Shown here: positions 1 through 58,759 of the stretch, in pieces
How the letters are laid out: every line of letters starts with the position of its first letter
How positions within the stretch are numbered: position 1 is the first letter of the stretch
From: Candidatus Peribacteraceae bacterium
GTDB taxonomy: Bacteria > Patescibacteriota > Gracilibacteria > Peribacterales > Peribacteraceae
Assembly (NCBI GenBank): GCA_028703835.1
Contig: JAQVMB010000008.1
Location: 1 to 58,759 of the forward strand
DNA length: 58,759 bases
Direction of reading: 5' to 3'
Notes under the pieces: generated by a model
What the model was told of the DNA's origin: nothing
The model's database searches: none
Seen by the model: only the letters and a program-made list of their open reading frames with translations
Made by a program: the position numbers and the translations under genes

Positions 1-1045
1 TCCCCATTCCTTTCCCGTGCTTTGTTGCGAGATAAGCAGACCGTCCGATTGCGACGGCACTTGCGACGGGGGAGCGTGCGGCCGTCCTGAGGGGATCATC
101 CAAGTCGACGCCCTCCTGTCGCCGCACCTGTTCCCGGAAGAAAAGCGTTGCAGGCTTCTCGTATCCGCGATACAGGATGAGGCGCGTGAGCGGACGTACA
201 TCGAGAGTTCGGAGGTTGGCGCTGTGCCGCTCCAGCAAATGCAGCCCGAGCGCCGTTTGTTCCGTCCACCATGCTCGCACTCCCGGGTCTTCAACGCCTT
301 TATGCTGCAGCGCTTCGAAGGTGATGCCGAAACGGGCGGCATCTTCCCGCGAAACGTTGATCAGTCCCGCACGGACGTCTTCGACCAGATCGCGGAGGTT
401 GTATTGGATCCGCACGGCGTTCCCCAGCGGCTCGAGCGCCGCTTCCAGTGACGGGTCTTCGTCGCAGATTTTCAGGCAGCCCCGTTCCGTTCCGCTGATA
501 TCGCAACGATGGAAGTGTTGCCGCAGCTCCTCTTCGCTGAAGAATTCGTCCTTTCCCCGGCGTCTCGCATCGAACTTGAGCGAGTGGAGGATATCCTCCG
601 TTTCCGACGTGAAATCTTCCCCGAATTTTTCACTCAGTTTCAGGCAATGCGCCAGGACATGATCGAGGAAGCGCACGGGCCTCTGCGGTGCCCCTTGCCG
701 CCGTGAGGACGTGAACACAATGAGTTCATCGAGGAGCGCTTCGGCCGATGCGTATCCGTCGGGCAGCGGGCGGTCACCGTCGACGATGTCGTCCAAGTGG
801 CGCATGAGCATGTAGTAGGTGCGCAAGAATCCGCCGCGCAGGCGGCCTTCCGGCAAAAAACCCACGACGGCGATCATCGTTTCCATGCCGCGCAGGAACG
901 AGCGGTATTTCGGGGCGTTGCGCGCCAGCATTTCCCCGCGTACGCCTTCGTTGAAGCGCTTGACGTCCGTCGGGGACATGCGGACGTCATGTTCATACAT
1001 GTCGGATGGCGGAAGACCGGCCGTACAGTTTTTTTCGGGATGCAT
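1..1045 (-). CDS. Squalene/phytoene synthase-like prenyltransferase (3' part beyond left edge)
   Basis: Translated from the minus strand, this open frame runs off the left edge. It shows two aspartate-rich motifs of trans-isoprenyl diphosphate synthases of the squalene/phytoene synthase class: DDIVD, about 70 residues after the Met at 1000, and DLVED, about 134 residues later, followed by a phytoene-synthase-like RAGLINVSREDAARFG stretch. Known members join two prenyl diphosphates head to head; the product here cannot be told. The start is either ATG 1045 or ATG 1000. A TACAAT hexamer lies at 1070-1065, just after the prfB stop, so it may have its own promoter. The C-terminus is missing. Confidence 0.72.
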   Translation of the reverse strand, partial: MHPEKNCTAGLPPSDMYEHDVRMSPTDVKRFNEGVRGEMLARNAPKYRSFLRGMETMIAVVGFLPEGRLRGGFLRTYYMLMRHLDDIVDGDRPLPDGYASAEALLDELIVFTSSRRQGAPQRPVRFLDHVLAHCLKLSEKFGEDFTSETEDILHSLKFDARRRGKDEFFSEEELRQHFHRCDISGTERGCLKICDEDPSLEAALEPLGNAVRIQYNLRDLVEDVRAGLINVSREDAARFGITFEALQHKGVEDPGVRAWWTEQTALGLHLLERHSANLRTLDVRPLTRLILYRGYEKPATLFFREQVRRQEGVDLDDPLRTAARSPVASAVAIGRSAYLATKHGKGMG

Positions 1046-1074
1046 GCGGGGAGAAAAAGGGGACATTGTACCGG

Positions 1075-2167
1075 TTATTTCCCCGCCTTCGCCTCTCTTT
1101 TCAATTCCGCGTCGATGAACTGCTGGATGTTCCCGTCCAGTACGCCAGCCGTGTCGCTCGTTTCCACGTCGGTGCGGAGGTCTTTCACCATCTGGTACGG
1201 GTGCAGGACGTAGCTGCGGATCTGCTGCCCGAAGTCCGCGCTCTGCGTGGCGCCTTTCAACTCCTTTTTTTGCTCAAGTTCCTCTTTGCGCTTCCTTTCC
1301 AAGAGTTTCGCCCGGAGCATGTTCATCGCCTGCTGGCGGTTCTGCAGCTGGCTGCGTTCCGTCTGGCACGCCACGACGATGTTCGTGGGGAGGTGCGTGA
1401 CGCGGATGGCGGACTCGACCTTGTTCACGTTCTGGCCGCCCGCGCCGCCGCTGCGATAGGTGTCGATGCGCAGGTCGTTCGGATTGATCTCGATCTCGGC
1501 GGTCTCTTCGATTTCCGGCAGCACTTCCACCAGTGCGAAGCTGGTCTGCCGCAGGCTCTTGGCGTTGAAGGGGGAGAGACGCACGAGACGGTGCGTTCCC
1601 TTCTCGCATTTCAAATTGCCGTAGGCCATTTCGCCCGTCACATGGATCGTTGCCGTCTTGATGCCCGCCTCCTGCCCGTCCGTTTTTTCCAGAATCTTGG
1701 TTTCCCAACCCTGCCGCTCGCAATAACGCAGGTACATGCGCATCAACATCGATGCCCAGTCCTGCGCTTCCGTGCCGCCCGCTCCGCCTGACACCGTCAT
1801 GTAGCAGTTGCCCAGGTCGAATTCGCCTCCGAGGTACAGCTGCACTTCCACGTCCTTCCATTTTCGTTCCAAAGCAGCCGCTTCTTCCATCAGGGACGGA
1901 AGATCGGAGGGTTCGGCGTGCGGCGCGAGTTCCTGCAGGTCGGTGACGCCCCGTGCGATCTCACTCACCGGTTCCCACAGTTTTTTCAATCCTTTCAGTT
2001 TCGCGAAGACTCCCTGCGCCGCTTTCTGGTCGCTCCAAAAATCCGGATCCTGCGTTCGTTTCTCCAGTTCGGCGATGTGTTGTGGGACGTTTCTGGCCTC
2101 AAAGAGAGTCCTTGCCCGTGTTCACAGCGGACTGCAGTGCCGTCAATTTCAGGAGCAGTTCCTCCAC
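1075..2167 (-). CDS. prfB: Peptide chain release factor 2, with programmed +1 frameshift
   Basis: RF2 terminates translation at UGA/UAA. The main frame carries the SPF tripeptide that reads the stop codon and the catalytic GGAGGQNVNK loop (GGQ). A plain ATG start at 1989 would give only 304 residues and lose the N-terminal helical domain. Upstream, a zero frame starts at GTG 2167-2165 and reads 22 codons to CTT TGA (TGA at 2101-2099). Skipping one T continues from GAG 2100-2098 into the main frame, giving about 363 residues, the normal family length. The restored part reads ELEKRTQDPDFW, as in other RF2s. An AAGGA Shine-Dalgarno-like stretch sits three nucleotides before the CTT, the same spacing as in E. 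coli. A TACGAT hexamer lies 24 nt before the GTG. Confidence 0.95.
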
Positions 2168-2240
2168 GGGAAAGGGGGTAGAGACGGGGACATCGTACAG
2201 AGAGGAGAGTGGGAAAGATAGGTTCCGAGGATGATTGTCA

Positions 2241-2328
2241 GGAAGCATAGGAAGCAAACGAAGCAAACGAAGAATCATTGCCAGTTTGTTCCTTTGGTTC
2301 TTTTGGATCTTCGACTTCTTTTGCTTCC
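2241..2328. repeat. Imperfect palindrome of short purine-rich repeats
   Basis: Units of the type GAAGCAAAC are repeated on the left (2241-2272), and their complement (CTTCGACTTCTTTTGCTTCC type) follows on the right (2307-2328). RNA from this interval could fold into a long imperfect hairpin between the divergent prfB and the 2403 operon. It is one of several such arrays in the window, each with a different unit. Confidence 0.6.
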
Positions 2329-2402
2329 GGCAATGCCCGTCTCCGTCAAGTTTCTCCCCCTTCTCCGAAAGGAGAAAATCCGCTATACTGTAAGGAAAAC
2401 AA

Positions 2403-3011
2403 ATGAATCAACCCCAGACCGATTTACAGGCCGTCCCCTCGGCGCCGCCCCTTCCGGTGCTGCTGCGGAACATCGCGTTGTCGGTGTTCCTGTTCTCGCT
2501 CGTCCTCTTCGTGCTGCTCTCTCTTTCCTATGCTCTCCTTCTTCCGCTCTTCACGCGCGTGCAGGTGGGCGGGACGCCGCGGGATGCCACGGGCGTGCGC
2601 GCGTACCAATCGGCGCTTGCGGCGGACATCCTCGCGCTGGAACGGGAACGCGATACATCGGTTCTCCCCCTCCTGGATCCCGCGCACGAAACCCTCAAGG
2701 GATCCCGTCGTTCCCTGCCTTCCTTCGAGGAGCTGCGGGAAGACATCCGCCGCCTCGCCGCAGCCCTGGTCCCCGAACCGGATGCCATCCACATCGAAGC
2801 GCTGCGCTTGCGGGTCGCCGACCGCGTCCTGGAGATCGAAGGGGATGTGCGCAACGTGGGGCCGCGCAGCATGACGGTCCTCGCCCGGTTCACGGATGAA
2901 CTGGCGCGCCTGCCGGGCATCGCGTCCGTGGATTCCCCCGTCTTTGAACGCCGCGAGGATCCCGGGACGGGCATGCACTCGCCGTTCCTCCTCATCGTTC
3001 GCCTCCCATGA
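2403..3011 (+). CDS. Single-span membrane protein, PilN-like
   Basis: This 202-residue protein has one membrane segment at about residues 22-50 and then a soluble region. Its last part (LRLRVADRVLEIEGDV..., then a helix and a closing strand) resembles the ferredoxin-like fold of PilN, an inner-membrane alignment protein of type IV pili. It overlaps the next gene by ATGA, and that gene looks like PilO, which makes the pair more convincing. No PilM or PilQ gene is visible here. A TATACT at 2383-2388 and an AAGGA sequence about 8 nt before the ATG suggest a leadered, Shine-Dalgarno-using mRNA, unlike most genes in the window. The functional call is inferred from architecture only. Confidence 0.55.
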   Translation: MNQPQTDLQAVPSAPPLPVLLRNIALSVFLFSLVLFVLLSLSYALLLPLFTRVQVGGTPRDATGVRAYQSALAADILALERERDTSVLPLLDPAHETLKGSRRSLPSFEELREDIRRLAAALVPEPDAIHIEALRLRVADRVLEIEGDVRNVGPRSMTVLARFTDELARLPGIASVDSPVFERREDPGTGMHSPFLLIVRLP

Positions 3012-3901
3012 GCGCGCCTTCTTTCGTCCGCCGGGGTCTGGCCGTCCTGCGTTCCGGGGCGCTCCTCCTGCTCGCGAGCGCCGTGCTGACCGTCCTGTCG
3101 ATACTTCTCCTGCGTGAACATGCCGTCGCCATCCGTGCGATGAACAATGATGTGTTGCCCCTCGCCGCCAGGGCGACGGCGCTGGAAGGACGGCTGGAGG
3201 TGCTGCGCCGCCAAGTGGAAGCATCCACGCTCGCGGCGGCCATGCAGACGGGATCCCAGGAGGAGCGGTTGCGCATGTACGTGTTTCCCGCCGGCACCAC
3301 GGAACGGACCGTCGCTTTCCTCAACGGCGTTGTCGACCGCCTGCGTGAGCGGGGCGATGTGCGGGAGGCTTCGGCGATCCGCGTGGGAGAACCCGGTCCC
3401 TACGCCCTTCCCGGCGCACGGGAGGAGATGACGGTCCGTCCGCTTTCCCTGACGCTCGTCCTGCGGGAGGACGGCGTGCGGGACGTGCTGCGCCTTCTCG
3501 AGCTCACGGGGCTCCTCACCGTTTACGATGCGCTGTCCCCGGAACAGGTCCGCAGCTTCCTCGCCCTGACGGAAGCGGAGAACCCCACGGGGGTCGTGGC
3601 GCTGGGGCAGTTCCTTTCCGCCGATCTCCTGGCGTACCTGCGGGAACCGAGGGGGTTCGATGACCGTTTCCTGGCTTCCTTTTCCTCGGAGGAGTTCCCT
3701 GCGGCCCTGCGCGGGATTTCCTCTTCCCCCGCGTTCCGGGCATGGGCGGAGATCGCCCGGGGGCAGCTGGGCACGTTCGTGCAGGACGGGAAGCTCTGGC
3801 CGTTGCCGTTCCTTGCCCTCGATACCGCCGCGCTCACCCGGGAGGGGGAGTGGCAGCGCCTGGAACTCACGCTGTCCGCGGTGCAGCGGAAAGCCCAATA
3901 A
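3008..3901 (+). CDS. Single-span membrane protein with coiled coil, PilO-like
   Basis: This 297-residue protein has an N-terminal membrane segment (about residues 15-36), a predicted coiled coil (about 45-75) and then an alpha/beta region. The stretch LSLTLVLREDGVRDVLRLLE resembles the PilO core, where one strand is followed by a helix that packs the dimer. It starts inside the stop of the PilN-like gene (ATGA overlap), so the two are translationally coupled. A role in a type IV pilus or competence inner-membrane platform is inferred from this pairing; sequence recognition is weak. Confidence 0.5.
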   Translation: MSAPSFVRRGLAVLRSGALLLLASAVLTVLSILLLREHAVAIRAMNNDVLPLAARATALEGRLEVLRRQVEASTLAAAMQTGSQEERLRMYVFPAGTTERTVAFLNGVVDRLRERGDVREASAIRVGEPGPYALPGAREEMTVRPLSLTLVLREDGVRDVLRLLELTGLLTVYDALSPEQVRSFLALTEAENPTGVVALGQFLSADLLAYLREPRGFDDRFLASFSSEEFPAALRGISSSPAFRAWAEIARGQLGTFVQDGKLWPLPFLALDTAALTREGEWQRLELTLSAVQRKAQ

Positions 3902-3915
3902 CCGGCCGCCTGTTC

Positions 3916-3944
3916 TTGACCTCCTCCTCCGCTTTTCGTAGAGT
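3916..3944 (+). promoter_or_regulatory. Promoter in front of infC (TTGACC-17-TAGAGT)
   Basis: A near-consensus -35 (3916-3921) and a -10 (3939-3944) are separated by 17 bp. The first ATG of infC (3946) lies only 1 nt after the -10, so transcription should begin inside the annotated first codons. This bears on the infC start choice. Confidence 0.65.
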
Positions 3945-3945
3945 G

Positions 3946-4518
3946 ATGCTGTTCGCTTTCCCCCTCATTCCTCTGCGTCAACGCCAACGTTTCGATTCGC
4001 ACCGAAAGGAGCAGGAGCGCCGTCCGCGCGTCAATGACCAGATTCGTGTGCCGGAGGTGATGTTGGTGGACGAAGAAGGGGTGACGGAGGTGTTGCCGAC
4101 GGCGGCCGCATTGGAGCGGGCCCGCAGCCGGGAATTGGATTTGATCGAAGTGTCGCCCAAGGCGCAGCCTCCCGTGGTGAAGATCGGGGAATTCGGCCAT
4201 TATCTGTACCAACTCCAGAAAAAGGAGAAGAAGCAGCGTTCGCACAGCAAGCAGGTGGAGGTGAAAATGCTGCGGTTCGGTTTCCGCACCGAAAAGCACG
4301 ATCTCGACCGGCTCGCGGACCGTGCGCGGGAGTTCCTCGCGGAGCGCCATCTGGTGAAGTTCAACGTGCGGTTGCGCGGCCGGGAACTGGCCAACAAGGA
4401 ATACGCCGTCCAGAAACTGCGGAGTGTCCTTGCGGGCCTGAAGGATGATGCGGAGGTCGAACAGGATATCACGCGGCAGGGGACGCAGTTCATCGCCATT
4501 GTTCGACCGAAGCGGTAG
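3946..4518 (+). CDS. infC: Translation initiation factor IF-3
   Basis: IF-3 binds the 30S subunit and checks start-codon/initiator-tRNA pairing. The protein has the N-terminal domain signature (RVNDQIRVPEVMLVDEEG), a lysine-rich linker helix (YLYQLQKKEKKQRSHSKQ) and the C-terminal domain (EVKMLRFGFRTEKHDLDRL), ending IAIVRPKR. From ATG 3946 it has 190 residues. The likely promoter places the +1 near 3951, after that ATG. The in-frame ATT at 3967 would give a 183-residue protein, and infC commonly uses ATT as an autoregulatory start. I keep the ATG as the outer limit but think the ATT start plausible. rpmI and rplT follow, the classic infC-rpmI-rplT order. Confidence 0.93.
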   Translation: MLFAFPLIPLRQRQRFDSHRKEQERRPRVNDQIRVPEVMLVDEEGVTEVLPTAAALERARSRELDLIEVSPKAQPPVVKIGEFGHYLYQLQKKEKKQRSHSKQVEVKMLRFGFRTEKHDLDRLADRAREFLAERHLVKFNVRLRGRELANKEYAVQKLRSVLAGLKDDAEVEQDITRQGTQFIAIVRPKR

Positions 4519-4537
4519 GTTCTTCCCTCACCCCCGT

Positions 4538-4560
4538 CCCCTCTCCCATCGGGAGAGGGG
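4538..4560. repeat. Hairpin, 10-bp perfect stem
   Basis: CCCCTCTCCC and GGGAGAGGGG flank a 3-nt loop just after infC. There is no T-run, so it is not a standard terminator. It looks like a REP-type palindrome and is followed by a second one at 4600. Confidence 0.75.
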
Positions 4561-4599
4561 ATCATGAGCGTTGTTGTGTAAAGGGCATGGAAATTCATG

Positions 4600-4626
4600 C
4601 CCCCTTCCCCCGGTGGGGGAAGGGGG
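4600..4626. repeat. Hairpin, 12-bp perfect stem
   Basis: CCCCCTTCCCCC and GGGGGAAGGGGG flank the loop GGT. It is the second of two strong palindromes between infC and rpmI and has no T-run. It could stabilise or attenuate a read-through transcript, or be a REP-like repeat. Confidence 0.75.
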
Positions 4627-4656
4627 ATAGGGGGATGAGGGAATGGGAAAATTCTT

Positions 4657-4684
4657 TTGCAATCACTCCGGAAATCGCTATACT
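4657..4684 (+). promoter_or_regulatory. Promoter of rpmI-rplT (TTGCAA-16-TATACT)
   Basis: The -35 is at 4657-4662 and the -10 at 4679-4684. The rpmI ATG follows 9 nt after the -10, so the mRNA would have almost no leader. Confidence 0.65.
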
Positions 4685-4693
4685 TCGCCGTCA

Positions 4694-4888
4694 ATGCCCA
4701 AGCTCAAGTCCCACAGCGGCGCCAAGAAGCGGATCCGGAAGACCGGCAGCGGCCGCTATGCGTTCAAGAGACGCGGCCGGAGCCACTTGCTCCAGCAGAA
4801 GAGCAAGCGCCAGAAGCGCCTCAACCGCACCGTCATGGCCCATGCCACGAATGTGGCGACCATCCAAGGTTTGCTCCCTCATCTCTGA
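4694..4888 (+). CDS. rpmI: 50S ribosomal protein bL35
   Basis: This 64-residue basic protein starts [20 protein letters not shown], the standard bL35 N-terminus, and carries the central [18 protein letters not shown] stretch. An in-frame ATG at 4643 would add 17 unrelated residues and lies upstream of the -10, so ATG 4694 is used. There is no Shine-Dalgarno sequence. It lies between infC and rplT. Confidence 0.96.
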
Positions 4889-4961
4889 TCATGCGCGTCG
4901 GGTTGGGCTCCGCTCACCCTGACACGCACCCCCTCCGCCCCCACCAGTTTTCCTCCTCCTC

Positions 4962-5306
4962 ATGCGCGTCAAACGTGGAATAGTCCGGCACCGTCGTCAC
5001 AAGAAGATCCTCAAGCTCGCGAAGGGGTACCGCGGCATGCGCAGCACCACGTTCGTGCACGCCAATGAGGCCGTGATCCGCGCCGGCGTGAACGCGTACA
5101 GGGACCGGCGCATCAAGAAGCGCACGTTCCGCGGCCTGTGGATCATCCGCCTCAACGCGGCGCTCCGCGCCCAAGGCATCCGTTACTCGGTCTTCGTGAA
5201 TGCGCTCAAGGCCAAGAACGTACTCCTCAATCGCAAGGTGCTCTCCGAACTTGCGATCCATGAGTCTGCGGCCTTCGACCGGATCGTCAAGGAAGTCGCG
5301 GCGTGA
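4962..5306 (+). CDS. rplT: 50S ribosomal protein bL20
   Basis: The protein has 114 residues, the family's usual length. It has the typical N-terminus (MRVKRGIVRHRRHKKILKLAKGYRG) and the conserved NEAVIRAGVNAYRDRRIKKRTFRGLWI-type core. bL20 is needed early in 50S assembly and in other bacteria represses its own operon. It lies 73 bp after rpmI with no clear promoter, so it is probably cotranscribed. The sequence before the ATG is pyrimidine-rich (CCTCCTCCTC) and has no Shine-Dalgarno sequence. Confidence 0.96.
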   Translation: MRVKRGIVRHRRHKKILKLAKGYRGMRSTTFVHANEAVIRAGVNAYRDRRIKKRTFRGLWIIRLNAALRAQGIRYSVFVNALKAKNVLLNRKVLSELAIHESAAFDRIVKEVAA

Positions 5307-5399
5307 GCATTTCAATCTTCTGTGCCTTCAATCTTCTGCGCCATTTGATAGTGGGAAAGCGATTTTTTCGGTATCGTAGGGGCACTTCCACCCCGCCCT

Positions 5400-5594
5400 A
5401 TGGATGAAATGGAAATACAGCAGAAGTGCGAACAATTCCTGCGGGAGCTGGGCCGTCCGGGGTTCATCGTCTTCGGCTGGCCGAAGAGCGATGATGAGTT
5501 CGGCGTCACGTATTCCGCCCACGAAATGCCGCCGCAAGTGGTGATCAAAGGCCTCACGTCCGTTTTGAACGATTACACCGGCAAGACGCTCTGA
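5400..5594 (+). CDS. Small protein of unknown function
   Basis: A 64-residue open frame (MDEMEIQQKCEQFLREL...) stands alone between rplT and a convergent membrane-protein gene. Its composition is protein-like, with an amphipathic N-terminal helix followed by likely beta strands (GFIVFGW, FGVTYSAHEMPPQVVIKGL), and no shadow frame competes. I do not recognise a family. ATG 5409 is an alternative start. The spacer before it (5307-5399) holds two copies of a TTCAATCTTCTGYGCC unit and no strong promoter. Confidence 0.6.
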   Translation: MDEMEIQQKCEQFLRELGRPGFIVFGWPKSDDEFGVTYSAHEMPPQVVIKGLTSVLNDYTGKTL

Positions 5595-5606
5595 TGCACT
5601 GTCCGC

Positions 5607-6458
5607 TCAGGGGATCTTCACCTCCGTCGGGCCGCGATTATCGTGCAGGTAGCCGTACAGTGCCACGCAGGCGAGCGTGAAGAGCACGGAAGCGGCGTAC
5701 GTGACGGCATTGCCGACCGCGTCGGCGGCGAGGGTCAGGAGCGAGGGGCCGCGCGCGAAGAGACGATGCAACACGGAGGATGCGATCCAGCCTGGAAGCA
5801 GCGTCATGCCGGCGAGGACAAGCAGTGCGCGGAGGATGCGGACCGTCCGCCGCCGCGTCTTGTCGATGCTGCCGAGGAGGGCGGCACGGAACGTTTTTCC
5901 TTCCGCGAGGATGACGATTTCGAAGAAGAATGTGCGCAGCGCATAGGCGCATGCGGGCAGGAGGAGAGGTGTCAGCAGGAGCAGCGGCCAGAGCATGCGC
6001 GGCGGGAGTTCCGTGACGGGTTGCCGCAGGGAGAGGAGCAGGAGAAAGAGGAGTGACGGCAGGAGGTAGAGCAGGCTTCGGTACAGGATGAAGCAGGCTT
6101 GCAGGAGCGCCGTCCCGGCCAGCGGAAGCACGAAGGGAAGCGCGTCTCCGGCGACGCGACGGAACGACGAGCGTGCGCGGCCGGCGCGGTTGCGGATCAT
6201 GCGCTTGCCCACGAGCAGGACGGCCGCCCACCCCCAGAGGGTGATCGCCCAGAAGAGCGCCGTGAAGAGGGGGGCGATTCCCACGGATTCTTGCCGGAGC
6301 AGTTGCTGCGGCAAGCCCGTCCGCAGCAACCCGTCCGCCGCCGTGGCGGGCACGACCAGCAGCCAGAGGAGCAGGGAGCCCAGGACGGGCTGCCGTCCCG
6401 CGAACGCCCAGGCGGCGCGCAGGAGGGAAGGAGCCGATGGAAAACGTGCGGCCCGCAT
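5607..6458 (-). CDS. Polytopic membrane protein of unknown function
   Basis: The 283 residues contain about six hydrophobic segments (around residues 20-45, 60-85, 107-130, 133-150, 158-180 and 250-272), joined by Arg-rich loops. A stretch near ALLGSIDKTRRRTVRILRALL resembles the amphipathic helix of membrane proteins with a DUF975/GPDP-like integral domain, but I cannot name a family. A TACAAT at 6475-6470 lies 11 nt before the ATG, and there is no Shine-Dalgarno sequence. The gene is convergent with the small gene at 5400. Confidence 0.7.
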   Translation of the reverse strand: MRAARFPSAPSLLRAAWAFAGRQPVLGSLLLWLLVVPATAADGLLRTGLPQQLLRQESVGIAPLFTALFWAITLWGWAAVLLVGKRMIRNRAGRARSSFRRVAGDALPFVLPLAGTALLQACFILYRSLLYLLPSLLFLLLLSLRQPVTELPPRMLWPLLLLTPLLLPACAYALRTFFFEIVILAEGKTFRAALLGSIDKTRRRTVRILRALLVLAGMTLLPGWIASSVLHRLFARGPSLLTLAADAVGNAVTYAASVLFTLACVALYGYLHDNRGPTEVKIP

Positions 6459-6796
6459 GGAGGGCGGTGATTGTACGCGGAGAAGGCGAGGCGATCCAGT
6501 GGCTTGGCATTACCGTTTTTGGTCATTGCTCAGCGATGGATTGTTCTCAAAGGATAATGAGTATTTCATTGTTCCATTCCTTTTCCACCTTTGTCCGGCG
6601 ACAAAGGTGGAGCCAAAACGCCGGCGCGCCAAGACTCCTCCGCCCGGCCCCGTGCCTCCTCGCCGGCTCCTCCAAGGTTTCGGAGCCTTCTCGTCGGCAA
6701 TCCGCCCCGCAGTCGCGGGGCGCAGGGCCTTCCCCTTCACCCCCCGTGGCGCGCCACCCCTCCATGCACATTTATTCTTCCGCGGGAGGGGCAACA
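6459..6796. other. 338-bp intergenic interval
   Basis: This lies between two minus-strand genes. It holds a strong palindrome (6585-6610) and then a very GC-rich stretch (about 6611-6780) with open frames on both strands but no convincing gene. Low-complexity sequences such as CGCGGGGCGC are present. The composition and palindrome suggest a dispersed genomic repeat rather than a gene. Confidence 0.5.
6585..6610. repeat. Hairpin, 11-bp perfect stem
   Basis: CCACCTTTGTC and GACAAAGGTGG flank the loop CGGC. It sits downstream of the NIF3-like gene (minus strand) but has no T-run next to it. Confidence 0.75.
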
Positions 6797-7762
6797 TCAC
6801 TTCTTCCGCTTCACCCGGACGAAGCCTGCCGCTTCGATCACATCCAGGCGCTTCTCTTCCTTGCTCAGCGCATCGAGGAGAAGATTGATGCCGATGGAAT
6901 CGGAAGCCATGTGGCTGCACTGGATCATGTTCACGTGGTGCTTTTTGGCTTCTTCCAACGTCTTCTCGGTGACGTGCATGGAGAGGATCGTCCCCACGCC
7001 CGCCCGCGACTGTTCCTCCAGGAAGTCCTCCGGCCCGTTCGTGCCGCCGGTGAACTCCGTGGCGACGATCTTGCCGGGACGGCCTCCGCTCGAGCCGTGC
7101 GCGATGATGGGCGGATTGCCTTTCTTCGCGTAATGCGTGTACTCGGGAATGTCCCGCAGGGCGGTGATGATTTCTTCGAGGGAGTCGTATTCTTTCTTGC
7201 AGATCGTCTGTTCGATGAAGCGCCAGACCAGGTTGTCCGTGACGGTGTGGCAGTTGAAGGCGGGGATGCCCAGGAGCTCCGCCGCGCGTTCCGTGCGGAA
7301 GAGGTTGTCCGCGTGGATGGCGCGCCAGATGCGGTCCATGCGCGGGCGCAGCTGCGCTTCCGCGTGGTTCACGGGCACGCCGAGTTGGGCCAGAACGTCC
7401 ACTTGCAGCGGCATCACTTTCTCCAAGTCCGCGAGTGCCCGTCCCTCCGGGTGATGGATGAAGAGCGCATCGATCTTTTCCCCGCGTTCGCGCAGCCGGT
7501 CGGCCAGGAGCACTTCCGGCGTCTCGATATCGATGCCCACCATGACGCGCCGTATCTCTTCTTCCCCCGTCCCGTTGATGATGCGGGAGTCGCTGTAGGG
7601 GTTCCACAGGCGTTCCTCATCGAAGAATTCCTTCTCCTTCCCTTCCAGCTTCTTGTATTTGTCCTGCTGTTTCTTGAGGAGCTTCTCGAGTGCTTTCTTG
7701 CCGCGGGGATCGGCTTCCATGCCGATGTGGACGGCACGGGTGAAGAGGGTCTTCAGTTTCAT
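6797..7762 (-). CDS. NIF3-like dinuclear metal-center protein
   Basis: The NIF3/YbgI family binds two metal ions; its cellular role is unsettled (GTP cyclohydrolase 1 type 2-like). Ligand motifs are visible: LFIHHPEG early, then RTERAAELLGIPAFNCHTVTDN in the middle, and HVTEKTLEEAKKHHVNMIQCSHMASDSIGINLLLD near the C-terminus. The last third is the typical metal-binding end. ATG 7762 (MKLKTLF) gives 321 residues. A longer frame exists to 7816, but a TGCTTTACT extended -10 covers that upstream codon, so the longer start is unlikely. Confidence 0.85.
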   Translation of the reverse strand: MKLKTLFTRAVHIGMEADPRGKKALEKLLKKQQDKYKKLEGKEKEFFDEERLWNPYSDSRIINGTGEEEIRRVMVGIDIETPEVLLADRLRERGEKIDALFIHHPEGRALADLEKVMPLQVDVLAQLGVPVNHAEAQLRPRMDRIWRAIHADNLFRTERAAELLGIPAFNCHTVTDNLVWRFIEQTICKKEYDSLEEIITALRDIPEYTHYAKKGNPPIIAHGSSGGRPGKIVATEFTGGTNGPEDFLEEQSRAGVGTILSMHVTEKTLEEAKKHHVNMIQCSHMASDSIGINLLLDALSKEEKRLDVIEAAGFVRVKRKK

Positions 7763-7831
7763 GATGATGGTGGGGGAACAAACAGGTGACGAAACGATTC
7801 CTTTGCAGTAAAGCACGCACCGCCCTTTTTT

Positions 7832-8815
7832 TCAAAGAACAGGCGCTCTTTCGGGTTGTGCGAGGGTCAGGAGGCCGCGGATGAGCAGCAGGGGGTGCCG
7901 GAGGGAGAAAGAGAGCGCGCCGCCCGCCCCTCCTCCGTCCACGCGTTTCCCGCCGCGGAGGCGGGCGAAGAATTTGCGCGCCATGACGCCCAACTGCTCC
8001 GCAACCGCACGTTCCGTCGTCCGCCGCAACGTGCCGTACGGAAGGGCATGGAGCAACGTTTCGAAGCAGCGAAGACGGTCGTAGAGGCCCTGTCCCGCTT
8101 CCTCGTTGCGCATGCTGGCGCCGTCGGCATGCACGCGGAAGAAACCGAGATTCTCGTCGATGGCGACGAGGGAGGTCTTCTGCAATGCCCTCGTCCAGTA
8201 CTCCACATCCAATCCTTGCGTCATGTCTTCCAGGAAGGTTCCTGCCTGTTCCGTGACCGAGCGCCGCAGCATGACGAAGCTGGGTTCCCCGATCAGGTTG
8301 GGGCGCAGGCCTCTTTCCAGCCATGCCAGGAGGAGGGCGGTTCCGTCGTGCTTTCCGGGCGGGATCGCCTCCCGCCGCAGGGCGGGCAGGACGTCGTAGC
8401 CGGCCGCCGCCATGAAGTGCTCCGCGCGGTCTCCGTCTGCCCGGTACGGATGGTGGACCATGACCATTCCTGCGCTTGGTTCCCGTCCCAGCGCCGCGAC
8501 GCACGCCGCGAGGTACCCTTCGCGCCAGACGTCGTCCTGGAAGAGAAATTGCACGCAGTCACCCCGCGCCTGCCGGAGGCATGCGTTCCAGTTGCCGCCG
8601 ATGCCGAGGCGTTTCTTGCTCCGGCCAAATGAGATGCGTTCATCATGCAGGTACGGCCGGACGATTGCTTCCGTGTCCGTATCCGACGGGTCGTCGTGCA
8701 CGAGGAGCGTCCAGTGCGGGTGGGTTTGCCGCATCACCGATTCGATCGCTTCCCTCAGGAACGTCGCATGCGGCCGGAACGCGGGCATCAAAATACTGAC
8801 GGTCGAAGGATTCAT
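7832..8815 (-). CDS. Family 2 glycosyltransferase
   Basis: The 327-residue protein has a GT-A fold. It has the N-terminal VSILMPAFRPHATFLREAIESV, the HDDPSD nucleotide-sugar site, GGNWNACLRQARGD, and the DxD-like FLFQDD metal site. A C-terminal acceptor region is followed by a hydrophobic tail (HPLLLIRGLLTL). It should transfer a sugar to a cell-surface glycan or lipid; the substrate is unknown. A TACACT lies 7 nt before the ATG and no Shine-Dalgarno sequence is present. Confidence 0.88.
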   Translation of the reverse strand: MNPSTVSILMPAFRPHATFLREAIESVMRQTHPHWTLLVHDDPSDTDTEAIVRPYLHDERISFGRSKKRLGIGGNWNACLRQARGDCVQFLFQDDVWREGYLAACVAALGREPSAGMVMVHHPYRADGDRAEHFMAAAGYDVLPALRREAIPPGKHDGTALLLAWLERGLRPNLIGEPSFVMLRRSVTEQAGTFLEDMTQGLDVEYWTRALQKTSLVAIDENLGFFRVHADGASMRNEEAGQGLYDRLRCFETLLHALPYGTLRRTTERAVAEQLGVMARKFFARLRGGKRVDGGGAGGALSFSLRHPLLLIRGLLTLAQPERAPVL

Positions 8816-8974
8816 CCCGGTCAGTGTACAGGGAAGGATGGTTGCCGGTTACTGGTTGCCGGATGAACATGCAGGAGGTGCGCGGCAAAATATCCAGGAA
8901 CCAGTAACAACACATTAAGTTCACCTCTTTCTCTTCCGTTCATCCTCTTTTTCCTTCATGATTCCCGTACACCC

Positions 8975-10765
8975 GTGCAGCGCGTTTCGTTGAAAATTGT
9001 CGGCGCGTCCGGCCAAGGGATCAACTCGGTCGGGGAAGTGCTCGCGAAAGGCCTCAAGCGGGAAGGCTACTGCGTATTCGGCTACCGCGAGTATCCGTCC
9101 CTCATCAAGGGCGGGCATGCCAGTTACCAGCTGGACATCAGCAACGAATCCGTCCGCGGTTCCGTCCGCGTCGTCGACGTGCTCTTGACGCTCAACCACC
9201 ATGGCTTGCAGCGCAATCTCGATGACGTGAAGGAGGGCGGGTTGCTCATCCACAATGTCCTTTCATGGAAATTTTCCAAGGAGGATGAAGAGCGTCTGCA
9301 GAAGCGGCGCATCAAAGTCGTCTATCTGCCCGTGGAGGCGTTGCTGCAGAAGATGGCGGCGCAGCCCATCCTCGGCAATGTCCTCCTCTCGGCGTTTCTC
9401 TGGGCGGCGTTCGGCCGGAAAATCGACGCGCTCAAAGCGATGGTGGGGGAGCGGTATGCCAAGAAGAAACATCTCTTGGATCTCAACATGCAATGCATCG
9501 ACGAGGGGTACCGCTTCGTCGATCCCGCCACGGGGCCCGTGTCTGTCTCACTGCCGCCGCCCGATCCGCAGTGGCGCGACCATCTGCTCCTTACGGGCAG
9601 CCATGCGGTGGGGTTGGGAGCCGTCCATGCCGGCGTGCGGTTCTTCGCCGGGTATCCCATGACGCCGGCGAGCCCGATCCTGTCGTACATCGCTGAGATC
9701 CAGAACAAGACGGGCATGGCCGTCAAGCAGGCGGAAGACGAGATCACGGCCGCGCAGCTGGTGAGCGGGGCGATGCACATGGGCACGCGCGCACTCACGG
9801 CCACGTCCGGCGGCGGCTTCGACCTGATGACCGAGACGCTGTCGCTCAACGGCATGATCGAGAACCCGGTCGTGTTCATCGTGGCGCAGCGGCCCGGCCC
9901 GGCGACGGGGCTCCCCACGTGGACGGCGCAGGGCGATCTCTTCTTGGCTGTGCACTCCGGCCATGGCGAATATCCTCGGTGCGTCATGGCGCTTGCGGAC
10001 AGTGACGACGCATTCCATCTCCTGCCCGAGGCGTTCAACCTCGCGGAGGAATTCCAGATCCCCGTCCTCGTCCTGACGGACAAGCACTTGGGCGAAGCGC
10101 TTTTCTGCCAGGTGCCGTACGACCAGTCGAAGACGCAGCTGCGTCGCGGCAAGCTGGTGACGGAGCCCGCCGCGTTGGCCGCGTTGAAGGCGTCGGACCG
10201 ATACGATCCTTCGCCGGCGGATGGCGTGTCGCCGCGGTGGTTGCCGGGGGCGGAAGCGGCGACGTACTGCGCGCAGGGGGACGAGCACGACCCGGATGGG
10301 ACGGTGGATGAAGGCGCGGAGAATGCACGCCTGCAGATGGAGAAGCGGATGCGCAAGCAGGAGACCCTGAAGGTGCGCTTGCCCGAACCTGCATATGCGG
10401 GTGCGGAGCAGCCGCAGGTGCTCCTTGTTTCCTGGGGCAGCACGAAGCCGGTCATCGAAGACGTGCTTCGTGACGAAGCATTGAAAGGGCAGCGCATCGG
10501 CTGGTTGCACTACACGTACCTCTGGCCGCTGAAGACGGAGAAGCTGGCTGCATTGGCGCGCAAGGCGAAGAAGACGGTGCTGGTCGAAGGCAATCATCAG
10601 GGACAGCTCGGGAAACTCCTGCGCCAAGAGAGCGGCATCGAGATCACGGACACGATCCTCAAGTACGACGGTCGTCCGTTCTTCCACGACGAACTCGTGG
10701 AGCGCCTGCAGTCGTTCTTCCCCGCGAAGGGGCGACGTTCCGTTCCCCGTCCCACCCTCGCTTGA
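8975..10765 (+). CDS. 2-oxoacid:ferredoxin oxidoreductase, fused gamma-alpha subunit
   Basis: The KorA-type subunit oxidises a 2-oxoacid to acyl-CoA, passing electrons to ferredoxin. Residues 1-190 form the gamma domain (VGASGQGINSVGEVLAKGL; YREYPSLIKGGHASYQLD). Residues 200-596 form the alpha/pyrimidine-binding part (FFAGYPMTPASPILSYIAE, EDEITAAQLVSGAMHMG, TSGGGFDLMTETLSLNGM, ARKAKKTVLVEGNHQGQL). The start is GTG 8975. The only nearby ATG (8958) is in another frame. It is followed at once by the beta subunit. Substrate (2-oxoglutarate, pyruvate or branched 2-oxoacid) cannot be read from the sequence. Confidence 0.9.
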   Translation: MQRVSLKIVGASGQGINSVGEVLAKGLKREGYCVFGYREYPSLIKGGHASYQLDISNESVRGSVRVVDVLLTLNHHGLQRNLDDVKEGGLLIHNVLSWKFSKEDEERLQKRRIKVVYLPVEALLQKMAAQPILGNVLLSAFLWAAFGRKIDALKAMVGERYAKKKHLLDLNMQCIDEGYRFVDPATGPVSVSLPPPDPQWRDHLLLTGSHAVGLGAVHAGVRFFAGYPMTPASPILSYIAEIQNKTGMAVKQAEDEITAAQLVSGAMHMGTRALTATSGGGFDLMTETLSLNGMIENPVVFIVAQRPGPATGLPTWTAQGDLFLAVHSGHGEYPRCVMALADSDDAFHLLPEAFNLAEEFQIPVLVLTDKHLGEALFCQVPYDQSKTQLRRGKLVTEPAALAALKASDRYDPSPADGVSPRWLPGAEAATYCAQGDEHDPDGTVDEGAENARLQMEKRMRKQETLKVRLPEPAYAGAEQPQVLLVSWGSTKPVIEDVLRDEALKGQRIGWLHYTYLWPLKTEKLAALARKAKKTVLVEGNHQGQLGKLLRQESGIEITDTILKYDGRPFFHDELVERLQSFFPAKGRRSVPRPTLA

Positions 10766-10767
10766 CC

Positions 10768-11655
10768 ATGGGCATCCCTCTCGATAACAGCGGCCCGACG
10801 ATGAAAGATTATGCGTCTCCCAACCAGTGCACGTGGTGTGACGGGTGCGGCGATTATGGCATCTGGACCGCCCTCAAAGAGGCGCTGGTGGAGCTGAAGA
10901 TCCCGCCCACGCGCGTGCTCCTCTGCTATGACGTGGGGTGCCACGGGAACATGTCGGACAAGCTGAAGGGATACCGTTTCCACGGCCTGCACGGCCGCGT
11001 CCTTCCGTTCGCCGCCGGCGCGAAAATTGCCAACATGGCTTTGCCGGTGATGGCGGTGGGCGGCGATGGCGCGAGCTTCTCGGAGGGCGTGGGGCACTTG
11101 GTTCATGCCGTCCGCAGCAACTATCCCGTCACGTTCATCCTGCATAACAACGCCAATTACGGGCTCACCACCGGGCAGGCGAGTTCCCTCACGAAGCGGG
11201 GGGAAAAGATGAATACGAGCCCCAACGGCATCCCGGAGCGGACGCTTTCTTCCATGGACTTCGTCTTTTCGCTGGAGCCCACGTTCGTCGCGCGCGGCTT
11301 CTCCGGCAACATCTGGCAGCTCAAGGAGATCCTGAAGGCCGCCATCACCCATCGCGGCTTCGGGTTTGTGGACGTCCTGCAGGCGTGTCCCTCCTACAAC
11401 CATTTCGCCACGCACGATTATCTCCTGGAGAAGTGTTACGATTGTTGGAAAGAGGGGCATGATCCGTCGGATTTCAAGAAGGCGCGGAAGCTGGCGGTCG
11501 ACACGTCCCGGCGCATTGCCACGGGCGTGTTGTACCAGAACAAGGACGTGCCGAATTTCTACGAGGAGCTGTTGCCGCGGCAGGGGAAGGCGACGACGCT
11601 GGTGAACGAGGTGGCGTTGCAGGATGTATCGGAATTGATGAAGGATTTTGCGTGA
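10768..11655 (+). CDS. 2-oxoacid:ferredoxin oxidoreductase beta subunit
   Basis: This is the thiamine diphosphate-binding partner of the preceding gene. It has the Cys motif CTWCDGCGDYG near residue 17, the ThDP/Mg site (GGDGASFSEG) and NNANYGLTTGQ. The third cluster cysteine is probably in the CYDVGCHG or CPSYNHF region. The ATG at 10768 is 3 nt after the alpha-subunit stop. An upstream in-frame TTG exists but is not needed. No delta (ferredoxin-domain) subunit is nearby, as in two-subunit KorAB enzymes. Confidence 0.92.
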   Translation: MGIPLDNSGPTMKDYASPNQCTWCDGCGDYGIWTALKEALVELKIPPTRVLLCYDVGCHGNMSDKLKGYRFHGLHGRVLPFAAGAKIANMALPVMAVGGDGASFSEGVGHLVHAVRSNYPVTFILHNNANYGLTTGQASSLTKRGEKMNTSPNGIPERTLSSMDFVFSLEPTFVARGFSGNIWQLKEILKAAITHRGFGFVDVLQACPSYNHFATHDYLLEKCYDCWKEGHDPSDFKKARKLAVDTSRRIATGVLYQNKDVPNFYEELLPRQGKATTLVNEVALQDVSELMKDFA

Positions 11656-11658
11656 ATG

Positions 11659-12267
11659 TTACGGGTATCGGTGGTCACGTGACCATTTGATCGGATTGTG
11701 AATGATGTAACGCCGGATGGCGTTCATTTCCCGTTCATTCCGGATGATGTGATCGTGGTACCGGGGTTGCCAGGCGAAATCATCCATGCCATGACGACGG
11801 CATAATCGTGTGACGGTGGATTTATACGCATGAATAATGGCCGGTAACGATCCGGATCGTAATGGTCCGAAATCGTTGGTGATGGGTTGAATGGATGCGG
11901 GTTGTTTGGATGTTGGTTGTATGGATGTGGGTTGTAGAGACGCGACATGTCGCGTCTCTACGATTGTTTTTGTTTGTTGTTCCCCGATGATGACGATGCC
12001 ATGGGTATGGTTTGGCATGATGATGAACGTATCCAACGTCACCTGGGGGAAATGCCGTGGAATATCATTCCAACATTCAAATGCAATTGCCCCGGTATCC
12101 GTCAGACATACAAAACCGTTCCGCACCGTTCCGAACCAGGGATATTTTCGGTGCGTGCACAGGGTCACGAAATACCGGCCGGGTGATGTGTAATCCCAGC
12201 CGTTACATCGTGCGGACGGAATGCGGTACGTGTTCCGAAACAGAGCCGAATCCGTTCGTTCTGGCAT
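11659..12267 (-). CDS. REP-associated tyrosine transposase (RAYT, Y1/IS200-like)
   Basis: RAYTs are single-stranded DNA nucleases that act on REP palindromes. The protein has the family start (NGWDYTSPGRYFVTLCTHRKYPWFG), the HUH metal site in PNHTHGIV and the tyrosine helix RRYIIHNPIKW. Between the HUH site and the tyrosine it has a low-complexity insert (QPTSIQPTSKQPASIQPI), part of which is encoded by a perfect 28-bp palindrome. It is convergent with korB, 3 bp apart. It seems intact (202 residues) and so possibly active. Confidence 0.88.
   Translation of the reverse strand: MPERTDSALFRNTYRIPSARCNGWDYTSPGRYFVTLCTHRKYPWFGTVRNGFVCLTDTGAIAFECWNDIPRHFPQVTLDTFIIMPNHTHGIVIIGEQQTKTIVETRHVASLQPTSIQPTSKQPASIQPITNDFGPLRSGSLPAIIHAYKSTVTRLCRRHGMDDFAWQPRYHDHIIRNEREMNAIRRYIIHNPIKWSRDHRYP
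11934..11961. repeat. Perfect 28-bp palindrome inside the RAYT gene
   Basis: GTAGAGACGCGACA pairs exactly with TGTCGCGTCTCTAC, with no loop bases. It is read in frame as VETRHVASL. The shape fits a REP-type substrate of the transposase that contains it. Confidence 0.85.
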
Positions 12268-12401
12268 GGTTTCAATGTACGTTTCGTGACGGCACGGGGG
12301 ATGCCATGATGGACAATTGCTGCTGAGAAGGTGGGGTTATTGTTATCGCCATGCCAAAAACATCGTTCCACAGGATGGCGGAACACCGCTACAATCCCTC
12401 C

Positions 12402-13079
12402 ATGCGCATCGATGTCCTGACCTTATTCCCGGGTATGTTCGAAGGGCCGCTCACGGAGAGCATTCTGCAGCGTGCGCGGGAGCAGGGATTGCTGGACATC
12501 CGTTTCCACGATTTGCGCCAGTTCGGTCTCGGGAAGTACCATCAGGTGGATGATGCGCCGTACGGGGGAGGCGCCGGCATGGTGATGAGGCCGGATGTGC
12601 TGGTGCAGGCCATCGAAGAAGTGATTGCGGAGGGTCTGGAAGGGCAGAAAGGAAAGAAGAAAATGAAAGGTCCGTGGTGCATCTATTTTTCGCCGCGCGG
12701 CAAGAAGCTGAAGCAGGCGAAGGCGGAGCGGGTCGCGAAAAAGGAGTGGCTGTTGCTTCTGTGCGGGCACTACGAAGGCATCGACCAGCGCGTCATCGAC
12801 GGGTGGATCGACGAGGAGATGTCCATCGGGGATTATGTCCTGACGGGCGGTGAACTTCCCGCCATGGTCCTCATCGATGCTGTGGCGCGGCAGATACCGG
12901 GCGTTCTGGGGAAGGATGAGTCCGCCGAGCAGGAGAGCTTCTCCAAGGCGCTCGGGCGGAAGAAGGAATACCCCCACTACACGCGCCCGGAGGATTTCCG
13001 GGGGATGAAAGTGCCGCCGGTCCTCCTGTCCGGAAATCACAAAGAGATTGAGTGCTGGCGGCAAGCGCAAGTTCAATAG
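12402..13079 (+). CDS. trmD: tRNA (guanine37-N1)-methyltransferase
   Basis: TrmD methylates G37 next to the anticodon and prevents frameshifting. The 225-residue protein has MRIDVLTLFPGMF, YHQVDDAPYGGGAGMVMRP and the SPOUT knot (LLCGHYEGIDQRVID; MSIGDYVLTGGELPAMVLIDAVARQIPGVLG). ATG 12402 is chosen because it gives the standard N-terminus and follows TACAAT (12390-12395) by 6 nt. An upstream in-frame ATG at 12351 precedes the -10 and adds unrelated residues. No Shine-Dalgarno sequence is present. Confidence 0.96.
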   Translation: MRIDVLTLFPGMFEGPLTESILQRAREQGLLDIRFHDLRQFGLGKYHQVDDAPYGGGAGMVMRPDVLVQAIEEVIAEGLEGQKGKKKMKGPWCIYFSPRGKKLKQAKAERVAKKEWLLLLCGHYEGIDQRVIDGWIDEEMSIGDYVLTGGELPAMVLIDAVARQIPGVLGKDESAEQESFSKALGRKKEYPHYTRPEDFRGMKVPPVLLSGNHKEIECWRQAQVQ

Positions 13080-13088
13080 GTGCAAAGA

Positions 13089-13116
13089 TTGTGCACAACA
13101 AAGACACTGCTACACT
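13089..13116 (+). promoter_or_regulatory. Promoter of a likely non-coding transcript
   Basis: TTGTGC (13089-13094), a 16-bp spacer and TACACT (13111-13116) lie just after trmD. No good start codon follows at the distance seen for protein genes here. Confidence 0.5.
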
Positions 13117-13122
13117 CCCGCT

Positions 13123-13415
13123 TCCGGTTCCTTGTCCTTTGTCTCCGTTGTGAAAGGATTCTGCCGATGATCCGTCTTTTTGTGGGCACGGTCGTTTCCC
13201 GATATTGGGGGATTTCCTGCGAGATCCTGCGGCTCGGTGCCGAGGAATATGGCTGGAAGCCCCGATTCCCGCGTTCCGCACAATGTAACGGCAGCCGTGG
13301 TCGCAAGCTGTCGACGCGTCGCCGCCATGATGGACAACTTGTCCGTCAGTAGCCGTTCGAGTCTCTGGCACTCGGAACCTCCGCCCCTGCCGCCCCGTGC
13401 GGCGAGGGGCTTTTT
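13123..13415 (+). ncRNA. Candidate structured RNA of about 290 nt, class unknown
   Basis: A promoter-like pair (13089-13116) and a strong terminator (13383-13415) bound a stretch with no convincing protein. It contains several short hairpins: CTCGG-TG-CCGAG, GGAC-AACTT-GTCC and CGAGT-CTCTGGC-ACTCG. I looked for RNase P RNA, tmRNA and SRP RNA signatures and saw none; 6S-like RNA is not excluded. The only forward open frame (13150-13352) has an unlikely composition. The evidence is indirect. Confidence 0.4.
13383..13415 (+). terminator. Rho-independent terminator
   Basis: GCCCC-T-GCCGC pairs with GCGGC-GA-GGGGC around a short loop and is followed by TTTTT. It ends the candidate RNA just before the DUF167 promoter. 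Confidence 0.85.
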
Positions 13416-13431
13416 CTCATACACTGCGCTC

Positions 13432-13698
13432 ATGCTGGATTCGTTGCGTGCAACATTGGCGGGGGACGGTCACGTGGAGTTCTCCGTCCGCGCCCGTCCG
13501 AACGCTCCCCGTTCCGCGGTGAAATCGGTGCTGTCGGACGGCAGCGTAAAGATCGATGTCGCCGCTCCGGCCGAAGAGGGGAAGGCCAACGCGGAACTTC
13601 GAAAGTTTTTCGCGGAGGAATTTGAGGTTCCGACTTCGAACGTGGAGATTCTGGCGGGCGGGGGAGGTCGCAGAAAGATCGTGAGAATTCGAAATTGA
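13432..13698 (+). CDS. DUF167 (YggU-like) family protein
   Basis: The 88-residue protein matches the family pattern: FSVRARPNAPRSAV, VKIDVAAPAEEGKANAELRKFF, then VEILAGGGGRRKIVRI. The family is widespread and its function is unknown. TACACT at 13420-13425 precedes the ATG by 6 nt, directly after the terminator, so this is a separate, apparently leaderless unit. The longer in-frame start at 13180 runs through the terminator and is rejected. Confidence 0.88.
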   Translation: MLDSLRATLAGDGHVEFSVRARPNAPRSAVKSVLSDGSVKIDVAAPAEEGKANAELRKFFAEEFEVPTSNVEILAGGGGRRKIVRIRN

Positions 13699-13717
13699 TC
13701 GAAACTTCTGCCCTTTC

Positions 13718-14368
13718 TTACCTTCCTGCCTTCTCGTTTTCAATCCACCCCCGCAGGTCCGCGTATGTGGGCAGGCCGACCCGCTTCTCGTTGCCGAGGA
13801 TGAGCGTGGGGACGAGCGTGACGTCGAAGGCTGCGGCCAGCGATTCCTGCTCCTCCGCGTAGGCGGCGGCTTCCGGAGATGCCATGCAGACGGCGAAGGC
13901 TTTTCCGTCCAGCCGCAGGACGCCCGCGGCCGCCGTGGTCATCTGTTCACTGTGTTCCGTGGCATCGAGCAGCGTGTCGTGCATTTCCCGTCCCTTCCCC
14001 TGCTTCCCGGCGCAGAAGACCGCTGCCGCTTCGACGGCGCTCGCGGGATATTTGCGGATGGGGAGGAGGGCCGTGCGCAGGCGCAGGGTTCCTTTGTCGA
14101 TGTAGTTGCTGCGGAGGCGGGGGAGGATCGTTTCCTGGAAGTCGCGGCAATACGCGCAGGCGTGGTTCGTGAAGAGGAGAAGCGTAAGCGGCGCATCCGC
14201 GCTGCCGAGGTCGAGCGTGGCGCCGCTGCCCGCCGTTGCGGCATCGGGTGAGTCCGGGGCGGTGCCGGCCGATGACGATGCCTGCGTCGGTCCTTCCGGC
14301 GGCATTCCCGCGAGAGGCAAGCACGCGGCCAAGAGCAGGGGCAGGCAGAGGAGAAGCGGTTTCTTCAC
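13718..14368 (-). CDS. DsbA-like thioredoxin-fold lipoprotein
   Basis: The 216-residue protein starts at GTG 14368. It has a lipoprotein signal (LLLAAC, Cys16) and a low-complexity Ser/Ala/Pro linker to about residue 50. A DsbA/thioredoxin_4 domain follows, with the CAYC redox motif in TNHACAYCRDFQ and a cis-Pro region VTLVPTLILGN. It likely forms or isomerises disulfides outside the membrane, which fits the very Cys-rich secreted protein encoded at 31-40 kb. A TACGCT lies 8 nt before the GTG. The gene's end runs into a GGCAGGAAGG-type repeat. Confidence 0.88.
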   Translation of the reverse strand: MKKPLLLCLPLLLAACLPLAGMPPEGPTQASSSAGTAPDSPDAATAGSGATLDLGSADAPLTLLLFTNHACAYCRDFQETILPRLRSNYIDKGTLRLRTALLPIRKYPASAVEAAAVFCAGKQGKGREMHDTLLDATEHSEQMTTAAAGVLRLDGKAFAVCMASPEAAAYAEEQESLAAAFDVTLVPTLILGNEKRVGLPTYADLRGWIENEKAGR

Positions 14369-14457
14369 GCCGCGGGAGCGTACAGCAGGGGGGAGCGGTC
14401 GCGGAAGGGTCTCCCGCTGCGATTGTGGGATGGTGTTCCTGTGCTAGGCTGTTCCCG

Positions 14458-15225
14458 GTGGCGCAGTATCCATCCGATGCGAAAACGGCCCGCGTGACGC
14501 TCCTGGGAATCCCCATCGACGCTCTCACGATGGATCAGGCGGTGAACCGCATCTTCCGCCTGCTGGAAACGCAGCGTCAGCACCATGTGGCCACGCCGAA
14601 CAGCGAGATGCTCGTGGAGTCCGCGCGCAATCCCGTATTCCGCCGCGTCCTGCAACAAACGAGCCTGAACATTTCCGACAGCGCGGGGCTCCTTTGGATG
14701 GCGCGCCTTACGAAACAGCTGCTTCCGCAGCGTGTGACGGGCGTCGACACGATGCAGCGGTTCTGCAACGTCCTCACGCCGGACTATCCGGTGTTCTTCC
14801 TGGGGGCGGGTCCGGGCGTGGCCGAGAAGACGGCATGGCTCCTGAAAGAGCGTAATGCACGCCTGAAACTGGCCGGCACGTATGCGGGATCCCCGCGGGA
14901 ACTGGATGCGCAGGAGATCATCGCGCGCATCAACGCCAGCAATGCCGCCGTGCTCTTCGTCGCGTTCGGATCCCCCGCGCAGGAACTCTGGATCGCCAAA
15001 TACCTGCCGTCCCTCACGAGCGTCCGCGTGGCGATGGGCGTGGGCGGCTCCTTCGATTTCATCGCCGGCGTCCGCAAGCGCGCACCCCGGCCGTTCCAAA
15101 TCCTCGGCTTGGAGTGGCTGTGGAGGCTCGCGTGCGAACCGCGCCGCTTCCGACGCATCTGGAATGCGGTGGCGGTCTTCCCTTTTCTCGTGTTGCAGTA
15201 TCGGAGGGAGGCGCCGGGGACGTAG
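14458..15225 (+). CDS. WecG/TagA/CpsF family glycosyltransferase
   Basis: These GT26 enzymes add N-acetylmannosamine (uronic acid) or similar sugars to a lipid-linked precursor. Motifs are visible: VTLLGIPIDALTMDQAV, HHVATPNSEMLVESARN, SDSAGLLWMARL, FLGAGPGVAEKTA, FVAFGSPAQELWIAKY and VGGSFDFIAGVRKRAP. GTG 14458 gives 255 residues and sits 7 nt after an extended -10, TGCTAGGCT. A 2-epimerase-like gene that could supply a ManNAc-type donor lies 2.4 kb downstream. Confidence 0.92.
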   Translation: MAQYPSDAKTARVTLLGIPIDALTMDQAVNRIFRLLETQRQHHVATPNSEMLVESARNPVFRRVLQQTSLNISDSAGLLWMARLTKQLLPQRVTGVDTMQRFCNVLTPDYPVFFLGAGPGVAEKTAWLLKERNARLKLAGTYAGSPRELDAQEIIARINASNAAVLFVAFGSPAQELWIAKYLPSLTSVRVAMGVGGSFDFIAGVRKRAPRPFQILGLEWLWRLACEPRRFRRIWNAVAVFPFLVLQYRREAPGT

Positions 15226-15230
15226 CGAAA

Positions 15231-15372
15231 TCCCAAATTCCAAGGATGCAAATTCCAAGAATATCAAAAGCCCCAATATCAGAAATTCAACAGGGGCATC
15301 TTTTTGGTTTCCTTGGAGCTTGGATATTGAGATGTGGTTCTTCCCTGGTTATAAGGGCTTGGGATTTGGGAT
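15231..15372. repeat. Imperfect palindrome of short repeats
   Basis: The left side has AAATCCCAAATTCCAAGG-type units and the right side has their complement (GGCTTGGGATTTGGGATTT). The interval separates convergent tagA-like and small membrane-protein genes. No terminator with a T-run is seen apart from this structure. Confidence 0.6.
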
Positions 15373-15373
15373 T

Positions 15374-15688
15374 TCAGTGGAGTTCTTCCTCAAATTCCAC
15401 GTACCACTGCGTCCCGCCGCGCTTGAGGCGGATCAGCTTCGGTCCGTCTTTGGTTTCCGCAAGGTAATCGCGCTCGTCAAGGTTGTCCCGCAGCAGCGTC
15501 GTCCGTCCGATCTCCTCTTCGGGGAGCAGCAGGTAGATGGCGACGTCGGGTTTGTCGGTGAGGGCGGCCGTGATGTTGTAGCTGGCCCGCGCGAGAGTGG
15601 CGGCCATGCCGACGATGAGGGCGGAGAGCAGGATCGCCCAGAACATCGTGTGCCGGTAGCGCAGCGGGGAGACGAGTCGGAAGTGCAT
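15374..15688 (-). CDS. Small single-span membrane protein, unknown function
   Basis: This 104-residue protein (MHFRLVSPLRYRHTMFWAIL...) has one hydrophobic segment at about residues 14-36 and a charged C-terminal domain rich in Asp/Glu/Arg, ending WYVEFEEELH. I do not recognise a family. A perfect TATAAT (15707-15702) lies 13 nt before the ATG; an upstream ATG overlaps the -10 and is not used. It is divergent from gpmA. Confidence 0.65.
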   Translation of the reverse strand: MHFRLVSPLRYRHTMFWAILLSALIVGMAATLARASYNITAALTDKPDVAIYLLLPEEEIGRTTLLRDNLDERDYLAETKDGPKLIRLKRGGTQWYVEFEEELH

Positions 15689-15752
15689 ATGTGTTGCTTC
15701 CATTATAGCAGAATTCGGTGTTCGTGGGTAGGTGTGGTAGGCTGGCCCCGCT

Positions 15753-16427
15753 ATGGGCACACTTCTTCTCATTCGCCACGGGCAATCGCAGTGGAACCTG
15801 GAAAACCGCTTTACGGGCTGGACCGATGTCCCGCTGACGGAGCGCGGGAAGCAGGATGCGGCAGCCGCGGGACTTTTTTTGCAGAAGAAAGGGTTCCGTT
15901 TCGACCGCGCCTTCACGTCCCGGTTGATCCGCGCCCATCAGACGCTGGATGAGATACTGGCGGCCGTGGGGCAGAAGGACATTCCCGTCCTGCACGATTC
16001 CGCACTCAATGAGCGGCACTACGGTGATTTGCAGGGACTCAACAAGGCCGAGATGACCCAGAAGTACGGCGCGGACCAGGTGCAATTGTGGCGGCGCGGA
16101 TGGGCGGGCCGTCCGCCGAACGGCGAGAGCCACGAGGATTGTGAGCGGCGCGTGAAGCCGTTCTTCCTCCAGTACCTGCTGCCGTTCGTGACGAAGGGGG
16201 AATCCGTCATCGTGGCGGCGCACGGCAACAGCCTCCGCCCGATGATCAAGTACCTGGAAGAGATGGAGCCGGACGCGACGGCGGCTTTGGAAATCGGCCT
16301 CTGTACGCCGTACGTCTACACGTTCGAGGGCGAGAAGCTCACGAAGCAGGAAGTCCTGGATGTGCCGGGCATCGTCACGAAGGGTGCCTCCCTCACCGAG
16401 ACGAAAGTGAATGAGGGGCGCGTCTAG
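15753..16427 (+). CDS. gpmA: 2,3-bisphosphoglycerate-dependent phosphoglycerate mutase
   Basis: It interconverts 3- and 2-phosphoglycerate in glycolysis. It has the phospho-His motif LLIRHGQSQWN, TGWTDVPLTERG, TSRLIRAHQTL, LNERHYGDLQGLNK and the second catalytic His in VAAHGNSLRPM. The 224 residues are close to the family length, with the C-terminal tail slightly short. TAGGCT (15738-15743) is 9 nt before the ATG. Confidence 0.95.
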   Translation: MGTLLLIRHGQSQWNLENRFTGWTDVPLTERGKQDAAAAGLFLQKKGFRFDRAFTSRLIRAHQTLDEILAAVGQKDIPVLHDSALNERHYGDLQGLNKAEMTQKYGADQVQLWRRGWAGRPPNGESHEDCERRVKPFFLQYLLPFVTKGESVIVAAHGNSLRPMIKYLEEMEPDATAALEIGLCTPYVYTFEGEKLTKQEVLDVPGIVTKGASLTETKVNEGRV

Positions 16428-16469
16428 TATCGTTGACCTTTTCCGTCTTGTTCCCTACAGTGCGCGTCC

Positions 16470-17249
16470 ATGTCCACGTCTCCTTCCGAGGGTTTGTTCA
16501 TCGGTTTCATCCTGGATGGTAATCGCCGTCAGGAGGTGGAGGATCTTGCGACGGTCCGCGGTCAGACGCTGACCACGTCGCAGCTCTCGTTCCGTGACCT
16601 TGTCTCGGCGTACACGAAGGGCGGAGAGGCTGTTCGGGGCATCATGGAGACGGCGCGGGACGGCGTGGTGGGAACGTTGGCCCTCTGGGCGTGGTCGGAA
16701 GAGAACATGACGCAGCGGGGTGCGGAAGTTCGAGAAGCGACGTTTGCGGTGATCGATTCTTTTCTCGGCGATTTGGAGCATGCGGGAAGGCACGATCCCG
16801 CGAGTGCGGACGTACGGCTCGTTCATATGGGGAGGACGGACCGGTTGTCCGAAGCGGATCCGGTGCTTCTCGCGCGCATCCAAAGACTCTGTGCCGAGAC
16901 ACGTGAACGCGCAGGAATGGTCGTGGCGCTCTGCTGCGATTACAGCGGCCCGCAGGAAGCGGATCGCGCCATCCGGTCGTGGGCGGAGGCGGGTGCGCAG
17001 GGTGATTGGCGACAGTATCTCGATCTTCCCCGGCAAGGCGTTCCTTTCCGCCCGTTGGACTTGCTCGTGCGGACGGGGGAGGACGGCGGGGGACTCGTCC
17101 ATGACAATGCGTTCTTGCATGGCTATCGCAACGGACAGACGGAGATGGCCTTTACGGAGACTCTGCTGCCGCACTTCACGCAAGACATGTTCCGCGCCTA
17201 CTTGCAGCGGCGTCTGGAGGCGAAGGGGAAGAGACGTGGCGGGAAATGA
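16470..17249 (+). CDS. Divergent undecaprenyl diphosphate synthase-family protein
   Basis: This cis-prenyltransferase-like protein (259 residues) keeps the FILDGNRR start motif, though without the usual following Trp-Ala. It also keeps ALWAWSEEN (the FStENw-like motif), LLVRTGEDGGG (the RTsGE motif) and TEMAFTETLLPHFT (the E-lyF...WPdf motif). The usual SNFLLWQ region is replaced by VHDNAFLHG. The fold seems kept but the substrate pocket altered, so it may make a different polyprenol or be a paralogue. TACAGT is 8 nt before the ATG. Confidence 0.78.
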   Translation: MSTSPSEGLFIGFILDGNRRQEVEDLATVRGQTLTTSQLSFRDLVSAYTKGGEAVRGIMETARDGVVGTLALWAWSEENMTQRGAEVREATFAVIDSFLGDLEHAGRHDPASADVRLVHMGRTDRLSEADPVLLARIQRLCAETRERAGMVVALCCDYSGPQEADRAIRSWAEAGAQGDWRQYLDLPRQGVPFRPLDLLVRTGEDGGGLVHDNAFLHGYRNGQTEMAFTETLLPHFTQDMFRAYLQRRLEAKGKRRGGK

Positions 17250-17256
17250 TCTGTTT

Positions 17257-17562
17257 TTACACGCCTGCCGGTCCGAGGATGACCGATGATTGGGAATGTG
17301 CCCAGCGGCTCTGCATCCCTCGATGATGTTCATTTCCATTTATGAGAGGCCTGCCGTCTGCTTTGTTGCGGATCGATTCCATCAATAACTGGTCGGCGGC
17401 CGTCACCACCATGAGTACTCCATCGTGCGTTTGTTGTTGGATCTCGAAGGTCGCCATGCCCCGGAATGTTTCCCGCAACTCTTGGGCAGCGGCTTCGTCG
17501 GATGCGATGATCGTGGCTTGGACCGTTTGCGGCGGGGACGGTTCGCGCAGTTTTGTGCCCAT
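17257..17562 (-). CDS. Small hypothetical protein
   Basis: A 101-residue open frame lies on the minus strand between the UPPS-like and epimerase-like genes, with protein-like composition (QATIIASDEAAAQELRETFRGM; VLMVVTAADQLL). It could form a small alpha/beta domain. No family is recognised and its upstream region has only a weak -10-like sequence, so it is less sure than its neighbours. Confidence 0.5.
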   Translation of the reverse strand: MGTKLREPSPPQTVQATIIASDEAAAQELRETFRGMATFEIQQQTHDGVLMVVTAADQLLMESIRNKADGRPLINGNEHHRGMQSRWAHSQSSVILGPAGV

Positions 17563-17630
17563 GGGAGGGAGAAAAAGGAGCGCGCATTCTCATTTGTTCT
17601 TTCCAAGCATGCAAGGCTATTCTGGGGAGG

Positions 17631-18977
17631 ATGCAAGAGATCACCTACCGTTCGCCGAAATTTTACGATGAGGCGGGGGACCACCCCGACCGTCATGTCC
17701 ATTTGATCCTCATCGCGACGAAGCCGGACATCATCAAGCAGGTGCCGCTCTACAAGGAACTGCAGAAACGCGGTCATTGCGTCATGCTGGGCCATACGGG
17801 GCAGCACTTCAGCGAGAACCTCAGTGGCGGGATGCTGAAGGAGTTCGGGGTGGAACCGGATTTCAACCTGAATATCCGCGGCGAATACCATGAGCTGGTC
17901 AGCCAGATCATCGGGCGGCTGGGCTACGTCATCGGGGAGCTGAAGAAGCGCGGGAAGATCGTCATTCCCTACGTCCACGGCGACACGGCCACGGCGATGG
18001 CGGCGGGGATCGCCGGGTATACCCATGCCTTCGCTGCGGTCCATGTGGAAGCGGGGATACGGACGCTGACGCCCGATTACGATGCATGGAAAGACCGTTT
18101 CCCGAAGCTCAAAACGAAGGACATGGCGGCGTGGAGGGAGTTCCTCATGGATCGCAAGCATTGGAAGCGAGGCAGCCAGGAGCCGTATCCGGAGCAGTTC
18201 AACACGCGTACCGCCGAGACTGTGACGGGCATCCACTTGGCGCCCGTGGAGTTGGACCGGGAGTTCATGCTGGCCGAGGGGTTCGCGGAAGATCGCATCC
18301 GCGTCGTGGGCAATTCCGTTGCGGATGCCACCATGGAGGCAGTGGAGAGGTCAGTGGCCAGTGGTCAGAGGCCAGTTGTCTTTGAGAGGTTCCCTCTGTT
18401 GGAAAAAGGTGATTTCGTCCGGTTCTGCATCCACCGCCGCGAGAACTGCGTTTCGGACCGCCGTTTCCTGGCCATCTACGGCGCCATGAAGGCGCTCATC
18501 GAAGAGGGTCGGACGGTGCTCCTTATTGACATGATCCAGACGAAGAAGGCCTTCGAACGGCTGGGACTGGTGAAGGAGGTGCAGGCGCTCGCGAAGAAGC
18601 ACAAAAATTTTGTCTTCTCGGAGGTGTGGCCGCAGTACACGGATGTCATCGCGGCCATGGGGAAGGCGGCTGTCTGCGCCACGGATTCCGGTTCCATGCA
18701 GGAGGAAATGAACATCCTGGGCGTGCCGTGCGTGACGCTGCGCTTCGGTTCCGACCGCAGCGAGTCGGCGATGGGGGGCGGGAACCTCATCGCGCCTCCG
18801 ACGGATGCCGCGACCATCAAGAAGATCATCGAGTTCGCGTGGGACAACAAAGAGATGCGCAAGGCTCCGAAGCTCTATGGCGAGGACGTCAGCAGGGAAT
18901 CGATCGACTTTGTCGAAGAGGTGTTGGGGCGCGGGGAGGAAGTGTTCCGGGATGAGGAGAAGCGCTTACGATTGTGA
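17631..18977 (+). CDS. UDP-N-acetylglucosamine 2-epimerase-like protein
   Basis: The 448-residue protein has a GT-B epimerase fold. It has LILIATKPDIIKQVPLYKEL, LGHTGQHFSENL, YVHGDTATAMAAGIAGY, VHVEAGIRTLTP, TVTGIHLAPVELDREFML, FCIHRRENC and CATDSGSMQEEMNILGVPCVTLRFGSDR. WecB-type enzymes make UDP-ManNAc, which fits the nearby TagA/WecG. It is longer than WecB (about 375), with an insert near residues 140-190. Short repeats at 18351-18380 are read in frame as part of the protein. ATG 17631 lies 7 nt after TATTCT. Confidence 0.87.
   Translation: MQEITYRSPKFYDEAGDHPDRHVHLILIATKPDIIKQVPLYKELQKRGHCVMLGHTGQHFSENLSGGMLKEFGVEPDFNLNIRGEYHELVSQIIGRLGYVIGELKKRGKIVIPYVHGDTATAMAAGIAGYTHAFAAVHVEAGIRTLTPDYDAWKDRFPKLKTKDMAAWREFLMDRKHWKRGSQEPYPEQFNTRTAETVTGIHLAPVELDREFMLAEGFAEDRIRVVGNSVADATMEAVERSVASGQRPVVFERFPLLEKGDFVRFCIHRRENCVSDRRFLAIYGAMKALIEEGRTVLLIDMIQTKKAFERLGLVKEVQALAKKHKNFVFSEVWPQYTDVIAAMGKAAVCATDSGSMQEEMNILGVPCVTLRFGSDRSESAMGGGNLIAPPTDAATIKKIIEFAWDNKEMRKAPKLYGEDVSRESIDFVEEVLGRGEEVFRDEEKRLRL
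18351..18380. repeat. In-frame (T/G)CAGTGGCCAGTGG-type repeats inside a gene
   Basis: Several AGTGGCCAGTGGTCAG-like units occur here within the 2-epimerase-like coding region (read as SVASGQRPV). The same repeat family is intergenic at 26209-26306. Confidence 0.6.
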
Positions 18978-19196
18978 TGCCGCTGCGATCTGATTGGCGA
19001 CAGAGCCGAGCGTCTCCGCCCGGATTCCCAGAATCGGTGCCGTTGTATCCTGGTTTTCCCATGGATGTTGCAGGAGCCGGGGCATGTGCGGATGATCCGC
19101 AAGGTCGCCCAATGATGCCAGGCGCTGTTGCCGTTCTTCCTCGGGATCGAGGAGGGCGCGTACGTCGGCTGCTCCGGGGAGACGGTGGGAGGGCAT
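18966..19196 (-). CDS. Small hypothetical protein
   Basis: The 76-residue protein (MPSHRLPGAADVRALLDPEEER...) has an Arg/Glu-rich helix and ends 12 bp inside the 3' end of the 2-epimerase-like gene on the other strand. Composition is protein-like and the frame is unbroken, but no family is recognised. Confidence 0.45.
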   Translation of the reverse strand: MPSHRLPGAADVRALLDPEEERQQRLASLGDLADHPHMPRLLQHPWENQDTTAPILGIRAETLGSVANQIAAASQS

Positions 19197-19231
19197 GACG
19201 GGAGGGGGAGGAGACGGTACTCTACGAAGCG

Positions 19232-20746
19232 ATGCAATCCGCCGTCCAGCGTCTCCGGGAGTGGCTCGTACTTTTGCTCATCGGCCTGCTGCCCTTTCAT
19301 GCTTTCCTTGTGACCGCGGGGACGAAGCTCGCGCTGGGGCCGAACAACGCGCCGTGGGCGGTGCTGGCGCTGTGGAAAGAGGCTGTGCTGGGAGTGATCC
19401 TTCTTCTTGCGTTGGTGGAATTTATTTTTTCTTCGAAAAGGGCTATCAGCTTTCAGCGATCAGCTTTCAGTGTAGATGTCCTTGATGTTCTCATCCTTTC
19501 GCTCGCAGTCCTTGCGGTCGCGGTGAGCATCTTCGCCGGGACAGAGCGGGGGCTTTTCCTCCTCGGCGTCCGCTACGACTTCGTCCCGCTCGTCGCCTTC
19601 CTGGTCCTCCGCCGCGTACCCTGGTCGGAGGCGTTTCACGGGCGCCTGATGAACGTGCTCCTCGGCGTGGGCGCGCTGGTGTCTTTTCTGGGGATCATCA
19701 GCTTGTTCTTGCCCGTGTCCGCGTTCGTCCGTCTGGGATACGCCGATGCCCACTCGCTCTATACGCCGGGCGGCCCCTTGTCGCCGTTCCAGCAGATCGC
19801 GGAGAGCTGGGTGCGGAGGGTGCAGTCCACGATGAGCGGGCCGAATCAGCTTGGGATCTGGCTGCTGATTCCGTTGGGAGCCTTGCTCTCGTTTTGGATG
19901 GTGCGGGGAGGAGTACGGGAGTACGGGAGTACGGGAGTACGAGGTATGGGAATGAACAACGCAATGTCCCGTATTCCCGTATTCCCGTATTCCCGTATTC
20001 GACGATTCATAATCGTTCTGTCAGCATTCTTCATGCTTTGCGCTCTCTTCCTGACCTTCAGCCGCGCTGCATGGATCGCTGTGTTCGTCATGGTCATCGT
20101 CATGCTCTGGAAAGCATTGCCGCGGCGATGGTTCGTGCGCGCAGCGGTCGGCGGCGGTGCATTGGTCATCGTTGCGGGGATCACCGCAGCCGCCCTCTTT
20201 CCCTCCGTCTTCTTCCGCCTCTCGTCCTCTCGCGGGCACCTGGTCCGTCCGCTGGAGGGGATCGGGAAGATGATCGAGCGGCCGCTGGGGTGGGGTCTGG
20301 GAGCCGCGGGTCCCGCGAGCAACCGCGTCAGCGAAACATGCGTCTTCCTGCGCCCGCAGGACGATCCGTCCTGGGCCAAGGCGCAGCCGCAGCTCTGTGT
20401 TTTCCTGGGCTCCACGCAGGTGCAGCCGACCGATCATGCCTGCCGCTGCCCGTTCCTGCCGGAGAACTGGTACATCCAAATCGGCGTCGAACTGGGGGTG
20501 TTGGGTTTTGCTCTCTTCTTGGCGTTGGTGGTGATGATTCTTCGCCGCTTGAGAAAGAATAATGGACAATTGATAATTGATAATTATCCATCATCCATCA
20601 TCCATTATCAATTCGCCGCGTTCTTGGCATTTCTGGGGGTGAGCATCGCCGCTCTGTTCCTCCACGCCTGGGAAGACGCCGCGGTGGCATACACGGGGTG
20701 GATCCTCATTTCCGTTGCCTTTTCCCGGGGAGGACGGGGGGCGTAG
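19232..20746 (+). CDS. O-antigen ligase/polymerase-like membrane protein with three repeat insertions
   Basis: The 504-residue protein has about ten membrane segments and an FLTFSRAAWIAVFV stretch of the Wzy/WaaL type (PF04932). Ligases of this family attach lipid-linked glycans to an acceptor at the outer face. A large external loop (about residues 330-415) contains cysteines. Three different short-repeat families are inserted in frame, all in loops: SKRAISFQRSAFS (19443-19471), GGVREYGSTGVRG...RIPVFPYSRI (19908-20005) and NNGQLIIDNYPSSIIHYQ (20561-20613). TACTCT is 8 nt before the ATG. It closes a run of surface-glycan genes. Confidence 0.85.
   Translation: MQSAVQRLREWLVLLLIGLLPFHAFLVTAGTKLALGPNNAPWAVLALWKEAVLGVILLLALVEFIFSSKRAISFQRSAFSVDVLDVLILSLAVLAVAVSIFAGTERGLFLLGVRYDFVPLVAFLVLRRVPWSEAFHGRLMNVLLGVGALVSFLGIISLFLPVSAFVRLGYADAHSLYTPGGPLSPFQQIAESWVRRVQSTMSGPNQLGIWLLIPLGALLSFWMVRGGVREYGSTGVRGMGMNNAMSRIPVFPYSRIRRFIIVLSAFFMLCALFLTFSRAAWIAVFVMVIVMLWKALPRRWFVRAAVGGGALVIVAGITAAALFPSVFFRLSSSRGHLVRPLEGIGKMIERPLGWGLGAAGPASNRVSETCVFLRPQDDPSWAKAQPQLCVFLGSTQVQPTDHACRCPFLPENWYIQIGVELGVLGFALFLALVVMILRRLRKNNGQLIIDNYPSSIIHYQFAAFLAFLGVSIAALFLHAWEDAAVAYTGWILISVAFSRGGRGA
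19443..19471. repeat. In-frame TATCAGCTTTCAG-type repeat
   Basis: Two to three copies of a (G)ATCAGCTTTCAGC unit lie in the first cytoplasmic or external loop of the O-antigen ligase-like gene. Confidence 0.65.
19908..20005. repeat. In-frame GTACGGGA repeats with inverted partners
   Basis: GGAGTACGGGAGTACGGG-type units (19910-19945) are followed by their complement CCCGTATTCCCGTATTCC (19967-19999). RNA would form a long imperfect hairpin, yet the reading frame is kept open. The same family occurs before nth and after the nucleotidyltransferase gene. Confidence 0.75.
20561..20613. repeat. In-frame ATTGATAATT/CATCCATCATCC repeats
   Basis: Left units ACAATTGATAATTGATAATT are matched by right units CATCCATCATCCATTATCAATT. 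This is a third repeat family in the same gene; a related one lies at 31145-31213 beside def. Confidence 0.7.
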
Positions 20747-21389
20747 GAGGTTCTTCTGCAATAACTTCTTCCCAGTTGATGGCGTCATCGGGTTTCGGAT
20801 CCGTCCCGAGCGTAAAGTCCGTTTCATCATCTGTTTCCGCTTCTCCGGTTTGTTCGACGTCGACGGGCGCTTCCGGGGTTTCGGGGAGGGGGGTGGCGAC
20901 TTTTGTCGGCCGTATTTTCGTTTTCTGTCCGTTGCCTGCAGGCGTTCCTGTTGAGGCTTCTTTCAAGGCAGGGGGTGCAGGGTCTTTCGAGGGTGCTTTG
21001 GGTGGGGGGATGCCGACGAGAAGGGCTCGAATGTTCGCGCGATGCCTGGCGTAACGGTTGGCGACGGCGAGGGCGATCGCTTCTTCATGTGACCCTTCTT
21101 CCATCCCGAACGCGCGCACAAGGATGTCCATTGCTTTCTCCACATCTTTTCCCTGTTGCTCGGGTTCATTTCCGTCCGGCTTCCCGGGAGCGGCTTTCAC
21201 CGTGTGCAGAACGGCAGAATGTCCGGAGAAGAGTGCGGCGAGGCAGTCCCGAAAGCGTCGCAATTGGAACGACGCGTCTTTTTCGGGCGTGGGTGCGCAC
21301 TGTTTGGCGAGTTGCTCCAGTTTGCTTTCCGCATCTTCATGGGTGGCGTGTAGCTGTTCACGGAAGAGTTCTGCGGCGGAAGTCGGCAT
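20706..21389 (-). CDS. Hydrophilic hypothetical protein with Pro/Lys-rich tail
   Basis: The frame runs from MPTSAAELFREQLHATHEDA to an acidic/proline-rich C-terminus (GTDPKPDDAINWEEVIAEEP; then PPVLPGKRQRK), 227 residues. The N-terminal half looks helical; the C-terminal half looks disordered. The open frame continues upstream antisense to guaA, but that part is shadow. ATG 21389 has GACCAT 9 nt upstream; ATG 21422 is an alternative start. It overlaps the 3' end of the O-antigen ligase-like gene by 41 bp. No family is recognised. Confidence 0.6.
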   Translation of the reverse strand: MPTSAAELFREQLHATHEDAESKLEQLAKQCAPTPEKDASFQLRRFRDCLAALFSGHSAVLHTVKAAPGKPDGNEPEQQGKDVEKAMDILVRAFGMEEGSHEEAIALAVANRYARHRANIRALLVGIPPPKAPSKDPAPPALKEASTGTPAGNGQKTKIRPTKVATPLPETPEAPVDVEQTGEAETDDETDFTLGTDPKPDDAINWEEVIAEEPPTPPVLPGKRQRK

Positions 21390-21491
21390 AGGAGGGGCAT
21401 GGTCTGCCTTTCCTGCCGCCATTGTCAATATCTCCGATTCCGTCGAATCCTCGATGGCTACAGCAAGGCTCTCTTTTGCTACACTTCCCGC

Positions 21492-23282
21492 ATGGACACC
21501 CCCGTCCGCAGCGGCAGCATCGTCATCCTCGATTCGGGCGGGCAGTACGCCCACTTGATCGGCAACCGCGTGCGCAGGCTCGGTGCATTCTCGGAGATCC
21601 GCGTGGCGGAGACGCCCGCGAAGGATTTGAAAGGTGCGGCGGGCATCATCCTTTCGGGCGGTCCGCAGAGCGTGTACGACAAGGGCAGCCCGCAGATGGA
21701 CAACGGCATTTTCGATCTGGGCGTTCCCGTCCTGGGCATTTGCTACGGGCACCAGTGGGTGGCGCACGCGTTGGGCGGGGAGGTGAAACCGGGCAAGAAG
21801 AAGGAGTACGGCCATGCCGATATCGACGTCACCGAACCCGGTTCCCCGCTCTTCCGCGGCCTGCCGCTGCGTTTCGGCGTGTGGATGTCGCACGGGGACG
21901 AAGTGGTGCGTTTGCCGGAGGGGTTCAAGCGGACGGCTTTGTCGGAGACGTGCAGGATCGCGGCGATGGCGGATGAGGAACGGAAGATTTTCGGCGTGCA
22001 GTTCCATCTCGAAGTGACGCACACGCAGCACGGGATGGAGATGCTCAAGCGGTTTGTCGATCTCTGCGTGCCCGCGCCGTGGGCCATCGAGAGCTATGCC
22101 AAACACATCGGCGAGGCGCTGCGCGAAGAAGTGAAGGATCGAAAAGTGTTCATGCTCGTGTCCGGCGGCGTGGATTCCACCGTCGCTTTCACGCTCCTCA
22201 ACGAAGTTCTGGGGAAAGAGCGCGTGCAGGGGCTGCTCGTCGATACGGGTTTGATGCGCAAGGACGAAGTGAAGAAGATCGAAGAGGCGTTCGTGCCGCT
22301 CGGGATTACGAATCTTCACATTGAAGATGCTTCGGAGGAATTCTTCCGAAACCTGGATGGGGTAATAGATCCGGAGCAGAAAAGGAACAGAATTGGGATT
22401 ACGTTTCTTGAAGTGCAGAAAGATGTGAGTCTGAAGTTGGGCTTGAAAATGGAAGACGGGTGGATGCTCGGACAGGGGACGATCTATCCGGACACCATCG
22501 AGACGGGGGGCACGAAGCACGCGGACCACATCAAGACCCACCACAACCGCGTGGAAGCGGTGGCGAAGATGATCGAGGCGGGGCTGGTCGTGGAGCCGCT
22601 GAAGGACCTGTACAAGGACGAAGTGCGCAAACTTGGCGAAGAGCTGGGCCTGCCGCATGACCTGGTCTGGCGCCATCCGTTCCCGGGACCGGGACTCGGG
22701 GTGCGCATCCTGTGCGCGGAGGAGGAGAGCCTGCCGGAGGAAATCGGGACCATCGACCTGCCTCATGCCGTCCTGCCCGTCCGGTCGGTGGGTGTGCAGG
22801 GGGACGGGCGCACGTATCGCCATGCCGTGGCGCTTTTCGCGCCGGATCGCCATGTTTCCGACGTCCATCGCAGGATGGCGACGTCGATCCCGAACACCGT
22901 CCCCGCTTTCAATCGTGTCCTGCGCTGTACCTCCCATCAGGCTCCTCCGCCGTTCGTCTTCACACCCGGTTCCATCACGCGCGAGCGAGCGGACCTTCTG
23001 CGCGAGGCGGACAACGTCGTGGACGAGGAGCTGCGCCGCGGCGGCCTCTACGAGACTACGTGGCAGTTCCCCGTCGTGCTCCTGCCGTTCGGGACGAAGA
23101 AAGGCGGCCAGTCCGTCGTGCTGCGCCCCGTCGAATCACAGGAAGCGATGACGGCGAACGCGGCACCCCTGCCCGATGCGCTCGTTGACCGTATGACGGA
23201 CCGTATCCTCGGCATTCCGGGCATCGACATGGTATTCCTCGATCTCACCTCGAAGCCGCCGGCGACGATTGAATGGGAATGA
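21492..23282 (+). CDS. guaA: GMP synthase (glutamine-hydrolysing)
   Basis: It makes GMP from XMP, ATP and glutamine. The class I amidotransferase domain (residues 1-190) has GICYGHQWVAHALGG with the nucleophile Cys and a His/Glu pair in GVQFHLEVTHT. The ATP-pyrophosphatase domain follows with the P-loop VSGGVDSTVAF, then HADHIKTHHNR and HPFPGPGLGVRI. The C-terminus ends KPPATIEWE. At 596 residues it is longer than the usual ~515-525, the excess lying around the dimerisation domain. TACACT at 21480-21485 is 6 nt before ATG 21492. Confidence 0.95.
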   Translation: MDTPVRSGSIVILDSGGQYAHLIGNRVRRLGAFSEIRVAETPAKDLKGAAGIILSGGPQSVYDKGSPQMDNGIFDLGVPVLGICYGHQWVAHALGGEVKPGKKKEYGHADIDVTEPGSPLFRGLPLRFGVWMSHGDEVVRLPEGFKRTALSETCRIAAMADEERKIFGVQFHLEVTHTQHGMEMLKRFVDLCVPAPWAIESYAKHIGEALREEVKDRKVFMLVSGGVDSTVAFTLLNEVLGKERVQGLLVDTGLMRKDEVKKIEEAFVPLGITNLHIEDASEEFFRNLDGVIDPEQKRNRIGITFLEVQKDVSLKLGLKMEDGWMLGQGTIYPDTIETGGTKHADHIKTHHNRVEAVAKMIEAGLVVEPLKDLYKDEVRKLGEELGLPHDLVWRHPFPGPGLGVRILCAEEESLPEEIGTIDLPHAVLPVRSVGVQGDGRTYRHAVALFAPDRHVSDVHRRMATSIPNTVPAFNRVLRCTSHQAPPPFVFTPGSITRERADLLREADNVVDEELRRGGLYETTWQFPVVLLPFGTKKGGQSVVLRPVESQEAMTANAAPLPDALVDRMTDRILGIPGIDMVFLDLTSKPPATIEWE

Positions 23283-23285
23283 ATG

Positions 23286-23531
23286 TCAGCAGCGCTGGAG
23301 CATCGGGTGTGATCGCTGGATCGCATCGATGACGCGGATAAGTTCGTCATGTTGCTCCATTGCCGTAGGTCCTTGAATGGCTCTTGTGCGTATCCGTATC
23401 TGATCAATCACGCCTTGCAGTTGTTCATCCGGGATCCGTTGCACCGATTCATGCAAGGCTGCCTCTTCCGTCGTTGCGATCAAGCGGTCGAGAATGGCGC
23501 CGTCGTCCGTCGGAGATGAGGAAATAGCCAT
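23286..23531 (-). CDS. Small acidic hypothetical protein
   Basis: The 81-residue, helix-rich frame (MAISSSPTDDGAILDRLIATTEE...) is convergent with guaA, 3 bp from its stop. TACAGT at 23545-23540 is 8 nt before the ATG, the spacing seen at well-identified genes here, which supports it as real. No family is recognised. Confidence 0.6.
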   Translation of the reverse strand: MAISSSPTDDGAILDRLIATTEEAALHESVQRIPDEQLQGVIDQIRIRTRAIQGPTAMEQHDELIRVIDAIQRSHPMLQRC

Positions 23532-23608
23532 GGACAGGCACTGTACTGCCGGCTTCCGTTCTGTCAACTTCCCTTCCCACGGTGGAAGGGGTCTATACTG
23601 CGTGCCTC

Positions 23609-24166
23609 ATGCTGGAGAACATCGACAACGACGGCATCCTTGCGCTCGTGGTGCGGGCGCAGGAAGGGGACACCGACGCCTTCGGGCAGGTGTATGACTT
23701 CTTCTTCCTTCCCATCTACCGTTACACGTCGTTCCGCGCTCCGTCGGAGTTGGTGGAGGATCTCGTGAGCGATATTTTTGTCAAAGCCTGGGAGAAGCTT
23801 CATCAATATCAAGTGCGCAAGGGTGTTCCCTTCGGCGCGTGGCTCTTCCGCATCGCGCGGCACACGGTCATCGACGCGTACCGGACGCAGCGGTCGTTCG
23901 AGGAAGTGCCGGAAGAAATCGCCGATCCCGATGCGCTCAATCGGGCGGACGCGGCCATGCGCAGCAAGGATCTCGTGCGCATGGTTCGCAGTGCCCTGGC
24001 GGGACTGCCGAAGCGGTACAGGGAAGTGTTGCTCCTATCCTATGTCGCCGGTCTTTCCCACGCGGAGGCGGCGCAGGCGCTCCGCATGTCCGAAGGGGGC
24101 GTCCGGATCCTCAAATTCCGCGCCCTGCGCAAGCTCCAAAGCCTCCTTCCCCCGGAAACGGTCTGA
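23609..24166 (+). CDS. ECF-type RNA polymerase sigma factor
   Basis: The 185-residue sigma-70 family protein has region 2 (DAFGQVYDFFFLPIYRYT; DLVSDIFVKAWEKLHQYQ; FGAWLFRIARHTVIDAYR) and region 4 (LAGLPKRYREVLLLSYVAGLSHAEAAQALRMSEGGVRILKFRALRKL). It would redirect RNA polymerase to stress or envelope promoters. ATG 23609 lies 9 nt after TATACT (23594-23599); the longer in-frame start at 23582 precedes that -10. The next gene, 41 bp on, is a FecR-like membrane protein, a typical regulatory partner. Confidence 0.93.
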   Translation: MLENIDNDGILALVVRAQEGDTDAFGQVYDFFFLPIYRYTSFRAPSELVEDLVSDIFVKAWEKLHQYQVRKGVPFGAWLFRIARHTVIDAYRTQRSFEEVPEEIADPDALNRADAAMRSKDLVRMVRSALAGLPKRYREVLLLSYVAGLSHAEAAQALRMSEGGVRILKFRALRKLQSLLPPETV

Positions 24167-24207
24167 TCGTAACAGAAGCCCTTTTTCCCCGTTTTAACGC
24201 TTGAAGA

Positions 24208-26208
24208 ATGTCCCTGTGGTCTCCCTCTCCCGACGGCCATGAACGTGCCGAGAGCCTGCTCTCGGAGGCGGCGCGTGCCGTGGAGGATCCGGTGGATACG
24301 CGGGAAGCGGTGAAACGCGCCATTCTCAAGAGAATCCGGGCTCCCGAAGTATTGCGGAAAGCGGTGGAGCAGACCGTGCCGGTGCCCGGAAAGTCGAAGG
24401 TTTTGTGGAAAGGGATCCTGTCCCGCATTTCTTCCCCATTGGAGACGGGCGGTTTTTGGGACCGTGTCCGTGCTTCCCTCGCTCCCTCTGGAGAGGTGCA
24501 GGCATTCCTGCGCGGTCGGATTTTGGGGCGCTTGCAGCCCGTTCCCGCCGTGCCGTTCCACTATCGCATGGTGCGGTGGACGGCGGTGGCTGCCGTGCTG
24601 CTTCTTGCCATCCGCGTCAGTCCGTTGCTTTTTCTTGCGCCGCAGAGCCGTGCCAGCTCTCCCGTCCTCCTCGTCCCCGCTGCGGGCGAGGTGTCGGTAT
24701 TGATGGGAGGTTTGTGGCAGCCCGTGCAGGGGGAAGTGATCTTGCAGAAACAGGCGGTGATCCGCACGGGAGCCGGCGGCGCCGCGACGATCATCGTCCA
24801 TGATGACGGCGTGTTGCGTTTGGGTGCCGACACCACCGTCGACCTTCGCGACCTCTCCGACCGTCCGTCCGCGGCGGAGGAATTCCCGACGATCGAACTC
24901 CAGGGCGGCACGTTATGGGTGCAATCGCTCGTTCCAGCCATCGCTCCCAGCTGGAGCATTGACGTTCCGGGGGGACGTCTCGTCCTGCATGAGTCGAGCG
25001 TATCGTTGGCTGCGTCGGAGGGTGACACGGAAGTGCAGGTCTGGAACCGTGCCGTTTTCCTCTTCCAAGGGAAGACCGAACGGTCTCTCGTGGCAGGGGA
25101 AGGGATGCGGATGATGCCGCAAGGATTCTCCGCCGTGCGTTCCCTGACGGCCGCGGAGGAGGAGGGAGAGTGGGTGTCCGGGAACCTGCGCCGCGACGCG
25201 GTGCACCGCCGCGAGATCGCGCTCCTCCAGCAGGAACGGCGCACGAAGAACGCGGGCATCCTTCCCACGTCGCCCATCTATCCGGTGAAGCGGGTGGCGG
25301 AGACGGTGGATATGCTCTTCACCTTCGGGCAGGGGGCACGTACGCAGAAGCTCCTCCAGCAGGCCAGCACGCGCCTCAATGAAGCGGCTGCGCTCCTGGC
25401 AACGGGGAGCGGGGCCGAGGCGGCCGAAAAGCCGCTTGAGGAGTACAAGCAGCTTCTCCTCGCCATGGGGTCGGGGTCGGGGCAAGACGCCGTCGTGAGC
25501 AACATGGTGCAGGAACAGGTGGCGGCGGAAGTGTCCGATGTGACCGCCGTCCTGCCGGATGACGATGCGTACGCGATCAAGAAGACGGTGCTGGAGACGA
25601 GCGCCGCCTTGCCGCAGAGCGGGGTGAAGCCGGAAGACGTGGAAGGCGTGCTGCTCGTGGATTCCCTCAATGCGCTGACGCGCCGCGCGCAGGAGGGAGA
25701 CGTGGCCGGAGCCAGCGACGCGTTCAAGGAGCTGGAGCCTTCCCTTGCGCTCACCACTGACCGTTCGTCCCCCCTCTCGCAGCAACTGCGCAAGGAGGCG
25801 CGTGCGGCCCTGACGGTGTTCGCCCACATCCTCGACACCGAAAACCGCGAAGCCGGGACCGGCGCGACGGTTCTTGATCCGGGCATCACGCAGTACCTGC
25901 CTTCGCGCCCGCAACCGGTGGTCCGTTCGCTGAGCGATGATGAGATCAACTCGCTCGTGATGCAGATGGTGAATCGCATCTTCCTCTACAAGCAGCCGCG
26001 CTCGCGCTACAACCAGCTGCTCGTGGAATTCCGTTCCGTGGAGGGCAATGCCGACCGCGGCAAGATCCTGCGCCGCCTCTACCATGCCTTGCCCGAGGAC
26101 GGCTTGGCACGGTATGTCCGCACCGAGTTCCAGAAAGTGCGGGAAGAAGTGGAAGCGAGCAGCAGCAGCATGCATGGCGCTGCGACCGGAAGCGGGGAGG
26201 AGTTGTGA
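24208..26208 (+). CDS. FecR-domain/DUF5667 membrane protein, probable sigma regulator
   Basis: The 666-residue protein has a cytoplasmic N-terminal region (about 1-125), which may bind the sigma factor encoded just upstream. One membrane segment (about 127-147) follows. Then comes a FecR-like extracytoplasmic domain (about 155-310; AAGEVSVLMGGLWQPVQG, TGAGGAATIIVHDDGVLRLG) and a DUF5667-like helical region (PVKRVAETVDMLFTFGQG; LLQQASTRLNEAAALL). The rest is helix-rich. Anti-sigma or sensor function is inferred from gene order and domains. It is in the same direction as the sigma gene, probably one operon. Confidence 0.8.
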   Translation: MSLWSPSPDGHERAESLLSEAARAVEDPVDTREAVKRAILKRIRAPEVLRKAVEQTVPVPGKSKVLWKGILSRISSPLETGGFWDRVRASLAPSGEVQAFLRGRILGRLQPVPAVPFHYRMVRWTAVAAVLLLAIRVSPLLFLAPQSRASSPVLLVPAAGEVSVLMGGLWQPVQGEVILQKQAVIRTGAGGAATIIVHDDGVLRLGADTTVDLRDLSDRPSAAEEFPTIELQGGTLWVQSLVPAIAPSWSIDVPGGRLVLHESSVSLAASEGDTEVQVWNRAVFLFQGKTERSLVAGEGMRMMPQGFSAVRSLTAAEEEGEWVSGNLRRDAVHRREIALLQQERRTKNAGILPTSPIYPVKRVAETVDMLFTFGQGARTQKLLQQASTRLNEAAALLATGSGAEAAEKPLEEYKQLLLAMGSGSGQDAVVSNMVQEQVAAEVSDVTAVLPDDDAYAIKKTVLETSAALPQSGVKPEDVEGVLLVDSLNALTRRAQEGDVAGASDAFKELEPSLALTTDRSSPLSQQLRKEARAALTVFAHILDTENREAGTGATVLDPGITQYLPSRPQPVVRSLSDDEINSLVMQMVNRIFLYKQPRSRYNQLLVEFRSVEGNADRGKILRRLYHALPEDGLARYVRTEFQKVREEVEASSSSMHGAATGSGEEL

Positions 26209-26306
26209 GTGGCCAGTGATCAGAAGTCAGTGATCAGTAGCGGTCAGTACCCTGCTGTCATGTTGTTGATGCAATCTGATCACTGTCCGCTGTCCACTGA
26301 TTACTC
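26209..26306. repeat. Imperfect palindrome of GTCAGTGATCAG-type repeats
   Basis: Left units (AGTGGCCAGTGATCAG, GTCAGTGATCAG, GCGGTCAGT) are mirrored by right units (CTGATCACTGTCCGCTGTCC, ACTGATTACT). It lies between the FecR-like gene and the efp promoter and could act as a terminator-like hairpin without a T-run. Confidence 0.65.
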
Positions 26307-26312
26307 CTTGTC

Positions 26313-26341
26313 TTGACTTCCCAAAGCCACGACGCCACACT
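26313..26341 (+). promoter_or_regulatory. efp promoter (TTGACT-17-CACACT)
   Basis: The -35 is at 26313-26318 and the -10 at 26336-26341 with a 17-bp spacer. ATG 26351 follows after 9 nt, giving a leaderless or nearly leaderless mRNA. Confidence 0.7.
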
Positions 26342-26350
26342 CTGCGGGCT

Positions 26351-26917
26351 ATGTATACGATCACCGACCTCAAGCCCGGCCGTGCCGTCACCCTGGACGG
26401 GCAACCCTTTCTCGTCGTCGCATCGCAATTCGGCCGCAAGAGCCAGAGCAAGGCGAACATGCAGTGCAAGCTGAAGAACTTGAAGACCGGCGCCGTCATC
26501 GCGCGCAACTTCCAGGGATCGGAGAAGATCGAGGAAGCGGACGTAGGCTACCAGCGCGTGCAGTTCCTCTACGGGGACGATGAGCAGGGCTACACCTTCA
26601 TGAACCTCTCGACCTATGACCAGTTCCCGCTGACGGCGGAGACGCTGGAGTCTTCGAAAGGCTACCTCACCGAAGGGCTGGAGTGCGACGCCCTGATGTT
26701 CGAGGACAACCCGATCGGCATCAACATCCCGTCCACGGTCGTCCTGACGGTGCAGGAGACGATTCCGGGCGTGAAGGGCGATACTGCCACGGGCGGCTCG
26801 AAGCCGGCGACCATGAACACGGGCATCTCCGTCAACGTCCCGCTCTTCGTCAACGAGGGCGACAAGGTCCGCGTGAACACGGAGACGGGGGAGTATATGG
26901 AGAGGGCGAATGATTGA
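26351..26917 (+). CDS. efp: Elongation factor P
   Basis: EF-P relieves ribosome stalling at polyproline. All three beta domains are present (188 residues): MYTITDLKPGRAVTLDGQPF, the loop of domain 1, then GYTFMNLSTYDQF and PGVKGDTATGGSKPATMNTG...VPLFVNEGDKVRVNTETGEY. Aligned without gaps to E. coli EF-P, the tip residue that is usually a modified Lys or Arg is Gln32, in the sequence GRKSQSKANMQ. The last 45 bp recur exactly at 27532-27576, with a toxin-antitoxin pair between. Confidence 0.95.
   Translation: MYTITDLKPGRAVTLDGQPFLVVASQFGRKSQSKANMQCKLKNLKTGAVIARNFQGSEKIEEADVGYQRVQFLYGDDEQGYTFMNLSTYDQFPLTAETLESSKGYLTEGLECDALMFEDNPIGINIPSTVVLTVQETIPGVKGDTATGGSKPATMNTGISVNVPLFVNEGDKVRVNTETGEYMERAND
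26873..26917 (+). repeat. Direct repeat, copy 1 (3' end of efp)
   Basis: The last 45 bp of efp, including its stop codon, are identical to 27532-27576. The copies bracket a 614-bp insert that holds the toxin-antitoxin pair. This looks like an attachment-site duplication. Confidence 0.85.
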
Positions 26918-26962
26918 GGATTCCGAGGAAACCAAGGAAGCCGAAGAAGCCGAGGATGTTAG

Positions 26963-27241
26963 TTATGCGATTCTTTGGGTGGTTTGTCTGTAGACAACCG
27001 ATCGGTGCGCGATGAGAAAAATGATCACTTGCCTTTTTTCGATACGGAAAATTACGCGGTAATCTCCCACATGCAAGCGTCTGTAGCCATTCAATGACCG
27101 TCGCAATGGCTTTCCGAATGTTTCCGGCTCCTTTGTCAGTTTCTTCTCAATAGCCGCCTTGATGCGCGATTTTTCCGCTTTCGGCAGGGAGGGGATGTCT
27201 TCGCTGACAACCTTTGCGTGATACGTGAGCACGAAACTCAT
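26963..27241 (-). CDS. RelE/ParE-superfamily toxin
   Basis: The 92-residue protein has the RelE-fold pattern: SFVLTYHAKVVSEDIPSLPK, then KEPETFGKPLRRSLNGYRRLHVGDYRVIFRIEKRQVIIFLIAHR. The conserved basic LHVGDYRVIF strand is intact. RelE-type toxins cut mRNA in the ribosome; ParE types poison gyrase. Which applies here cannot be told. It overlaps its antitoxin gene by ATGA and lies in an insert between two copies of the efp 3' end. Confidence 0.88.
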   Translation of the reverse strand: MSFVLTYHAKVVSEDIPSLPKAEKSRIKAAIEKKLTKEPETFGKPLRRSLNGYRRLHVGDYRVIFRIEKRQVIIFLIAHRSVVYRQTTQRIA

Positions 27242-27459
27242 AACCAGGCTTTCTTATGAGAAACGAATGTCGCATCGGATGTGTCCCGCGCAGCGGCGAT
27301 GGCATTAAGCACATCATCCTCTTCGATTTCTATTGCCAGCTTGATCAAATGCAATGCTTTTGTCGCCTGCGGCACATCATCACGTTCGGCCAGGACATTC
27401 AGTGCCTGTTCCACATCTTCCGGCAAGCTCACATTGATCCGCTTTTTCAGCGTAGGCAT
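27238..27459 (-). CDS. Ribbon-helix-helix antitoxin
   Basis: The 73-residue protein begins MPTLKKRINVSLPEDVEQALNVLAERDD, an N-terminal beta strand and two helices of an RHH DNA-binding domain. The C-terminal region (VLNAIAAARDTSDATFVSHKKAWL) would wrap the toxin. It precedes and overlaps the toxin gene, the usual order. Its promoter carries a palindrome that it probably binds for autorepression. Confidence 0.85.
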   Translation of the reverse strand: MPTLKKRINVSLPEDVEQALNVLAERDDVPQATKALHLIKLAIEIEEDDVLNAIAAARDTSDATFVSHKKAWL

Positions 27460-27475
27460 AGAAATGAGGGGAGAT

Positions 27476-27511
27476 CACTTAAAGTGTAACACCAGTACAT
27501 CACCTGTGCAA
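27476..27511 (-). promoter_or_regulatory. Toxin-antitoxin promoter and likely operator
   Basis: On the minus strand TTGCAC (27511-27506), a 17-bp spacer and TACACT (27488-27483) form a good promoter. The palindrome CACTTAAAGTG (27476-27486) overlaps the -10, where an RHH antitoxin could block polymerase. Confidence 0.65.
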
Positions 27512-27531
27512 GGGGGGCGAACAAAGTCTGT

Positions 27532-27576
27532 GTGAACACGGAGACGGGGGAGTATATGGAGAGGGCGAATGATTGA
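27532..27576 (+). repeat. Direct repeat, copy 2 (displaced efp 3' end)
   Basis: The 45 bp are identical to the end of efp. The 20 bp before it still resemble efp but with changes and one extra base (AACAAAGTCTGTGTG against GACAAGGTCCGCGTG), so it is a remnant gene tail and not a gene. Confidence 0.85.
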
Positions 27577-27689
27577 TCTGGGCTTGTGGTCGCGCGTTCC
27601 TCGGGTACGGGAGGTGAGGAAAGTGAGGAACGTAAGGAAAGGCAGGAGGGTTGAAAGGCGTATCGTTCTTTGCTATGTTTTGGCACTTT

Positions 27690-28343
27690 ATGCCGCAGGA
27701 GTACTGCAAGAATTCTCGGCTATGTTTGCTCTCGGATAGCGAAACGAGGGAAGAGGTTTGGCTGCGTCGGCATCGTCTTCACGCGTCCAACCAAGAGTAT
27801 CTTCAATACATTGCCGATACGGAAAAACGAGGGGCAGTCGTACCCATGACTGAGGAGGAGATCTTGCAGTTCTTTTTGGGAGCGCAATACAGCATGTACG
27901 CAATGGAAGGCGACAAATTGTACTTTACAGATCGTCAGGCTCCCGGGAACGGAAAAGGGATTTGTTATCACCCGACTGAAGATACGAAAGACTCTTTCTA
28001 TAAGGATCAATATGAAGCGCCCGCAGTAGGCCATCTCCTTTGGAGAGAGCACTATGATGAGTTATCCATTCATTCTATGGTGGTGGATGCGGAGTTTCAT
28101 TTTCGTCGATTGATGTACCGAGTGTTGTTGGATGAATTGAAGTCTTTCGTCATTGGGGCGGCAGGCTATCCCGATGTAGAGAAGATTACCGCTGTGGTCC
28201 GTACGGATCTGGAACGACGTTTTTATGAAGAGCATGCTTTTTGTTCCGTTCATTTGCCTTCTGGCAAGGAAGTGATGTGTTGGCAACCCGAGAACGAAGG
28301 GCTTACGAAAACGAACCTACGAAGTCGGAATAAGAAAGCGTGA
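27690..28343 (+). CDS. Hypothetical protein with foreign base composition
   Basis: The 217-residue protein (MPQEYCKNSRLCLLSDSETREE...) has visibly more A/T-ending codons than neighbouring genes. It contains GAQYSMYAMEGDKLYFTDRQ and LDELKSFVIGAAGYPDVEKI and ends in a basic tail. No family is recognised. TATGTT lies 10 nt before ATG 27690; the longer in-frame start at 27651 lies upstream of that hexamer. It is convergent with gatB and sits beside the efp- and gatB-tail duplications, so it is probably part of acquired DNA. Confidence 0.65.
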   Translation: MPQEYCKNSRLCLLSDSETREEVWLRRHRLHASNQEYLQYIADTEKRGAVVPMTEEEILQFFLGAQYSMYAMEGDKLYFTDRQAPGNGKGICYHPTEDTKDSFYKDQYEAPAVGHLLWREHYDELSIHSMVVDAEFHFRRLMYRVLLDELKSFVIGAAGYPDVEKITAVVRTDLERRFYEEHAFCSVHLPSGKEVMCWQPENEGLTKTNLRSRNKKA

Positions 28344-28358
28344 GTAACCGTCAGCAGG

Positions 28359-28412
28359 TCACAGTTGTTTGAGAAGAATCTCATTCACCATATTCGTCCC
28401 TTGGTTTCGGCT
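28359..28412 (-). pseudogene. Second, diverged copy of the gatB 3' end
   Basis: Eighteen codons on the gatB strand read SRNQGTNMVNEILLKQL-stop, aligning with the real GatB end SKGQANPKIVNDILLRKIGS. It begins 14 bp after the gatB stop. The spacer contains GTCCC...GGGAC, similar to the CCCTGAGC...GAAGGG element at the rlmD and rlmH tails. Codons are more A/T-rich than gatB. Confidence 0.65.
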
Positions 28413-28426
28413 CGGGACAAAAATCG

Positions 28427-29862
28427 TCACGATCCGATTTTGCGCAGGAGTATGTCATTGACGATTTTCGGGTTCGCCTGTCCCTTCGATTGCTTCATGA
28501 CGAAGCCGACGATGGCGCCCAGGGCTGCGGCCTTGCCCGCCTTGTAGGATTCGATGGCTTTCGGATTCGCCGCGATGGCTTCGTCGACAAGCTTCTCGAT
28601 GGCTCCCGTGTCCGAAATTTGCTGCATGCCTTCCGCTGCGATGATATCCTTGGGCGCCTTGCCCGTCGTTACCATCTTCTCCAGCACGTCCTTGGCCGCG
28701 TTGCCGGAGATCTGCCCGCTCGCGATGGCGGAGGCAAGGTCGACGAGATGGGCTGTTGAGGGCCCCTGGGCCACGTCCTTGCCCGCCTCCTTCAGGAAGC
28801 CCATCAGCTGCGTCAGGACGAGGCTGGAGGCCTTCTTCCCGTCCTTCGTGACGGCATGCACGGCGTCGAAGCGCTTGCGCAGGGCGGTCTGGTCCGTGAG
28901 CATCGCCGCTTCCGCATCCGTCAGGCCGAGAGCGCGGTAGTCCGCTTTCAGTTGTGCGGGCATCTTCGGGAGCGTCTTGCGGATGGCTTCGATCTCCTCC
29001 TTTTTGAATTGCAGCGGCGGGATGTCGGGTTCGGGGAAGTAGCGGTAATCGGTGGCGCTCTCCTTGTCGCGCAGCAGGCGCGTGCGGCCTTCGTCGTCCA
29101 TCCAGCCCACGGTGATGTCTCCCTTGGGCGGTCCCTTCTGTTCATTCCACAGCTCGCGCAGGCGATTCTCTTCGTAGATCAAGGCTCGTTCCAATGCCTT
29201 GAACGAGTTGAGGTTCTTGATCTCGCTGCGCGGGTTGAGCTTCTGCGTGCCTTTCTCGCGCAGGGAGATGGATGCGTCGAAGCGCATCATGCCCTTGAAC
29301 ATGTCCGCGTCGCTCGCGCCGACGGCGATGAGGATACGGCGCAAGGCCTCCGCGAACGCCACAGCCTCGTCTGCGTTTCGTAAATCGGGCTCGGTCACGA
29401 TCTCCATCAGCGGCGTGCCGGCGCGGTTGTAGTCGCACAGCGTCAGGGAGCCGCGATGGCTCAGCTTGCCAGCGTCATTCTCCATGTGCAGGCGCGTGAT
29501 GCGGCACACCTTTTCTTCTCCGCCCAGTTCGTACGTCACCTCTCCCTTGGATGCGAGCGGGAAGTCGTACTGCGAAATCTGGTAGCCGGCGGGGAGGTCC
29601 GGGTAGAAGTAGTGCTTGCGGTCGAAGTGGCTGGCGGCGTTCACCGTGCACCCGATGGCGAGGCTTGCTTTCACCGCCTTCGCGACGGCTTCCGCGTTCG
29701 GGACGGGGAGCGTGCCGGGATGGCCCATGCAGATCGGGCACACGGTGGTGTTCGGCTCCTTGCCGAACGCGTCGTTGTCACATCCGCAGAACATTTTCGT
29801 CTTCGTATTCATCTGCGCATGCACCTCCAACCCGATGATTGCTTCTAATTCAACGGACATAC
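28427..29862 (-). CDS. gatB: Asp-tRNA(Asn)/Glu-tRNA(Gln) amidotransferase subunit B
   Basis: GatB, with GatA and GatC (not in this window), converts Glu-tRNA(Gln) or Asp-tRNA(Asn). It starts MSVELEAIIGLEVHAQMNTKTKMFCGC and has the Zn-site cysteines (CGCDN...CPICMGHPG). It also has the kinase core (HFDRKHYFYPDLPAGYQISQYDFPL; DYNRAGTPLMEIVTEPDL) and the YqeY-like tail domain. At 478 residues it is full length. The longer open frame upstream of 29862 reads through a CCCTGAGTGAGG-type repeat and is rejected. Confidence 0.95.
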
Positions 29863-30003
29863 TTGAATCGGAGAGTGAAAGCCGACTTGCCCTGAGTGAG
29901 GAGCGGAGCGACGAGCCGAAGGGTAATGGCTTCCAGTTCCGGCACGGGGAGAGAGTAGCTTCTCTTGATCTTCTGGCGCAAACTGAGCGCGTCGGACGTG
30001 ATA

Positions 30004-30033
30004 TTGACAAAATGTAAAATTGCTTTATATTAT
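30004..30033 (+). promoter_or_regulatory. Strong promoter of the second ECF sigma gene
   Basis: A perfect TTGACA (30004-30009) is followed by TATATT (spacer 16) or TATTAT (spacer 18). ATG 30041 follows 7-9 nt later. It is the best consensus match in the window, in a conspicuously AT-rich stretch. Confidence 0.75.
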
Positions 30034-30040
30034 CATCACT

Positions 30041-30679
30041 ATGCCACGAGAAACATCCATTGATCGTATACCCGAAGCGACATCCCGAGAGTCAGACGAG
30101 GAACTGTTGCTGGCGTATCGGGAGACGGGTGATATGTGCATGTTCGAAGAGCTTGTTCATCGTTATGGGCGGGAGTTGTATTCATATCTGCGCCGATACT
30201 TGGGTAACGCCGAAATGGCGGAGGATGCGTTTCAGCAGACGTGGCTGCAAATTCATTTGAAGTGCAATACGTTTGAAGACGGGAGAAAAGTGCGCCCCTG
30301 GCTTTACACCATTGCCACTCATCAGGCGATCGATGCCCTGCGGCGGCACAAGCGGCACAAGATGCCAAGCCTCGATCGTCGCGGGACGGCGTCCGGCGAG
30401 GGGGCGGACGAGGGTGCCTTGGTGGACTTGCTCAGGGACGATTCCAGTGAGGATCCTGCAGTGACTCTGGCCCTTGCCGACATTCGCGAACATGTGCGGG
30501 AGGCCGTCGGCGCGTTGGCGGATCCGTTTCGGCAAGTGGTGGAACTCGTCTATTTCGAGAGGGTGAAGTATCGGGAAGCGGCAGACATTCTGCAAATCCC
30601 CGTCGGTACGGTCAAATCGCGCCTCCATGCAGCCGTGGAAAAAATAAAAGAGTTGCTGCCGGAAGAAGCCGCCGCGTAA
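30041..30679 (+). CDS. ECF-type RNA polymerase sigma factor
   Basis: The 212-residue protein has sigma region 2 (MFEELVHRYGRELYSYLRRYLG; AEDAFQQTWLQIHLKC; VRPWLYTIATHQAIDALRRHKR), an acidic linker (GADEGALVDLLRDDSSEDP) and region 4 (ALADPFRQVVELVYFERVKYREAADILQIPVGTVKSRLHAAVEKI). It is a second ECF sigma in the window, not related closely to the one at 23.6 kb and without an adjacent anti-sigma gene. It is convergent with def. Confidence 0.93.
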   Translation: MPRETSIDRIPEATSRESDEELLLAYRETGDMCMFEELVHRYGRELYSYLRRYLGNAEMAEDAFQQTWLQIHLKCNTFEDGRKVRPWLYTIATHQAIDALRRHKRHKMPSLDRRGTASGEGADEGALVDLLRDDSSEDPAVTLALADIREHVREAVGALADPFRQVVELVYFERVKYREAADILQIPVGTVKSRLHAAVEKIKELLPEEAAA

Positions 30680-30685
30680 TGGTTT

Positions 30686-31183
30686 TCAGGTTGTCGTCCC
30701 GACGGGGGCGTAATCCGAGATCAGCACGCCGTCGAGGTGGTCCACTTCGTGCTGCACGACGCGCGCATTGAAATCCGCGAGGCGCCGCTCCTGCTCCTTT
30801 CCTTGCAAATCCAGATACTTCACCGTGATTTCCCGGGCGCGCGGAACCGTGACCTGCAGGCCGGGCAGGCTGAGGCAGCCTTCTTCGTCCAGCGTCAGTT
30901 CATCGCTTTTCCAGGTGATGTCCGGGTTGATGAGGGCACGGGCTTTCTCATCGATGACTGCGATGCAGACCCGAACGTTCACACCCACTTGGGGCGCGGC
31001 GATGCCCGCTCCCTCCTCTTTGGTCATGGAGTCCGCCATGTCCCGCAGCAATTTCTTGATTTCCTTCGTCACCTTCGGCACCCGTTCATTCTTCCTGCGG
31101 AGGATCGGGTTGTCGGCGCCGGTGACGATGGGAAGGGGGGACAAAAAAATTGAAAATGGAAAATTGAAAATGATTGTTTCCAT
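30686..31183 (-). CDS. def: Peptide deformylase
   Basis: It removes the N-formyl group from new proteins. All three motifs are present: GAGIAAPQVG, EGCLSLPG and QHEVDHLDG (metal ligands Cys and two His). The usual N-terminus would be near LSPLPIVTGADNPILRRK. From ATG 31183 the first ~15 residues (METIIFNFPFSIF) are encoded by an ATTGAAAATGGAAAATTG-type repeat. TTG 31144 would start at MSPLPIVTG and match the family better. GATAAT from the same repeat lies 5 nt before the ATG. Confidence 0.93.
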   Translation of the reverse strand: METIIFNFPFSIFLSPLPIVTGADNPILRRKNERVPKVTKEIKKLLRDMADSMTKEEGAGIAAPQVGVNVRVCIAVIDEKARALINPDITWKSDELTLDEEGCLSLPGLQVTVPRAREITVKYLDLQGKEQERRLADFNARVVQHEVDHLDGVLISDYAPVGTTT

Positions 31184-31213
31184 TATCAATTATCCACTAT
31201 CAATTATCAATTG
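31145..31213. repeat. AT-rich repeat array overlapping the start of def
   Basis: Units of AATTGAAAATGGAAAATTG (left) and ATTATCAATTATCCACTATC (right) lie around the def start. The array provides both a -10-like GATAAT and an ATG for def. It is related to the array at 20561-20613. Confidence 0.65.
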
Positions 31214-31214
31214 G

Positions 31215-31244
31215 TCAGGCGACTAATTGTCTGATGGAAGCCAT
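31215..31244 (-). pseudogene. Second copy of the dnaQ-like gene 3' end
   Basis: Ten codons read MASIRQLVA-stop; the exonuclease gene at 40018 ends MAAIRQLVS-stop. Most differences are single bases, several of them synonymous. The two copies have the same orientation and bracket the whole 31.3-39.9 kb giant gene and its terminator, as expected for the two ends of an insertion. Confidence 0.7.
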
Positions 31245-31265
31245 TGTATGGTTTTCCTGCTGGAT

Positions 31266-31306
31266 GGAAAAAAACGGCCGCGGGAGGAAATTCCCCATCG
31301 GCCGTT
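31266..31306 (-). terminator. Rho-independent terminator of the giant gene
   Basis: On the minus strand AACGGCCG pairs with CGGCCGTT around an 18-nt partly paired loop and is followed by a T-run, 12 bp after the stop of the 2868-residue gene. Confidence 0.85.
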
Positions 31307-31317
31307 GCCCCTCACTA

Positions 31318-34300
31318 TTACAGTTGTGCATCGATGCCCTCCAAGTCCAAGTTACGTTCCGTCTTGCGTATTCCTGTTCGATCACTTTCCCAACTGCCAA
31401 CGTCTGCTGCCGCAGGCGCAAGAGACTGAAGCCATGTATTACCTGACAGATAGGGTGCTGGCACGTAGTCATCGCCGAATTGGTAAGGAAGTTTCCATTC
31501 GTAGTCTAATGCTCCAATGAATCCAGCGGCATCACCCTGCGAGGATCCCACTTCGGCTTTCACGGCGTTGCGGTAGAAGCGCGTGTAAGGGGAGGCGGAA
31601 CCGACGAGTCCACCAATTTTGCTGATTCCCTTAATGACGGATCCGCTCTCCACGACAGAATCAACAATAATGCCTTTTCCCATACTGCCCACCAGACCGC
31701 CGGCAGCGGAGGCACCGTCTCTGTCTGCGCCGCCCCACACGGTTCCTTTGAAGGAGGAATGGGAAATGACGCAGGGCAGGGTGGAGCGGTTGATGCAGTA
31801 CCAGCTGCCGATCAGTCCTCCCACGCCCCGTCCCGTGGCTGCTATATCGGCTTCTGCGCGGCTGCCGATAATGGGAAGAGCATTGCTTCCCCCCACCAAT
31901 CCTCCCACGAATGATCCATTTGCGGAGTGACCGAGAGTGATGGTGCCACGGAACAACGAACGGATGAGGCCTACTTTATTTTCTTGCATGCCGTCATCGA
32001 GCGGATTGATGAGATTGAGAGACTGTGCATTATTGCCGATGATTCCACCAACATATTTTTGGCCTCCCTGTACACCCGCCGAACCGAGTTGGGCAGTGGA
32101 GAGCGAATCTTCGATGCGGATAGGCCCCTCCGAAAAGCCCACCAGTCCCCCTGCCTCCTGCTGTTCGATACTGATGAGCGTGTTGCGGACCGAGCAATTG
32201 CTGATGTGCAACATTTTCCATTGCGTATGGCCGATCAGTCCTCCCACGGCTTTCATGCCCCATATTTGTCCGTCGATGACGTGGACGTTTTCCATGAGAA
32301 GGCCGGCTCCTGCTACTTCCGTATCTCCAATGACGCCTCCCACAGCGGTTTTACCGCGTATCGTGGGATTGCGAAGAATCAAGTTTCTGATGCTCCAGAG
32401 AGGAGAGAGACCCGGAAAAGAATATCCGTTGTGGCCGCGATGGAAGAGTCCCACTTTCGAATCGAGGCTGTCCACGACGGTCGGGTTGCGAATTTCGTAC
32501 CCGTTTCCATCCAAAGAACCACCGAGGTCGATGGGGGACATGTTGGAAATCGCGATGAAATCCAAGTTGGCGATGAGGCGGAATTGGTCGCGCCCGCAGT
32601 GAAGTTTCTCGTCTTTCGTCAAATTGTCAAAATCTGCACAATACGCGGGGAAGCCCGCGTCTGGAACATACATATTCGAGAGGCCTCCTCGGGATTGTCT
32701 TTGGATGAACTTGTAGGCGTTTTCCGCGGCGTTACGAAGTTGGTCGGGAGTACAGACAAGGAAGGGATCTCCTTCGGTTCCCTGTCCTCCTGCAAATGAG
32801 CCGGAGGAGGTCAGAGCCGGGTCGTCGCAGCGAGGATCATTTGCTTTCGGAGGAGGGAGCGTTTCTCCGGGGAGCGGGAACGGACCAGCGGGAGAGTAAT
32901 CCGCAATGCCTGGAATCAAGTGCGTCGTTCCTTGATGCTGTTTCTGGAGCTTGGGATTGGTCACGGTAATGTTCAAGACCTCATCGTAATGCGCATCGCC
33001 CCACACGGAGAAGAAGTGGGGGAAACCCTGTTGTCCCCAGCCGATGCCCTTGTCGGTTCTGGTGCTCTGTATGTTCACTTGGAGCTCCTTCAAATCATCT
33101 GAAGTCATCCCGCGGACGAAATATCCTTCATAAATGTTCGAGGGGGCAAGATAAGAATTCTTTTCCGGCCATATTTCTTTATAGATTCCCGGATCAAAGT
33201 CCAAGAGAGCAGGAGAAACTACGGGGGCTTGGATATGCAACGTCACTTGTTTTTCAATGGCTTGGTCTTCGCCGTTTCCCCGGTAGACCGAACGGTACGC
33301 GAGGGGGATGGTCGTGTCCGGGAAGAGGGCTTTCTCTTGCCACTCGTTGCCCGTGACGATGGGGATGGGGAGGAGAGAGCCTCGCTTGGTCCAAGCTTCT
33401 TTGTCATCTGCTTTCATTGCCTGCAAGACACTCGTCATCGTGCTGTTCTCGCTCGTCCATTCTGTCAGTGGCCCCATAGCGTTGGTGAAGTCATGGTGGC
33501 GGATTGGTGCCCAGTAATCTCCTCCTTGGATGGGGTCGAATATGTTCAGTTCCGGGAAGACATTGATTATGAAGGGTTTCAAGGGAGTGTAGTCGCGTGC
33601 AACAGAGAAAACACCGTTTGTGTCTGCTTCAATGGGTTCCGGAAAATTGGTTGCGGTTTGGTATCCTTGAGGCGGCGCCGTTTCGGCGCTGAAACGAATG
33701 CCAAGCAGCGGATACTTGGGAACCGTCACGGAAATTTGTGCTTTCAATCCCCGCCCGTAGAGAGATGTAATCGTTGCGCTGAAGCCCGGTTTTTCATTCA
33801 TCGGAAGCACGAAGGGGCTTGCCCATATACCGAGACCATTGTTTGCAATCATCTTTGGATTATCGATGGAGAGCGACGCTTCCGATGACAAATTGCAGAT
33901 GCGACCGTTCGATTCGTGACCGATGATGAAAAGTCCCGTGGACGAGTCCTTGGAGGCACCCTGCCAAATCATGAATTGAGGTGCCGGCCTGAGGTCGGGG
34001 AGTTTGTACGTGCATCGGTTGTTTCCCCAACTACTGCTCGGAATTCCCGTGATTTCGATGTACTCCAATTGGTCCGTTTGCCCGGTTTGCGTATCGAAGG
34101 GAACGATGCGGATGGGGGTGGTCTTGGTCTGGCCGTTGAGACGGGCGGAAACGGTGTATGTCTGAGCATTGCCGTTCGCTGTCAGGCTTTGCCTGCTCGG
34201 ATAGACGATGCCCTGCTCATCGATAGGCAGGCGGACAGGATCACTCGTTTGCCAAGTGACATCGGCAGGTGGAATGACAGTGAAAGAATTGCCTTCGTCA

Positions 34301-37300
34301 TATCGGCGGAGGACGAAGAGTGCGCGGCTCTGGAAGTTGAGGAGGGGTTTTTTTGTCATCAGCTCCACCCGGTCGAAGTTTTCCGTGACCGTAAAGGGCA
34401 GCACAGAGGTGAAGGTTTCATCCTTCCCTTGTCCACGGAAGGGAACGGTAGCCTGTACCGTGTAGGTGCCGGGAGTGAGAGAAGCCGTTTGAATCTTCGT
34501 CTCCTTGCTATCCTGCAATTGCAGCGTGAGATCGTTGCTCAGAGAAGTCCACGTTGCTCGCGCGGGGCGGTCCACACTCTCCCCTTGCACATTGATGAGG
34601 GATTGGAGGGTGAGCGTTTGTCCCCGGAAGACGGATTTTCCGAGCGGATTCAGGATGCAGGAGGGGCCGTTCTCTTCCCTTCCCAGACACGTGCCCGGCT
34701 CAGCTTTCTGAACTTCAATGACGGCGGAGACGGCATGGCCGTCGACCGTGGCGGTAACGGTGTATCGTTTGCCGCCGTAGGCATCCACGGTGCTGAAGAA
34801 GCCGTGGAGTGGGGGGATAAGGGAAAATTCAGAGGGGATATCCGTGGTCCAGGAGGCTTCAGGAGTGTAATCCACCACAAAATCCGTCGTTTCATTCCGG
34901 AAAGTTTCCACAAGTTGGAAAGAGAATCCCGCTTTTCCCCATGTGGCCTTGAAAGGTTTTTCCGCGGATCCATTTTCTTCCTCTGGATCTGTGCCGGGCT
35001 TGATCATGCTCAAGCCCTCGGACACGAATTCGTCGGGTGTAGCTGCCTTTCGGATCGCGAGATTGAACGAAGCATCAAATTCTTCGTAGTGTCCTATGAT
35101 GCGAAGTCTCTGCAAATTCTTCAAAGATTCTGCGTTGGCGGTGAGTGTCACCTGCCCATTGGGAGCGATGGGGAGAAGGAGATCATCCTGTGTAGTCCAA
35201 AATGCATCCATTGTCACGTTTTTCGTCGTTCCGTCCTTTGCGAGGAGTACGGCATGGAACATTGTTGTTTCTCCCGGGAACAGGCCCGCTTTATCTGGTT
35301 GGATAATCAAGCGATCTGAAGGGGACACGTCCTCATCGGGTTTCCATCCTTCGCTCGCTCGTGGATTGTCCGAGGGAATTCTCCGGCGTTGGTCATCCGT
35401 CATGCCGTCGAGGCTGTGCAGGTACTCCGCAAGTTGTTGGAAATCGAGTACGCGTCCTTTGCGCACTTTCTTCTCCAGAGCTGGTACTTTGCGCGCAGCA
35501 TTCTCCAGCACGTCCTCAATCAGCCAGGAATCATAGTACCAGTTATGCTGCTTGAAGTAGCCGATGACAAGAGCCGCTGCGGCCGACACTTGCGGTGCAG
35601 CGACGGAGGTTCCATCCGTGCCTGCCACGGCATTTCCGAGTCCATAGGAAGCGATGTTCGTGGCGGGGGCCAGGAGTTCCACCGCATCGCCATAGTTCGA
35701 GAAACGGTACAGGCGATCCGCCCCGGTTTCCAATCCTCCCACGGTCACTGCACCTTGGAAGTACCGCCCCCAGCAGGCCGGAGCGACGGTATTTCCGTAC
35801 ACGGCAGGTCGATCATCCGATGGCCAGATAAGGCGGCCCGGAATGTTCTGGCCGTTTTCGTCTACCTTGATTCCGTTCCCTGCGGAGAAGACAAAGAACA
35901 CGTTGTTTTCCAGTGCTTTGTAGATGGCGTGCCCTATGACCGGATTACAGAGATCCCTGTCGTACTCGGCCATGCTTATGTTAATGACGTCCGCGCCGGC
36001 GTTGACGGCGTGCTTGATGGCTTCGAAGAGATCGGATGTCCGAAGCTTTTGCATGTCTGTGGCATTGCGGGCGATTTTGATGGGGAGGAGGACCGCGTTC
36101 ACGCTCGCCAAGCCCTGTACCTTCGATCCTTGACCCATCGTGATCAAGCTTCCCACAGCAGTGCCGTGTCCAACGGCGTCCTGCGGATCGTCGGGAGCTT
36201 CGTCCGTCGGGCAATCTTCTTTTTTGGCTTTGTGGCAGAACTGAGCAGCTGTCCTGTTGGAGCCTTCCAGATTGGGAGATAGTTCGGGGGTTGCGGGATT
36301 GTTCAGGTCGAATCCCGTATCGATGGTCGCCACGACTACCTTGCCCTTACGGTCACTTGCGAGGGCATTCTGGAAGAATGATCGTGCCTGGGTGTAATGC
36401 GTTGCATCCAGGTAGGCGAAGCTGGGGGCGACCGAGGAAGAAGAAACGGCCTCGGAGCGCACATCTTCCTCGCCCGGCACCGTGATGCCGATAATGCAGG
36501 AATCTTCCTTCACATGTTTCCAGAGATCGTCGTAGGGCGTATTGAAGTTCAGGTGCAGGTCGTACACCGCGTCTTCCATCATCGTTGCCTTGGAAGGGGC
36601 AGGCGGAGGTGCAGGGAGGTAGCCGTCAAAGAACATATTCTGCCCGTCTTTCATGCGCGTCCTCCTGCAGCGATCGTCAACTGTGATGAGGAGGGGGAGG
36701 GAGCCTGGCACGATCTTCTTCGCAGTCGCTGTAGCGGGAGGGGGAGGGGGTGAGTCATCAGATTGACCTGTAGCATCTGCGATAAGAGAAGCTGTCCAAT
36801 CTTTTAAGCCATTCCAGAGACGTCCGAGAGCCAAGGGAGAGGTTGTTTGCAACTGTTCGTCGGGAATGGCGAGCGGCTGCTTGGCGAAGGGGGAAACTTG
36901 CGTGTCCGCTCCCGCTTCCATCGTGCAGAGGGAGGAGCAGCCGTCATCGTTCGTCGCGTTGCCATCGTCACACTCCTCTTCCGCTTGTACATATCCGTCG
37001 CCGCAGGCTGCCGCTCCGCACTTGTTGGTGCACGTATCCGTATTCACGGTGTTGCCATCGTCGCAATCTTCCCCTGCATCCACGACGCCGTTGCCGCAGG
37101 AAATGACGGAGAGGAGGTGGGCAGGCGAAGCGAGGACCGTGCCGCTGGCCGTGGGAGAGCTCGTCACAATCGATGCGCCGTACGTGCCATTGCGGACGAT
37201 GGAGGAGGTCCTCAGGCTCAAGAGAATGGTTTTTGTCCCTCCTCCTGGAAGATCACCCACTGCACAGGTGGCAGCGGGGGAGCCAACGATGGGGGAGCAG

Positions 37301-39924
37301 GATGTGTCCGAGAAATCAGGCAGGAAGGTATCGTTCGCATCCAGCGGCAGCGTGAGGGAGAGGGCTTTGGCGGTCCCTGCCCCGCGGTTTTCCACCGTCG
37401 TTTTCAGCTGAGCGGTCCCTCCGACAAATACTTGATCCGTTCCGGTGATCGACACGGCGAGGAGGCTCTCCTTCTCACAGCGAGAGGTGCAGCTGTCGCC
37501 ATTCGTCGCGTTGCCATCGTCACACTCCTCTCCCGTTCCCACGAACCCGTCTCCGCACATTGCCTTCTTGCACGTGTTGATGCAGGTGTCTGTATCGATC
37601 CTGTTCCCATCGTCACATTCTTCCCCCTGCTGCACGAGACCGTCTCCGCATACTGCTGTCTTGCAGCCATTCGAGCAGCCGTCCCCGTTCGTCGCATTCC
37701 CATCGTCACATTCTTCCCCTTTCTCCTTGATCCCATTGCCGCACAAGACGGTCTGACATTCGCTGGAACAGCCATCTCCATCCACGAGGTTCCCGTCATC
37801 GCAGCCTTCTCCGGCTTCCGTGAGGCCATTCCCGCAGACCGGGTTCCTGCACTCGTTGCTGCAAGCATCGCTCGCGACTCTATTCCCATCGTCACATTCT
37901 TCCCCGCTCTGCGTGAATCCGTCGCCGCACATGGCTTTCTTGCATGCATTCGAGCAGGTGTCGCCATTCTCGGCATTTCCGTCATCACATTCTTCGGTGC
38001 CTTGCATGATGCCGTCGCCGCACCTGGCTATCTTGCAGGCATTCGAGCAGGTGTCATCATTCGTGTTGTTCCCATCATCGCATTCCTCGTCCTGTTGCAC
38101 GATGGCATCCCCGCAGCGGGGGAGTCCGCAGGCATTCGTGCATCCGTCTGCATTCTCCATATTGCCGTCGTCGCAGGCTTCGCCGGGTTGAACGATGTTG
38201 TCGCCGCACATCGCCTTTTTGCATGCGTTCGTGCAGGTATCTTCGTTTTGGGTATTCCCATCGTCACATTCTTCCCCGCTCTGCGTGAATCCGTCGCCGC
38301 ACATGGCTTTCTTGCATGCATTCGAGCAGGTGTCGCCATTCTCGGCATTTCCGTCATCACATTCTTCGGTGCCTTGCATGATGCCGTCGCCGCATTTCGT
38401 GATCTTGCATGTAGTCGAGCAGCTGTCAGTTGCCACATCATTTCCATCATCACATTCTTCCCCGTTTTGCGTGAACCCGTCGCCGCAACGGGCTGACTTG
38501 CACATATTTGTGCATGCATCGTCGTTCTCGAAATTCTTGTCATCGCACTCTTCCATTCCTTCTTTCACGCCGTCGCCGCAGCGGATGGTCTTGCAGGATG
38601 CCGAGCAGGTCGTAGAGGAAAGGTTTCCTTCATCACATTCTTCTTCGTTCTGCATGAATCCGTCACCACATACTGCAATTTTGCAGGCATTGGTGCAGGT
38701 GTCTCTGTTCTCGACATTCCCGTCATCGCATTCCTCGGCTCCCTGGCGGAGGCCGTCGCCGCACCTGGGCAGCTTGCAGGAAGCGGTGCAGGCATCGCCG
38801 TTTCCGCCATCGCATTCTTCTCCGCTTTGTACAAAGCCGTCTCCGCAGGAGGCATTTCTGCAGGAAGCGGTACAGTCGTCCGTGTCATTCTTGTTTCCGT
38901 CATCGCACTCTTCTCCGTTCTGCAAGAATCCGTCGCCGCACGTGGCGTTCTTGCATGCGCTCGTGCACGCATCGCCATCCTCGGCATTTCCGTCGTCGCA
39001 CTCTTCTCCGCTCTGTACGAATCCATCGCCGCAGACCCCCTTCTTGCAAGAGGTGGTGCAGCCGTCCTCATTGACGGTGTTTTTGTCATCACATTCCTCC
39101 GCTCCCTGACGAATCCCGTCGCCGCAGGCAGGCAGTGAACACAGGTTCGTACAGCCGTCCTCGTCCGCCTGGTTTCCGTCGTCGCATTCCTCGGCACCCT
39201 GCTTCATCCCGTTTCCGCAAACTGCGTTCTTGCACGTATTGGAGCAGATATCGTCATTGACCGCATTCCCGTCATCACATTCCTCTTCGGCATCTATGGT
39301 TCCATTCCCGCAGGCAATGGCGGGTTGAGCGGCGCAGAAGGCGGGGAACAGAAGCAGATCCACGTTGTCCCGGAGGGAGGGATCCGCCGTCAGGCCCGTC
39401 GCGTATCCCCACAGCATAAGGGAAACAGGGCAGCTGTCGCTATCTTCCACAACCAACAGAAAAGGAATGGTGATTTCTTCCTTTTCAGCCATTTCGGGGA
39501 GTTGGCACGAGAGGGCGTTCTCATACCCTTGGGGTTGGGTACACGATGGAAGGAGTGGGAGGATGGACAATCCCTTCCCCTTGCTCCCGTAGAGAATGAG
39601 GGTGACTTTTTCCGCGGGGTTCGGTCCTCTGTTGCTTACCGTGACGGAGAGTATGGAACCAGTATTGACCGTCACGCTTCCCAGAGGCGCAAAATGAATG
39701 TTTAAGTCTGCCTCCTTTTTGCATTTCGTGGAGCAGCCGTCCCCGTTTGTTTGATTCCCGTCATCACACTGTTCCTGGGCTTCGACTGTTCGGTTCCCGC
39801 AAATGCCAGCCGAAGATGCTGCAAAAGAATCCGCCGTCGGCTGCGCGGCGAAAGCGAAAAGAAAGGAGACAGTGCTTATCAGAAGAAGCGGAGCAGCGGG
39901 AAGCTGCAGAGGAAAAAGACGCAT
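31318..39924 (-). CDS. Giant secreted protein: Cys-rich repeats, subtilase, beta-helix (2868 residues)
   Basis: A signal peptide (MRLFPLQLPAAPLLLISTV..., about residues 1-30) is followed by a region with 23 copies of a Cys-rich DUF4215-like repeat of about 31 residues (pattern CGDGxxQxGEECDDGNxxNxDxCxxxC). Copy 1 is at about 41, copies 2-21 at about 205-820 and copies 22-23 at about 940-1005. DUF11/CARDB-like domains sit at about 72-200 and 820-940. A Pro-rich linker leads to an S8 subtilisin domain with the complete triad: Asp in VVATIDTGFD (~1200), His in VGHGTAVGS (~1253) and Ser in GTDGTSVAAPQVS (~1439). Several Ig-like domains follow. The last ~370 residues contain GLUG-type repeats (VGGVIGD, VGGLIGH, AGGLVGF, VGGIIGN). 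There is no LPXTG motif or C-terminal membrane anchor. The repeats are Asp/Glu-rich and probably bind Ca2+. A role as a surface protease/adhesin is inferred. The nearby DsbA-like protein could oxidise its many cysteines. Confidence 0.88.
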   Translation of the reverse strand: MRLFPLQLPAAPLLLISTVSFLFAFAAQPTADSFAASSAGICGNRTVEAQEQCDDGNQTNGDGCSTKCKKEADLNIHFAPLGSVTVNTGSILSVTVSNRGPNPAEKVTLILYGSKGKGLSILPLLPSCTQPQGYENALSCQLPEMAEKEEITIPFLLVVEDSDSCPVSLMLWGYATGLTADPSLRDNVDLLLFPAFCAAQPAIACGNGTIDAEEECDDGNAVNDDICSNTCKNAVCGNGMKQGAEECDDGNQADEDGCTNLCSLPACGDGIRQGAEECDDKNTVNEDGCTTSCKKGVCGDGFVQSGEECDDGNAEDGDACTSACKNATCGDGFLQNGEECDDGNKNDTDDCTASCRNASCGDGFVQSGEECDGGNGDACTASCKLPRCGDGLRQGAEECDDGNVENRDTCTNACKIAVCGDGFMQNEEECDEGNLSSTTCSASCKTIRCGDGVKEGMEECDDKNFENDDACTNMCKSARCGDGFTQNGEECDDGNDVATDSCSTTCKITKCGDGIMQGTEECDDGNAENGDTCSNACKKAMCGDGFTQSGEECDDGNTQNEDTCTNACKKAMCGDNIVQPGEACDDGNMENADGCTNACGLPRCGDAIVQQDEECDDGNNTNDDTCSNACKIARCGDGIMQGTEECDDGNAENGDTCSNACKKAMCGDGFTQSGEECDDGNRVASDACSNECRNPVCGNGLTEAGEGCDDGNLVDGDGCSSECQTVLCGNGIKEKGEECDDGNATNGDGCSNGCKTAVCGDGLVQQGEECDDGNRIDTDTCINTCKKAMCGDGFVGTGEECDDGNATNGDSCTSRCEKESLLAVSITGTDQVFVGGTAQLKTTVENRGAGTAKALSLTLPLDANDTFLPDFSDTSCSPIVGSPAATCAVGDLPGGGTKTILLSLRTSSIVRNGTYGASIVTSSPTASGTVLASPAHLLSVISCGNGVVDAGEDCDDGNTVNTDTCTNKCGAAACGDGYVQAEEECDDGNATNDDGCSSLCTMEAGADTQVSPFAKQPLAIPDEQLQTTSPLALGRLWNGLKDWTASLIADATGQSDDSPPPPPATATAKKIVPGSLPLLITVDDRCRRTRMKDGQNMFFDGYLPAPPPAPSKATMMEDAVYDLHLNFNTPYDDLWKHVKEDSCIIGITVPGEEDVRSEAVSSSSVAPSFAYLDATHYTQARSFFQNALASDRKGKVVVATIDTGFDLNNPATPELSPNLEGSNRTAAQFCHKAKKEDCPTDEAPDDPQDAVGHGTAVGSLITMGQGSKVQGLASVNAVLLPIKIARNATDMQKLRTSDLFEAIKHAVNAGADVINISMAEYDRDLCNPVIGHAIYKALENNVFFVFSAGNGIKVDENGQNIPGRLIWPSDDRPAVYGNTVAPACWGRYFQGAVTVGGLETGADRLYRFSNYGDAVELLAPATNIASYGLGNAVAGTDGTSVAAPQVSAAAALVIGYFKQHNWYYDSWLIEDVLENAARKVPALEKKVRKGRVLDFQQLAEYLHSLDGMTDDQRRRIPSDNPRASEGWKPDEDVSPSDRLIIQPDKAGLFPGETTMFHAVLLAKDGTTKNVTMDAFWTTQDDLLLPIAPNGQVTLTANAESLKNLQRLRIIGHYEEFDASFNLAIRKAATPDEFVSEGLSMIKPGTDPEEENGSAEKPFKATWGKAGFSFQLVETFRNETTDFVVDYTPEASWTTDIPSEFSLIPPLHGFFSTVDAYGGKRYTVTATVDGHAVSAVIEVQKAEPGTCLGREENGPSCILNPLGKSVFRGQTLTLQSLINVQGESVDRPARATWTSLSNDLTLQLQDSKETKIQTASLTPGTYTVQATVPFRGQGKDETFTSVLPFTVTENFDRVELMTKKPLLNFQSRALFVLRRYDEGNSFTVIPPADVTWQTSDPVRLPIDEQGIVYPSRQSLTANGNAQTYTVSARLNGQTKTTPIRIVPFDTQTGQTDQLEYIEITGIPSSSWGNNRCTYKLPDLRPAPQFMIWQGASKDSSTGLFIIGHESNGRICNLSSEASLSIDNPKMIANNGLGIWASPFVLPMNEKPGFSATITSLYGRGLKAQISVTVPKYPLLGIRFSAETAPPQGYQTATNFPEPIEADTNGVFSVARDYTPLKPFIINVFPELNIFDPIQGGDYWAPIRHHDFTNAMGPLTEWTSENSTMTSVLQAMKADDKEAWTKRGSLLPIPIVTGNEWQEKALFPDTTIPLAYRSVYRGNGEDQAIEKQVTLHIQAPVVSPALLDFDPGIYKEIWPEKNSYLAPSNIYEGYFVRGMTSDDLKELQVNIQSTRTDKGIGWGQQGFPHFFSVWGDAHYDEVLNITVTNPKLQKQHQGTTHLIPGIADYSPAGPFPLPGETLPPPKANDPRCDDPALTSSGSFAGGQGTEGDPFLVCTPDQLRNAAENAYKFIQRQSRGGLSNMYVPDAGFPAYCADFDNLTKDEKLHCGRDQFRLIANLDFIAISNMSPIDLGGSLDGNGYEIRNPTVVDSLDSKVGLFHRGHNGYSFPGLSPLWSIRNLILRNPTIRGKTAVGGVIGDTEVAGAGLLMENVHVIDGQIWGMKAVGGLIGHTQWKMLHISNCSVRNTLISIEQQEAGGLVGFSEGPIRIEDSLSTAQLGSAGVQGGQKYVGGIIGNNAQSLNLINPLDDGMQENKVGLIRSLFRGTITLGHSANGSFVGGLVGGSNALPIIGSRAEADIAATGRGVGGLIGSWYCINRSTLPCVISHSSFKGTVWGGADRDGASAAGGLVGSMGKGIIVDSVVESGSVIKGISKIGGLVGSASPYTRFYRNAVKAEVGSSQGDAAGFIGALDYEWKLPYQFGDDYVPAPYLSGNTWLQSLAPAAADVGSWESDRTGIRKTERNLDLEGIDAQL
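37881..38022 (-). repeat. Recent internal duplication, copy A
   Basis: About 142 bp are, by eye, identical to 38253-38394, offset by 372 bp (four 31-codon repeats). This indicates recent unequal recombination among the Cys-rich repeats. Confidence 0.8.
38253..38394 (-). repeat. Recent internal duplication, copy B
   Basis: This is the partner of 37881-38022. Repeat units further away are clearly diverged, so this exact identity is recent or maintained by gene conversion. Confidence 0.8.
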
Positions 39925-40017
39925 ATTATGCTTATTGTCGCAACATATTGGCGAAGCGGCAATTTCCTGTTTTCATTTACTCTTGATGCAGGCTGTTTCT
40001 GTGTTCTATCCTTGTCA

Positions 40018-40599
40018 TCAGGAAACCAGTTGTCTGATGGCAGCCATTTTCTGCAGCTTCTCCCATGTCTGTATTTTCCCCGTTTCCAGCATTTTCAGCA
40101 GCGCCTGCGCGGCCAGGACCGTATCGGCCAACGCGCGGTGGCGTTTTTCGGGGACAGACAGGTTGAATTTGCGCGCGATGACGTCGAGGTTGTGCCGGAA
40201 TTCGTGCGGGAAGAGGGTGCGGGAGAGCTGCATGGTGCAGAGGATTTCCGGCAGGTCCGTGTAGCCCCAGCAGTATTCCTTCTCCACCGTCAGGAAGCCG
40301 GCGTCGAAAGCGGCGTTGTGGGCGACCAGCACCGAATCCTGTGCGAACATGAGGAACTGCGGCAGCACGGCGTCGATGGTGGGGGCGTCCTTCACGTCTC
40401 CGTCGGCGATCTTGTTGATCCGCTGCGCCTCGAAGGGGATGTCCCGCTCCGGGTTCACGAACGACACGAAGGCCGTTTCCTCCAGGATCTTCCCGTTCTC
40501 CACGCGTACGCCTGCGATCTCGATGATGCGGTGCCCCTTGCGCGGGTCGAGACCCGTCGTTTCCAAATCGAAGACGGTGAGGGAGGGGATCGGAGCCAT
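40018..40599 (-). CDS. DnaQ-like 3'-5' exonuclease
   Basis: The 193-residue DEDDh exonuclease domain has VFDLETTGLD (Exo I), VAHNAAFDAGFL (Exo II) and HRALADTVLAAQALL (Exo III, HxxxxxD). It could be the DNA polymerase III epsilon proofreader or a stand-alone RNase T/exonuclease; no polymerase gene is nearby. ATG 40599 is used because TATAGT (40614-40609) lies 9 nt upstream. The longer in-frame start reads through the -10. The last ten codons occur again at 31215-31244. Confidence 0.9.
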   Translation of the reverse strand: MAPIPSLTVFDLETTGLDPRKGHRIIEIAGVRVENGKILEETAFVSFVNPERDIPFEAQRINKIADGDVKDAPTIDAVLPQFLMFAQDSVLVAHNAAFDAGFLTVEKEYCWGYTDLPEILCTMQLSRTLFPHEFRHNLDVIARKFNLSVPEKRHRALADTVLAAQALLKMLETGKIQTWEKLQKMAAIRQLVS

Positions 40600-40662
40600 G
40601 AGGCGGCAACTATACTCCCGGCGAGGGTTCTTTCGAGACAGTTTCCTTTCCATTTTGGGACG

Positions 40663-40760
40663 GGGAGTACGGGAGTACAGGAATACTGGAGTACGGGAGT
40701 ATGAGTATGTACTTTAACTTTCCTCGTATTCCCGTATTCCAGTATTCTCGTATTCTTCGT
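40663..40760. repeat. GTACGGGA/TATTCCCG palindromic repeat array before nth
   Basis: Left units GGGGAGTACGGGAGTAC (40663-40700) are mirrored by right units CGTATTCCCGTATTCCAG (40724-40760). The right half contains several TATTCY hexamers that may serve as the nth -10. Confidence 0.75.
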
Positions 40761-41453
40761 ATGCCAAGACGTAACGCCGTTTCCGTTCATCGGGTTATCC
40801 AGGACTTGGAGTCGCTCTACGATCCTCCCCGCTCCTTCCTCACGTGGGAGACGCCCTTCGAACTCCTCATCGCCACGATCCTCAGCGCCCGCTGCACGGA
40901 TGCGCAGGTGAACAAAGTGACGCCGGGATTGTTCCGTACGTACCGGACGCCGGAGGATTATGTGAAGGCTTCCGTTGCGGCGGTGGAGAAAGACATCCAT
41001 TCGTGCGGGACGTTCCGCATGAAAACGAAGAACATCCGCAGCCTGTGCCGGAAGCTGATCGAAGAATTCGGCGGGAAGGTGCCGCAGACCATGCAGGAAT
41101 TGGTATCGCTGTCCGGGGTGGGGCGGAAAACGGCTTCCATCGTCCTCTACGCCGCTTTCGGCCAGCAGGAGGGCATCGCGGTGGATACGCATGTGCAGCG
41201 GTTGTCGCTTCGTTTGGGCCTTTCGATGCACCAGACGCCGGAAAAGATCGAACGGGATCTGATGGCGCAGGTGCCTCGGGAAAAGTGGGGCGTGCTGAAC
41301 ACGTTGATGATAAGCCACGGTCGCGCCGTTTGCACCGGAAGGAACCGGAAATGCGGCGCCTGTATTTTCAAGGATGCGTGTCCTTCGTCCCTGACGCGGG
41401 GGAAACGGGATCTGGCAACAAAACGTGTAGATGGAGTTTGGCAGAGTGTATGA
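40761..41453 (+). CDS. nth: Endonuclease III
   Basis: This base-excision glycosylase/lyase removes oxidised pyrimidines. The 230-residue protein has the helix-hairpin-helix LSGVGRKTASIVLYA with the catalytic Lys, the catalytic Asp in GIAVDTHVQRLSLRLG, and a [4Fe-4S] motif C-x6-C-x2-C-x5-C near the C-terminus (CTGRNRKCGACIFKDAC). ATG 40761 follows the TATTCC/TATTCT repeat array directly; the upstream ATG at 40701 lies inside the repeats. Confidence 0.94.
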   Translation: MPRRNAVSVHRVIQDLESLYDPPRSFLTWETPFELLIATILSARCTDAQVNKVTPGLFRTYRTPEDYVKASVAAVEKDIHSCGTFRMKTKNIRSLCRKLIEEFGGKVPQTMQELVSLSGVGRKTASIVLYAAFGQQEGIAVDTHVQRLSLRLGLSMHQTPEKIERDLMAQVPREKWGVLNTLMISHGRAVCTGRNRKCGACIFKDACPSSLTRGKRDLATKRVDGVWQSV

Positions 41454-41460
41454 TGTTCTC

Positions 41461-41766
41461 ATGCCTTCTCCGGAAACGTCCGAACCCATTGCCGGTGCCC
41501 TCAACCGAGAACAGCAAGCATATTATAATCATTGTGCCCGCAATTTTTCGGGGCAGGTTCGTGATGCCTTTTTTCAGGTGCTCATGGAGAGTGAGCGTGA
41601 CGGGATTGTCGGTATTGATCCGCATGAGGCTTTGAAGGAAGCGCTCCATCGCGCGGGTTCGCGGGAAGGGCAGGAGCAGATAGAGGATATGGAAGCCGGT
41701 GCTGCCGATGTCAGACTCGATCGCACTCTTGGGGTGGTTCTCCATGAGAGACCGTTGTTTGATTGA
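41461..41766 (+). CDS. Small acidic hypothetical protein
   Basis: The 101-residue protein (MPSPETSEPIAGALNREQQAYY...) is predicted mostly helical and acidic. TATGAT (41449-41454), partly inside the nth stop region, is 6 nt before the ATG. It is followed 23 bp on by the TrmB-like regulator. No family is recognised. Confidence 0.6.
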   Translation: MPSPETSEPIAGALNREQQAYYNHCARNFSGQVRDAFFQVLMESERDGIVGIDPHEALKEALHRAGSREGQEQIEDMEAGAADVRLDRTLGVVLHERPLFD

Positions 41767-41789
41767 ACAACAACAGATATTCTTCTTCC

Positions 41790-42542
41790 ATGCCCACAGA
41801 CCTCCTCCTCATCCTCCGGTCCGTCGGTTTCGACGAGAAAGAATCTGCGTTGTATTTGGCCGGGTTGCAGATGCAGTCCGCGCCGGCGTCCGAGTATGCC
41901 CGTGTCACGGGGTTGAACCGCGTGACGGCGTACAACACGCTGGAGGGCCTGGTACGGCGGGGGATGTTTACCATGGTCAAAAAGGCGCGGGCTAAGTGGT
42001 ACGCTCCCGTTTCACCCGAGTCCGTTGCCTTGGAGGCCCGCAAGAGCGCCGACGCCCTCCATCGCGCGCTGCCGGAATTGAAATCATTGCGCGGGGCACA
42101 GGAACGCAAGCCGAATGTCCGGTTCTTCGAGGGCTGGGAGGGAGTGCGCCGCGTCTACGACGACACGCTGACGGCCAAGGGAGAGCTCCTGAACTTCGCC
42201 AACTCCGCCGCCGTGCGCCGCTTCTGGCCGGCATACGACGTGGAATATGTGGCGGAGCGCGTGCGGCGGGGGATCCGGTTGCGCGGCATCGCGCCGGACG
42301 ATGAGGCGGGGCGGAGGGTGCACGGTGAAGACCGCGACAAGCTCCGCGAAATCCGCCTCGTTTCCGCGAAGGACTTCGACTTTGGCAACGAGATCAACAT
42401 CTATGGCCATAAGGTCGCCATCTGCTCCTTCGGCTCCGAGCAGGACGTGTTCGGCGTCATCATCGAGAGCAGGGAAGTGGCGGAGACGCAGCGGCAGATC
42501 TTCGAAATGGCTTGGAGATTCGCAGGTCGCAAAAAGAACTGA
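41790..42542 (+). CDS. TrmB-family transcriptional regulator
   Basis: The 250-residue protein has an N-terminal winged helix-turn-helix (LRSVGFDEKESALYLAGLQ; ASEYARVTGLNRVTAYNTLEGLVRRGMF) and a C-terminal TrmB-like effector region (VRFFEGWEGVRRVYDDTL; GHKVAICSFGSEQDVFGVIIES). TrmB proteins are common in archaea and CPR and usually sense sugars; the ligand here is unknown. TATTCT (41778-41783) is 6 nt before the ATG. Confidence 0.85.
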   Translation: MPTDLLLILRSVGFDEKESALYLAGLQMQSAPASEYARVTGLNRVTAYNTLEGLVRRGMFTMVKKARAKWYAPVSPESVALEARKSADALHRALPELKSLRGAQERKPNVRFFEGWEGVRRVYDDTLTAKGELLNFANSAAVRRFWPAYDVEYVAERVRRGIRLRGIAPDDEAGRRVHGEDRDKLREIRLVSAKDFDFGNEINIYGHKVAICSFGSEQDVFGVIIESREVAETQRQIFEMAWRFAGRKKN

Positions 42543-42567
42543 TTGTTCCGATCATTGTGGATCGGGT

Positions 42568-42888
42568 TTATTTCCAGTCGGGATTCGGATGAATGAAAAA
42601 TCTGGTTTGCGCGTCCGAAGGTGAGGTCAGGGTTGTAATTTGCCGTCTCGTTTCCGCAAAAAATGTTGCCGCGTCAGGAGAATGAGCGAGGATCTCTCGC
42701 TGCAGGCGTTCGGGGGTTTCTTTTGTCCATTGGTCTTGATATCGAACATGCTCACCTGGGAATCGCAGTTGAGTGGCGATGTCCACTCTGGCTTGTTGCC
42801 ATGCCGTTGATCCAGGCTCCGGTTTTTCTCCGGCAATTTCCACCTCTATAGTATCCGGCAAGGAATCGGCATCAATGGTCAGGGGCAT
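42568..42888 (-). CDS. Small hypothetical protein
   Basis: The 106-residue protein (MPLTIDADSLPDTIEVEIAGEKPEPG...) has strand-rich start, a helical middle (PERLQREILAHSPDAATFFAETRRQI) and a C-terminus FFIHPNPDWK. TATCAT is 6 nt before ATG 42888, supporting that start over the longer frame to 42984. It is convergent with the TrmB-like gene. No family is recognised. Confidence 0.6.
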   Translation of the reverse strand: MPLTIDADSLPDTIEVEIAGEKPEPGSTAWQQARVDIATQLRFPGEHVRYQDQWTKETPERLQREILAHSPDAATFFAETRRQITTLTSPSDAQTRFFIHPNPDWK

Positions 42889-43104
42889 GCAGCCATGATA
42901 TGGAGAGAACAAAGATATGCAAGAATTTCGGAGCACCGTGTGCCGTTGGGCGAAGGGTTGGCATGCATGAGACCATACTTTCATTGTCCGTCCCGCGCTT
43001 GCCGCTTGGCGGTTTTTCGGTGACGTGGTACAAGGACGCAGCGGCGTTGCAGTGGCGTTTCTGGCTTCCTTCTGCTATACTTCTTGTAACGCACATCCAA
43101 TCCC

Positions 43105-44574
43105 ATGTTTCTTGAGGACCCGATCGCCCTTCAATGCGCGCAGACGCACATGCAAGTGCTGAGCACTGTGCCGTTGTTTGCGGAGGCGATGCCGATGCGG
43201 AGGAGCAGGGCGCGCTTTTTCGGTGCCGCCGGTTTCGTCGCGGTCGCATGCACGGTGTTCTTCTACACGGCCGTGGTGCGCTTTCCGCATGCCCTCTCGG
43301 CATTTCCCCGCGAGCGCCATGCGGCGGCCACGTCCGCATCGGGCACCGTGGCGTTGCCCACGAGCGTTCTGCGCAAGCGGGAACGGATGCAATCGTCCTC
43401 CTCCCTCCCGTCGTCCGCGCGGCCGCAGCGTTCCAGGTTGCAGCGTTCTTCTTCCGCATCCGGCTCGCTCTCTTCCGCCGCTCGGGAACTGTCCGCCGCG
43501 GAGAAGCGTGCGCTGGTGCGTCAAGGCGGAGGCAAGGGCATCCTGTCGACATTCCGGCGCTCCGAACCGTTGACGGAAGAAAGAACCATCCGCTCCGACA
43601 ACGCCCTTGCCGTGTACCTGACGCCGTCGAGCGTCAAACGCGCGGACGGTTTTCTGGAACGGACGATGGACCGGGTCGTGGAAGCGGGCGGCAATGCCCT
43701 CGTGTTCGACGTGAAAGGATCGGCCGTGTACTTCGACGGCGACATGCCGCTGGCGAAAGAGCTGGGGCTTGTCCAGCCTGCGTACGATATCGCGGATGTC
43801 ATTGCGAAGGCGCGGGAGCGCGACATATACACGATCGGGCGCCTGATCGCCATCAAGGACTACGGCCTCACGTCGCGCGTGCCGGATACAATCGTCAAGC
43901 ACCCCAAAACCGGCGCAAAGATCGGGGCAGAGTGGGTGGATCCGTCCCACCCGACGGCGTTGGAGTACAACCGGCAGGTGATCTGCGCGCTGGCGCAGGC
44001 GGGCATCGACGAGGTCAACCTGGATTACATCCGCTTCTCCACGGCGCAATTCGGCGCCCTCTATGCGTACTCGCGCGACGAGAAGGCGCAGCACATCGAG
44101 ACGTTCCTCAAGATGGCCCGCGAAGCCATCGATGCCTGCGGCCCGTCCACGAAGCTGGGGATCAGTTCCTACGCGATCCTGGGGTGGAATTACGATATCA
44201 ACGTGGAGACGCTGGGGCAGGACGTGGTCCGCCTCGCGCCGCTCGTGGACATCATCTCCCCCATGGCGTATCCCGCCACGTTCACGTCTCCCGAGTACTA
44301 TATTCCCGGCAAGAATCCGGGCAGCCGCTCCTACTGGCTCGTGTACCGCACGATGACGGGGTACACCGATCTCCTCGGGCCGGACCATGCGCACAAGCTG
44401 CGGCCGTGGATCCAGGGGTACTACATGGATGCGGGTGAGATTGAGGACGAGATCCGCGCGGTCTACGACGCGGGATACTGCGGTTTCCAATTCTGGAACG
44501 CCAACAACAACTACGATCCCGCCTACGGAGGTTTGAAGCTGGCGGCGGGGGTGAGGCCGGAGAAGTGTCGGTGA
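43105..44574 (+). CDS. Putative glycoside hydrolase, DUF4015-type, membrane-anchored
   Basis: The 489-residue protein has an N-terminal signal-anchor (about residues 36-55) and a Ser/Arg-rich linker (about 75-135). A TIM-barrel-like domain follows: ALAVYLTPSSVKRADGFLERTMDRVVEAGGNALVFDVKG, EVNLDYIRFS, LGISSYAILGWN, DIISPMAYPATF and YCGFQFWNANNNYD. This matches the putative glycosidase family PF13200 (DUF4015). The acidic residues in VFDVKG and NLDYIRF are candidate catalytic sites. It probably acts on cell-wall or surface glycan. An extended -10, TGCTATACT, ends at 43081; ATG 43105 is the likely start. Confidence 0.82.
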   Translation: MFLEDPIALQCAQTHMQVLSTVPLFAEAMPMRRSRARFFGAAGFVAVACTVFFYTAVVRFPHALSAFPRERHAAATSASGTVALPTSVLRKRERMQSSSSLPSSARPQRSRLQRSSSASGSLSSAARELSAAEKRALVRQGGGKGILSTFRRSEPLTEERTIRSDNALAVYLTPSSVKRADGFLERTMDRVVEAGGNALVFDVKGSAVYFDGDMPLAKELGLVQPAYDIADVIAKARERDIYTIGRLIAIKDYGLTSRVPDTIVKHPKTGAKIGAEWVDPSHPTALEYNRQVICALAQAGIDEVNLDYIRFSTAQFGALYAYSRDEKAQHIETFLKMAREAIDACGPSTKLGISSYAILGWNYDINVETLGQDVVRLAPLVDIISPMAYPATFTSPEYYIPGKNPGSRSYWLVYRTMTGYTDLLGPDHAHKLRPWIQGYYMDAGEIEDEIRAVYDAGYCGFQFWNANNNYDPAYGGLKLAAGVRPEKCR

Positions 44575-44609
44575 CGATGTTCTCGTGAGGATAGTATCGA
44601 CGTGTCTTC

Positions 44610-44705
44610 GAAGAGGAATCCGACGCATCCGAAGAAACCGAGGAAACCGAAGAGCATGTTCGATTCGCTCCTCGGATTCATCGGATTCCTCGGTTTCTTC
44701 GGTTT
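44610..44705. repeat. Palindromic array of CCGAGGAAACCGAAGA units
   Basis: Left units (CCGAAGAAACCGAGGAAACC) are mirrored by right units (CGGATTCCTCGGTTTCTTCG). The array lies between the DUF4015-type gene and the thyA promoter. A related but unpaired piece occurs after efp (26917-26957). Confidence 0.65.
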
Positions 44706-44762
44706 CCTTCTTTGTTGCTCCTATAGTCAGGCACTCGTCTCCGATGCTACGATCAACCTCCC

Positions 44763-45683
44763 ATGAAACAGTACCTCGACCTCCTTCGGCTGATCCTGGA
44801 GAAAGGCGTGAAGAAAGAGGACCGGACGGGAGTGGGGACGATCGGGATTTTCGGCCACCAGATGCGGTTTGATTTGTCCGAAGGGTTTCCGCTCCTGACG
44901 ACGAAGAAGCTCTTCACGCGCGGGATCATCCACGAACTTTTGTGGTTCCTGCAGGGTGATACGAACATCAAGTATTTGGTGGATCGTGACGTGCACATCT
45001 GGGACGAGTGGCCGTTCGAGGATTACTTGCAGGCAGAAAAATTGACTGTGCAGTTCCCGCGGTATTCCGAAGCGTGGCTGGCGAAGAAGAAGGAGTTCAT
45101 CGAGCGCATCAAGGCGGATGCGGCGTTCGCGGAGAAGTGGGGCCGGCTCGGGCCCGTGTACGGCAAGCAGTGGCGGCGGTGGGAGGGGGCGGACGGCAAG
45201 ACGTACGACCAACTCTCGATGGTGCTGGACCAACTGCGCAAGACGCCGAATTCTCGTCGCATCCTCGTGAGCGCTTGGAACGTGGCGGACGTGGCTTCCC
45301 ACGCCAAAATGGCGCCGCCGCTCTGCCACACGCTTTTTCAGTTCAACGTGGCGGACGGAAAGCTTTCCTGTCAGTTGTACCAACGCAGCGCGGACGTGTT
45401 CCTGGGCGTCCCGTTCAACATCGCCAGTTACAGTCTCCTCACGTGCATGATCGCGCAGGTGACAGGACTGCAACCGGGCGAATTCATCCACGTTACGGGC
45501 GACACGCACCTGTATCTGAACCACCTCGACCAGGCGCGGGAGCAATTCTCGCGCGAGCCGCGCGCGTTGCCGCGGTTGAAATTGAATCCGGCTGTCCAAG
45601 ACCTGTTCGCGTTCCGGTTCGAAGACATTGAAATTACGGGGTATGATCCGCATCCCGCCATCAAGGCCCCCATTGCCGTATGA
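44763..45683 (+). CDS. thyA: Thymidylate synthase
   Basis: It methylates dUMP to dTMP using methylene-tetrahydrofolate. The 306-residue protein has [46 protein letters not shown], the catalytic Cys in [14 protein letters not shown], and [23 protein letters not shown] with [12 protein letters not shown]. The small insert near residues 85-125 is the length seen in long-type ThyA. An extended -10 TGCTACGAT (44745-44753) is 9 nt before the ATG. It overlaps folA by ATGA, so tetrahydrofolate is regenerated by its neighbour. Confidence 0.97.
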
Positions 45684-46177
45684 TCATCTCCCTCATCGTC
45701 GCGGCTTCCGAGAATAATGTCATCGGGAAAGACGGCAGGTTGCCGTGGAGTCTGCCGAACGACCTGAAATTCTTCCGTGAACGAACGGAAGGCAAGCCCG
45801 TACTCATGGGGCGGAAAACGTACGAATCCATCGGACGACCCCTTCCGAACCGGGAGAACATCGTCATCACGCGGCGGCAGGGTCTGAAGATCCCCGGATG
45901 CACGGTGGTTCATTCATTGGCGGAGGCTCTGAAATATTGTGAAGAACGGCTTCATGCCAAGGAGCTCTTCGTTATCGGCGGTTCGGAGATATTCCAACAG
46001 GCTCTCCCGCTGGCGAACCGTGTCTACCTGACGCGTGTCCATGCGCAAATCGAGGGCGACGCGTTCTTCCCGGTCTTGTCCCGCGATGATTGGAACGAGG
46101 TGCAACGCGACGAGCATGCGGAGGATCCGCAGCATCTCTACTCGTTCATGTTTCAGCTCTTCGAACGGAGGAAATAA
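45680..46177 (+). CDS. folA: Dihydrofolate reductase
   Basis: The 165-residue protein starts [32 protein letters not shown], with the Met20-loop Trp and Asp27-like Asp. It continues with [26 protein letters not shown], and [28 protein letters not shown]. It reduces the dihydrofolate made by ThyA; the ATGA overlap makes the pair one coupled unit. Confidence 0.96.
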
Positions 46178-46290
46178 GGACTTCTCGTGCCTCAAAATTT
46201 TGGCTTCTGGAATAGGAAAACCGTACTTCATGAATTTTCGGTGCGTTCTTGATTGTTCCCTCGGTCGATCTTGCAGACACTATCATCACT

Positions 46291-47124
46291 ATGACACCTG
46301 AGACCCTTACACCATCGGCGGATATCCGGGATGTTGCGAAGGCGGAAGTACAGGCGCTCGCAAGAGAGGCGGCGACACTGGGCAATTTGCGGCAGAAGGT
46401 GCATGAGAGGACGGAAGAACTTCTCGCGCCTCCCGAAGCGGGAGAGCAAACGCCTGCAGCGGAAGCGATTGCCGGGGAGACGCAGACGATTCGTCAAGAA
46501 ATGGCGGATGCTTTGCGTGAGCAGGAGGGCGATCTCGCAGAGGCGACGAACGGCTTCGAGGAGGTGCAGTTGGCCGAGCTGCCCGGCGGCGTGTTGGGCC
46601 AAGTGCCGAAGGCCGGGGCAAACGCATCGGAGGCGCAGGTGAGCAATGCCATCGTGACGGACCCGGAGGAACTGGAGCGCACGGTGCGCCATGAGGCGGA
46701 TGCGGAGACGGGACATGCAAGCCAGGAGGAGCCGGAGGCCGTTCGCGGGAACATCGCGCTGATCGTGGAAGGCCGGAAGCTGAGCACGACGGCGGTGCTG
46801 GAGGGCGATGTGGAACGCGGCACGGCGCAGGTGATGGATGGGAGCCCGGGGGCGGCGCGCCCCGGCCAGCCGGAGCAGGATTACGCGGAGGGGCAGCGGG
46901 GAGCCAATGCAGTCGTTGATGCGGTGGGGGAGGGGGTATGGAAGGCGCACCTGAAGAAGGGCGGCGAGCATGCAGGCGATATGGCCCATCTGCAGGGAGA
47001 GATCTGGAAAGCCCAACTGCAAACGCGGGGAGATGCGGACGCCATCATCCGGGTGCTCGACGAAGCGGAAGAGACGGGGTACCGCAAGGAGGCAGTCGAA
47101 GCGATCGAAGCCACGGCAGCATAA
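46291..47124 (+). CDS. Acidic, helix-rich hypothetical protein
   Basis: The 277-residue protein is very rich in Glu and Ala. It has a coiled-coil-like N-terminal region (VAKAEVQALAREAATLGNLRQKVHERTEE), a HEADAETGH stretch near residue 140 and a C-terminal helical domain (DAIIRVLDEAEETGYRKEAVEAIEATAA). HEADAETGH is reminiscent of a metal site but is not a standard HExxH motif. GACACT is 9 nt before ATG 46291. No family is recognised. Confidence 0.65.
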   Translation: MTPETLTPSADIRDVAKAEVQALAREAATLGNLRQKVHERTEELLAPPEAGEQTPAAEAIAGETQTIRQEMADALREQEGDLAEATNGFEEVQLAELPGGVLGQVPKAGANASEAQVSNAIVTDPEELERTVRHEADAETGHASQEEPEAVRGNIALIVEGRKLSTTAVLEGDVERGTAQVMDGSPGAARPGQPEQDYAEGQRGANAVVDAVGEGVWKAHLKKGGEHAGDMAHLQGEIWKAQLQTRGDADAIIRVLDEAEETGYRKEAVEAIEATAA

Positions 47125-47245
47125 TCGAAGGGATTCAAGGTATCAGGATTCCAGGAATTCAAGGAAGATTTCAGGGCAGTACGAAGACAAGGTTCCTTGG
47201 AGCTTGGGAACTTTCTTGCATTCTTGGAATCCTGTAATCCTGCGT
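47125..47245. repeat. Palindromic array of GGATTCCAGGAATTC-type units
   Basis: Left units (GGATTCAAGG, CAGGATTCCAGGAATTCAAG) are mirrored by right units (CATTCTTGGAATCCTGTAATCC). It lies between convergent genes and may serve as a bidirectional terminator-like hairpin. Confidence 0.6.
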
Positions 47246-47250
47246 TCCTG

Positions 47251-47640
47251 TCAGGCAATGAGTCTTCCCCTCGTCGGCGGCTCGTTTCGCTTGTCCGGGT
47301 GCCGCGTGATGGTCACGGACACCTCCTTGGCGTCCTTGAACGGGAACGTCTTCACGGTCACCGTCACGGAGGTGACGGCGGGGGCATGGAGGGCGAGGAC
47401 GGCGACGTCTTCCGCGAGCCGCTCGAAGGTATGACGTTCCTCTTTCGCGAGGGTCCGGATCTCCTCCGCCAGCATGCCGCAGTCCACGCCGTGGGCGGGA
47501 TTGTCCGCTGCGGCAGCGGGTTTCGTATCCAGGAACAGCCGGACGGAGACGAGGACCCGCTGCTCCTTCACGCGTCCCCCGGCGGGAGCGCCGAGGCGGA
47601 CGGAGAGCTCCAGATCGGTGATGTCGAGGACATCGTTCAT
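47251..47640 (-). CDS. folB: Dihydroneopterin aldolase-like protein
   Basis: The 129-residue protein matches the T-fold FolB pattern: MNDVLDITDLELSVRLG (the family's I.GL...IGV.. motif), KEQRVLVSVRLFLDT, and a later TFERLAEDVAVLAL...VTVKTFPFKDAKEVSVTITR. FolB makes the pterin precursor of folate. Its presence with ThyA and FolA points to at least part of a folate pathway. It starts inside the secD stop (ATGA overlap). Confidence 0.83.
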   Translation of the reverse strand: MNDVLDITDLELSVRLGAPAGGRVKEQRVLVSVRLFLDTKPAAAADNPAHGVDCGMLAEEIRTLAKEERHTFERLAEDVAVLALHAPAVTSVTVTVKTFPFKDAKEVSVTITRHPDKRNEPPTRGRLIA

Positions 47641-50093
47641 GCAAGCACATCGGGAGCCGCGGAGGTCGGCCGGTCCGGCTTCTGCAAGCGCACGAAGAGG
47701 GAGCTGCGGTCGGCCAGCGGCGTGGCGGCGAGCTTGCGCAGCAGCCAGCGGGTGACGACGACGGCGGTGAGCATGGAGAGGGGCACGCCCGTGGCGAGCG
47801 TGATCGCGAAGCCGCGGATGATCGACGTGCCGATGACGAAGAGGATGCCGCAGGTGATGATGGTGGAGACGTTGCTGTCGCGGATGGCAGGCCAAGCGTG
47901 CCGGAAACTCGTTTCCACGGCGGTCTTCACCATTTTCCCCTTGCGCAGTTCTTCCTTGATGCGTTCGAACACGAGGACGTTCGCGTCCACGGCCATGCCG
48001 ATCGAGAGGATGATGCCCGCCATGCCCGCCAGCGTGAGGACGATGTAATTGCCGGTCACGAGCAGGAGCGGCAATTTGAGGATGGCGGAGAGGAGGATGG
48101 CGTACAGGGACAGCGCGACGGCGGACACCACGCCCAGGGCGCGGTACATGAAGACCATGTAGAGCATGAGGACGAGAATGCCCACTAGGGCGGCTTGCAG
48201 CGATGTCTGCAGCGCGGCGGCTCCCAGCGTGGCTTCCACGGTGTACTGTCCCACAAGGTGGATGGGGGCGGGGATGGCGCCCGTATTCAGGTCCTGCGCG
48301 AGCGTCTTGGCTTCGTTGAAGTCCTGGCTGCCGGTGATCACGGCGATCCCGCCGCTGATTTCCTGCTGCACTTCGGGGGCGGAAACGAGTTGGCCGCCCA
48401 CGAAGATGGCGATCCGCTTCCCCACGTTCGCCTTCGTCAGTTCCTGGAAGAGGCGTCCGCCTTCGTCATCGAAGGAGATCTGCACCACGGGGATGTTCGT
48501 CACGGGGTCGACCGTGACGGCTGCGGACCGGAAATGCTTGCCGTCCAGCGCCGTGTCCTTCCAACCCGTCGGTTCGAGCGAGAAGAAGAGCGTGCGCAGC
48601 GGCTGCGCTTGCTGCTGCGTGGTCACCTCGCCGTTGCGCAGGCGGTTCAGGAGGGTGTCCGCACGCGCCCCGGCGTCGGCTCCGGTGAGGACGAGATCGT
48701 CGAAGCTCGCCTTGTCCGGCAAGGTTTTGACGGGTGCGTTCAGGCGGATGAGATGGTAGCCGTACTGCGTTTCCACGGGGCCGGAGACGGCCCCCTGCTT
48801 CGCCTTGAAAGCGGCGTCCTCGAAGGACGGCGGCCAGGAGCCGCGCGTGACGGCGCCGATGCGGCCGCCCTGCGCCTTCGTCGAGGAGCCGTCCGATTCC
48901 GTGCGGGCGACGTCTTCAAACGATGCCCCGCCGTCGATACGGGCCTTCAGTTCCTCCGCGCGCCGCTGCGCTTCTTCCTTCGTGCGCGTCACGGTCGCCG
49001 CTGCGTCCGTCGCGCCTCCGAAAGCGACGAGGATGTGGCTGACATCCGCTTCTTCCTGTCCCTTTTCAAGGAAGCGCAGGAAGAGAACGCGGGCGGTGCC
49101 GTCCGTCAGTTCGACGGTCTTCAGTTCCCCCGGTTCCATGCTCCGCAGGGCGCCCGCCACGCGCTGGTTCGCTTTGTCGTCGAGCAGGGTGTCTTCACGG
49201 TACGCATACGACGCGCCCGTTTCGGTTTCGGCCAGGATGGAGAACGCGGTCGGGGCGTCGTTCACCAGGCGGCCCGTCTGCGTGAGGGGGCCGAGGATTT
49301 CGGCGACGAAGATGCCCGGCACGTCCTTCTCCTGCGTCTGCCCGTCCGCCCCTTCCGCCGTCATATGCACGGAACCGTTCAGCTTCGCGACGGTTCCCGG
49401 CTTCCCGCCCCACAGGCTCTGCAGCCCCTCGGGCAGCGTGTCGCGGAAGAAGAGATGGCTTTCCCGGTAGTCCATGCCGAGCTGGGAACCCAGGTCCTGC
49501 CCTTCTTTTTGCAGCGTCGATTGCCGGGATGACACGCGGCGATACGCCGCATCGGCTTTCGCCGTCACAGTCGCCTTGAATTCTTCGGTCGGCTCGGTGA
49601 ACTCTTCCTTGAATTCGAGTTGGATCGTCTTGCCGACGACATTGATGCATTCCTGGGTGTCCACGACGCCCGGACATTCGACGAGCAGGTGCTTTTCGTT
49701 GCCGATGTACGAGGGCGTGATGGTCGCCTCGCTCACTCCGAGCGCGTTGATGCGGCGTTCGATGACGATGCGGATGGCTTCCACGAGGTTCGTCTGCTGT
49801 TCCTCGATGCTCGCCAACTGCGCGCGCAGTTTCTCGGCCTCGTCGGGAGAACCGGCGCCCTGCATGTCCGCGAGGCTCTTTTCCAGGCGCGCGCGCTGCG
49901 CGTTGATCTCCTCTTCGGAGATGCGGAAGTCCAACTGCGTCCCTCCGACGAGATCCAGGCCCAAGTGGAGGGAGGGGGAGCGCAGGAAGCCCGGCGCCCA
50001 TTCTTTCCACTGCTGCGGCAGTGCGGTGATGAGGAGCAGGAGACCGATGAGAGCGGTCACGGACGGCCAGAGATAGGGGCGATTTTGCGACAT
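47637..50093 (-). CDS. secD: SecD with an inserted parvulin (PpiC) domain
   Basis: SecD pulls translocating chains across the membrane using the proton gradient. The 818-residue protein has TM1 (about 10-27), LGLDLVGGTQLDFRI, a helical insert (about 60-110) and RRINALGVSEATITP. The P1 head is at about 500-610 (VVQISFDDEGGRLFQELT; GGIAVITGSQDFNEAKTLAQDLNTGAIPAP) and TM2-6 at about 630-790, with AVDANVLVFERIKEELRKGK. Residues about 350-455 are a parvulin-type prolyl isomerase (VSHILVAFGG; GASFEDVARTESDGS; GGRIGAVTRGSWPPSFEDAAF; SGPVETQYGYHLIRL). Ordinary SecD lacks this and is ~500-600 residues. No secF lies next to it. A lipoprotein similar to its P1 head is encoded just upstream. Confidence 0.93.
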   Translation of the reverse strand: MSQNRPYLWPSVTALIGLLLLITALPQQWKEWAPGFLRSPSLHLGLDLVGGTQLDFRISEEEINAQRARLEKSLADMQGAGSPDEAEKLRAQLASIEEQQTNLVEAIRIVIERRINALGVSEATITPSYIGNEKHLLVECPGVVDTQECINVVGKTIQLEFKEEFTEPTEEFKATVTAKADAAYRRVSSRQSTLQKEGQDLGSQLGMDYRESHLFFRDTLPEGLQSLWGGKPGTVAKLNGSVHMTAEGADGQTQEKDVPGIFVAEILGPLTQTGRLVNDAPTAFSILAETETGASYAYREDTLLDDKANQRVAGALRSMEPGELKTVELTDGTARVLFLRFLEKGQEEADVSHILVAFGGATDAAATVTRTKEEAQRRAEELKARIDGGASFEDVARTESDGSSTKAQGGRIGAVTRGSWPPSFEDAAFKAKQGAVSGPVETQYGYHLIRLNAPVKTLPDKASFDDLVLTGADAGARADTLLNRLRNGEVTTQQQAQPLRTLFFSLEPTGWKDTALDGKHFRSAAVTVDPVTNIPVVQISFDDEGGRLFQELTKANVGKRIAIFVGGQLVSAPEVQQEISGGIAVITGSQDFNEAKTLAQDLNTGAIPAPIHLVGQYTVEATLGAAALQTSLQAALVGILVLMLYMVFMYRALGVVSAVALSLYAILLSAILKLPLLLVTGNYIVLTLAGMAGIILSIGMAVDANVLVFERIKEELRKGKMVKTAVETSFRHAWPAIRDSNVSTIITCGILFVIGTSIIRGFAITLATGVPLSMLTAVVVTRWLLRKLAATPLADRSSLFVRLQKPDRPTSAAPDVLA

Positions 50094-50124
50094 ACGGAAA
50101 GGGGAACGGTGGGCTCCGCCGCGG

Positions 50125-50799
50125 TCAGGGTTGCTCCTCCACGGGCAGGGGGCGGAACGTCACGTGGGTGCCGACGACGACGTCATCGGCGAAGATGGAG
50201 GCGATGGTGGGGCTGGGGATGCCGTCGATCTGGATCACGCTGTTCTCCGCGTCATCTTCGGTCACGAGCTTGCGGGACATCAGGCGGTCGCGCACGAAGA
50301 CCCCGATTTGTTTGTCCATGTTTTCCCGGAAGACCTGTTTGAGTTTCGGCAGTCCTTCCTCCGTCAGGGAGATGACGACGAAGCCCGTTTCGTCCTGCAT
50401 GCCGGCATCCGCCCAGGCGATGTCTTTCTCCGTGATGCCCGTCTCCGCGAACCCGCCGAACTGGTCGTTCCACAGCGTCGCCTGCTCACGGGGCGCCTGC
50501 ATCATGAGGCGGAAGCTGAACGGCGACGTCAGTTCTCGCACCAATGTCTCCCGCAGGGCCGGATCCCGCACGGTCAGGCGCAACACTGCTCCGGAACCTT
50601 CCTGGAGCGCGCGGGCTCCCCTTGCCGGGCCTCCCAGGCTTTCGAGGCGCCGCGTCGCGACGCGCTCGGCGGCTTCCAGGAGCTCGGGCGCCCGCGTATT
50701 GCCCGTTTCGGAGAAGGACAGCGTGAGATCGGTTTCCTGTCCGGCGGCACAGCCCGCGAGGAGCAGGACAAAGACGAGGGAGGGGGCGAAACGTTTCAT
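50125..50799 (-). CDS. Lipoprotein resembling the SecD P1 periplasmic domain
   Basis: The 224-residue protein has a lipoprotein signal (MKRFAPSLVFVLLLAGC, Cys17). Its mature part follows the order of the SecD P1 region: AAERVATRRLESLGGPARG (base helix), SPFSFRLMMQ, then a head-like unit (GFVVISLTEEGLPKLKQVFRENMDKQIGVFVRDRLMSRKL...SVIQIDG). Compare SecD's VVQISFDDEGGRLFQELTKANVGKRIAIFVGGQLVSAPEV. It has no membrane-channel part. It lies 31 bp upstream of secD on the same strand. TACACT is 6 nt before the ATG. A role as an accessory factor of SecD is inferred. Confidence 0.75.
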   Translation of the reverse strand: MKRFAPSLVFVLLLAGCAAGQETDLTLSFSETGNTRAPELLEAAERVATRRLESLGGPARGARALQEGSGAVLRLTVRDPALRETLVRELTSPFSFRLMMQAPREQATLWNDQFGGFAETGITEKDIAWADAGMQDETGFVVISLTEEGLPKLKQVFRENMDKQIGVFVRDRLMSRKLVTEDDAENSVIQIDGIPSPTIASIFADDVVVGTHVTFRPLPVEEQP

Positions 50800-50890
50800 G
50801 GCGCGAGTGTAAAGAATCTCCCTTGGGCATGCAATCATTGAGGCATGCTCTTCTTTGTCAAATCCCGGCCGTTCTTTCCGCATTTTCCCT

Positions 50891-51853
50891 TCAGGACCGG
50901 GTCAGGACCGTTCCCGTCCGTATCATCTGGTCGTCCAGGTCGATGCCGCGCAGGACGCAGTGGTCGTCGATGATGCAGTTGCGCAGGACGCAGTTTTCGA
51001 TGTCGCAATGGTCGAAGACGATGCAATCCGCCAGTTCGCTCCCGCGGACCTTGCTGCCGGCGCCGATGGCGACGCTGCCGTGGCATGCGGAGGTGTCCAG
51101 GGTCGCGTCGGGATCCAGCAGCGCATGCGGGCCGACGAGGAGCCGGTGCGCTTCCAGATAGGAGGAGAAGGAACCGATGTCCAGCCACGGCTGCTCGAAG
51201 GCGAAGCAGTCGACGGGGATGTGTTTCCGCAACAGTTCTTCGAAGATCCCTCCCACGTTGTCGGGATGGTCCGCCGCGAACGCCAGCAGGAGGGGGAGGA
51301 CATCTTTGGGCAGGAGGGAACAGCCCGTGCTGACCAGCGAGGTCTTCGGTTCCTTCGGTTTTTCCTCGAATCCCGTGATGCTCGTCGGATGGGCGGGATC
51401 GACGAGGACGGTGCCGAAACTGGAAGCTTTACCCCGGTCGCCGATGTCATGCGACGCGAGGAGCGGCACGCCTTGGCGGGCGGCGGACAGGAAATGGGTG
51501 AGCGAGAAGCCCAGATAGTTGTCGCCGGTGAGCAGCAGGATGTCGTCCTGTACGTTTTCCTGCGTGATCCACTCCGCGAGCGCCCCCAGCGCCCCCATTT
51601 TCTGCGCGTCGCTCCGGCTCGTCTCCACGAGGAGGCGGACATGGCGGTTCAGCGGGACAGTGCTTTCCCATTCCTGGAATCCCGGGAAAAAGGCTGCGTT
51701 GGTGCTGACGATGACGGGTATGTGTTCGGGGATTTTTTCAATCAAATGGCTGATGAGGGGGCGGCCCGCCAGGGGGAGCAGGGGTTTCGCGCGTTTCTCG
51801 GTGAGCGGCCACAGGCGCGTGGCGAATCCTCCGGCCAGGATGAATGCTTGCAT
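50891..51853 (-). CDS. Sugar-1-phosphate nucleotidyltransferase
   Basis: The 320-residue protein has the nucleotidyltransferase start AFILAGGFATRLWPLTEKRAKPLLPLAGRPLI, LLLTGDNYLG, and ITGFEEKPKEPKTSLVSTGCSLLP, followed by left-handed beta-helix hexapeptides (about 240-310; ELADCIVFDHCDIENCVLRNCIIDDHCVLR). It should make an NDP-sugar such as GDP-mannose or dTDP-glucose; which is not readable. TACGCT is 7 nt before the ATG. It fits with the surrounding surface-glycan genes. Confidence 0.88.
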   Translation of the reverse strand: MQAFILAGGFATRLWPLTEKRAKPLLPLAGRPLISHLIEKIPEHIPVIVSTNAAFFPGFQEWESTVPLNRHVRLLVETSRSDAQKMGALGALAEWITQENVQDDILLLTGDNYLGFSLTHFLSAARQGVPLLASHDIGDRGKASSFGTVLVDPAHPTSITGFEEKPKEPKTSLVSTGCSLLPKDVLPLLLAFAADHPDNVGGIFEELLRKHIPVDCFAFEQPWLDIGSFSSYLEAHRLLVGPHALLDPDATLDTSACHGSVAIGAGSKVRGSELADCIVFDHCDIENCVLRNCIIDDHCVLRGIDLDDQMIRTGTVLTRS

Positions 51854-51923
51854 CGGGGAGAGCGTAGCGGGATGGACGGTTATTTTGAAGGAGCCTTCGG
51901 AATGCGAAGAGGACGAAGGAAAG

Positions 51924-51962
51924 AATACGGGAATACTGGAGTACTGGAATACGGGGGTGCAA
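51924..51962. repeat. AATACGGGAATACTGG repeat array
   Basis: Units of (G)AATACGGGAATACTGGAGTAC repeat here between the nucleotidyltransferase and the half sugar-transferase gene. It is the same family as 19908-20005 and 40663-40760. Confidence 0.65.
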
Positions 51963-52016
51963 GAACGAGCCCGATTGCCATGATGAACAGCTGAGAATCC
52001 CTCCTATCCCATATAT

Positions 52017-52826
52017 TCAAATCCCTATGCCGAGCGAGCGCCACGACTTCTTCGGCGGCGCCACGACCGTCACGACGCAGCCTTCGAGCGAGTCCGTGCG
52101 CTCATCCCGTTCCACGATCCCGAGCACGGAGGGGAGCAGGACGTACGTGATGCCGCGGGCGCGGCAGGCGGAGAGCAGGTTGAGGGATTGCTCGATGTCG
52201 CTGCATTGCACCAGGTGCGTGATGCCGTATGCACGGAGCGTGTCCTCCAGCTTGTCCAACTTGCCGAGGACCGGGACGCCTTCCACTTCCTTCTCGGGGG
52301 AGCCCTTGCCGTCCAGGATGGCGACGGGTTGCAACGGATTTTTGGTATGGCGGAGCAGGGCGACGAGGCGCCCGGATTCCCGCGTCACGCCCACGATGAG
52401 CGTGGGGAAGGCGGGGGGATTGCGCGCCAGGATGCCGCGGCCGATACGCTCGAAGATCAGGTGCCAGGCGCGCAGGAGGATCGTGGAGAGGAGGAGCGCT
52501 TCCACGAGCAGCAGGCGGCTGAAGAAGAGCCCGTTGAGGAAGTAGTACGTGAGGGCGAAGAGTGCGTTGCCCACGATGCCCGCGTAGAGCAGCGCCAGCA
52601 GGTTCGGCAAGCCCTGCTGCGGTTTGGTCAGCCGGAAGATGCCCGTGGATACCAGGACGGCGAGCCACAGCGGCGCCACGGCGGCCGCGACGCCGATGTA
52701 GGGGGCGAAGGGGAAGTCCGTGGAGAAGATCCACCCCACGCGCACGAAGTATGCCAGCGCGTAGCCGGCCGGGAACAGGAGCAGGTCGGTGAGGAGCCAG
52801 GCGAGGACGACGAGGCGGGGGCGCAT
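52017..52826 (-). CDS. N-terminal half of a polyprenyl-phosphate sugar phosphotransferase
   Basis: The 269-residue protein has about four or five membrane segments (about 7-28, 40-62, 75-98, 100-120) and a CoA_binding_3-like nucleotide fold (PTLIVGVTRESGRLVALLRH; PVAILDGKG; VPVLGKLDKLEDTLRAYGITHLV). These are the first two modules of WbaP/undecaprenyl-phosphate glucose phosphotransferase proteins. The C-terminal catalytic bac_transf domain is absent: the frame ends ...VVAPPKKSWRSLGIGI. Either the protein is a natural regulatory half or the catalytic part is elsewhere. TAGAAT is 8 nt before the ATG. Confidence 0.8.
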   Translation of the reverse strand: MRPRLVVLAWLLTDLLLFPAGYALAYFVRVGWIFSTDFPFAPYIGVAAAVAPLWLAVLVSTGIFRLTKPQQGLPNLLALLYAGIVGNALFALTYYFLNGLFFSRLLLVEALLLSTILLRAWHLIFERIGRGILARNPPAFPTLIVGVTRESGRLVALLRHTKNPLQPVAILDGKGSPEKEVEGVPVLGKLDKLEDTLRAYGITHLVQCSDIEQSLNLLSACRARGITYVLLPSVLGIVERDERTDSLEGCVVTVVAPPKKSWRSLGIGI

Positions 52827-52953
52827 ATGGAGCCATTCTAGAGGAGTTCTCTTTCAAGGGTAGATCGGAGGGAAGCTTCCATACTCAAGGAAGATTCAAA
52901 TCCCACTATTCAAGACTCAAGAAATATCCAAAATACTTTTTGAATTGCAGAAT

Positions 52954-52967
52954 GGGGGGGGGGGGGG
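52954..52967. repeat. Run of 14 G
   Basis: A 14-nt homopolymer lies 46 nt downstream of the metallopeptidase stop (minus strand, read there as a C-run), in a noncoding stretch that also holds TTCAAGACTCAAG-type repeats. Confidence 0.85.
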
Positions 52968-53012
52968 ACTTCTCATGATTTCCTTGGCGTTTGATCCCGT
53001 GGGATCTTGGGC

Positions 53013-53831
53013 TTATTTCTCCGATGCCACCCATACATATGCCAACTTCGTGGCATCCCAGGGGATGGCGTTGCGGTCCCACTGGTACGCACTGAGGCTG
53101 GGGGTGTTTCCGGCGGGGAAGACGTACGTTTCGATCCAGTGGAACTTCGCGGCGAGGATGCGGTTCGTCTTGGCCATGCGGCGGAATTCCTCCCGATGGA
53201 AGAAATAGAACGTGACGCTCTCGGCGAGATCCTCGAAGGCGTCGGCGTCGTGGGCGTATCCGGAGACGAAGTCGCGGGTGCGCAGCCCGCTTTTCCGTTC
53301 GGTGGCGGATGCCCACGACAGGCGGTAGAAGAGGACGCTGGGATCATTTTCATAGATGCGCTCATTGCCGTCCTTGTACGCGCTTGCGCCGCTCTCCGGC
53401 GTGCCCGTGAGGCAGCCCAGGTCCGTCACGTGTCCCAGCAATTCGTGGACGAGGACGGCGCGGAACTCTTCCGGGGGCAGGTTGCCGCTGATGATCAGCG
53501 TGTCCTTGCCGGCCAATCCCCGTTCTTTCGGGTCATCGTAGCGGACGTAGAAGTTCTTGATGCGGTTGCGGCAGGCGACGGGGACGAAGCGCAGGATTTC
53601 GCTGATGATCGCCCGGTGCTCGGGACGGATGTCCTCCGCTTCCTCGATGAGATCGGCGAGGGACGTTCCCCGCTGGGACCGCACCACGGCCACGATGGCA
53701 TTCTTGACGGAGACCCCGTTTCCGGCCGTTTCCCTTGCGGCGGGCAGCATCTGTGCTACGCTCTGCGCAGGCAGTGACGCAGCGACGAGCAGGGAAGCCA
53801 GTGAGAAGCGGAGAAGGGCACTCGTTTTCAT
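53013..53831 (-). CDS. Secreted metallopeptidase-like protein with HELLGH motif
   Basis: The 272-residue protein has a signal peptide (MKTSALLRFSLASLLVAASLPAQS) and an extracellular domain. EFRAVLVHELLGHVTD (about residue 130) gives HExxxH, one residue longer than the standard HExxH. A later AFEDLAESVTFYF could supply a Glu/Asp ligand, as in gluzincin-like peptidases. TldD-type enzymes do use HExxxH. The substrate is unknown. Its divergent neighbour is rlmD, and their shared promoter region (53832-53873) is AT-rich. Confidence 0.7.
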   Translation of the reverse strand: MKTSALLRFSLASLLVAASLPAQSVAQMLPAARETAGNGVSVKNAIVAVVRSQRGTSLADLIEEAEDIRPEHRAIISEILRFVPVACRNRIKNFYVRYDDPKERGLAGKDTLIISGNLPPEEFRAVLVHELLGHVTDLGCLTGTPESGASAYKDGNERIYENDPSVLFYRLSWASATERKSGLRTRDFVSGYAHDADAFEDLAESVTFYFFHREEFRRMAKTNRILAAKFHWIETYVFPAGNTPSLSAYQWDRNAIPWDATKLAYVWVASEK

Positions 53832-53873
53832 GCGGTGGTAAAAAGGTATTATTTATACTATATTCTCCGTAAG

Positions 53874-55325
53874 ATGTCAACACCATCCACGGTCATCGCC
53901 CCCGGTCAGGCGCATACCGTCACCATCGAGAAATTGACGTTTGGAGGCTCAGGATTGGCCCATATCGGCACGCTCCCCGTTTTCGTGCCGGACAGCATCC
54001 CGGGGCAGAACTTGGAGGTCGTCGTGACGAAAATGAAGGGGAACTATGCGGAGGCCAAGGTGAAGAAAGTCCTGCGGAAGGCGAAGGATGAGATCAACCC
54101 CCGCTGTCCCCATGCGCACGATTGCGGCGGCTGCGTGTGGCAGAATTTGTCCTACGACAAACAGATCGATTACAAGGAGGACATCGTCCGGGAGACGCTG
54201 GCGCACCTCACGCCCGTGGACGAGGCGGAACGCAAGAACCTTCCGGGGCGCGTGCTGAAAATCATCCCCAGCCCGCAGGTGTTCCACTACCGCAATAAGA
54301 TGGAGTTCTCCTTCGGCTACACCGCGATGCGGGCGGAGGAGCAGGGCGGCCGGCGCATCTATTTCGATGAAAATCCCACCATCGGTTTCCACAAGCCCGG
54401 CCAGTGGTCGACGGTGTTCCCCATCACCGAGTGCCATCTGTACGACGAGCAATTGCAGATGCTCCTCATGACGGTCCGCAGGTTCATGGAAGAAACGCGT
54501 TTGCCCGTGTACAACCCGAAGACCCAGAAGGGGATGCTGCGCACGCTCCTCCTGCGCCGCGGCGTCCACACCGGCGAGCAGATGATCTGTTTCCTCCTGC
54601 AGGCGCGGAAGAAGGAACTGGAGCCGCTCTTCCAGACGTTCATCCGCCACTTCAGCGGCCGCCCCGGTTTGGCGTCCCTGCTCGTGGTGGAGCACATGGG
54701 CCTGCATGACAAGCCCGATTTCCCCAAGATCCACACCCTCTTCGGCAAGCAGACCATCACGGAGCGCCTCTTCGACTTGCAGTTCGAGATCTCCCCATTC
54801 TCCTTCTTCCAGACGAACACGTTCGGCGCCGAGAAGCTGTACCGCGCCATCGCGGATGCGGCCGAGCTGACGATGCGCGACACGGTCCTGGACGCGTACT
54901 GCGGCATGGGGACAATCGGGCAGTACCTGGCGCGCTTCTGCCAGAAAGTGGTGGGGGTGGAGAGCCACCCGTCAGCCGTGGAGGACGCGCTGAAGAGCGC
55001 GGGAAAAAATCGCATCGGGAACATCAGTTTCTACAAGGGGAAGGCGGAGCAGGTGCTGCACCAGCAGCTGAAGGCGGGCGGGAAGTACGCGTTCAACGTC
55101 ATCGTGGTGGACCCGCCGCGGCCCGGCCTCCATCCCCGCGCCCTCGAAGCCGTCATCGACCACAAGGCGGACAAGGTGGTGTACGTCTCGTGCAATACGG
55201 CCACCTTCGCCCGCGACCTCGGCGCGTTCCTCAAGAAGGGCTACGAACTGCGGACCGTACAGCCCGTGGACCTTTTCCCGCACACGGCGCATATTGAGAC
55301 GGTCGCCCTCCTCCAAAGGAAATAA
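53874..55325 (+). CDS. rlmD: 23S rRNA (uracil-C5)-methyltransferase, RlmD/RumA type
   Basis: This S-adenosylmethionine- and iron-sulfur-dependent enzyme makes m5U in rRNA or tRNA. It has an N-terminal TRAM domain (HTVTIEKLTFGGSGLAHIG), cluster cysteines (CPHAHDCGGCVWQ), SPFSFFQTNTFGAEKLY, DAYCGMGTIGQYLA, DPPRPGLHPRAL and VSCNTATFARDL with the nucleophile Cys. The 483-residue protein starts at ATG 53874, 7 nt after TATTCT. Whether it is RlmD (U1939) or a related TrmA/RlmCD enzyme is uncertain. Its last eight codons have a fully synonymous copy 25 bp downstream. Confidence 0.93.
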   Translation: MSTPSTVIAPGQAHTVTIEKLTFGGSGLAHIGTLPVFVPDSIPGQNLEVVVTKMKGNYAEAKVKKVLRKAKDEINPRCPHAHDCGGCVWQNLSYDKQIDYKEDIVRETLAHLTPVDEAERKNLPGRVLKIIPSPQVFHYRNKMEFSFGYTAMRAEEQGGRRIYFDENPTIGFHKPGQWSTVFPITECHLYDEQLQMLLMTVRRFMEETRLPVYNPKTQKGMLRTLLLRRGVHTGEQMICFLLQARKKELEPLFQTFIRHFSGRPGLASLLVVEHMGLHDKPDFPKIHTLFGKQTITERLFDLQFEISPFSFFQTNTFGAEKLYRAIADAAELTMRDTVLDAYCGMGTIGQYLARFCQKVVGVESHPSAVEDALKSAGKNRIGNISFYKGKAEQVLHQQLKAGGKYAFNVIVVDPPRPGLHPRALEAVIDHKADKVVYVSCNTATFARDLGAFLKKGYELRTVQPVDLFPHTAHIETVALLQRK

Positions 55326-55350
55326 CCGGCGACCCTGAGCGAGTCGAAGG

Positions 55351-55374
55351 GTGGCGCTGTTGCAGAGGAAGTAG
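55351..55374 (+). pseudogene. Displaced copy of the rlmD 3' end
   Basis: The 24 nt read VALLQRK-stop, the same as the real end of rlmD, but almost every codon differs at the third base (GTG GCG CTG TTG CAG AGG AAG TAG against GTC GCC CTC CTC CAA AGG AAA TAA). Between the two lies CCCTGAGCGAGTCGAAGGG. Confidence 0.8.
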
Positions 55375-55375
55375 T

Positions 55376-55409
55376 CGGAGGGCAGGAAAGGCAGGAGGGG
55401 CAGGAAGGT
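55376..55409. repeat. GGGCAGGAAAGGCAGGA repeats, left flank of the four-helix gene
   Basis: Purine-rich units here are the inverted complement of TTTCTGCCTTTCCTGCCC units at 55802-55845. Together they flank the gene at 55414-55776. Confidence 0.65.
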
Positions 55410-55413
55410 TTGT

Positions 55414-55776
55414 TTACGGAATTTGCATCAAGCGCGTGAGGAGATAGCTTAATCGCGCACAATGGTCGATGCATGCCGTTGCATCTTCTTCGCTTACCAG
55501 ACCCAGTTCCGCACTCAGATCGATAAAATTGTCCACCTCGACTGTGGAACCCCGGGCGCGCTGATAGTAGGCGTTACGGTGTGCTTGGGAACGCATGGCT
55601 GATCCTTCGGCAATATTTGCCATCACTGAACTTGCGGCGCGGCGCAGTTGTGATCTGAGATTGAATTGTGCATCTGGTGGAAATAGTTTTGTAATTTTGT
55701 AGACGTTCAATGTCAATTTCTTTGCTTCTTGCCATACGATGAGATTCCGAAAACCGGTGTCCATTTGTCGTTGCAT
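55414..55776 (-). CDS. Four-helix-bundle protein (rRNA IVS-type family)
   Basis: The 120-residue protein fits TIGR02436: FRNLIVWQEAKKLTLNVYKITKLFP, LRSQLRRAASSVMANIAEGSAMRS, YYQRARGSTVEVDNFIDLSAELGLVSEED, then a last helix. The family is known from 23S rRNA intervening sequences and scattered single genes; its function is unknown (related proteins form pentamers or bind nucleic acid). TACTAT is 6 nt before ATG 55776. It is flanked by inverted purine-rich repeats and lies just after the rlmD tail duplication, suggesting arrival with mobile DNA. Confidence 0.87.
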   Translation of the reverse strand: MQRQMDTGFRNLIVWQEAKKLTLNVYKITKLFPPDAQFNLRSQLRRAASSVMANIAEGSAMRSQAHRNAYYQRARGSTVEVDNFIDLSAELGLVSEEDATACIDHCARLSYLLTRLMQIP

Positions 55777-55801
55777 GTTGCGATAGTAATCCAACGGAAC
55801 T

Positions 55802-55845
55802 TTTCTGCCTTTCCTGCCCTTTCTTACCTTTCTGCCCTCCCCCAG
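55802..55845. repeat. TTTCTGCCTTTCCTGCCC repeats, right flank of the four-helix gene
   Basis: This is the inverted counterpart of 55376-55409. Related units lie at 13707-13733 and 27606-27655. Confidence 0.65.
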
Positions 55846-55894
55846 AAGGCTGCAAGGGTTACACAAAAAAGAGGTTCCACGCTACCATGGAACC

Positions 55895-56359
55895 ATGCAC
55901 CGCATCACTCTCCTCTGCGTCGGGAAGATCTCCAGCGACTGGATCGCCGAGGGATGCCGTGACTATTTGTCTCGCCTCAAGCGCGATGCGCTGGTGGATG
56001 TCCACGAGGTGGGCGCGAGTAAGGAGAAAGACGCCGAGCGGCAGAAGAAGGACGAATCGCTGCGGCTCCTCTCGGCCATGGCGAAGCATGAGGGCGATTC
56101 CATCGTGCTGGACGAGACGGGGGAGCGGATGACGTCCGCCCAGTTCGCGAAGTTCCTGCAGTCCGTCTTCGACGCGGGAACCCCGGCGGAGTTCGTCATC
56201 GGCGGCGCCTACGGGCTTACCGATGAGGTGCGGAGGGGCGCGAAGAAAACGATCCGCCTCTCGGACATGACCTTCACGCATGAGATGGCGCGCCTTGTGT
56301 TCCTCGAGCAGTTATACCGTTCTGTTCAGATAACAAAAGGGACTGGATACCATCATTGA
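55895..56359 (+). CDS. rlmH: 23S rRNA (pseudouridine1915-N3)-methyltransferase RlmH
   Basis: This SPOUT enzyme methylates pseudouridine 1915 in the A-site helix. The 154-residue protein starts MHRITLLCVGKISSDWIAEGCRDYLSRL and has SIVLDETGERMTSAQFAKFL, FVIGGAYGLTDEVRRGAK, LSDMTFTHEMARLVFLEQLYR and the end VQITKGTGYHH. The last ~16 codons (from 56312) are A/T-rich (TTA TAC CGT TCT GTT CAG ATA ACA AAA), unlike the rest of the gene. A GC-rich copy of the same end lies at 56385. The functional gene seems to carry an imported tail. Confidence 0.95.
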   Translation: MHRITLLCVGKISSDWIAEGCRDYLSRLKRDALVDVHEVGASKEKDAERQKKDESLRLLSAMAKHEGDSIVLDETGERMTSAQFAKFLQSVFDAGTPAEFVIGGAYGLTDEVRRGAKKTIRLSDMTFTHEMARLVFLEQLYRSVQITKGTGYHH

Positions 56360-56384
56360 ACTGTCACCCTGAGCCTGTCGAAGG

Positions 56385-56435
56385 GAGCTCTACCGCGCGG
56401 TGCAGATCGGGAAGGGGACGGGATACCACCACTGA
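56385..56435 (+). pseudogene. Displaced native-like copy of the rlmH 3' end
   Basis: The 17 codons read ELYRAVQIGKGTGYHH-stop, matching the RlmH end (Q)LYRSVQITKGTGYHH, but with the GC-rich codons usual for this genome. A CCCTGAGCCTGTCGAAGGG element separates it from the working stop codon. Confidence 0.85.
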
Positions 56436-56445
56436 GCGGCACGGT

Positions 56446-56754
56446 TCAGCGTGACGCCGCTTTTTTCGTCGTCACGTGTCCCCCCTCGATCCGGATCGCT
56501 TTCCCGTTGAGGAGCGCGTCGGCGGTTTTCCTGTTCGCGGCGGTGAGGATGCGCTGGAACGTGCTCTGCGACACGCCCATGCTTTTCGCGGCTTCCGTTT
56601 GGTCCATCGCTTCCAGGTTCTTCAGGCGCAGCGCCTCCACTTCGTCCAGCGTGAGGACCACCTGTTCCAATGCGCGCAGCGGTATGCCCCGCGGCTTGTA
56701 GTAATACGCTCCGGGTTCCGCGCCGATGCACCGTGGTTTGAGGGGGCGAACCAT
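56446..56754 (-). CDS. DUF134 family protein
   Basis: The 102-residue protein matches PF02001: MVRPLKPRCIG, YYKPRGIPLRALEQVVLTLDEVEALRLKNLEAMDQTEAAKSMGVSQSTFQRILTAANRKTADALLNGKAIRIEGG. It has a sigma-70 region 4-like helix-turn-helix and probably binds DNA. Genes of this family are often beside DUF5320 and dinitrogenase-FeMo-cofactor-type proteins. The start MVRPLK fits the family; ATG 56811 is a longer option overlapping the DUF5320 stop. The pair lies between copies of the rlmH tail. Confidence 0.9.
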   Translation of the reverse strand: MVRPLKPRCIGAEPGAYYYKPRGIPLRALEQVVLTLDEVEALRLKNLEAMDQTEAAKSMGVSQSTFQRILTAANRKTADALLNGKAIRIEGGHVTTKKAASR

Positions 56755-56807
56755 GGGGACAGGATACCCGAAGATGTGCCGTTCGGGATGGCGGGGAAAG
56801 GGGAGTA

Positions 56808-57062
56808 TCACTTGTCGCCGAGTTCCTTCCGGCGCGCCCGGAGGTCCTCGAGATACTGCGAGGCGGCCTGCACCTCTTCGTCGAGCATGGCCCGTTCGTC
56901 CGCCGCCGTGATGCGCGGGCGGGTGAACGGGAAGAATCCGCAGAAGCCCCGGCCGAAGCCGAATCCTCGGCCCATTCCGCGCCCGTTTCCGGCGCAGCAG
57001 CCTCTGCCTCGGCCTGTCATGGCGCCCCGGCCCATGGGGCCCGTACCGTCGAATGCCGGCAT
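56808..57062 (-). CDS. DUF5320 family Gly-rich protein
   Basis: The 84-residue protein starts MPAFDGTGPMGRGAMTGRGRGCC, the DUF5320 signature, with a Gly/Arg/Phe-rich middle and a helical C-terminus (DERAMLDEEVQAASQYLEDLRARRKELGDK). Function is unknown; it typically occurs with DUF134 and metal-cofactor proteins. The AT-rich stretch 57080-57110 upstream probably holds its promoter. Confidence 0.88.
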   Translation of the reverse strand: MPAFDGTGPMGRGAMTGRGRGCCAGNGRGMGRGFGFGRGFCGFFPFTRPRITAADERAMLDEEVQAASQYLEDLRARRKELGDK

Positions 57063-57159
57063 GATATGAGGGGGAAAGAAATGAAACATAATGAATATAT
57101 ATTCATAAATAATGACGGTCAAGCATTTCGGACGGATATTCCCGCCATTGATTCCCATG

Positions 57160-57210
57160 CAGTCCCGCCGCGCGGTGCGGATCGGGAAGGGGGCGGGATA
57201 CCATCAATAA
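57160..57210 (+). pseudogene. Third copy of the rlmH 3' end
   Basis: The 17 codons read QSRRAVRIGKGAGYHQ-stop. From 57168 on it is nearly identical in DNA to 56393-56427 (CCGCGCGGTGC, GATCGGGAAGGGG and CGGGATACCA shared). Copies 2 and 3 bracket the DUF134-DUF5320 pair as direct repeats. Confidence 0.85.
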
Positions 57211-57248
57211 TCGGTGCGTTTGGCAGTTGTGGCCGTGCAAAAATTCCC

Positions 57249-57254
57249 TATACT
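57249..57254 (+). promoter_or_regulatory. tRNA-Glu promoter -10 (TATACT)
   Basis: TATACT lies 37 nt before the mature tRNA, with a weak TTGTGG -35 16 nt upstream. Confidence 0.55.
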
Positions 57255-57291
57255 TCCCGTGCCGCGATGGCGGATCGTTCTTTTTTCGACC

Positions 57292-57366
57292 GGCCTCATC
57301 GTCTAACGGTTAGGACACGGGATTCTCATTCCCGTAATCGGGGTTCGATTCCCCGTGAGGCTGCCA
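57292..57366 (+). tRNA. tRNA-Glu (anticodon CTC)
   Basis: The acceptor arms GGCCTCA and TGAGGCT pair (one G-T). The anticodon stem CGGGA/TCCCG holds the loop TTCTCAT, giving anticodon CTC. The T arm has GGTTCGATTCC with 5-bp stem. Discriminator G and CCA are encoded. It lies just before the AT-rich rmuC, a common place for islands to begin. Confidence 0.96.
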
Positions 57367-57438
57367 CCATGCGCACGTGACCGTGCTGCCTATACGCTAC
57401 AGTTTCTCCATATATCCAGATCGCTTCTCGTCTACGAG

Positions 57439-57454
57439 CTTCAATTGAAGCTTG
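57439..57454. repeat. Perfect 16-bp palindrome
   Basis: AGCTTCAATTGAAGCT lies between tRNA-Glu and rmuC. It could be an operator or a recombination site. Confidence 0.6.
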
Positions 57455-57504
57455 GAGGGCAAAAAGGGAAAGCGTAAGATAAGCTTCTTTTTGATAAAAA
57501 GACT

Positions 57505-58725
57505 ATGAATTTTCTCTTCGGGGCTATCGGGATAGTTATTGGATTTATTGCCGGAGGTGCTGCCGCATTTTTTTGGGTGAGGTCCATTTATGAACAGCAG
57601 CTAAACAATATTCGACTCACCGAGGAAAAGTTGAATAATTCTTTCACGACAGTCGCTTCTTCCGTTCTAGAGAAACACACCAAGCAATTTGAGCAAAGTG
57701 CACAAAAGGATCTGAAACAGATTACAACTGAAGCAGAAGGCCAGATTGCACTACATAAACAAGCGATTACCTCAGCCGTTGATGATTTGAAGAAACAATT
57801 AACAGATGCCAACAAAAAGATTGAAGAATTTGAGAAGGATAGAACTGATAAATATGCAAAGCTTGATGGGAAGCTTGATGGGATTTCTTCGCGTGAAGAT
57901 AAATTAATTCTAGTTACTCAACATTTGAAGTCTGCACTCACAACAAGTGAATCCGTTCGCGGCAAATGGGGCGAACTTGTTCTGCGGAATATATTTAAAC
58001 TGAGTGGTTTGACAGAAGGGAAGGACTTCACGATTCAGCAATCTACAACAACTGAGGAAGGCAACCGGTTGCGCCCTGATTGCATCATCAGACTTCCGAA
58101 TAGCGATAAATGTCTATTGATAGATGCAAAGGCTTCTCTCTACGAAAGTTATGAGGCAGCCGATGAGGCAAAAACCGAAGAGGAACGTCAGAAGCTCCAT
58201 AAAGAATTTGCCGCAAAGCTCCGTGGAAGGATTAAAGACCTTTCAAAGCGAGAGTATCAAGAGAAAATACCCGACTCGGTGCCATATGTTGTTCTCTTCG
58301 TCCCAAGCGAAGCGGCAATGAGGGCTGCACTGGAAGCAGATCATAAGCTGCTTGAGGATTGTGCCTCTAGTCGGATAATTCTGAGCAGTCCCGCTACGCT
58401 TATGGCATTAGTACTTCTCGTTGCAGATGCGTGGCGTCATCACAATACCGCCACTAAGGCGGTGGCTCTCGTTCAGGAGGTGAAAGATTTGGGTAATAGA
58501 TTAGTGCTTTTTGTCGATAGACTTGCAGGGGTACAGAAAGGAATGGATTTTGCCGCGAAGCACTGGAATCTGGCTGTGAGTACATCATGGACAGGCCAGA
58601 AGGGCGTGATCCGCTCGCTTGATAAAATAGCAAGGGGCTGGCCTAGGAGATTTCTTCTTCTAGACTTTCTTCCATGCGCCTCAAGTGGAGCAAGCTCACA
58701 GCAAAACAGACGGAGGATCTCTTGA
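57505..58725 (+). CDS. rmuC: RmuC-family DNA recombination protein, 3' end altered by an IS
   Basis: The frame (406 residues as read) has an N-terminal membrane anchor (about residues 4-25), a long coiled coil (about 30-125) and the RmuC nuclease-like core: ESVRGKWGELVLRNIFKLSGL, LRPDCIIRLPNSDKCLLIDAKASL (PD-DxK type) and VLFVPSEAAMRAALEAD. It limits inversions at short repeats. Codons are much more A/T-rich than elsewhere in the window, suggesting transfer. After GVIRSLDKIARG the frame enters what looks like an IS end (about 58634), so the last ~30 residues are not native RmuC. Confidence 0.88.
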   Translation: MNFLFGAIGIVIGFIAGGAAAFFWVRSIYEQQLNNIRLTEEKLNNSFTTVASSVLEKHTKQFEQSAQKDLKQITTEAEGQIALHKQAITSAVDDLKKQLTDANKKIEEFEKDRTDKYAKLDGKLDGISSREDKLILVTQHLKSALTTSESVRGKWGELVLRNIFKLSGLTEGKDFTIQQSTTTEEGNRLRPDCIIRLPNSDKCLLIDAKASLYESYEAADEAKTEEERQKLHKEFAAKLRGRIKDLSKREYQEKIPDSVPYVVLFVPSEAAMRAALEADHKLLEDCASSRIILSSPATLMALVLLVADAWRHHNTATKAVALVQEVKDLGNRLVLFVDRLAGVQKGMDFAAKHWNLAVSTSWTGQKGVIRSLDKIARGWPRRFLLLDFLPCASSGASSQQNRRRIS

Positions 58726-58759
58726 GACTTTTCGTTGCGGGCGTGACCGCGAGAGCTGC
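58634..58759 (+). mobile_element. Left end of an IS1595-like insertion sequence (cut by window edge)
   Basis: A candidate terminal repeat begins GGGGCTGGCCTAGGAGA at 58634, within the rmuC frame. A transposase-like open frame starts at 58674. The element continues beyond the window. Confidence 0.55.
58674..58759 (+). CDS. IS1595-family transposase, N-terminal fragment
   Basis: The 28 visible codons (MRLKWSKLTAKQTEDLLRLF, then VAGVTARA) resemble the N-terminal helix-turn-helix start of IS1595-type transposases. TAGACT (58661-58666) lies 7 nt before the ATG. It overlaps the end of the rmuC frame in another register. The short length limits confidence. Confidence 0.6.
   Translation, partial: MRLKWSKLTAKQTEDLLRLFVAGVTARA

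Follow-up and report, generated by a model that had tools for sequence, protein, structure and literature searches.

An O-antigen ligase gene of Candidatus Peribacteraceae, interrupted by three different short-repeat insertions, is likely one target of a genome-wide, dispersed class of short tandem arrays in these bacteria; that confidence applies jointly to this statement and to the proposal, developed below, that arrays are copied within a genome and then sifted by selection. A large minority of the arrays sit in genes, in frame at structurally permissive loops, the structural part having been modelled for the ligase only, and homologous loops hold different units in different species. The DNA from which the analysis started, hereafter the window, is a stretch of 58,759 nucleotides (contig C39) from a 1.34-Mb assembly that is 98.5% complete, labelled G000 below.

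The ligase gene and the repeat tracts of the window

The ORF at 19232-20746 is a single open frame of 504 aa that runs uninterrupted through all the repeat tracts. It matches the Pfam domain Wzy_C (PF04932, E 3.8e-8), and its AlphaFold2 model (pLDDT 89.1) has WaaL (7tpg, E 2.3e-7) as its top PDB match. Repeat tracts were located by direct reading of the sequence and by TRF. A previous sequence-only reading had claimed three in-frame short-repeat insertions in this ligase-like gene, at 19443, 19908 and 20561, all of them in loops. Both claims held: the tracts are found at these places, and in the model they all lie in inter-helix coil or at helix ends. Tract 1 occupies a loop bounded by helices 48-70 and 83-102; tract 2 falls within residues 228-247, a disordered loop (pLDDT <50) linking helix 212-226 to helix 255-275; and tract 3 lies where helix 413-447 ends and in the coil that follows (residues 443-454, pLDDT about 69-75). 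Judging from the known WaaL topology and from basic residues near the loops, we infer that all three are cytoplasmic and away from the periplasmic active site, a topology that remains untested. The arrays in the ligase are likely to be neutral linkers, although this neutrality is inferred without functional data.

Repeat arrays of the window and the genes that host them, with the basis of each assignment
Feature	Position	Strand	Basis or remark
UDP-GlcNAc 2-epimerase gene, upstream of ligase, also invaded	17553..18977	+	PF02350, E 1.3e-43
In-frame heptamer array CAGTGGY in epimerase	18336..18380	+	TRF and orthologue alignment
O-antigen ligase / WaaL-type gene	19232..20746	+	504 aa; carries three array insertions, all in frame
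Array 1, heptamer TATCAGC/TTTCAGC	19442..19470	+	Direct reading, TRF; loop from model
Array 2, 5' arm, octamer GGAGTACG x4	19910..19941	+	TRF; disordered loop 228-247
Array 2, 3' arm, octamer TCCCGTAT x4.2	19967..20000	+	TRF; inverted relative to 5' arm
Array 3, 5' arm, AATTGAT heptamer units	20561..20585	+	Helix end / coil 443-454
Array 3, 3' arm, heptamers ATCCATC / ATTATCA	20586..20613	+	TRF
Intergenic two-armed array, array 3 family	31146..31212	.	TRF
Two-armed octamer array, array 2 family, at ORF junction	40663..40762	.	RNA fold z -8.7
Single-armed octamer array, array 2 family	51923..51955	.	TRF

The two arms of array 2 pair as a hairpin with GU pairs (RNA fold z -9.3), and strong hairpins are predicted by RNA folding at 19905-20004 and 40658-40760. 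The octamer pattern of the array 2 family is matched 16 times in the window where 0.27 matches are expected, and AATTGATAATTGAT 7 times where 0.13 are, numbers reached by no shuffle. The array 1 family (CAGCTTTCAGC) has two copies in the window, by themselves not above chance, and is absent elsewhere in it. The claim that each repeat family is also found between genes elsewhere was therefore only partly borne out: families 2 and 3 recur in the window, whereas family 1 fails there and has relatives only elsewhere in the genome (C36:36055, L060 15594 and L064 4932). Tract 1 is thus weaker by itself and draws its support from this genome-wide family and from the arrays that orthologues carry in the same loop. 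Separately, the ORF at 31318-39924 (-) of the window, 2868 aa long, contains a tandem repeat of 93 bp (at 37881-38595) and possibly encodes a repetitive surface protein.

We aligned 32 orthologues of the ligase, 31 of them in one alignment at 31-60% identity. The three loops differ among them in both length and sequence, many being short, and at least one heptamer or octamer array is present in 20 of the 33 ligase genes, the window gene included. Loop 3 alone holds arrays in 17 ligase genes with 19 different canonical units, and loop 1 holds other units in 7 orthologues (arrays in 7 genes, 7 units). Repeat-free orthologues with the same amino acids at these loops would have refuted the insertion reading, a refutation that was not met. 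Since the loops are variable and the arrays in orthologues differ in their units, ordinary conserved protein sequence is excluded, as is a single ancient insertion that has remained unchanged. One orthologue (L021, from G011) has five arrays in a single gene, with both heptamer and octamer units.

Arrays across genes and genomes

To survey the arrays beyond the window, we used samples of 410 kb from G000 and 400 kb from a second genome, G034. By period, the G034 sample has 85 arrays of 7, 18 of 8, one of 6, 16 of 9 and none of 10-13 nt; its 59 arrays of period 14 are mostly the heptamer arrays counted again. The period-9 arrays (16 in G034, 28 in G000) are likely coding triplet repeats. The commonest array length is 31-32 nt, seen in 61 of 181 heptamer arrays; this amounts to four-and-a-half 7-nt units or about four 8-nt units. 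At the stringency used, a Markov-shuffled control of the 410-kb G000 sample gave no array, and there were 0 in 100 kb of E. coli. None were found in 60-100 kb of two genomes of the family (G014 and G024), and other families of the same class have few.

The arrays are depleted in genes yet far from absent from them, with the caveat that the gene calls and coding fractions come from a simple gene finder and are crude: gene interiors hold 15 of the 55 arrays of G000 and 32 of the 103 of G034, while coding sequence makes up 76-78% of the total. Most of these interior arrays are hosted by proteins for which no membrane segment is predicted. By simple arithmetic, when a perfect array has a period of 7 or 8, every frame translates into one and the same cyclic peptide; a unit free of stops is therefore tolerated in any phase, provided that the total length is divisible by three. 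Read in the sense direction, the unit has no stop in 12 of 15 interior arrays in G000 and 30 of 32 in G034, and in the latter genome the unit is open on both strands in 28 of 32 interior arrays, as against 34 of 71 elsewhere.

Replacement of units at homologous sites is seen in several enzymes. In the epimerase it occurs at residues 196 and 284, the latter being the site of the array of the window at 18336-18380; this site holds AAAAAGG units in G034, AAAACCA in G007 and a short loop in most orthologues. The isoleucyl-tRNA synthetase (IleRS) of G034 carries arrays at residues 46, 504 and 577: site 46 corresponds to a gap in solved IleRS structures, site 504 to the end of the match to the catalytic domain, and site 577 lies within a nested histidine-phosphatase domain. 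Three congeners (G059, G060 and G062), 75-81% identical, have different units at these three sites, the units at site 577 in the four congeners being AGCAAACG, CAAACGAA, AATTTTC and GCAAATC; most other genera have shorter loops there. Likewise, in GMP synthase (GuaA) the units differ at residues 120, 327 and 430 between congeners that are 78-83% identical. At each site many orthologues are without an array. The sequence-only reading, which had inferred the invasion of a gene at permissive sites, is supported by the genome-wide dispersal of the families, the loops and the kept frame; it had covered only a part of the phenomenon, as invasion extends genome-wide to soluble, essential proteins.

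Certain side observations concern these proteins. The G034 IleRS (L160:74-4552 (-), 1493 aa) has its histidine-phosphatase domain (PF00300) in two stretches nested between the synthetase parts, and its orthologues L177-L191 across the family align over this region. In G061 (C39:9669-10763) the IleRS is split between frames, with internal stops, around query residues 401-782, which we attribute to a frameshift or an assembly error. Homologues in G044, G046, G048, G055 and G057, from other families of the same class, have many in-frame TGA codons, consistent with the recoding of TGA in Gracilibacteria; the family of the window shows almost none.

The arrays are dispersed within a genome, with unit families common to loci of one genome and mostly different between genomes. 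For the gene-interior arrays, a further locus of the same genome carries the identical unit in 11 of 16 cases (G000) and 23 of 35 (G034); the other genome carries it in just 1 of 16 and 3 of 35, respectively. When one mismatch is allowed, same versus other genome becomes 13/16 vs 8/16 (G000) and 31/35 vs 17/35 (G034), with values of 3.4 and 14.7 for shuffled units; as the contrast is smaller here, it is the exact-match figures that carry the argument for dispersal.

The arrays occur singly, many being single-armed, or as inverted pairs whose polarity is fixed for each family and whose arms are separated by 0-83 nt of unrelated sequence. Counting as pairs all neighbouring arrays of equal period at most 100 bp apart (n=79), we found 69 inverted and 5 direct. 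Within families the strand of the 5' arm was consistent (26 against 2), and this arm is usually the purine-rich strand (59 of 69 inverted pairs). No mutual similarity was detected among the 35 spacers measuring 20 nt or more, nor any flanking or target motif at array edges. A phase-lock of array ends was rejected as a general rule, the first and last three bases agreeing in only 19 of 81. In a visual inspection, paired arms did not consistently mirror each other in the order of their units, and no such order is proposed.

Proposed origin of the arrays and rival explanations

We propose that arrays already present in a genome would be the source of new copies, added onto DNA ends by template switching or by ectopic synthesis where DNA is broken or forks have stalled. 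The extension of convergent 3' ends would yield fixed polarity together with unrelated spacers, and selection would then purge insertions that break the frame, introduce stops or fall in structured protein. Template-directed copying is favored because same-strand extension of two convergent 3' ends would give convergent polarity, whereas the unrelated spacers and fixed arm polarity argue against the pair moving as a unit. Taken by itself, templated copying at DNA ends is our leading guess and carries moderate weight; it is a possibility reached by inference, as no array has been caught moving and no copying enzyme has been identified. The comparison rests on one genome per species, without an exact pair of empty-site and filled-site DNA. 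One observation counts against the proposal: in the ligase orthologues L031, L034 and L019 the arms flank a conserved transmembrane helix, one on each side, an arrangement unexplained by a single insertion event.

The first alternative is local replication slippage, whereby a heptamer present by chance in an indel-tolerant loop expands on the spot into an array, with no movement between loci. In its favor, slippage at heptamers is the usual explanation of heptameric repeats (discussed in PMC4692102), the loops tolerate changes in length and the flanks have no target motif. However, it does not predict that exact units are shared within a genome and hardly with another, nor the sharp length peak at 31-32 nt, the near-restriction to periods 7 and 8 or the inverted pairs of consistent polarity, and we regard it as unlikely.

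We likewise consider it improbable that the arrays are MITE- or REPIN-like elements, in which a transposase, IS200-type (Y1/RAYT) or other, would mobilize the inverted pair as one hairpin. The inverted doublets with variable spacer do resemble REPINs (PMC3116915), G000 has 4 matches to Y1_Tnp, and two arrays of the window form the strong hairpins noted above. Against this, Y1_Tnp was not found in the array-bearing genomes G020 and G007, and arrays are not concentrated by Y1_Tnp genes (flanks of 18 in relatives and of the four in G000). Moreover, single-armed arrays are many, there is no conserved core, and the spacers are unrelated, being in some orthologues native conserved helix sequence.

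Still less probable is a selected function, in which selection would have positioned and retained the arrays because they serve as hairpins in RNA or DNA or as beneficial linker peptides. The repeated refilling of the same sites in different lineages and the stable RNA hairpins speak for it; against it, units and peptides are wholly different between congeners, wobble pairs show no transcribed-strand preference (20 vs 16) and many orthologues lack an array at each site. Chance or assembly artefact, raised by the origin of the genomes as metagenome assemblies, is all but excluded, as shuffles yield no arrays and the arrays recur across many independent assemblies with open frames and species-specific units.

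Two candidate makers were rejected. A reverse transcriptase, telomerase-like or other, lacks support in that no RVT_1 match was found in G000, G020 or G007, all of which bear arrays. Ku-based end joining was set aside because Ku is present in G000 and in no other Peribacteraceae searched; the G000 gene itself (PF02735, L255 = G000:C21:29874-30407) is either a real acquisition or assembly contamination.

A bolder version of the copying proposal, which we think unlikely, would posit a dedicated system, other than a reverse transcriptase, that writes one-strand arrays of ~31 nt on convergent 3' ends at breaks or nicks. If it were true, each lineage would have its own set of units and the same gene loops would be overwritten by the current unit.

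Significance and comparison with known systems

The class of heptameric repeats is known in outline; as far as we searched, the heavy in-frame invasion of genes and the site-by-site replacement of units are new, and we found no description of such arrays in Patescibacteria in the openly licensed literature searched. The origin of bacterial heptameric repeats is unexplained, and three constraints can now be given for any mechanism: arrays favor a certain length, their polarity goes with the family and their spacers are unrelated, and units are replaced at homologous protein sites between congeners. In-frame rewriting by repeats at scale has reportedly been described so far mainly for Rickettsia and Wolbachia. 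In the Peribacteraceae, essential enzymes have had their loops rewritten again and again by repeat DNA with the frame kept; this amounts to a natural experiment in what proteins tolerate and supplies species-specific peptide segments.

The closest parallels are the GGGAATC repeats of Xanthomonas, the GGGGAYT repeats of Nostoc and the cyanobacterial STRR, with which the Peribacteraceae arrays share 7-nt units, mostly about four units per array and dispersal. The criterion of the heptameric SSR/STRR class, tandem 7-nt units scattered over many loci, is met. Convergent inverted pairs have been described in those heptameric repeats (70 and 75 pairs; PMC4692102), so the pair feature belongs to the wider class. 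However, the Xanthomonas and Nostoc work concerned one unit family per genome studied, 89-93% intergenic, whereas the Peribacteraceae have many unit families per genome, octamers too, a large in-frame genic share and replacement of units at homologous sites between species. The mostly intergenic location, a reported property and not a strict criterion, is not met here, given the genic counts above (15/55 and 32/103).

The sequence-only reading had likened the insertions to Rickettsia palindromic elements (RPE), which is right as an analogy and not as membership. Both are inserted in frame in many unrelated genes at exposed, tolerant sites, and the RPE criteria of in-frame genic insertion and fold-compatible sites are met, the latter as modelled for the ligase only. 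By contrast, RPE are 100-150 bp long with sequence and peptide conserved within a family, and the criterion of a conserved palindrome of that size is unmet by arrays of ~31 nt (peak 31-32 nt) that are simple and unconserved, with unrelated spacers. The likeness to REPINs, or REP doublets with RAYT, lies in form only: inverted doublets, variable spacers and hairpins are shared, but the arrays lack a conserved REP core and are not consistently linked to a RAYT gene. The TAACTGA direct repeats of Beggiatoaceae are likewise dispersed heptamer arrays of unknown function; they differ in being mostly intergenic and of one family, with one inverted case. Finally, the tandem repeats of Borgs are also fast-evolving and both intergenic and within ORFs, but are reported to form locally and to be unique to each locus, whereas the units of Peribacteraceae are of 7 or 8 nt and common to different loci.

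Follow-up and report, generated by a model that had tools for sequence, protein, structure and literature searches.

A GatB C-terminal relic behind gatB of a Candidatus Peribacteraceae contig and its probable place among palindrome-carried gene ends

The window analysed here, a stretch of 58,759 nt from a Candidatus Peribacteraceae genome (G000; contig JAQVMB010000008.1), carries a relic of a second GatB C-terminus directly behind gatB. Our analysis confirmed that the relic is real, though short and decayed, and its best reading is as one side of an insertion that swaps gene ends rather than as a stray foreign copy. At the sites on which this reading draws, a palindrome of fixed polarity stands between two homologous, differently coded gene ends, and its CGAAGGG edge touches the second. 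The end attached to the gene (X') and the end displaced behind the palindrome (X) encode versions of one peptide in different codons. We hold with good confidence that palindrome-carried gene ends of this layout form a class, and the gatB site is probably a member of it. At gatB it is undecided which end replaced which, and the palindrome is degenerate, so the gatB case rests on its better-preserved siblings, including rlmD and rlmH in the same window.

The gatB relic and its siblings in the window

The features concerned are as follows.

27651-28343, plus strand: A/T-rich gene in the gatB-efp gap, without a Pfam family and possibly cargo
28359-28397, minus strand: displaced GatB C-terminal relic X (..MVNEILLKQL stop), nhmmer E 0.0015
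28398-28416, minus strand: degenerate palindrome CCCGAGCCGAAACCAAGGG, with no second loose match on this strand of the window
28417-28426, minus strand: spacer of 10 nt from the gatB stop to the palindrome, read from the sequence
28427-29863, minus strand: gatB (Pfam GatB_N and GatB_Yqey), the last ~42 nt being the attached end X'
53835-55325, plus strand: rlmD with its attached end X'
55333-55351, plus strand: palindrome CCCTGAGCGAGTCGAAGGG behind rlmD
55351-55374, plus strand: displaced rlmD end X (VALLQRK stop), differently coded
55895-56359, plus strand: rlmH with its A/T-rich attached end X'
56367-56385, plus strand: palindrome CCCTGAGCCTGTCGAAGGG behind rlmH
56386-56435, plus strand: displaced rlmH end X
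57163-57210, plus strand: third rlmH end copy, past two small minus-strand ORFs, no palindrome

After the gatB stop (28427), the minus strand reads CGATTTTTGT / CCCGAGCCGAAACCAAGGG / ACGAATATGGTGAATGAGATTCTTCTCAAACAACTGTGA, and the relic, 39 nt long, starts 29 nt past the stop, directly after AAGGG. A nucleotide profile was built on 23 gatB 3' ends from other members of the family, with the window's own end excluded. Its top match in the window was 28405-28361 on the minus strand, with an E value of 0.0015 against 3.1 for the second-best match; with a longer model, of 180 nt, the relic had E 0.015. The diverged GatB C-terminus of the original prediction was thus recovered, and the clean part of the proposed alignment, from 29 nt past the stop, stood, while the stretch through SRNQG proved to be palindrome. 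In a plain survey of ORF tails the copy scored 34, and 0.4 such matches are expected among the 247 ORFs of the window. That score is unremarkable, so the copy is carried by the profile and by its position. At the 29 other gatB loci no comparable copy was present within the downstream stretch covered (best score 29).

The hairpin separates the two ends of gatB. Its likeness to the hairpins at rlmD and rlmH had been foreseen correctly in substance: on the window's minus strand nothing but CCCGAGC..AAGGG loosely matches the rlmD/rlmH palindrome, 0.0012 being expected per 40 nt, and its polarity and its abutment on the displaced end are those of the class. The GTCCC..GGGAC repeat originally named is weak and was dropped as evidence, as a 5-bp inverted repeat occurs in 9% of random 25-mers. 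Being degenerate, the gatB palindrome lies outside the patterns used for all counts given below. In a 30-nt comparison the gatB copy was nearest other genera (0.77 to G013 and G014) and the attached end was nearest genus-mates (0.67); against three genus-mates the attached end gave 0.60-0.67 and the copy 0.60-0.63, and on 30 nt of sequence the native and the foreign end cannot be told apart.

At rlmD and rlmH the layout is end X' with its stop, a short spacer, CCCTGAGC..CGAAGGG, and the abutting displaced end X. The attached end of rlmD reads GTC GCC CTC CTC CAA AGG AAA TAA and is followed by 7 nt and CCCTGAGCGAGTCGAAGGG; the displaced end reads GTG GCG CTG TTG CAG AGG AAG TAG, so that the seven residues are unchanged and the codons differ. 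The attached end of rlmH has a GC content of 0.39 and is followed by 7 nt and CCCTGAGCCTGTCGAAGGG, against 0.65 for the displaced version, and 13 of the 15 residues compared are identical. Compared with three genus-mates, the displaced rlmD end gave 0.83-0.88 and the attached end 0.71-0.75; for rlmH the values were 0.71-0.77 and 0.62-0.65, respectively. Among 29 rlmH ends the attached one was nearest those of three g17 genomes, and its best foreign DNA matches in genomes of the order were in G120 and G063, both g17. As its nearest match is the genus g17, the attached end is foreign, at rlmH at least. The original prediction had cast the displaced copy as the foreign part, which is unsupported as put, because at rlmH and rlmD the displaced copy looks native and the attached end odd.

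At 29 other rlmH loci no end copy was found behind the gene; in G054, outside that set, an rlmH end copy lies ~840 nt away. The third rlmH end copy of the window (the whole being 56386-57210) suggests two nested events at one gene; the two minus-strand ORFs before it are at 56446-56811 and 56808-57158. An orphan rlmH 3' fragment of 50 residues, 82% identical and without a palindrome, was seen on another contig of the genome (L083 10344-10493, contig C6 of G000). A gene for a 23S rRNA-intervening-sequence protein (55414-55866) adjoins the displaced rlmD end.

Counts and recurrence of palindrome-carried gene ends

The least selected set is a near-complete census of one palindrome form, CCCTGAGCNTGTCGAAGGG, in 74 genomes of the family, in which 122 matches were read and 117 were unique with enough flank; G066:C112 (covered by L219) and G054:C11 (at a contig edge) were omitted. 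Flanks translating alike at a score of at least 40 were found at 20 of the 117 palindromes, where shuffling predicts 0.3 and an offset control gave 3 of 115; these hits include some that are not plain gene ends (L348, L349, L374 and L382, by appearance longer or tRNA-linked repeats) and weak ones (L177, L335 and L396). At a score of at least 45 there were 15, against 0.15 expected from shuffling and none in the offset control. About four fifths of the census palindromes had no copy, which counts against the reading.

Three pooled counts, which include loci picked for palindromes or for likeness to the unit, bear on the same layout. An ORF-anchored scan of family loci found copies of the upstream gene's end past the palindrome, at a score of at least 25, in 9 of 87 rows for one orientation and 0 of 74 for the other, with 0.23 expected. 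A test independent of gene calls extended the pattern to opposite-strand gene starts and to tRNA ends. In the IMG/VR contigs, as a point against the reading, none of 25 palindromes reached a score of 40. An initial survey that used greedy gene calls was discarded for its noise. In 20 curated cases with 209 codons, 73 codons were identical, 99 were recoded to the same residue and 37 changed the residue. These counts imply that each end was already evolving as coding sequence when the two were joined.

The ends of further cases were compared by eye on their sequences. At an epimerase gene (G082) and a methyltransferase gene (G003) the displaced end was closer to relatives; at the DHCAKEFR gene (G073 and G066), a case that speaks against the reading, the attached end was closer and the displaced one farther. 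The ends of tpiA, tried as a discriminator of donor and host, did not separate the two. An identical codon, within a base, was targeted across genera in sodA (G042 and G057), the epimerase gene (G082 and G016) and the DWRTIQ gene (G115 and G042), and at one codon of tatD in G082 two units stand in tandem. The names tatD, sodA, tpiA, uvrB, secA and epimerase are presumed from the peptides rather than taken from a family search. Beyond the family, a genome collection gave 22 palindromes in 14 stretches, and the only clear new cases were two Acidobacteriia genes that we take to be kinases; stretches L204 and L198 were repeats, and L194 (CALRCM010000001.1, Candidatus Peribacteria), which carries the unit of G082, was not counted as new. 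Peribacteria form a class within Candidatus Peregrinibacteriota. The two kinase genes lie on one contig and have an identical stretch of palindrome, spacer and start, which in each gene follows a displaced start of its own and precedes a different body. The recurrence at the same codons and the identical unit in these two genes argue for movement of the unit between homologous genes, in more than one phylum.

Two further loci of G003 may be recorded here. At L118 14643-15296 a sodA-like end copy (WDEV.RRF.EAK) lies 141 nt past the gene without a palindrome; the gene carries the palindrome in G042 and G057. The tpiA-like gene of L108 has, at residues about 163-200, an in-frame insert of ~36 residues that most relatives lack. 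Several genomes contain matching fragments at other places, some of them interrupted by stops, and the insert therefore looks like an intergenic repeat turned coding.

A possible mode of insertion and its relation to known systems

The displaced ends of rlmD and rlmH are nearer to genus-mates and the attached end of rlmH is nearest to another genus, so the unit looks like a foreign gene end with a spacer and a hairpin. Such a unit, composed of X', a spacer of ~5-41 nt (the spacers measured for tpiA and HCVTQQ, taken with shortened end sequences, being overstated) and the palindrome, would have been inserted inside the gene end. X' would substitute for the end that was lost, leaving the gene whole, and the original end X would be pushed behind the palindrome. 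The gatB copy, with its gap of 10 nt, its CCCGAGC..AAGGG palindrome and its X of 39 nt, would be an older, partly decayed member. As an explanation of the whole, gatB included, a palindrome unit that swaps gene ends is the one we favour, with moderate confidence.

How the unit might be joined is a more doubtful matter. The intermediate may be a single strand whose end lies at the palindrome's 3' foot and which pairs with its target through the homology of X' and X; a short guide situated 5' of the foot of the hairpin would pair with the start of X, where the strand would be joined; trimming of the upstream flap, followed by replication, would then fix the unit. An HUH/Y1-type nuclease or a DNA-uptake process could drive these steps. 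In 34 cases, the weak L177, L335 and L396 included, the bases 5' of the stem paired with the start of X at 116 of 170 positions, where 94.3 +/- 4.5 are expected and none of 5000 shuffles reached that number; the signal weakened with distance (p 0.024 at positions 3-8), and the palindrome's own arm may account for part of it. Tentatively, the class could represent a non-autonomous, hairpin-ended unit that enters the gene ends of other bacteria by homing, directed by its guide and by the differently coded version of the interrupted end that it carries, and so spreads between genera while leaving the host gene unharmed.

In its polarity, its fixed joining edge and the apparent pairing of the bases 5' of its stem with the beginning of the displaced end, the palindrome is reminiscent of the guided hairpins of IS200/IS605 and REP elements. 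In those hairpins, as described in the passages of PMC6006769 and PMC8266576 considered here, the guide lies 5' of the hairpin foot, and the REP/RAYT system (TnpA-REP, Y1 HUH) likewise has short palindromes near gene ends. In contrast to REP/RAYT, the GTAG foot was not seen here, the RAYT gene is not flanked by the palindrome, and a foreign gene end is carried, which goes unmentioned for REP in the passages of PMC3733652, PMC6006769 and PMC8266576 considered. A RAYT-like gene occurs in 35 of 70 genomes of the family, and none of 30 RAYT loci of the family had the palindrome, which leaves a RAYT origin of the palindrome unsupported. The RAYT-like gene of the window (11659-12267) matched Y1_Tnp at E 0.009, below the family cut-off.

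Integrative elements such as tRNA islands, and SCC at rlmH, restore the end of the gene that they enter. Like them, the unit displaces the old end of a gene and brings a substitute for it; it differs in being ~50-110 nt long and free of an integrase, in having many target genes, and in affecting gene starts as well as ends. In insertion with long target duplication, known for restriction-modification and toxin genes, the flanking copies duplicate the host's own sequence. An insert flanked by target copies is common to both, but the rlmH and rlmD copies are not host duplicates: the attached rlmH end is nearest g17 and the displaced one nearer its own genus. We found no description of palindromes carrying gene ends in the open-licence PMC papers searched.

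The main rival to the gene-end-swapping unit is one-sided, homology-facilitated illegitimate recombination after DNA uptake, the hairpin being a break-prone site or an uptake sequence and not a mobile unit. In that process homology acts on one side and joining is illegitimate on the other, according to the part of PMC3240628 considered. It would account for a foreign attached end with a retained native end, and two observations fit it: the tract common to the Acidobacteriia kinase genes runs past the displaced part into the gene body, and the methyltransferase end of G003 diverges after a shared run of 22 identical nt. Against it, the illegitimate side lies not at arbitrary short matches but always at the same palindrome edge in one polarity, the same codons recur, and in tatD a second unit was added at a site already occupied. 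We regard this rival as possible but not likely.

If the gene-end-swapping unit is as proposed, the junctions record what joined what (foreign gene end, hairpin, old gene end) and would leave a countable footprint of the entry of repeats into genomes. Palindromic repeats behind bacterial genes are common and their spread is poorly understood. Such units would account for many odd C-terminal and N-terminal gene fragments, and would mean that gene ends are exchanged between genera in an uncultured group. For annotation, tandem gene-end fragments are not necessarily duplications.

The gatB-efp interval and other features of the window

In the family, gatB and efp are often convergent, tail to tail. 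The check for empty sites in relatives was run and gave them: in G001 and G002, of the same genus, gatB and efp lie tail to tail ~30 nt apart with nothing between. In the window's genome the gap holds a copy of the efp 3' end, a ParE-like toxin gene with a ribbon-helix-helix gene, the A/T-rich gene and the gatB copy. The A/T-rich gene (GC 48% vs 60%) was found in 4 of the 115 genomes searched, its own included, always between gatB and efp. It is 58% identical to its counterpart in G075, of another genus, and 46% to that in the genus-mate G003, and the order is opposite for gatB (70% and 82%, respectively). The idea that the gene is cargo is thus partly supported, by its base composition, its distribution and relationships that disagree with those of gatB.

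The original prediction had further implied that the gatB copy came with this neighbour, a fragment of donor gatB end plus gene having been inserted behind a complete gatB. Both the copy (44% GC) and the gene are A/T-rich, the gene's discordant relationships are in keeping with joint arrival, and so is the nearness of the copy to other genera. However, G003, G075 and G081 have the gene straight after gatB and without the gatB end copy, the attached gatB end is itself just 51% GC, and joint arrival leaves the palindrome between the ends unexplained. On balance we find joint arrival unlikely.

Tandem duplication of the host's own gene ends with decay of the spare copy is much less probable still. 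It fits efp, whose last 56 nt are repeated 659 nt downstream with 95% identity (26862-27576); at rlmD and rlmH, in contrast, comparison with relatives shows less change in the spare copy than in the attached end, which is divergent and looks foreign, so that in-place duplication was rejected there on the end comparisons and is contradicted at rlmH. Chance likeness of an intergenic stretch to GatB is hardly credible, for although the relic is only 39 nt long, with E values of 0.0015 to 0.015 and an ORF-tail score not significant alone, it is the best match in 58.8 kb, lies directly behind gatB on the same strand with its stop where one should be, and adjoins a palindrome that has the polarity of the class.

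The efp site is an end duplication around a toxin-antitoxin pair: the ParE-like toxin and ribbon-helix-helix genes lie between the efp end and its copy, and the palindrome is absent. It resembles the insertions with long target duplication mentioned above. Two other features of the window were recorded. A protein of 2868 residues (31318-39924) contains some twenty 93-nt repeats, rich in CGDG and ECDDGN, and 8-nt tandem units of the GTACGGGA / CGTATTCC kind form three clusters, at 19884-20008, 40646-40763 and 51896-51955.

Follow-up and report, generated by a model that had tools for sequence, protein, structure and literature searches.

The window analysed here, a 58,759-nucleotide stretch of contig JAQVMB010000008.1 from a Candidatus Peribacteraceae bacterium, encodes on its minus strand (47637..50093) an 818-aa SecD in which residues ~346-456 form a parvulin-fold domain (PpiC-type rotamase) between the P1 base and the P1 head. 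SecDF is a membrane motor that helps to pull proteins out of the cell. We consider it probable that this SecD carries a tethered parvulin foldase, which acts on the exported chain and replaces a separate parvulin of the PrsA, SurA or PpiD type; substrate contact, isomerase activity and the replacement itself are the parts of this reading that we infer. SecD and the parvulins are each well known, and the fusion of both appears to be undescribed in open-licence full texts, among which no published account of it was found.

A parvulin domain inside a genuine SecD

The secD open reading frame contains no internal stop, and its product scores 333.1 bits against the NCBIfam SecD model TIGR01129 (cut-off 244.4). 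Pfam identifies SecD_1st at residues 107-163, SecDF_P1_head at 512-609 and SecD_SecF_C at 616-788, in the order expected of SecD. TM1 is predicted as a helix at residues 8-23 (50025..50072; all coordinates in this section are on the minus strand), the SecDF alignment beginning at residue 3-6, and the N-terminal part of the P1 base, delimited by SecD_1st and a family HMM, spans residues 100-164 (49602..49796). The P1 head follows at residues 510-612 (48258..48566; PF22599, E 2.3e-26) and the TM2-6 region at residues 613-800 (47694..48257; PF02355, E 1.1e-9). The latter contains Asp703 of the proton path, located in TM4 within the motif VDAN; all 40 family members have this Asp, which is likewise invariant in alignment A3. 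The genome to which the window belongs is 1.34 Mb in size and 98.5% complete; this is its sole SecD, and the SecF partner is encoded on a different contig, C12 (E 2.2e-48). The protein is a genuine SecD, the normal one of the cell, and part of the proton-driven SecDF motor.

Three segments separate the P1 base from the P1 head: a first insert (residues 171-345, 49059..49583), the parvulin (residues 346-456, 48726..49058), and a linker to the P1 head (residues 457-509, 48567..48725). The parvulin, delimited by Pfam, fold match and conservation, matches Rotamase_3 (PF13616) at residues 344-451 with 92.4 bits (cut-off 22.5, E 3.7e-26) and Rotamase (PF00639) at residues 353-452 with 85.6 bits (cut-off 21.7, E 4.9e-24). 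In an AlphaFold2 model built on 31 sequences, block-mean pLDDT for residues 350-450 was ~91-98, and confidence was likewise high for the P1 head and for the bulk of the membrane part. Values were below 50 over residues 217-344 of the first insert and 461-508 of the linker, and with such linkers the model leaves the position of the parvulin relative to P1 and the channel exit unfixed. Residues 345-453 of the model superimpose on Pin1 (4u86; Z 19.3, 1.4 Å over 108 residues) and on PrsA (6vj4; Z 17.5, 43% identity over 96 residues), and the remainder matches Thermus thermophilus SecDF (5yhf; Z 23.6), SecDF structures overall giving Z scores of 18-24.

Both the profile search, in which Rotamase_3, Rotamase and the SecD domains were all found above cut-off, and the structure prediction bear out the preliminary description, which had read a parvulin at residues ~350-455 of the 818-aa protein. 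Its placement of the domain also holds in that the parvulin lies before the P1 head and, by homology to SecD, would be extracytoplasmic, but the insert as a whole is larger, running to ~340 aa (~171-509), and the parvulin is only its second half.

Active site and first insert

All 40 family members retain the two active-site histidines of the domain, His353 and His447 (His59 and His157 of Pin1), as do 26 of 27 sequences from across the lineages. Phe424 of the substrate pocket is kept in 39 of 40 family members and Gly410 in all 40, and mean column identity within the family is 0.65 in the parvulin versus 0.52-0.56 in the flanking insert segments. Characterised active parvulins typically, if not in every member of the family, carry Cys or Asp at the position of Pin1 Cys113. 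The window protein has neither at this site, which is Asp in PrsA and Gly402 here; Gly is found in 36 and Asp in 4 of the 40 family members, and in the comparison across lineages the residue is Gly, Asp or Glu. The position of Pin1 Met130 is occupied by Trp in the window and by Met in most of the other sequences. Because of Gly402 and this Trp, catalysis may be weak or absent. In Bacillus subtilis PrsA, however, an Asp-to-Ala mutation at the equivalent Asp costs only half of the activity (PMC2678132), so Gly402 is not decisive against catalysis. It lowers confidence in full activity and leaves the assignment of fold and family untouched, and prolyl isomerase activity of the SecD parvulin is plausible from its residues. 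The earlier idea that fold assistance is fused to the pulling motor is thus upheld as far as a parvulin fold in a genuine SecD is concerned, with catalysis a property that we infer in view of two retained histidines on the one hand and Gly402 on the other.

Compared directly with the parvulin profile, the first insert of the window (residues 171-345) gave no significant match (0.3-2.5% probability). It is linked only transitively, through profiles of related inserts, to degenerate parvulins (f1-f18, 90-92%; f1-f9a, 94-95%; f18-parvulin, 95%), and residues ~171-272 are probably a degenerate parvulin, as judged from this chain of profile matches. Profile comparisons of residues 273-345 gave no convincing relative. 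SecDs of the ABY1 type often contain two parvulins in tandem; their first insert scores 99.4% against the parvulin profile, and the SHIL histidine is absent from this first copy in the alignment. For the modelled ectodomain of a Peregrinibacteria SecD (L140), the best Foldseek match was SurA (1m5y, E 5e-8), in an alignment from residue 108 to 332 that takes in both inserts (185 residues, rmsd 11 Å). The large rmsd indicates that the two domains are arranged otherwise than in the SurA crystal. In some relatives an inactive-looking parvulin comes before an active-looking one, as in SurA. The lengths of SecD inserts cluster near 0-60, 130, 240 and 340 aa, a spacing suggestive of none, one, two or more units the size of a parvulin. 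Families of the class that use TGA as a sense codon (L100, L102, L106, L107 and L118) have a SecD insert of 130-175 aa in the same place, which was recognised by none of the parvulin profiles.

The residues at the active site bear on whether the parvulin is an enzyme or a holdase module without real isomerase activity, which would widen the binding surface of P1 and clamp against backsliding. PpiD of E. coli may act in this way, as may the first SurA parvulin, and the importance of the PpiD parvulin has been questioned (PMC9643414). Two observations are in keeping with such a role: 36 of 40 family members have Gly where the nucleophile would be, and the extra parvulin of the ABY1-type relatives looks inactive. 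Against it, both histidines and the pocket Phe are invariant or nearly so in the SecD parvulin, unlike in the degenerate insert, and the PrsA mutant keeps half of its activity. We regard a pure holdase as possible, though clearly the less probable reading, and retain the tethered foldase as the preferred one.

Distribution and gene neighbourhood

A whole-genome search found the same SecD, as collinear orthologues with 49-67% identity, in 71 of the 74 genomes of the family. The parvulin lies in the SecD frame in 70 of these 71 genes, 63 of which are full length on one contig and 7 partial with the parvulin included; the single match that misses it is a fragment at a contig end. Rotamase_3 has one match in the whole genome of the window, the one within SecD. 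An assembly artefact or a recent chance fusion is refuted by these in-frame parvulins: the same single-frame architecture occurs in ~70 family genomes assembled independently of each other, and again in many further families and in two lineages of the SecD tree, so that this explanation can for practical purposes be dismissed.

Of 140 genomes sampled from the class, 84 had a parvulin within the SecD frame, and 76 of the 84 were without any other parvulin match. Genomes outside the class, in a sample of the phylum, mostly had a stand-alone parvulin gene (~230-420 aa) or no parvulin, and in most other Patescibacteria SecD is ~440 aa long and the parvulin is absent. Among SecDs from more than 130 loci, base-to-head parvulin inserts were found in numerous families of the class, some of them grouped with Peregrinibacteria and Gracilibacteria, and also in ABY1-type loci named Uhrbacteria, Magasanikbacteria, Kerfeldbacteria, Buchananbacteria and Falkowbacteria (the names are those of the loci). 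We take the class to be that of the Peregrinibacteria and Gracilibacteria, and the family of the window to be a probably Peribacteria-like one within it. Pfam gave a Rotamase match in 37 of 64 diverse SecDs. The insert, for which the preliminary description had suggested a survey of CPR SecD proteins, is found both across the class and in ABY1-type Patescibacteria.

Mapped on the SecD core tree, the presence of the fusion required 10 changes versus a mean of 40 for shuffled labels, and the fusion is strongly clustered, in two lineages. The tree of the SecD parvulin domain itself (111 columns) is weakly resolved as to a single origin. A genome scan gave no clear case of a SecD-parvulin fusion outside Patescibacteria among the matches listed. 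One fusion record bearing the name Lysobacteraceae (L145, JAACEG010000012.1) was rejected as such a case: its genome has a size of 0.7 Mb and its SecD-parvulin falls among ABY1-type sequences, for which reasons the name is treated as wrong and the record is probably a mislabelled Patescibacteria genome. Being conserved across the class and in a second lineage, the fusion is not peculiar to the genome of the window and looks like a general property of the export machinery.

The gene adjacent to secD on its upstream side (50125..50799, minus strand) encodes a 224-aa lipoprotein (lipobox LLAGC) with a domain resembling the SecD P1 head, for which the match to PF22599 is below the cut-off (E 0.0014 in Pfam, 5e-4 in the whole-genome search). 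Of 40 family loci, 36 have such a gene immediately 5' of secD, mostly with a gap of <60 bp. The two genes likely form one operon, and the lipoprotein is a possible partner of SecD; it may represent a duplicated SecD P1 domain that lacks the membrane part. The downstream neighbour of secD is folB. Other families of the class encode SecD ectodomains as secreted proteins or lipoproteins, composed of a P1-like part, one or more parvulins and a P1 head, with the membrane part absent (L279, 772-2406; L280, 832-2268; L281, 962-2434; L282, 806-2329). The gene of this kind in L279 is upstream of SecD on the same contig, and in L283 a parvulin is present and the P1 head match is not significant.

The lipoprotein gene directly upstream of secD in 36 of 40 loci and the membrane-less P1-parvulin-P1-head proteins of related families would fit an insert that serves as a docking platform for envelope proteins, such as the P1-like lipoprotein or SecYEG, and makes no contact with the substrate. 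Conservation within the insert, however, peaks in the parvulin, the active site of which is invariant; pure docking needs neither, and we consider this reading very unlikely.

Further isomerases and secreted proteins were seen in the same genome. A cyclophilin (L247, on contig C21 of G000) has a lipoprotein signal and, as far as this signal goes, is apparently another extracytoplasmic prolyl isomerase, so that SecD would not be the sole one of the genome. The FKBP gene adjoining secF, considered as an export isomerase, is a trigger factor by sequence. Within the window, positions 31318-39924 (minus strand) encode a secreted-looking protein of 2868 aa with 115 Cys, 21 DUF4215 stretches and a subtilase domain. 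The purpose proposed in the preliminary description, a use of the fusion in exporting giant Cys-rich proteins, is not supported by the presence of this protein, since much of the class and a second lineage share the fusion.

Proposed role and relation to known systems

It is not yet settled how the Sec motor hands exported proteins over to the factors that fold them, and the contacts of E. coli SecD with PpiD and SurA are short-lived and in part known from models. The parvulin protein PpiD, which is anchored in the membrane, touches the periplasmic domain of SecD and works together with SecDF (PMC9643414). SurA binds to the holo-translocon, AlphaFold models setting its two parvulin domains on the P1 head of SecDF (PMC9987972). 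Given these contacts, the fusion looks like a covalent hand-off, and since PpiD or SurA and SecD make a functional pair, their union in a single chain is what gene-fusion logic would lead one to expect.

In the tethered-foldase reading that we prefer, an exported chain would leave SecYEG and be bound by P1, and the parvulin, on its flexible linkers, would bind proline-containing stretches of the same chain, hold them unfolded or keep them advancing, and probably accelerate their cis-trans isomerisation. The SecD parvulin would then do covalently what SurA and PpiD of E. coli do by docking onto SecD, and in small genomes it would substitute for a separate parvulin of the PrsA, SurA or PpiD type. 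In a bolder version, which we think unlikely, the parvulin would itself be a mobile element of the motor, carried along as P1 swings under proton drive; each pulling stroke would capture and isomerise the chain, and the P1-like lipoprotein would serve as a second mobile arm. Export and folding would in that case be one coupled cycle, not two separate steps.

The natural position of the fusion is consistent with the SecD-foldase contact in E. coli, and it has been kept across much of the class and part of a second lineage, a large group of tiny and for the most part uncultured bacteria. The fusion may give a direct view of the link between export and folding, and it turns the hand-off from SecD to foldase into one polypeptide that is open to expression, imaging and mutation. 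It also carries a warning for annotation, as calls of 'PrsA present' in such genomes may refer to SecD. The window protein is no stand-alone foldase: its parvulin lies inside SecD, and it scores 64.8 bits against the best NCBIfam PrsA model (cut-off 343) and 39.5 against SurA (cut-off 394).

With the SecD of known SecDF systems (T. thermophilus 3aqp and 5yhf; E. coli), the window protein has in common TM1, the P1 base, the P1 head, TM2-6 and the Asp of TM4. It differs from a typical SecD in the parvulin-bearing insert of ~340 aa, and at 818 aa it contrasts with the ~440 aa found in most other Patescibacteria. Parvulins are otherwise separate proteins, as the preliminary description had stated of PrsA and PpiD and as SurA is too. 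PrsA, the foldase of Gram-positive bacteria, likewise has an extracytoplasmic parvulin, the 43% identical domain of 6vj4, but is a separate lipoprotein with chaperone lobes of its own, which the SecD parvulin is not. SurA shares with related SecDs the tandem of an inactive and an active-looking parvulin; it is soluble and docks on SecDF, whereas the parvulins of SecD are attached covalently, and the first insert of the window is too diverged for a direct comparison. PpiD resembles the fused SecD in being a membrane-anchored parvulin at the translocon that touches SecD (PMC9643414), and differs from it in being a separate protein with a single TM segment and YfgM as its partner.

Follow-up and report, generated by a model that had tools for sequence, protein, structure and literature searches.

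Recoded gene ends joined to REP-like palindromes at rlmD and rlmH of a Peribacteraceae genome: candidate miniature homing elements with a replacement terminus

The double-hairpin elements of fungal mitochondria are small mobile units of two hairpins, and we know of no replacement terminus in them. Mobile ORFs of fungal mitochondria (in Allomyces atp6 and in Glomus atp6, atp9, cox2 and nad3) bring an in-frame foreign tail and displace the native one; they carry a homing endonuclease gene, and the divergence of their tails indicates horizontal transfer (PMC3630166). REPs are short imperfect palindromes that occur in many copies, often near gene ends and sometimes inside genes, and Rickettsia palindromic elements, like other intragenic REPs, enter coding genes (PMC3733652). 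TnpAREP can choose its cleavage sites by their complementarity to the bases that precede the hairpin on its 5′ side (PMC8266576), and in IS608 a guide 5′ of the hairpin pairs with the cleavage and target sites, such that changing the guide redirects the target (PMC5934647). A search of the open literature found no report of REPs with replacement termini. Here we describe two inserts, in rlmD and rlmH of a Candidatus Peribacteraceae bacterium, that are probably miniature, ORF-less homing elements with a double hairpin, which carry a replacement for the gene terminus and follow an IS200/IS605-like logic. Both lie in the window, the whole stretch of 58,759 nucleotides that was analysed.

An earlier note on this DNA had pointed out that the end of rlmD is repeated in recoded form 25 nt downstream, and this holds exactly. 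The terminal codons at 55302–55325 (GTC GCC CTC CTC CAA AGG AAA TAA) encode VALLQRK-stop, as do those at 55351–55374 (GTG GCG CTG TTG CAG AGG AAG TAG); 7 of the 8 codons are changed, and every change is synonymous. The parts of the rlmD locus are:

53874–55325, plus strand: rlmD, 23S rRNA uracil-1939 methyltransferase (NCBIfam TIGR00479 rumA, 331.9 bits; sequence)
55303–55351, plus strand: inserted element of 49 bp (recoded tail, short spacer with 3′ arm, palindrome)
55303–55307, plus strand: 5′ arm of the element, with a predicted 7-bp match in which GGTCGCC (including two bases to the left) pairs with GGCGACC
55328–55334, plus strand: 3′ arm of the element, GGCGACC, abutting the palindrome and overlapping its first C bases
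55333–55351, plus strand: REP-like palindrome CCCTGAGCGAGTCGAAGGG, its GGG end being the right junction
55352–55374, plus strand: displaced native rlmD tail, whose first codon takes in the palindrome's final G

The boundaries of this element follow from the duplicate, which was aligned from the first base past GGG, and from empty sites in relatives; its insertion point lies 31 nt from the palindrome. Same-genus rlmD tails match the displaced copy at 18–19 of 21 positions and the attached copy at 14–15 of 21. By this comparison rlmD is a chimaera, with a native body up to 55302 and a foreign stretch made up of the last seven codons and the stop.

One kilobase away, rlmH has an identical layout with a duplicated tail of 16 codons. 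The functional tail LYRSVQITKGTGYHH-stop precedes the palindrome and the displaced LYRAVQIGKGTGYHH-stop, a copy absent from the earlier note, follows it. The attention that the note drew to the spacers of both genes was justified, each containing a palindrome (CCCTGAGCGAGTCGAAGGG at rlmD, CCCTGAGCCTGTCGAAGGG at rlmH). The parts of the rlmH locus are:

55895–56359, plus strand: rlmH (NCBIfam RlmH models; chimaera boundary)
56310–56385, plus strand: inserted element of 76 bp (recoded tail, spacer, palindrome)
56310–56359, plus strand: foreign rlmH tail (AGTTATACC...TGA) with AT-rich third positions (GC3 0.27 versus 0.90 in the gene body)
56367–56385, plus strand: REP-like palindrome CCCTGAGCCTGTCGAAGGG (sequence)
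56386–56435, plus strand: displaced native rlmH tail, LYRAVQIGKGTGYHH-stop (sequence and chimaera boundary comparison)

Between rlmD and rlmH, on the minus strand at 55414–55866, there is also a gene for a 23S rRNA-intervening-sequence protein (PF05635), flanked by inverted GGCAGGAAAGG-like repeats and absent from this position in the relatives checked by eye.

Whether a simulated background would often give equal tail matches had been raised beforehand, and none of 5,000 Markov-random regions reached the observed duplicate scores at either gene (36 at rlmD versus a random maximum of 29; 80 at rlmH versus 35). Three genomes of the same genus (G001–G003) have a single tail and no insert at both rlmD and rlmH, and these sites are therefore empty there. 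The second rlmD tail for which the note would have searched relatives was thus missing from these three; it was present in G030, of another genus, the only other displaced rlmD tail among the relatives' loci (VSLLQRK-stop, behind a different palindrome).

Both rlmH and rumA-type genes are recognised insertion sites of mobile elements, and the earlier note had linked the rlmD duplication to ICE integration. If these genes had served as attachment sites of an ICE or prophage, the ~830-bp insert with an NYN gene in rlmH of genome G038 would fit. The inserts described here, in contrast, are 49 and 76 bp and hold no gene, ICE, integrase or longer element between the tails, and the same palindrome and arrangement recur across the family at the ends of dozens of unrelated genes and of tRNAs; an ICE or prophage remnant is scarcely credible. 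The G038 locus (L159 4700–5740), with its NYN-domain ORF and a displaced tail of 34–36 amino acids, is a gene-bearing analogue without the palindrome. A second, broken rlmH 3′ fragment, ending GTGYHS-stop, lies elsewhere in the genome of the window (L160 4344–4520, minus strand; G000:C6:40343–40600).

We compared the rlmH parts with the same genus and with genus g17 to identify the foreign copy. Left of the insertion point, rlmH agrees with its own genus at 69–75 of 102 nt and with g17 at 51–56 of 102. The attached tail shows the reverse affinity, agreeing with g17 (G047 and G019) at 39–40 of 50 nt versus 32–33 of 50 for its own genus, to which the displaced tail matches at 35–39 of 50. This chimaera boundary coincides with the insertion point. 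Across 288 genomes of the class, the attached tail matched rlmH of G047, in the other genus, better than any other non-self DNA (82% over 55 nt), and no near-identical donor of the rlmH element was found in that set. GC3 was 0.27 in the attached tail, 0.93 in the displaced tail and 0.90 in the gene body. On GC3, genus affinities and the G047 match, therefore, the incoming copy, foreign as judged by these comparisons, is the functional one upstream, and the native tail is the one left behind downstream; rlmH, like rlmD, is a chimaera, with a native body to 56309 and 16 foreign last codons. The suggestion in the earlier note that one tail came from another genome is borne out by the rlmH boundary, and the insertion together with its foreign tail is well supported by the sequence affinities. 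A foreign tail with a sharp boundary is also what transformation followed by illegitimate joining would leave, if DNA of another species ending at a REP hairpin recombined on one side through homology to the gene end and was joined on the other by its hairpin end, with no dedicated element; the family-wide regularities described below bear on this alternative.

To place the two inserts in a wider context, we surveyed 259 distinct palindromes in genomes belonging to the bacterium's own Peregrinibacteria family, calling a duplicate when the sequence from the base after GGG repeated the sequence preceding the palindrome with a DNA score of at least 9. Anchored duplicates were found at 62 of the 259 palindromes versus 6 of 777 swapped pairs. 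The palindrome reached up to 30 copies per genome (zero for a reversed-pattern control); only ~17% of single palindromes had a detectable gene-end copy, and composite double palindromes rarely did (1 of 47). Among 69 viral-contig stretches with the palindrome, there were no convincing gene-end copies at the element's spacing. The opposite (CCC) side stayed near control in an earlier set of 170 palindromes, apart from mirrored cases, and the unit therefore has polarity. In 34 of 59 positives, 54–74 nt separated the insertion point from the palindrome. Besides tRNA genes, hit at both their 5′ and 3′ ends, the targets included gene 3′ ends and gene 5′ ends, among them rlmD, rlmH, a zinc-ribbon gene, genes ending HAKGVKNLDI-stop and DQEIEDRIGIVR-stop, a glyceraldehyde-3-phosphate-dehydrogenase-like tail and the starts of rsmI and tatD (names partly from reading peptides).

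Direct repeats at ~19 nt were kept apart, being mostly palindromes inserted in short heptamer-like repeats. Palindromes that follow CCTGC or CCTGT (L038, L277, L241, L244, L257 and others) often sit in such direct repeats (TTCCGAA, GTTGCTG, CTGCCCG) at a fixed 19-nt spacing. The palindrome also occurs in frame inside proteins, where it adds peptides such as CHPELVEG: in dinB (L002), in tsaB of G002 and G001 (L184 and L202) and in a purF-like gene of G011 (L180), all named from reading peptides.

Scoring synonymous against nonsynonymous changes, as the earlier note had proposed for the rlmD tails, gave 124 synonymous and 66 nonsynonymous differences over 328 codons in 29 pooled coding events. 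With synonymous sites saturated (pS 0.77) and pN at 0.14, the pooled pN/pS of 0.18 agrees with the claim that both tails were once functional coding tails, pN and pN/pS being biased downwards by a choice of positives made partly on protein similarity. Pooled GC3 was 0.51 for attached tails, 0.67 for displaced tails and 0.70 for the gene body, and across these events the displaced tails retained the codon bias of the gene body. A purely local event, in which a palindrome inserts with a ~20–60-bp target duplication and the copies then accumulate differences where they lie, with coding selection acting on the attached one, would account for a few recent-looking, near-identical pairs (L367, with ~50 nt identical, and L422). 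It is nevertheless improbable as a general explanation: displaced copies retain intact reading frames at synonymous saturation, it is the displaced and not the attached copy that matches same-genus relatives, and even the copies of L287, with 26 of 28 nt matching, lose their similarity at the gene boundary. For the diverged cases, a long target duplication followed by drift was rejected on the intact displaced frames and the chimaera boundary; at rlmH, the affinity of the attached tail to another genus shows the local reading to be wrong.

The same points have been occupied repeatedly, in different genera. Elements occupy one point in the 5′ region of tRNA-Leu in G000, G040, G005 and G041 (twice), one at the start of rsmI in G060, G001 and G031, one in the HAKGVKNLDI tail in G014 and G005, one in the WxxVxWEEV tail in G026 and G041, and one in rlmD in G000 and, with another palindrome, in G030; at the tatD start of G066, two units stand in tandem. 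Matches to the zinc-ribbon arm pattern, nine in all with one identical pair, came from seven genomes and five genera, all within the family, and the reversed control of the pattern had none. All zinc-ribbon elements encode ESC, facing displaced native tails of E[K/N/E]C; the wobble base of the serine codon covaries with the 3′ arm (CG, UA, GC), and the covariation score was matched by 1 of 500 shuffles.

Bases abutting the palindrome paired with the insertion point at a mean score of 7.61, versus 5.71 for swapped pairs (sd 0.20, maximum 6.50, 1,000 permutations). Pairing of at least 3 bp from position −2 with the native right flank was present in 44% of the 54–74-nt class versus 4% of swaps; it is weak in the rlmD and rlmH elements and significant for gene-end copies as a group. 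Outside the gene-end cases, the hairpin signal was only modestly above control. Directly 5′ of the palindrome, R-Y was the only strong constraint, with variable bases further out. We interpret the unit as a pair of adjacent hairpins, the palindrome itself and a predicted large one whose loop contains the gene end, because of the arm pairing, the right-flank pairing and the zinc-ribbon covariation. The rlmD and rlmH elements, folded singly, were no more stable than shuffles, and the two-hairpin reading therefore rests on comparison rather than on energy.

Sequence comparison thus establishes that a terminus of foreign origin keeps the gene whole, with the native terminus displaced intact behind GGG, and likewise establishes a precise right junction, a fixed polarity and a usual distance of 54–74 nt; it further establishes, for the elements as a group, that the two arms are predicted to pair mutually and, in many copies, also with the target, and that individual sites have been hit more than once across genera. 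Random recombination would not be expected to give a near-constant 54–74 nt, a single polarity and a precise GGG junction, nor arm pairing, nor same-site recurrence in several genera. Transformation with illegitimate joining, despite the sharp rlmH boundary and the existence of palindrome-rich genomes without a Y1 transposase, is consequently unlikely. An RNA-guided process, in which TnpB/IscB-type homing acts as a natural cleave-and-rescue system, would take the sequence right after the palindrome as its guide and let the recoded tail escape cutting. The native target does lie exactly 3′ of the hairpin, as for an omegaRNA guide, and the attached copy is recoded. Left flanks vary, however, with no constant motif or fixed short target left of the insertion point to serve as TAM, and the rlmD and rlmH loci show no scaffold RNA besides the hairpins and no Rfam family, leaving this alternative very unlikely.

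The mechanism that we favour is a homing element moving, in the IS200/IS605 manner, as single-stranded DNA. Each element would consist, in order, of a replacement terminus (its first bases forming the 5′ arm), a short spacer, the 3′ arm and the REP-like palindrome. The 3′ arm would act as a copy-specific guide pairing with the left and right cleavage sites, and a single-stranded unit of gene end, arm and palindrome from another species would enter where its arm pairs, at a single point inside the gene end. The palindrome would set the right end, and the carried gene end would restore the target; because the cargo restores the gene, insertion could be nearly neutral and spread between species at the site possible.

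The first candidate enzyme would be a putative RAYT/Y1 transposase. The genome encodes two RAYTs above the NCBIfam cut-off, neither of them flanked by the element's palindrome, and no PF01797 match was found in the REP-rich genomes G015, G046, G031, G040 and G030. Palindrome-rich genomes without a Y1 match, and RAYTs without flanking palindromes, are the main weakness of the single-strand model. A Y1 domain in frames of ~1,000 amino acids was rejected as the mobiliser, since these frames turned out to be leucyl-tRNA synthetase with the domain inserted in it. In at least five genera this Y1/RAYT domain lies in frame, immediately ahead of the enzyme's editing domain (L522 in G005, at approximately residues 320–440; L517 in G013; L519 in G059; L523 in G023; L524 in G038), and similar long frames with a Y1 match occur in G033, G043, G048 and G064. 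This could be a case of a transposase domesticated inside an enzyme that is itself essential.

Set against the described systems, these elements share with REP, BIME and REPIN sequences and their RAYTs an imperfect palindrome of ~20–40 bp, multiple copies and the presence of two RAYTs in the genome. They differ in having fewer copies per genome than classic REPs (up to 30), copy-specific arms, no palindrome-flanked RAYT and, in the surveyed copies, no invariant GTAG or CGTC tag at the palindrome foot; they also bring a foreign gene terminus that displaces the native one. With IS200/IS605 they share an oriented insertion, and they have a candidate guide 5′ of the hairpin whose pairing is significant for gene-end copies as a group and weak in the rlmD and rlmH elements; they have no internal transposase gene or fixed left target, their cargo is a host gene end, and the putative guide varies between copies and tends to correspond to the target of the copy that carries it. 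By the features tested, the elements are neither typical REPs nor IS200/IS605 members; they work like both. The in-frame foreign tail, with the native tail displaced behind the insert, is common to fungal mobile ORFs, whereas the present elements are bacterial, span 49–93 bp, have no ORF or endonuclease and also occupy tRNA genes and gene 5′ ends. Rickettsia palindromic elements add a peptide, whereas here the terminus is replaced (in-frame copies, as in dinB and tsaB, occur here too). The likeness to fungal double-hairpin elements, a small two-hairpin unit, is one of name and general description. That the family holds gene-less bacterial homing elements of ~50–90 nt, each with its own DNA guide for one gene or tRNA terminus and a recoded copy of that terminus, and spreading between genera at fixed sites by natural insert-and-rescue, is a tentative proposal to which we give slightly less than an even chance.

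If true, these would be among the smallest known mobile DNAs, entering essential genes harmlessly by means of a foreign spare part. They would offer a natural record of single-strand insertion with a target apparently set by base pairing, which to our knowledge has otherwise been seen only where IS608 was altered by design. They would also account for patchwork gene ends in Patescibacteria, and each displaced native terminus with its attached foreign counterpart would let gene flow among uncultured bacterial genera be traced directly and counted.

What the first reader, a model, noticed from the sequence alone, without database searches (positions are those of the whole stretch)
56306..57210. 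Three copies of the rlmH 3' end, two bracketing a DUF134-DUF5320 cassette
Seen: RlmH ends ...QLYRSVQITKGTGYHH-stop at 56359 in A/T-rich codons. A GC-rich copy (ELYRAVQIGKGTGYHH-stop) lies at 56385-56435 and a third (QSRRAVRIGKGAGYHQ-stop) at 57160-57210. Copies 2 and 3 are direct repeats around two small genes. The codon switch inside rlmH at about 56312 suggests the working tail was imported and the native tail displaced. Known: in staphylococci the rlmH (orfX) 3' end is the attB site of SCC elements. Inference: rlmH is an independent integration site in this CPR-like genome, with cassette-sized cargo and no recombinase left beside it.
Basis: partly seen in the sequence, partly recalled or inferred. 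Interest (0 to 1): 0.92.

Follow-up and report, generated by a model that had tools for sequence, protein, structure and literature searches.

The report
Gene insertions that carry spare gene-ends
In this tiny-genome bacterium (Candidatus Peregrinibacteria), foreign DNA has twice been inserted into the last 50 bases of the rlmH gene, each time leaving a whole rlmH in front and the old end stranded behind; the same pattern at efp in the same window, and at aspS, an acyl-CoA synthetase gene and rlmH in relatives, suggests a general way of adding genes without breaking the host gene.

Summary
In detail: three copies of the rlmH 3' end (56312-56359, 56386-56435, 57160-57210), the last two around DUF134-DUF5320. 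Congeners have a single tail, and in two of them rlmH is followed by the same tRNA-Glu(CTC), so 56360-57210 is inserted and copy 3 is the original end. The working tail is imported: GC3 is 0.29 against 0.87 in the gene body, and its closest DNA is from AT-rich relatives (genus g17). Among 57 family rlmH loci only three have extra tails (this genome, G077, G081), with unrelated cargo; a fourth case (G242) lies in another family.

rlmH is not the only target. In the same window efp (26351-26917) has a ParE/RHH toxin-antitoxin pair between its 3' end and a displaced 67-bp copy. In G077 a homologous DUF5320-DUF134 cassette sits the same way at aspS; G030 shows it at an acyl-CoA synthetase gene. 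Differences between functional and displaced tails are mostly synonymous at G030 and at G077 rlmH, so those tails came from related genes.

Best reading: repeated additive integration of DNA carrying its own copy of the host gene's 3' end through one crossover, SCC-like in outcome. No insert contains a recombinase gene; a dedicated rlmH recombinase is neither found nor excluded.

The parts
55895..56359 (+). rlmH (SPOUT methyltransferase), functional, hybrid gene
   Evidence: Pfam PF02590 E=3.3e-44; GC-rich body, AT-rich tail
56309..56359 (+). tail 1: imported working 3' end; switch between CAG (56309-56311) and TTA (56312)
   Evidence: GC3 0.29 vs 0.87; best DNA matches are genus g17 tails (42/51, 40/51)
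56360..56385 (+). 26-bp remnant between tails 1 and 2; 56366-56385 is a dispersed palindrome ACCCTGAGCNNGTCGAAGGG (10 places in the genome, 0 for the reversed control)
56386..56435 (+). tail 2: native-type rlmH 3' end, displaced by the later event
   Evidence: peptide AVQIGKGTGYH shared with the C6 pseudogene
56446..56811 (-). DUF134 (HTH) gene, cargo
   Evidence: PF02001 E=4e-24; present in 12 of 74 family genomes, absent from the three congeners
56808..57062 (-). DUF5320 gene, cargo (conserved start about 57062; longest ORF runs to 57158)
   Evidence: PF17253 E=4e-18
57089..57108 (.). palindrome TATGAATATATATTCATTA before DUF5320; in 1.92 Mb of fetched DNA found only in fragments that hold DUF134 loci
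57160..57210 (+). tail 3: original rlmH 3' end, decayed, next to the native downstream flank
   Evidence: congeners have rlmH-tRNA-Glu adjacency
57292..57366 (+). tRNA-Glu(CTC), ancestral neighbour of rlmH
   Evidence: same neighbour in G001, G002, G006, G079
26351..26917 (+). efp (elongation factor P): second host gene with a displaced 3' end in this window
   Evidence: PF09285/PF01132/PF08207
26963..27459 (-). ParE toxin (26963-27241) and RHH antitoxin (27238-27459) inserted behind efp
   Evidence: PF05016 E=8e-9; PF07878 E=2e-5, just below its cut-off
27509..27576 (+). displaced copy of the efp 3' end (67 bp, 91%; last 38 bp identical)

Best explanation
The rlmH locus records two successive additive integrations of foreign DNA. 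Each incoming piece carried its own version of the end of rlmH followed by cargo, and joined the chromosome by one crossover inside the last ~50 bp of rlmH (codons 136-138). The result is a complete hybrid rlmH in front, the cargo, and the recipient's old tail stranded behind. Event 1 put the DUF5320-DUF134 operon between tail 2 and the original tail 3. Event 2 put in an AT-rich tail from a g17-like relative; only 26 bp of its cargo side remain. Shown: insertion relative to congeners, displaced tails, imported tail 1, recurrence at rlmH in three genera and a second family, and the same architecture at efp, aspS and an acyl-CoA synthetase gene. Inferred: that the incoming DNA was circular or recircularised, that the crossover was made by general recombination or end-joining rather than a dedicated enzyme, and that the rest of event 2's cargo was lost.
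For: Empty sites: G001 and G002 have one rlmH tail followed by tRNA-Glu(CTC), G003 one tail. Tail 1 foreign. Extra tails in 3 of 57 family loci with scores 63, 22 and 17; the other loci reach at most 15, strand controls at most 17. Independent cargo: NYN gene and a small Gly/His-rich gene in G077, a 187-aa gene in G081 where congeners end in HHA* and abut an ATPase gene, an M3 peptidase in G242 whose ORF runs out into the displaced tail. Same architecture at efp, aspS (71 bp, 96%) and an acyl-CoA synthetase gene (69 bp). Codon differences between functional and displaced tails: 7 of 8 synonymous (acyl-CoA synthetase), 8 of 9 (rlmH G077), 8 of 11 (tail 1 vs tail 2), against about 0.23 expected for random changes. 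DUF134 is sporadic and lies near dnaG, rpsE or thiol-disulfide genes elsewhere. Precedent: in an E. coli conjugation test most recombinants carried a partial duplication from one crossover with a recircularised molecule (PMC3240628); Saccharibacteria are naturally competent and com genes are conserved across CPR (PMC10633639).
Against: Tails 1 and 2 share only 36 of 51 bases, little for RecA-type recombination, and three boundaries in this genome coincide at codons 136-138, as a site-specific enzyme would give. No circular form or donor molecule was found; viral, phage and plasmid collections hold no isolated tail. The automated scan gave 34 3'-anchored against 30 5'-anchored hits, most in repeat-rich proteins, so a preference for 3' ends rests on manual inspection. 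All genomes used are assemblies; G081 breaks at the repeat.
Confidence: 0.58

Rival explanations
1. SCC/ECC-like site-specific integration: an unknown recombinase acts at the rlmH 3' end; the inserts are recombinase-less remnants (pseudo-SCC) of larger elements.
For: rlmH is a Ccr target in staphylococci and Enterococcus (ECC att repeats about 50 bp, several attR per locus; PMC6222049), with related islands at rlmH listed for further Gram-positive genera (PMC10581047) and ccr-less psi-SCC regions cut by tail repeats (PMC4723332). Copies 2, 3 and the tail 1 switch share one start (codon 137). Recurrence at rlmH in 4 genomes. Large serine recombinases occur in 55 of 74 family genomes. The MQKI gene found in only four genomes is near rlmH or an rlmH fragment in each.
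Against: No recombinase in any insert. The four recombinases inspected lie at or near tRNA-Glu (G006, G081, G002) or, in the own genome, on another contig (C32); none is at the rlmH tail. Repeat starts vary (about codon 119 to 147). The same architecture at efp, aspS and acyl-CoA synthetase genes. SCC core TATCATAA absent from the window tails.
Confidence: 0.3
2. Local duplication: cargo entered next to rlmH by any route and the tail was duplicated from the same genome, as in a long target-site duplication or template switching.
For: aspS and G242 rlmH repeats are 95-96% identical; tails 2, 3 and the C6 pseudogene are of one lineage.
Against: Tail 1 is compositionally foreign; nearly synonymous-only divergence at the G030 and G077 rlmH loci means both copies evolved as coding sequence in different genomes.
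Confidence: 0.1
3. Chance or a conserved RNA/protein feature.
For: None found; Rfam was not searched.
Against: Expected matches 0.00; 75 rlmH loci from other phyla give best scores of 17 or less, none anchored at the gene end.
Confidence: 0.02

Closest known systems
Staphylococcal / Enterococcus cassette chromosome (SCC, ECC; pseudo-SCC)
   Same: Insertion inside the 3' end of rlmH, rlmH kept whole, cargo bounded by direct repeats of the rlmH tail, nested insertions, ccr-less versions known
   Different: No Ccr or other recombinase; 0.03-2 kb instead of tens of kb; att core not conserved; same pattern at other genes
Genomic islands that regenerate a target gene end (Islander principle, tRNA/tmRNA islands)
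   Same: Regenerated target in front, displaced fragment behind, fragment marks the end of the insert
   Different: Protein-coding hosts, no integrase, single-gene or operon cargo
Single-crossover (Campbell-type) integration of recircularised DNA, with homology-facilitated illegitimate recombination (HFIR) as its linear-DNA relative
   Same: Insert flanked by a partial duplication of the homologous locus, variable length, no recombinase
   Different: Here in wild Patescibacteria MAGs, often with the homologous piece from another species, and at gene 3' ends in the cases checked by hand

Membership tests
SCC/ECC cassette chromosome | Integration at the 3' end of rlmH with the gene kept functional | tested here: met
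SCC/ECC cassette chromosome | Element bounded by direct repeats of the rlmH tail | tested here: met
SCC/ECC cassette chromosome | ccr serine recombinase in the element | tested here: not met
   Only DUF134 and DUF5320 genes in the insert; nearest own large serine recombinase on another contig, C32
SCC/ECC cassette chromosome | Conserved att core (TATCATAA) | tested here: not met
   Tails read TACCATCATTGA, TACCACCACTGA, TACCATCAATAA
Integrase-type genomic island | Regenerated target plus displaced fragment | tested here: met
Integrase-type genomic island | Integrase gene inside the island | tested here: not met
Single-crossover additive integration | Insert flanked by partial duplication of the homologous locus | tested here: met
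Single-crossover additive integration | Incoming homologous segment from another strain or species | tested here: met
   Tail 1 composition; synonymous divergence at other loci
Single-crossover additive integration | Enough shared identity for RecA at the crossover | tested here: inconclusive
   36/51 between tails 1 and 2, 41/51 between tails 2 and 3
Single-crossover additive integration | Circular or linear intermediate in cells | not testable with these tools
   No reads available

The most novel reading that the evidence does not exclude
Gracilibacteria/Peregrinibacteria use small mobile cassettes that each carry the replacement 3' end of a particular housekeeping gene (rlmH, efp, aspS, acyl-CoA synthetase), so genes can be added in compact genomes without harm to the host gene, by a recombinase acting in trans or by plain homologous exchange between species.
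Probability: 0.3. Interest if true: 0.8.

Novelty: new variant of a known kind. Interest (0 to 1): 0.55.

Why it matters
How ultra-small Patescibacteria gain genes despite packed genomes is little understood. Displaced gene-ends are footprints that date, bound and order such gains, and point to donors (tail 1 to g17-like relatives). They make the route testable: circular or linear DNA, enzyme or plain recombination. They also show rlmH as a recurrent insertion site outside the Gram-positive bacteria for which cassette chromosomes are described in the papers read.

Tried and rejected
Isolated rlmH tails on viral contigs: none; phage and plasmid hits span most of the 34-aa query at under 80% identity and look like ordinary rlmH genes, several annotated so. 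Two weaker own-genome DNA hits (C10, C24) read as chance. A serine recombinase next to rlmH in G002 and G006: these elements sit at or near tRNA-Glu, not the rlmH tail. dnaG in G080 and G082 and rpsE in G035, next to DUF134: no displaced tail. Extension of copy 3 upstream of codon 137: none. rlmH tails in 75 loci of other phyla: no duplication. Class-wide second matches were mostly chance hits in unrelated ORFs; only G242 held up. C36 and C38 repeats in the own genome are palindromic intergenic repeats, not gene ends. The own genome was scanned for about 1.05 of 1.34 Mb.

Full report
Observation. RlmH runs 55895-56359 and ends in AT-rich codons from 56312; GC-rich copies of its 3' end stand at 56386-56435 and 57160-57210, with DUF134 and DUF5320 on the minus strand between them. 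The two GC-rich tails match a 38-base pattern exactly, expected 0.00. The gene body has GC3 0.87 and the last 17 codons 0.29; no other rlmH among about 50 relatives shows such a step.

Organism and history. The held genome (1.34 Mb, 40 contigs) falls in a genus whose other members include Candidatus Peregrinibacteria MAGs from 'AlinenLipids' samples. Congeners G001 and G002 have rlmH followed by tRNA-Glu(CTC), as have G006 and G079 of other genera, and a single tail; G003 also has one tail. Tail 3 stands before the tRNA-Glu promoter and gene at 57292, so it is the original end and everything between the rlmH body and tail 3 is added. Tail 2 keeps the native peptide (AVQIGKGTGYH, shared with an rlmH pseudogene on C6), so it was working until recently; tail 3 has decayed (6 of 8 codon differences change the residue). 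Tail 1 resembles tails of the AT-rich genus g17 (42/51 and 40/51 bases). Hence two events: first DUF5320-DUF134 with tail 2, then tail 1 with a 26-bp remnant that holds a dispersed palindrome.

Recurrence at rlmH. Of 57 rlmH loci of the family, three have a second tail downstream: this genome, G077 and G081. G077 has two extra tails around an NYN gene and a Gly/His-rich gene. In G081 a 187-aa gene stands between the working tail (ends HH*) and an 18-bp copy in the native HHA* form; four congeners end HHA*, and rlmH there abuts the gene that in G081 lies behind the tail on C14, an ATPase gene by eye (the contig breaks there, so this case is weaker). In another family of the class, G242 has a 63-bp copy, 60 identical, behind an M3 peptidase gene whose reading frame ends inside the displaced tail. 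The small MQKI gene was found in only four genomes and each time near rlmH or an rlmH fragment. Seventy-five rlmH loci of other phyla show nothing like it.

Not only rlmH. In this same window efp ends at 26917; its last 67 bp recur at 27509-27576, and between them lie a ParE toxin and an RHH antitoxin gene. In G077 a homologous DUF5320-DUF134 cassette, with the same palindromic site before it, lies between aspS and a 71-bp copy of the aspS 3' end. In G030 an acyl-CoA synthetase gene has a 69-bp copy behind a 0.4-kb insert. A weaker case is a flavin-reductase-like gene on C13 (32 bp). The automated count of 3'-anchored and 5'-anchored repeats was similar (34 and 30) because repeat-rich proteins dominate both lists; the statement that single-copy cases lie at 3' ends is from manual inspection.

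Where the tails come from. Between working and displaced tails, codon differences are 7 synonymous to 1 at G030, 8 to 1 at G077 rlmH and 8 to 3 for tail 1 against tail 2; random changes would give about 23% synonymous. Both copies therefore most likely evolved as coding ends of the same gene in different genomes, so the incoming DNA brought a relative's gene end. At aspS and G242 the copies are nearly identical, so there the source was the same or a very close genome.

Mechanism. An insert with the donor's tail in front and the recipient's tail behind is the product of one crossover between the chromosome and a circle carrying [gene end + cargo]. In E. coli a test for homology-facilitated illegitimate recombination gave mostly such products, 109-950 bp duplications from recircularised DNA (PMC3240628). 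CPR bacteria conserve com genes and one group is transformable (PMC10633639). Against plain homologous exchange: tails 1 and 2 share 36 of 51 bases, and three boundaries in this genome fall at codons 136-138. These favour a site-specific enzyme for rlmH, as in SCC and ECC (PMC6222049, PMC4723332, PMC10581047), but no insert has a recombinase, the SCC core is absent, and the four large serine recombinases inspected sit at or near tRNA-Glu or on another contig. [quoted passage not shown] I put general tail-carrying integration first (0.58) and a dedicated rlmH system second (0.30).

Cargo. DUF134 (HTH) and DUF5320 form an operon behind the palindrome TATGAATATATATTCATTA; in 1.92 Mb this palindrome was found only in fragments holding DUF134 loci, so autoregulation by DUF134 is a fair inference. 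The pair is in 12 of 74 family genomes (scored by DUF134), absent from the congeners, and beside different genes in different genera.

Noticed in passing
G000 C6:40343-40600 (L031 5343-5600, minus): An rlmH pseudogene (about residues 64-153), with the MQKI gene and a GIY-YIG gene nearby, both seen near rlmH in other genera.
   Followed up: partly
window 55377-55866; L137 7660-8300; L061 10440-10900: A 23S-intervening-sequence (S23/IVP) protein gene just upstream of rlmH in three genera. In the window it lies between inverted repeats 55377-55406 and 55811-55840 (16 bases perfect); purine/pyrimidine-rich inverted repeats seem to flank it in the other two as well (read by eye).
   Followed up: partly
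L062 10334-11968, L135 6223-7833, G000 C32 14539-16164: Large serine recombinase genes whose 3' ends overlap tRNA-Glu in antisense (G006, G081); the C32 protein ends in a tRNA-antisense-like peptide (RLDSNQRP). Suggests serine-recombinase elements at tRNA genes.
   Followed up: partly
G000 genome, 10 places (window 55332-55351, 56366-56385): Dispersed palindrome ACCCTGAGCNNGTCGAAGGG, 10 copies, none for the reversed control.
   Followed up: no
L240, L241, L242, L243, L239, window 57089-57108: Palindrome TATGAATATATATTCATTA confined to DNA fragments that hold DUF134 loci; likely operator.
   Followed up: partly
window 37470-39320: Array of diverged repeats with a 93-base period in a coding region.
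   Followed up: no
L239 (G096 C35:22751 and 29590): DUF134 gene about 6.7 kb downstream of rlmH, same strand, without a second tail.
   Followed up: no
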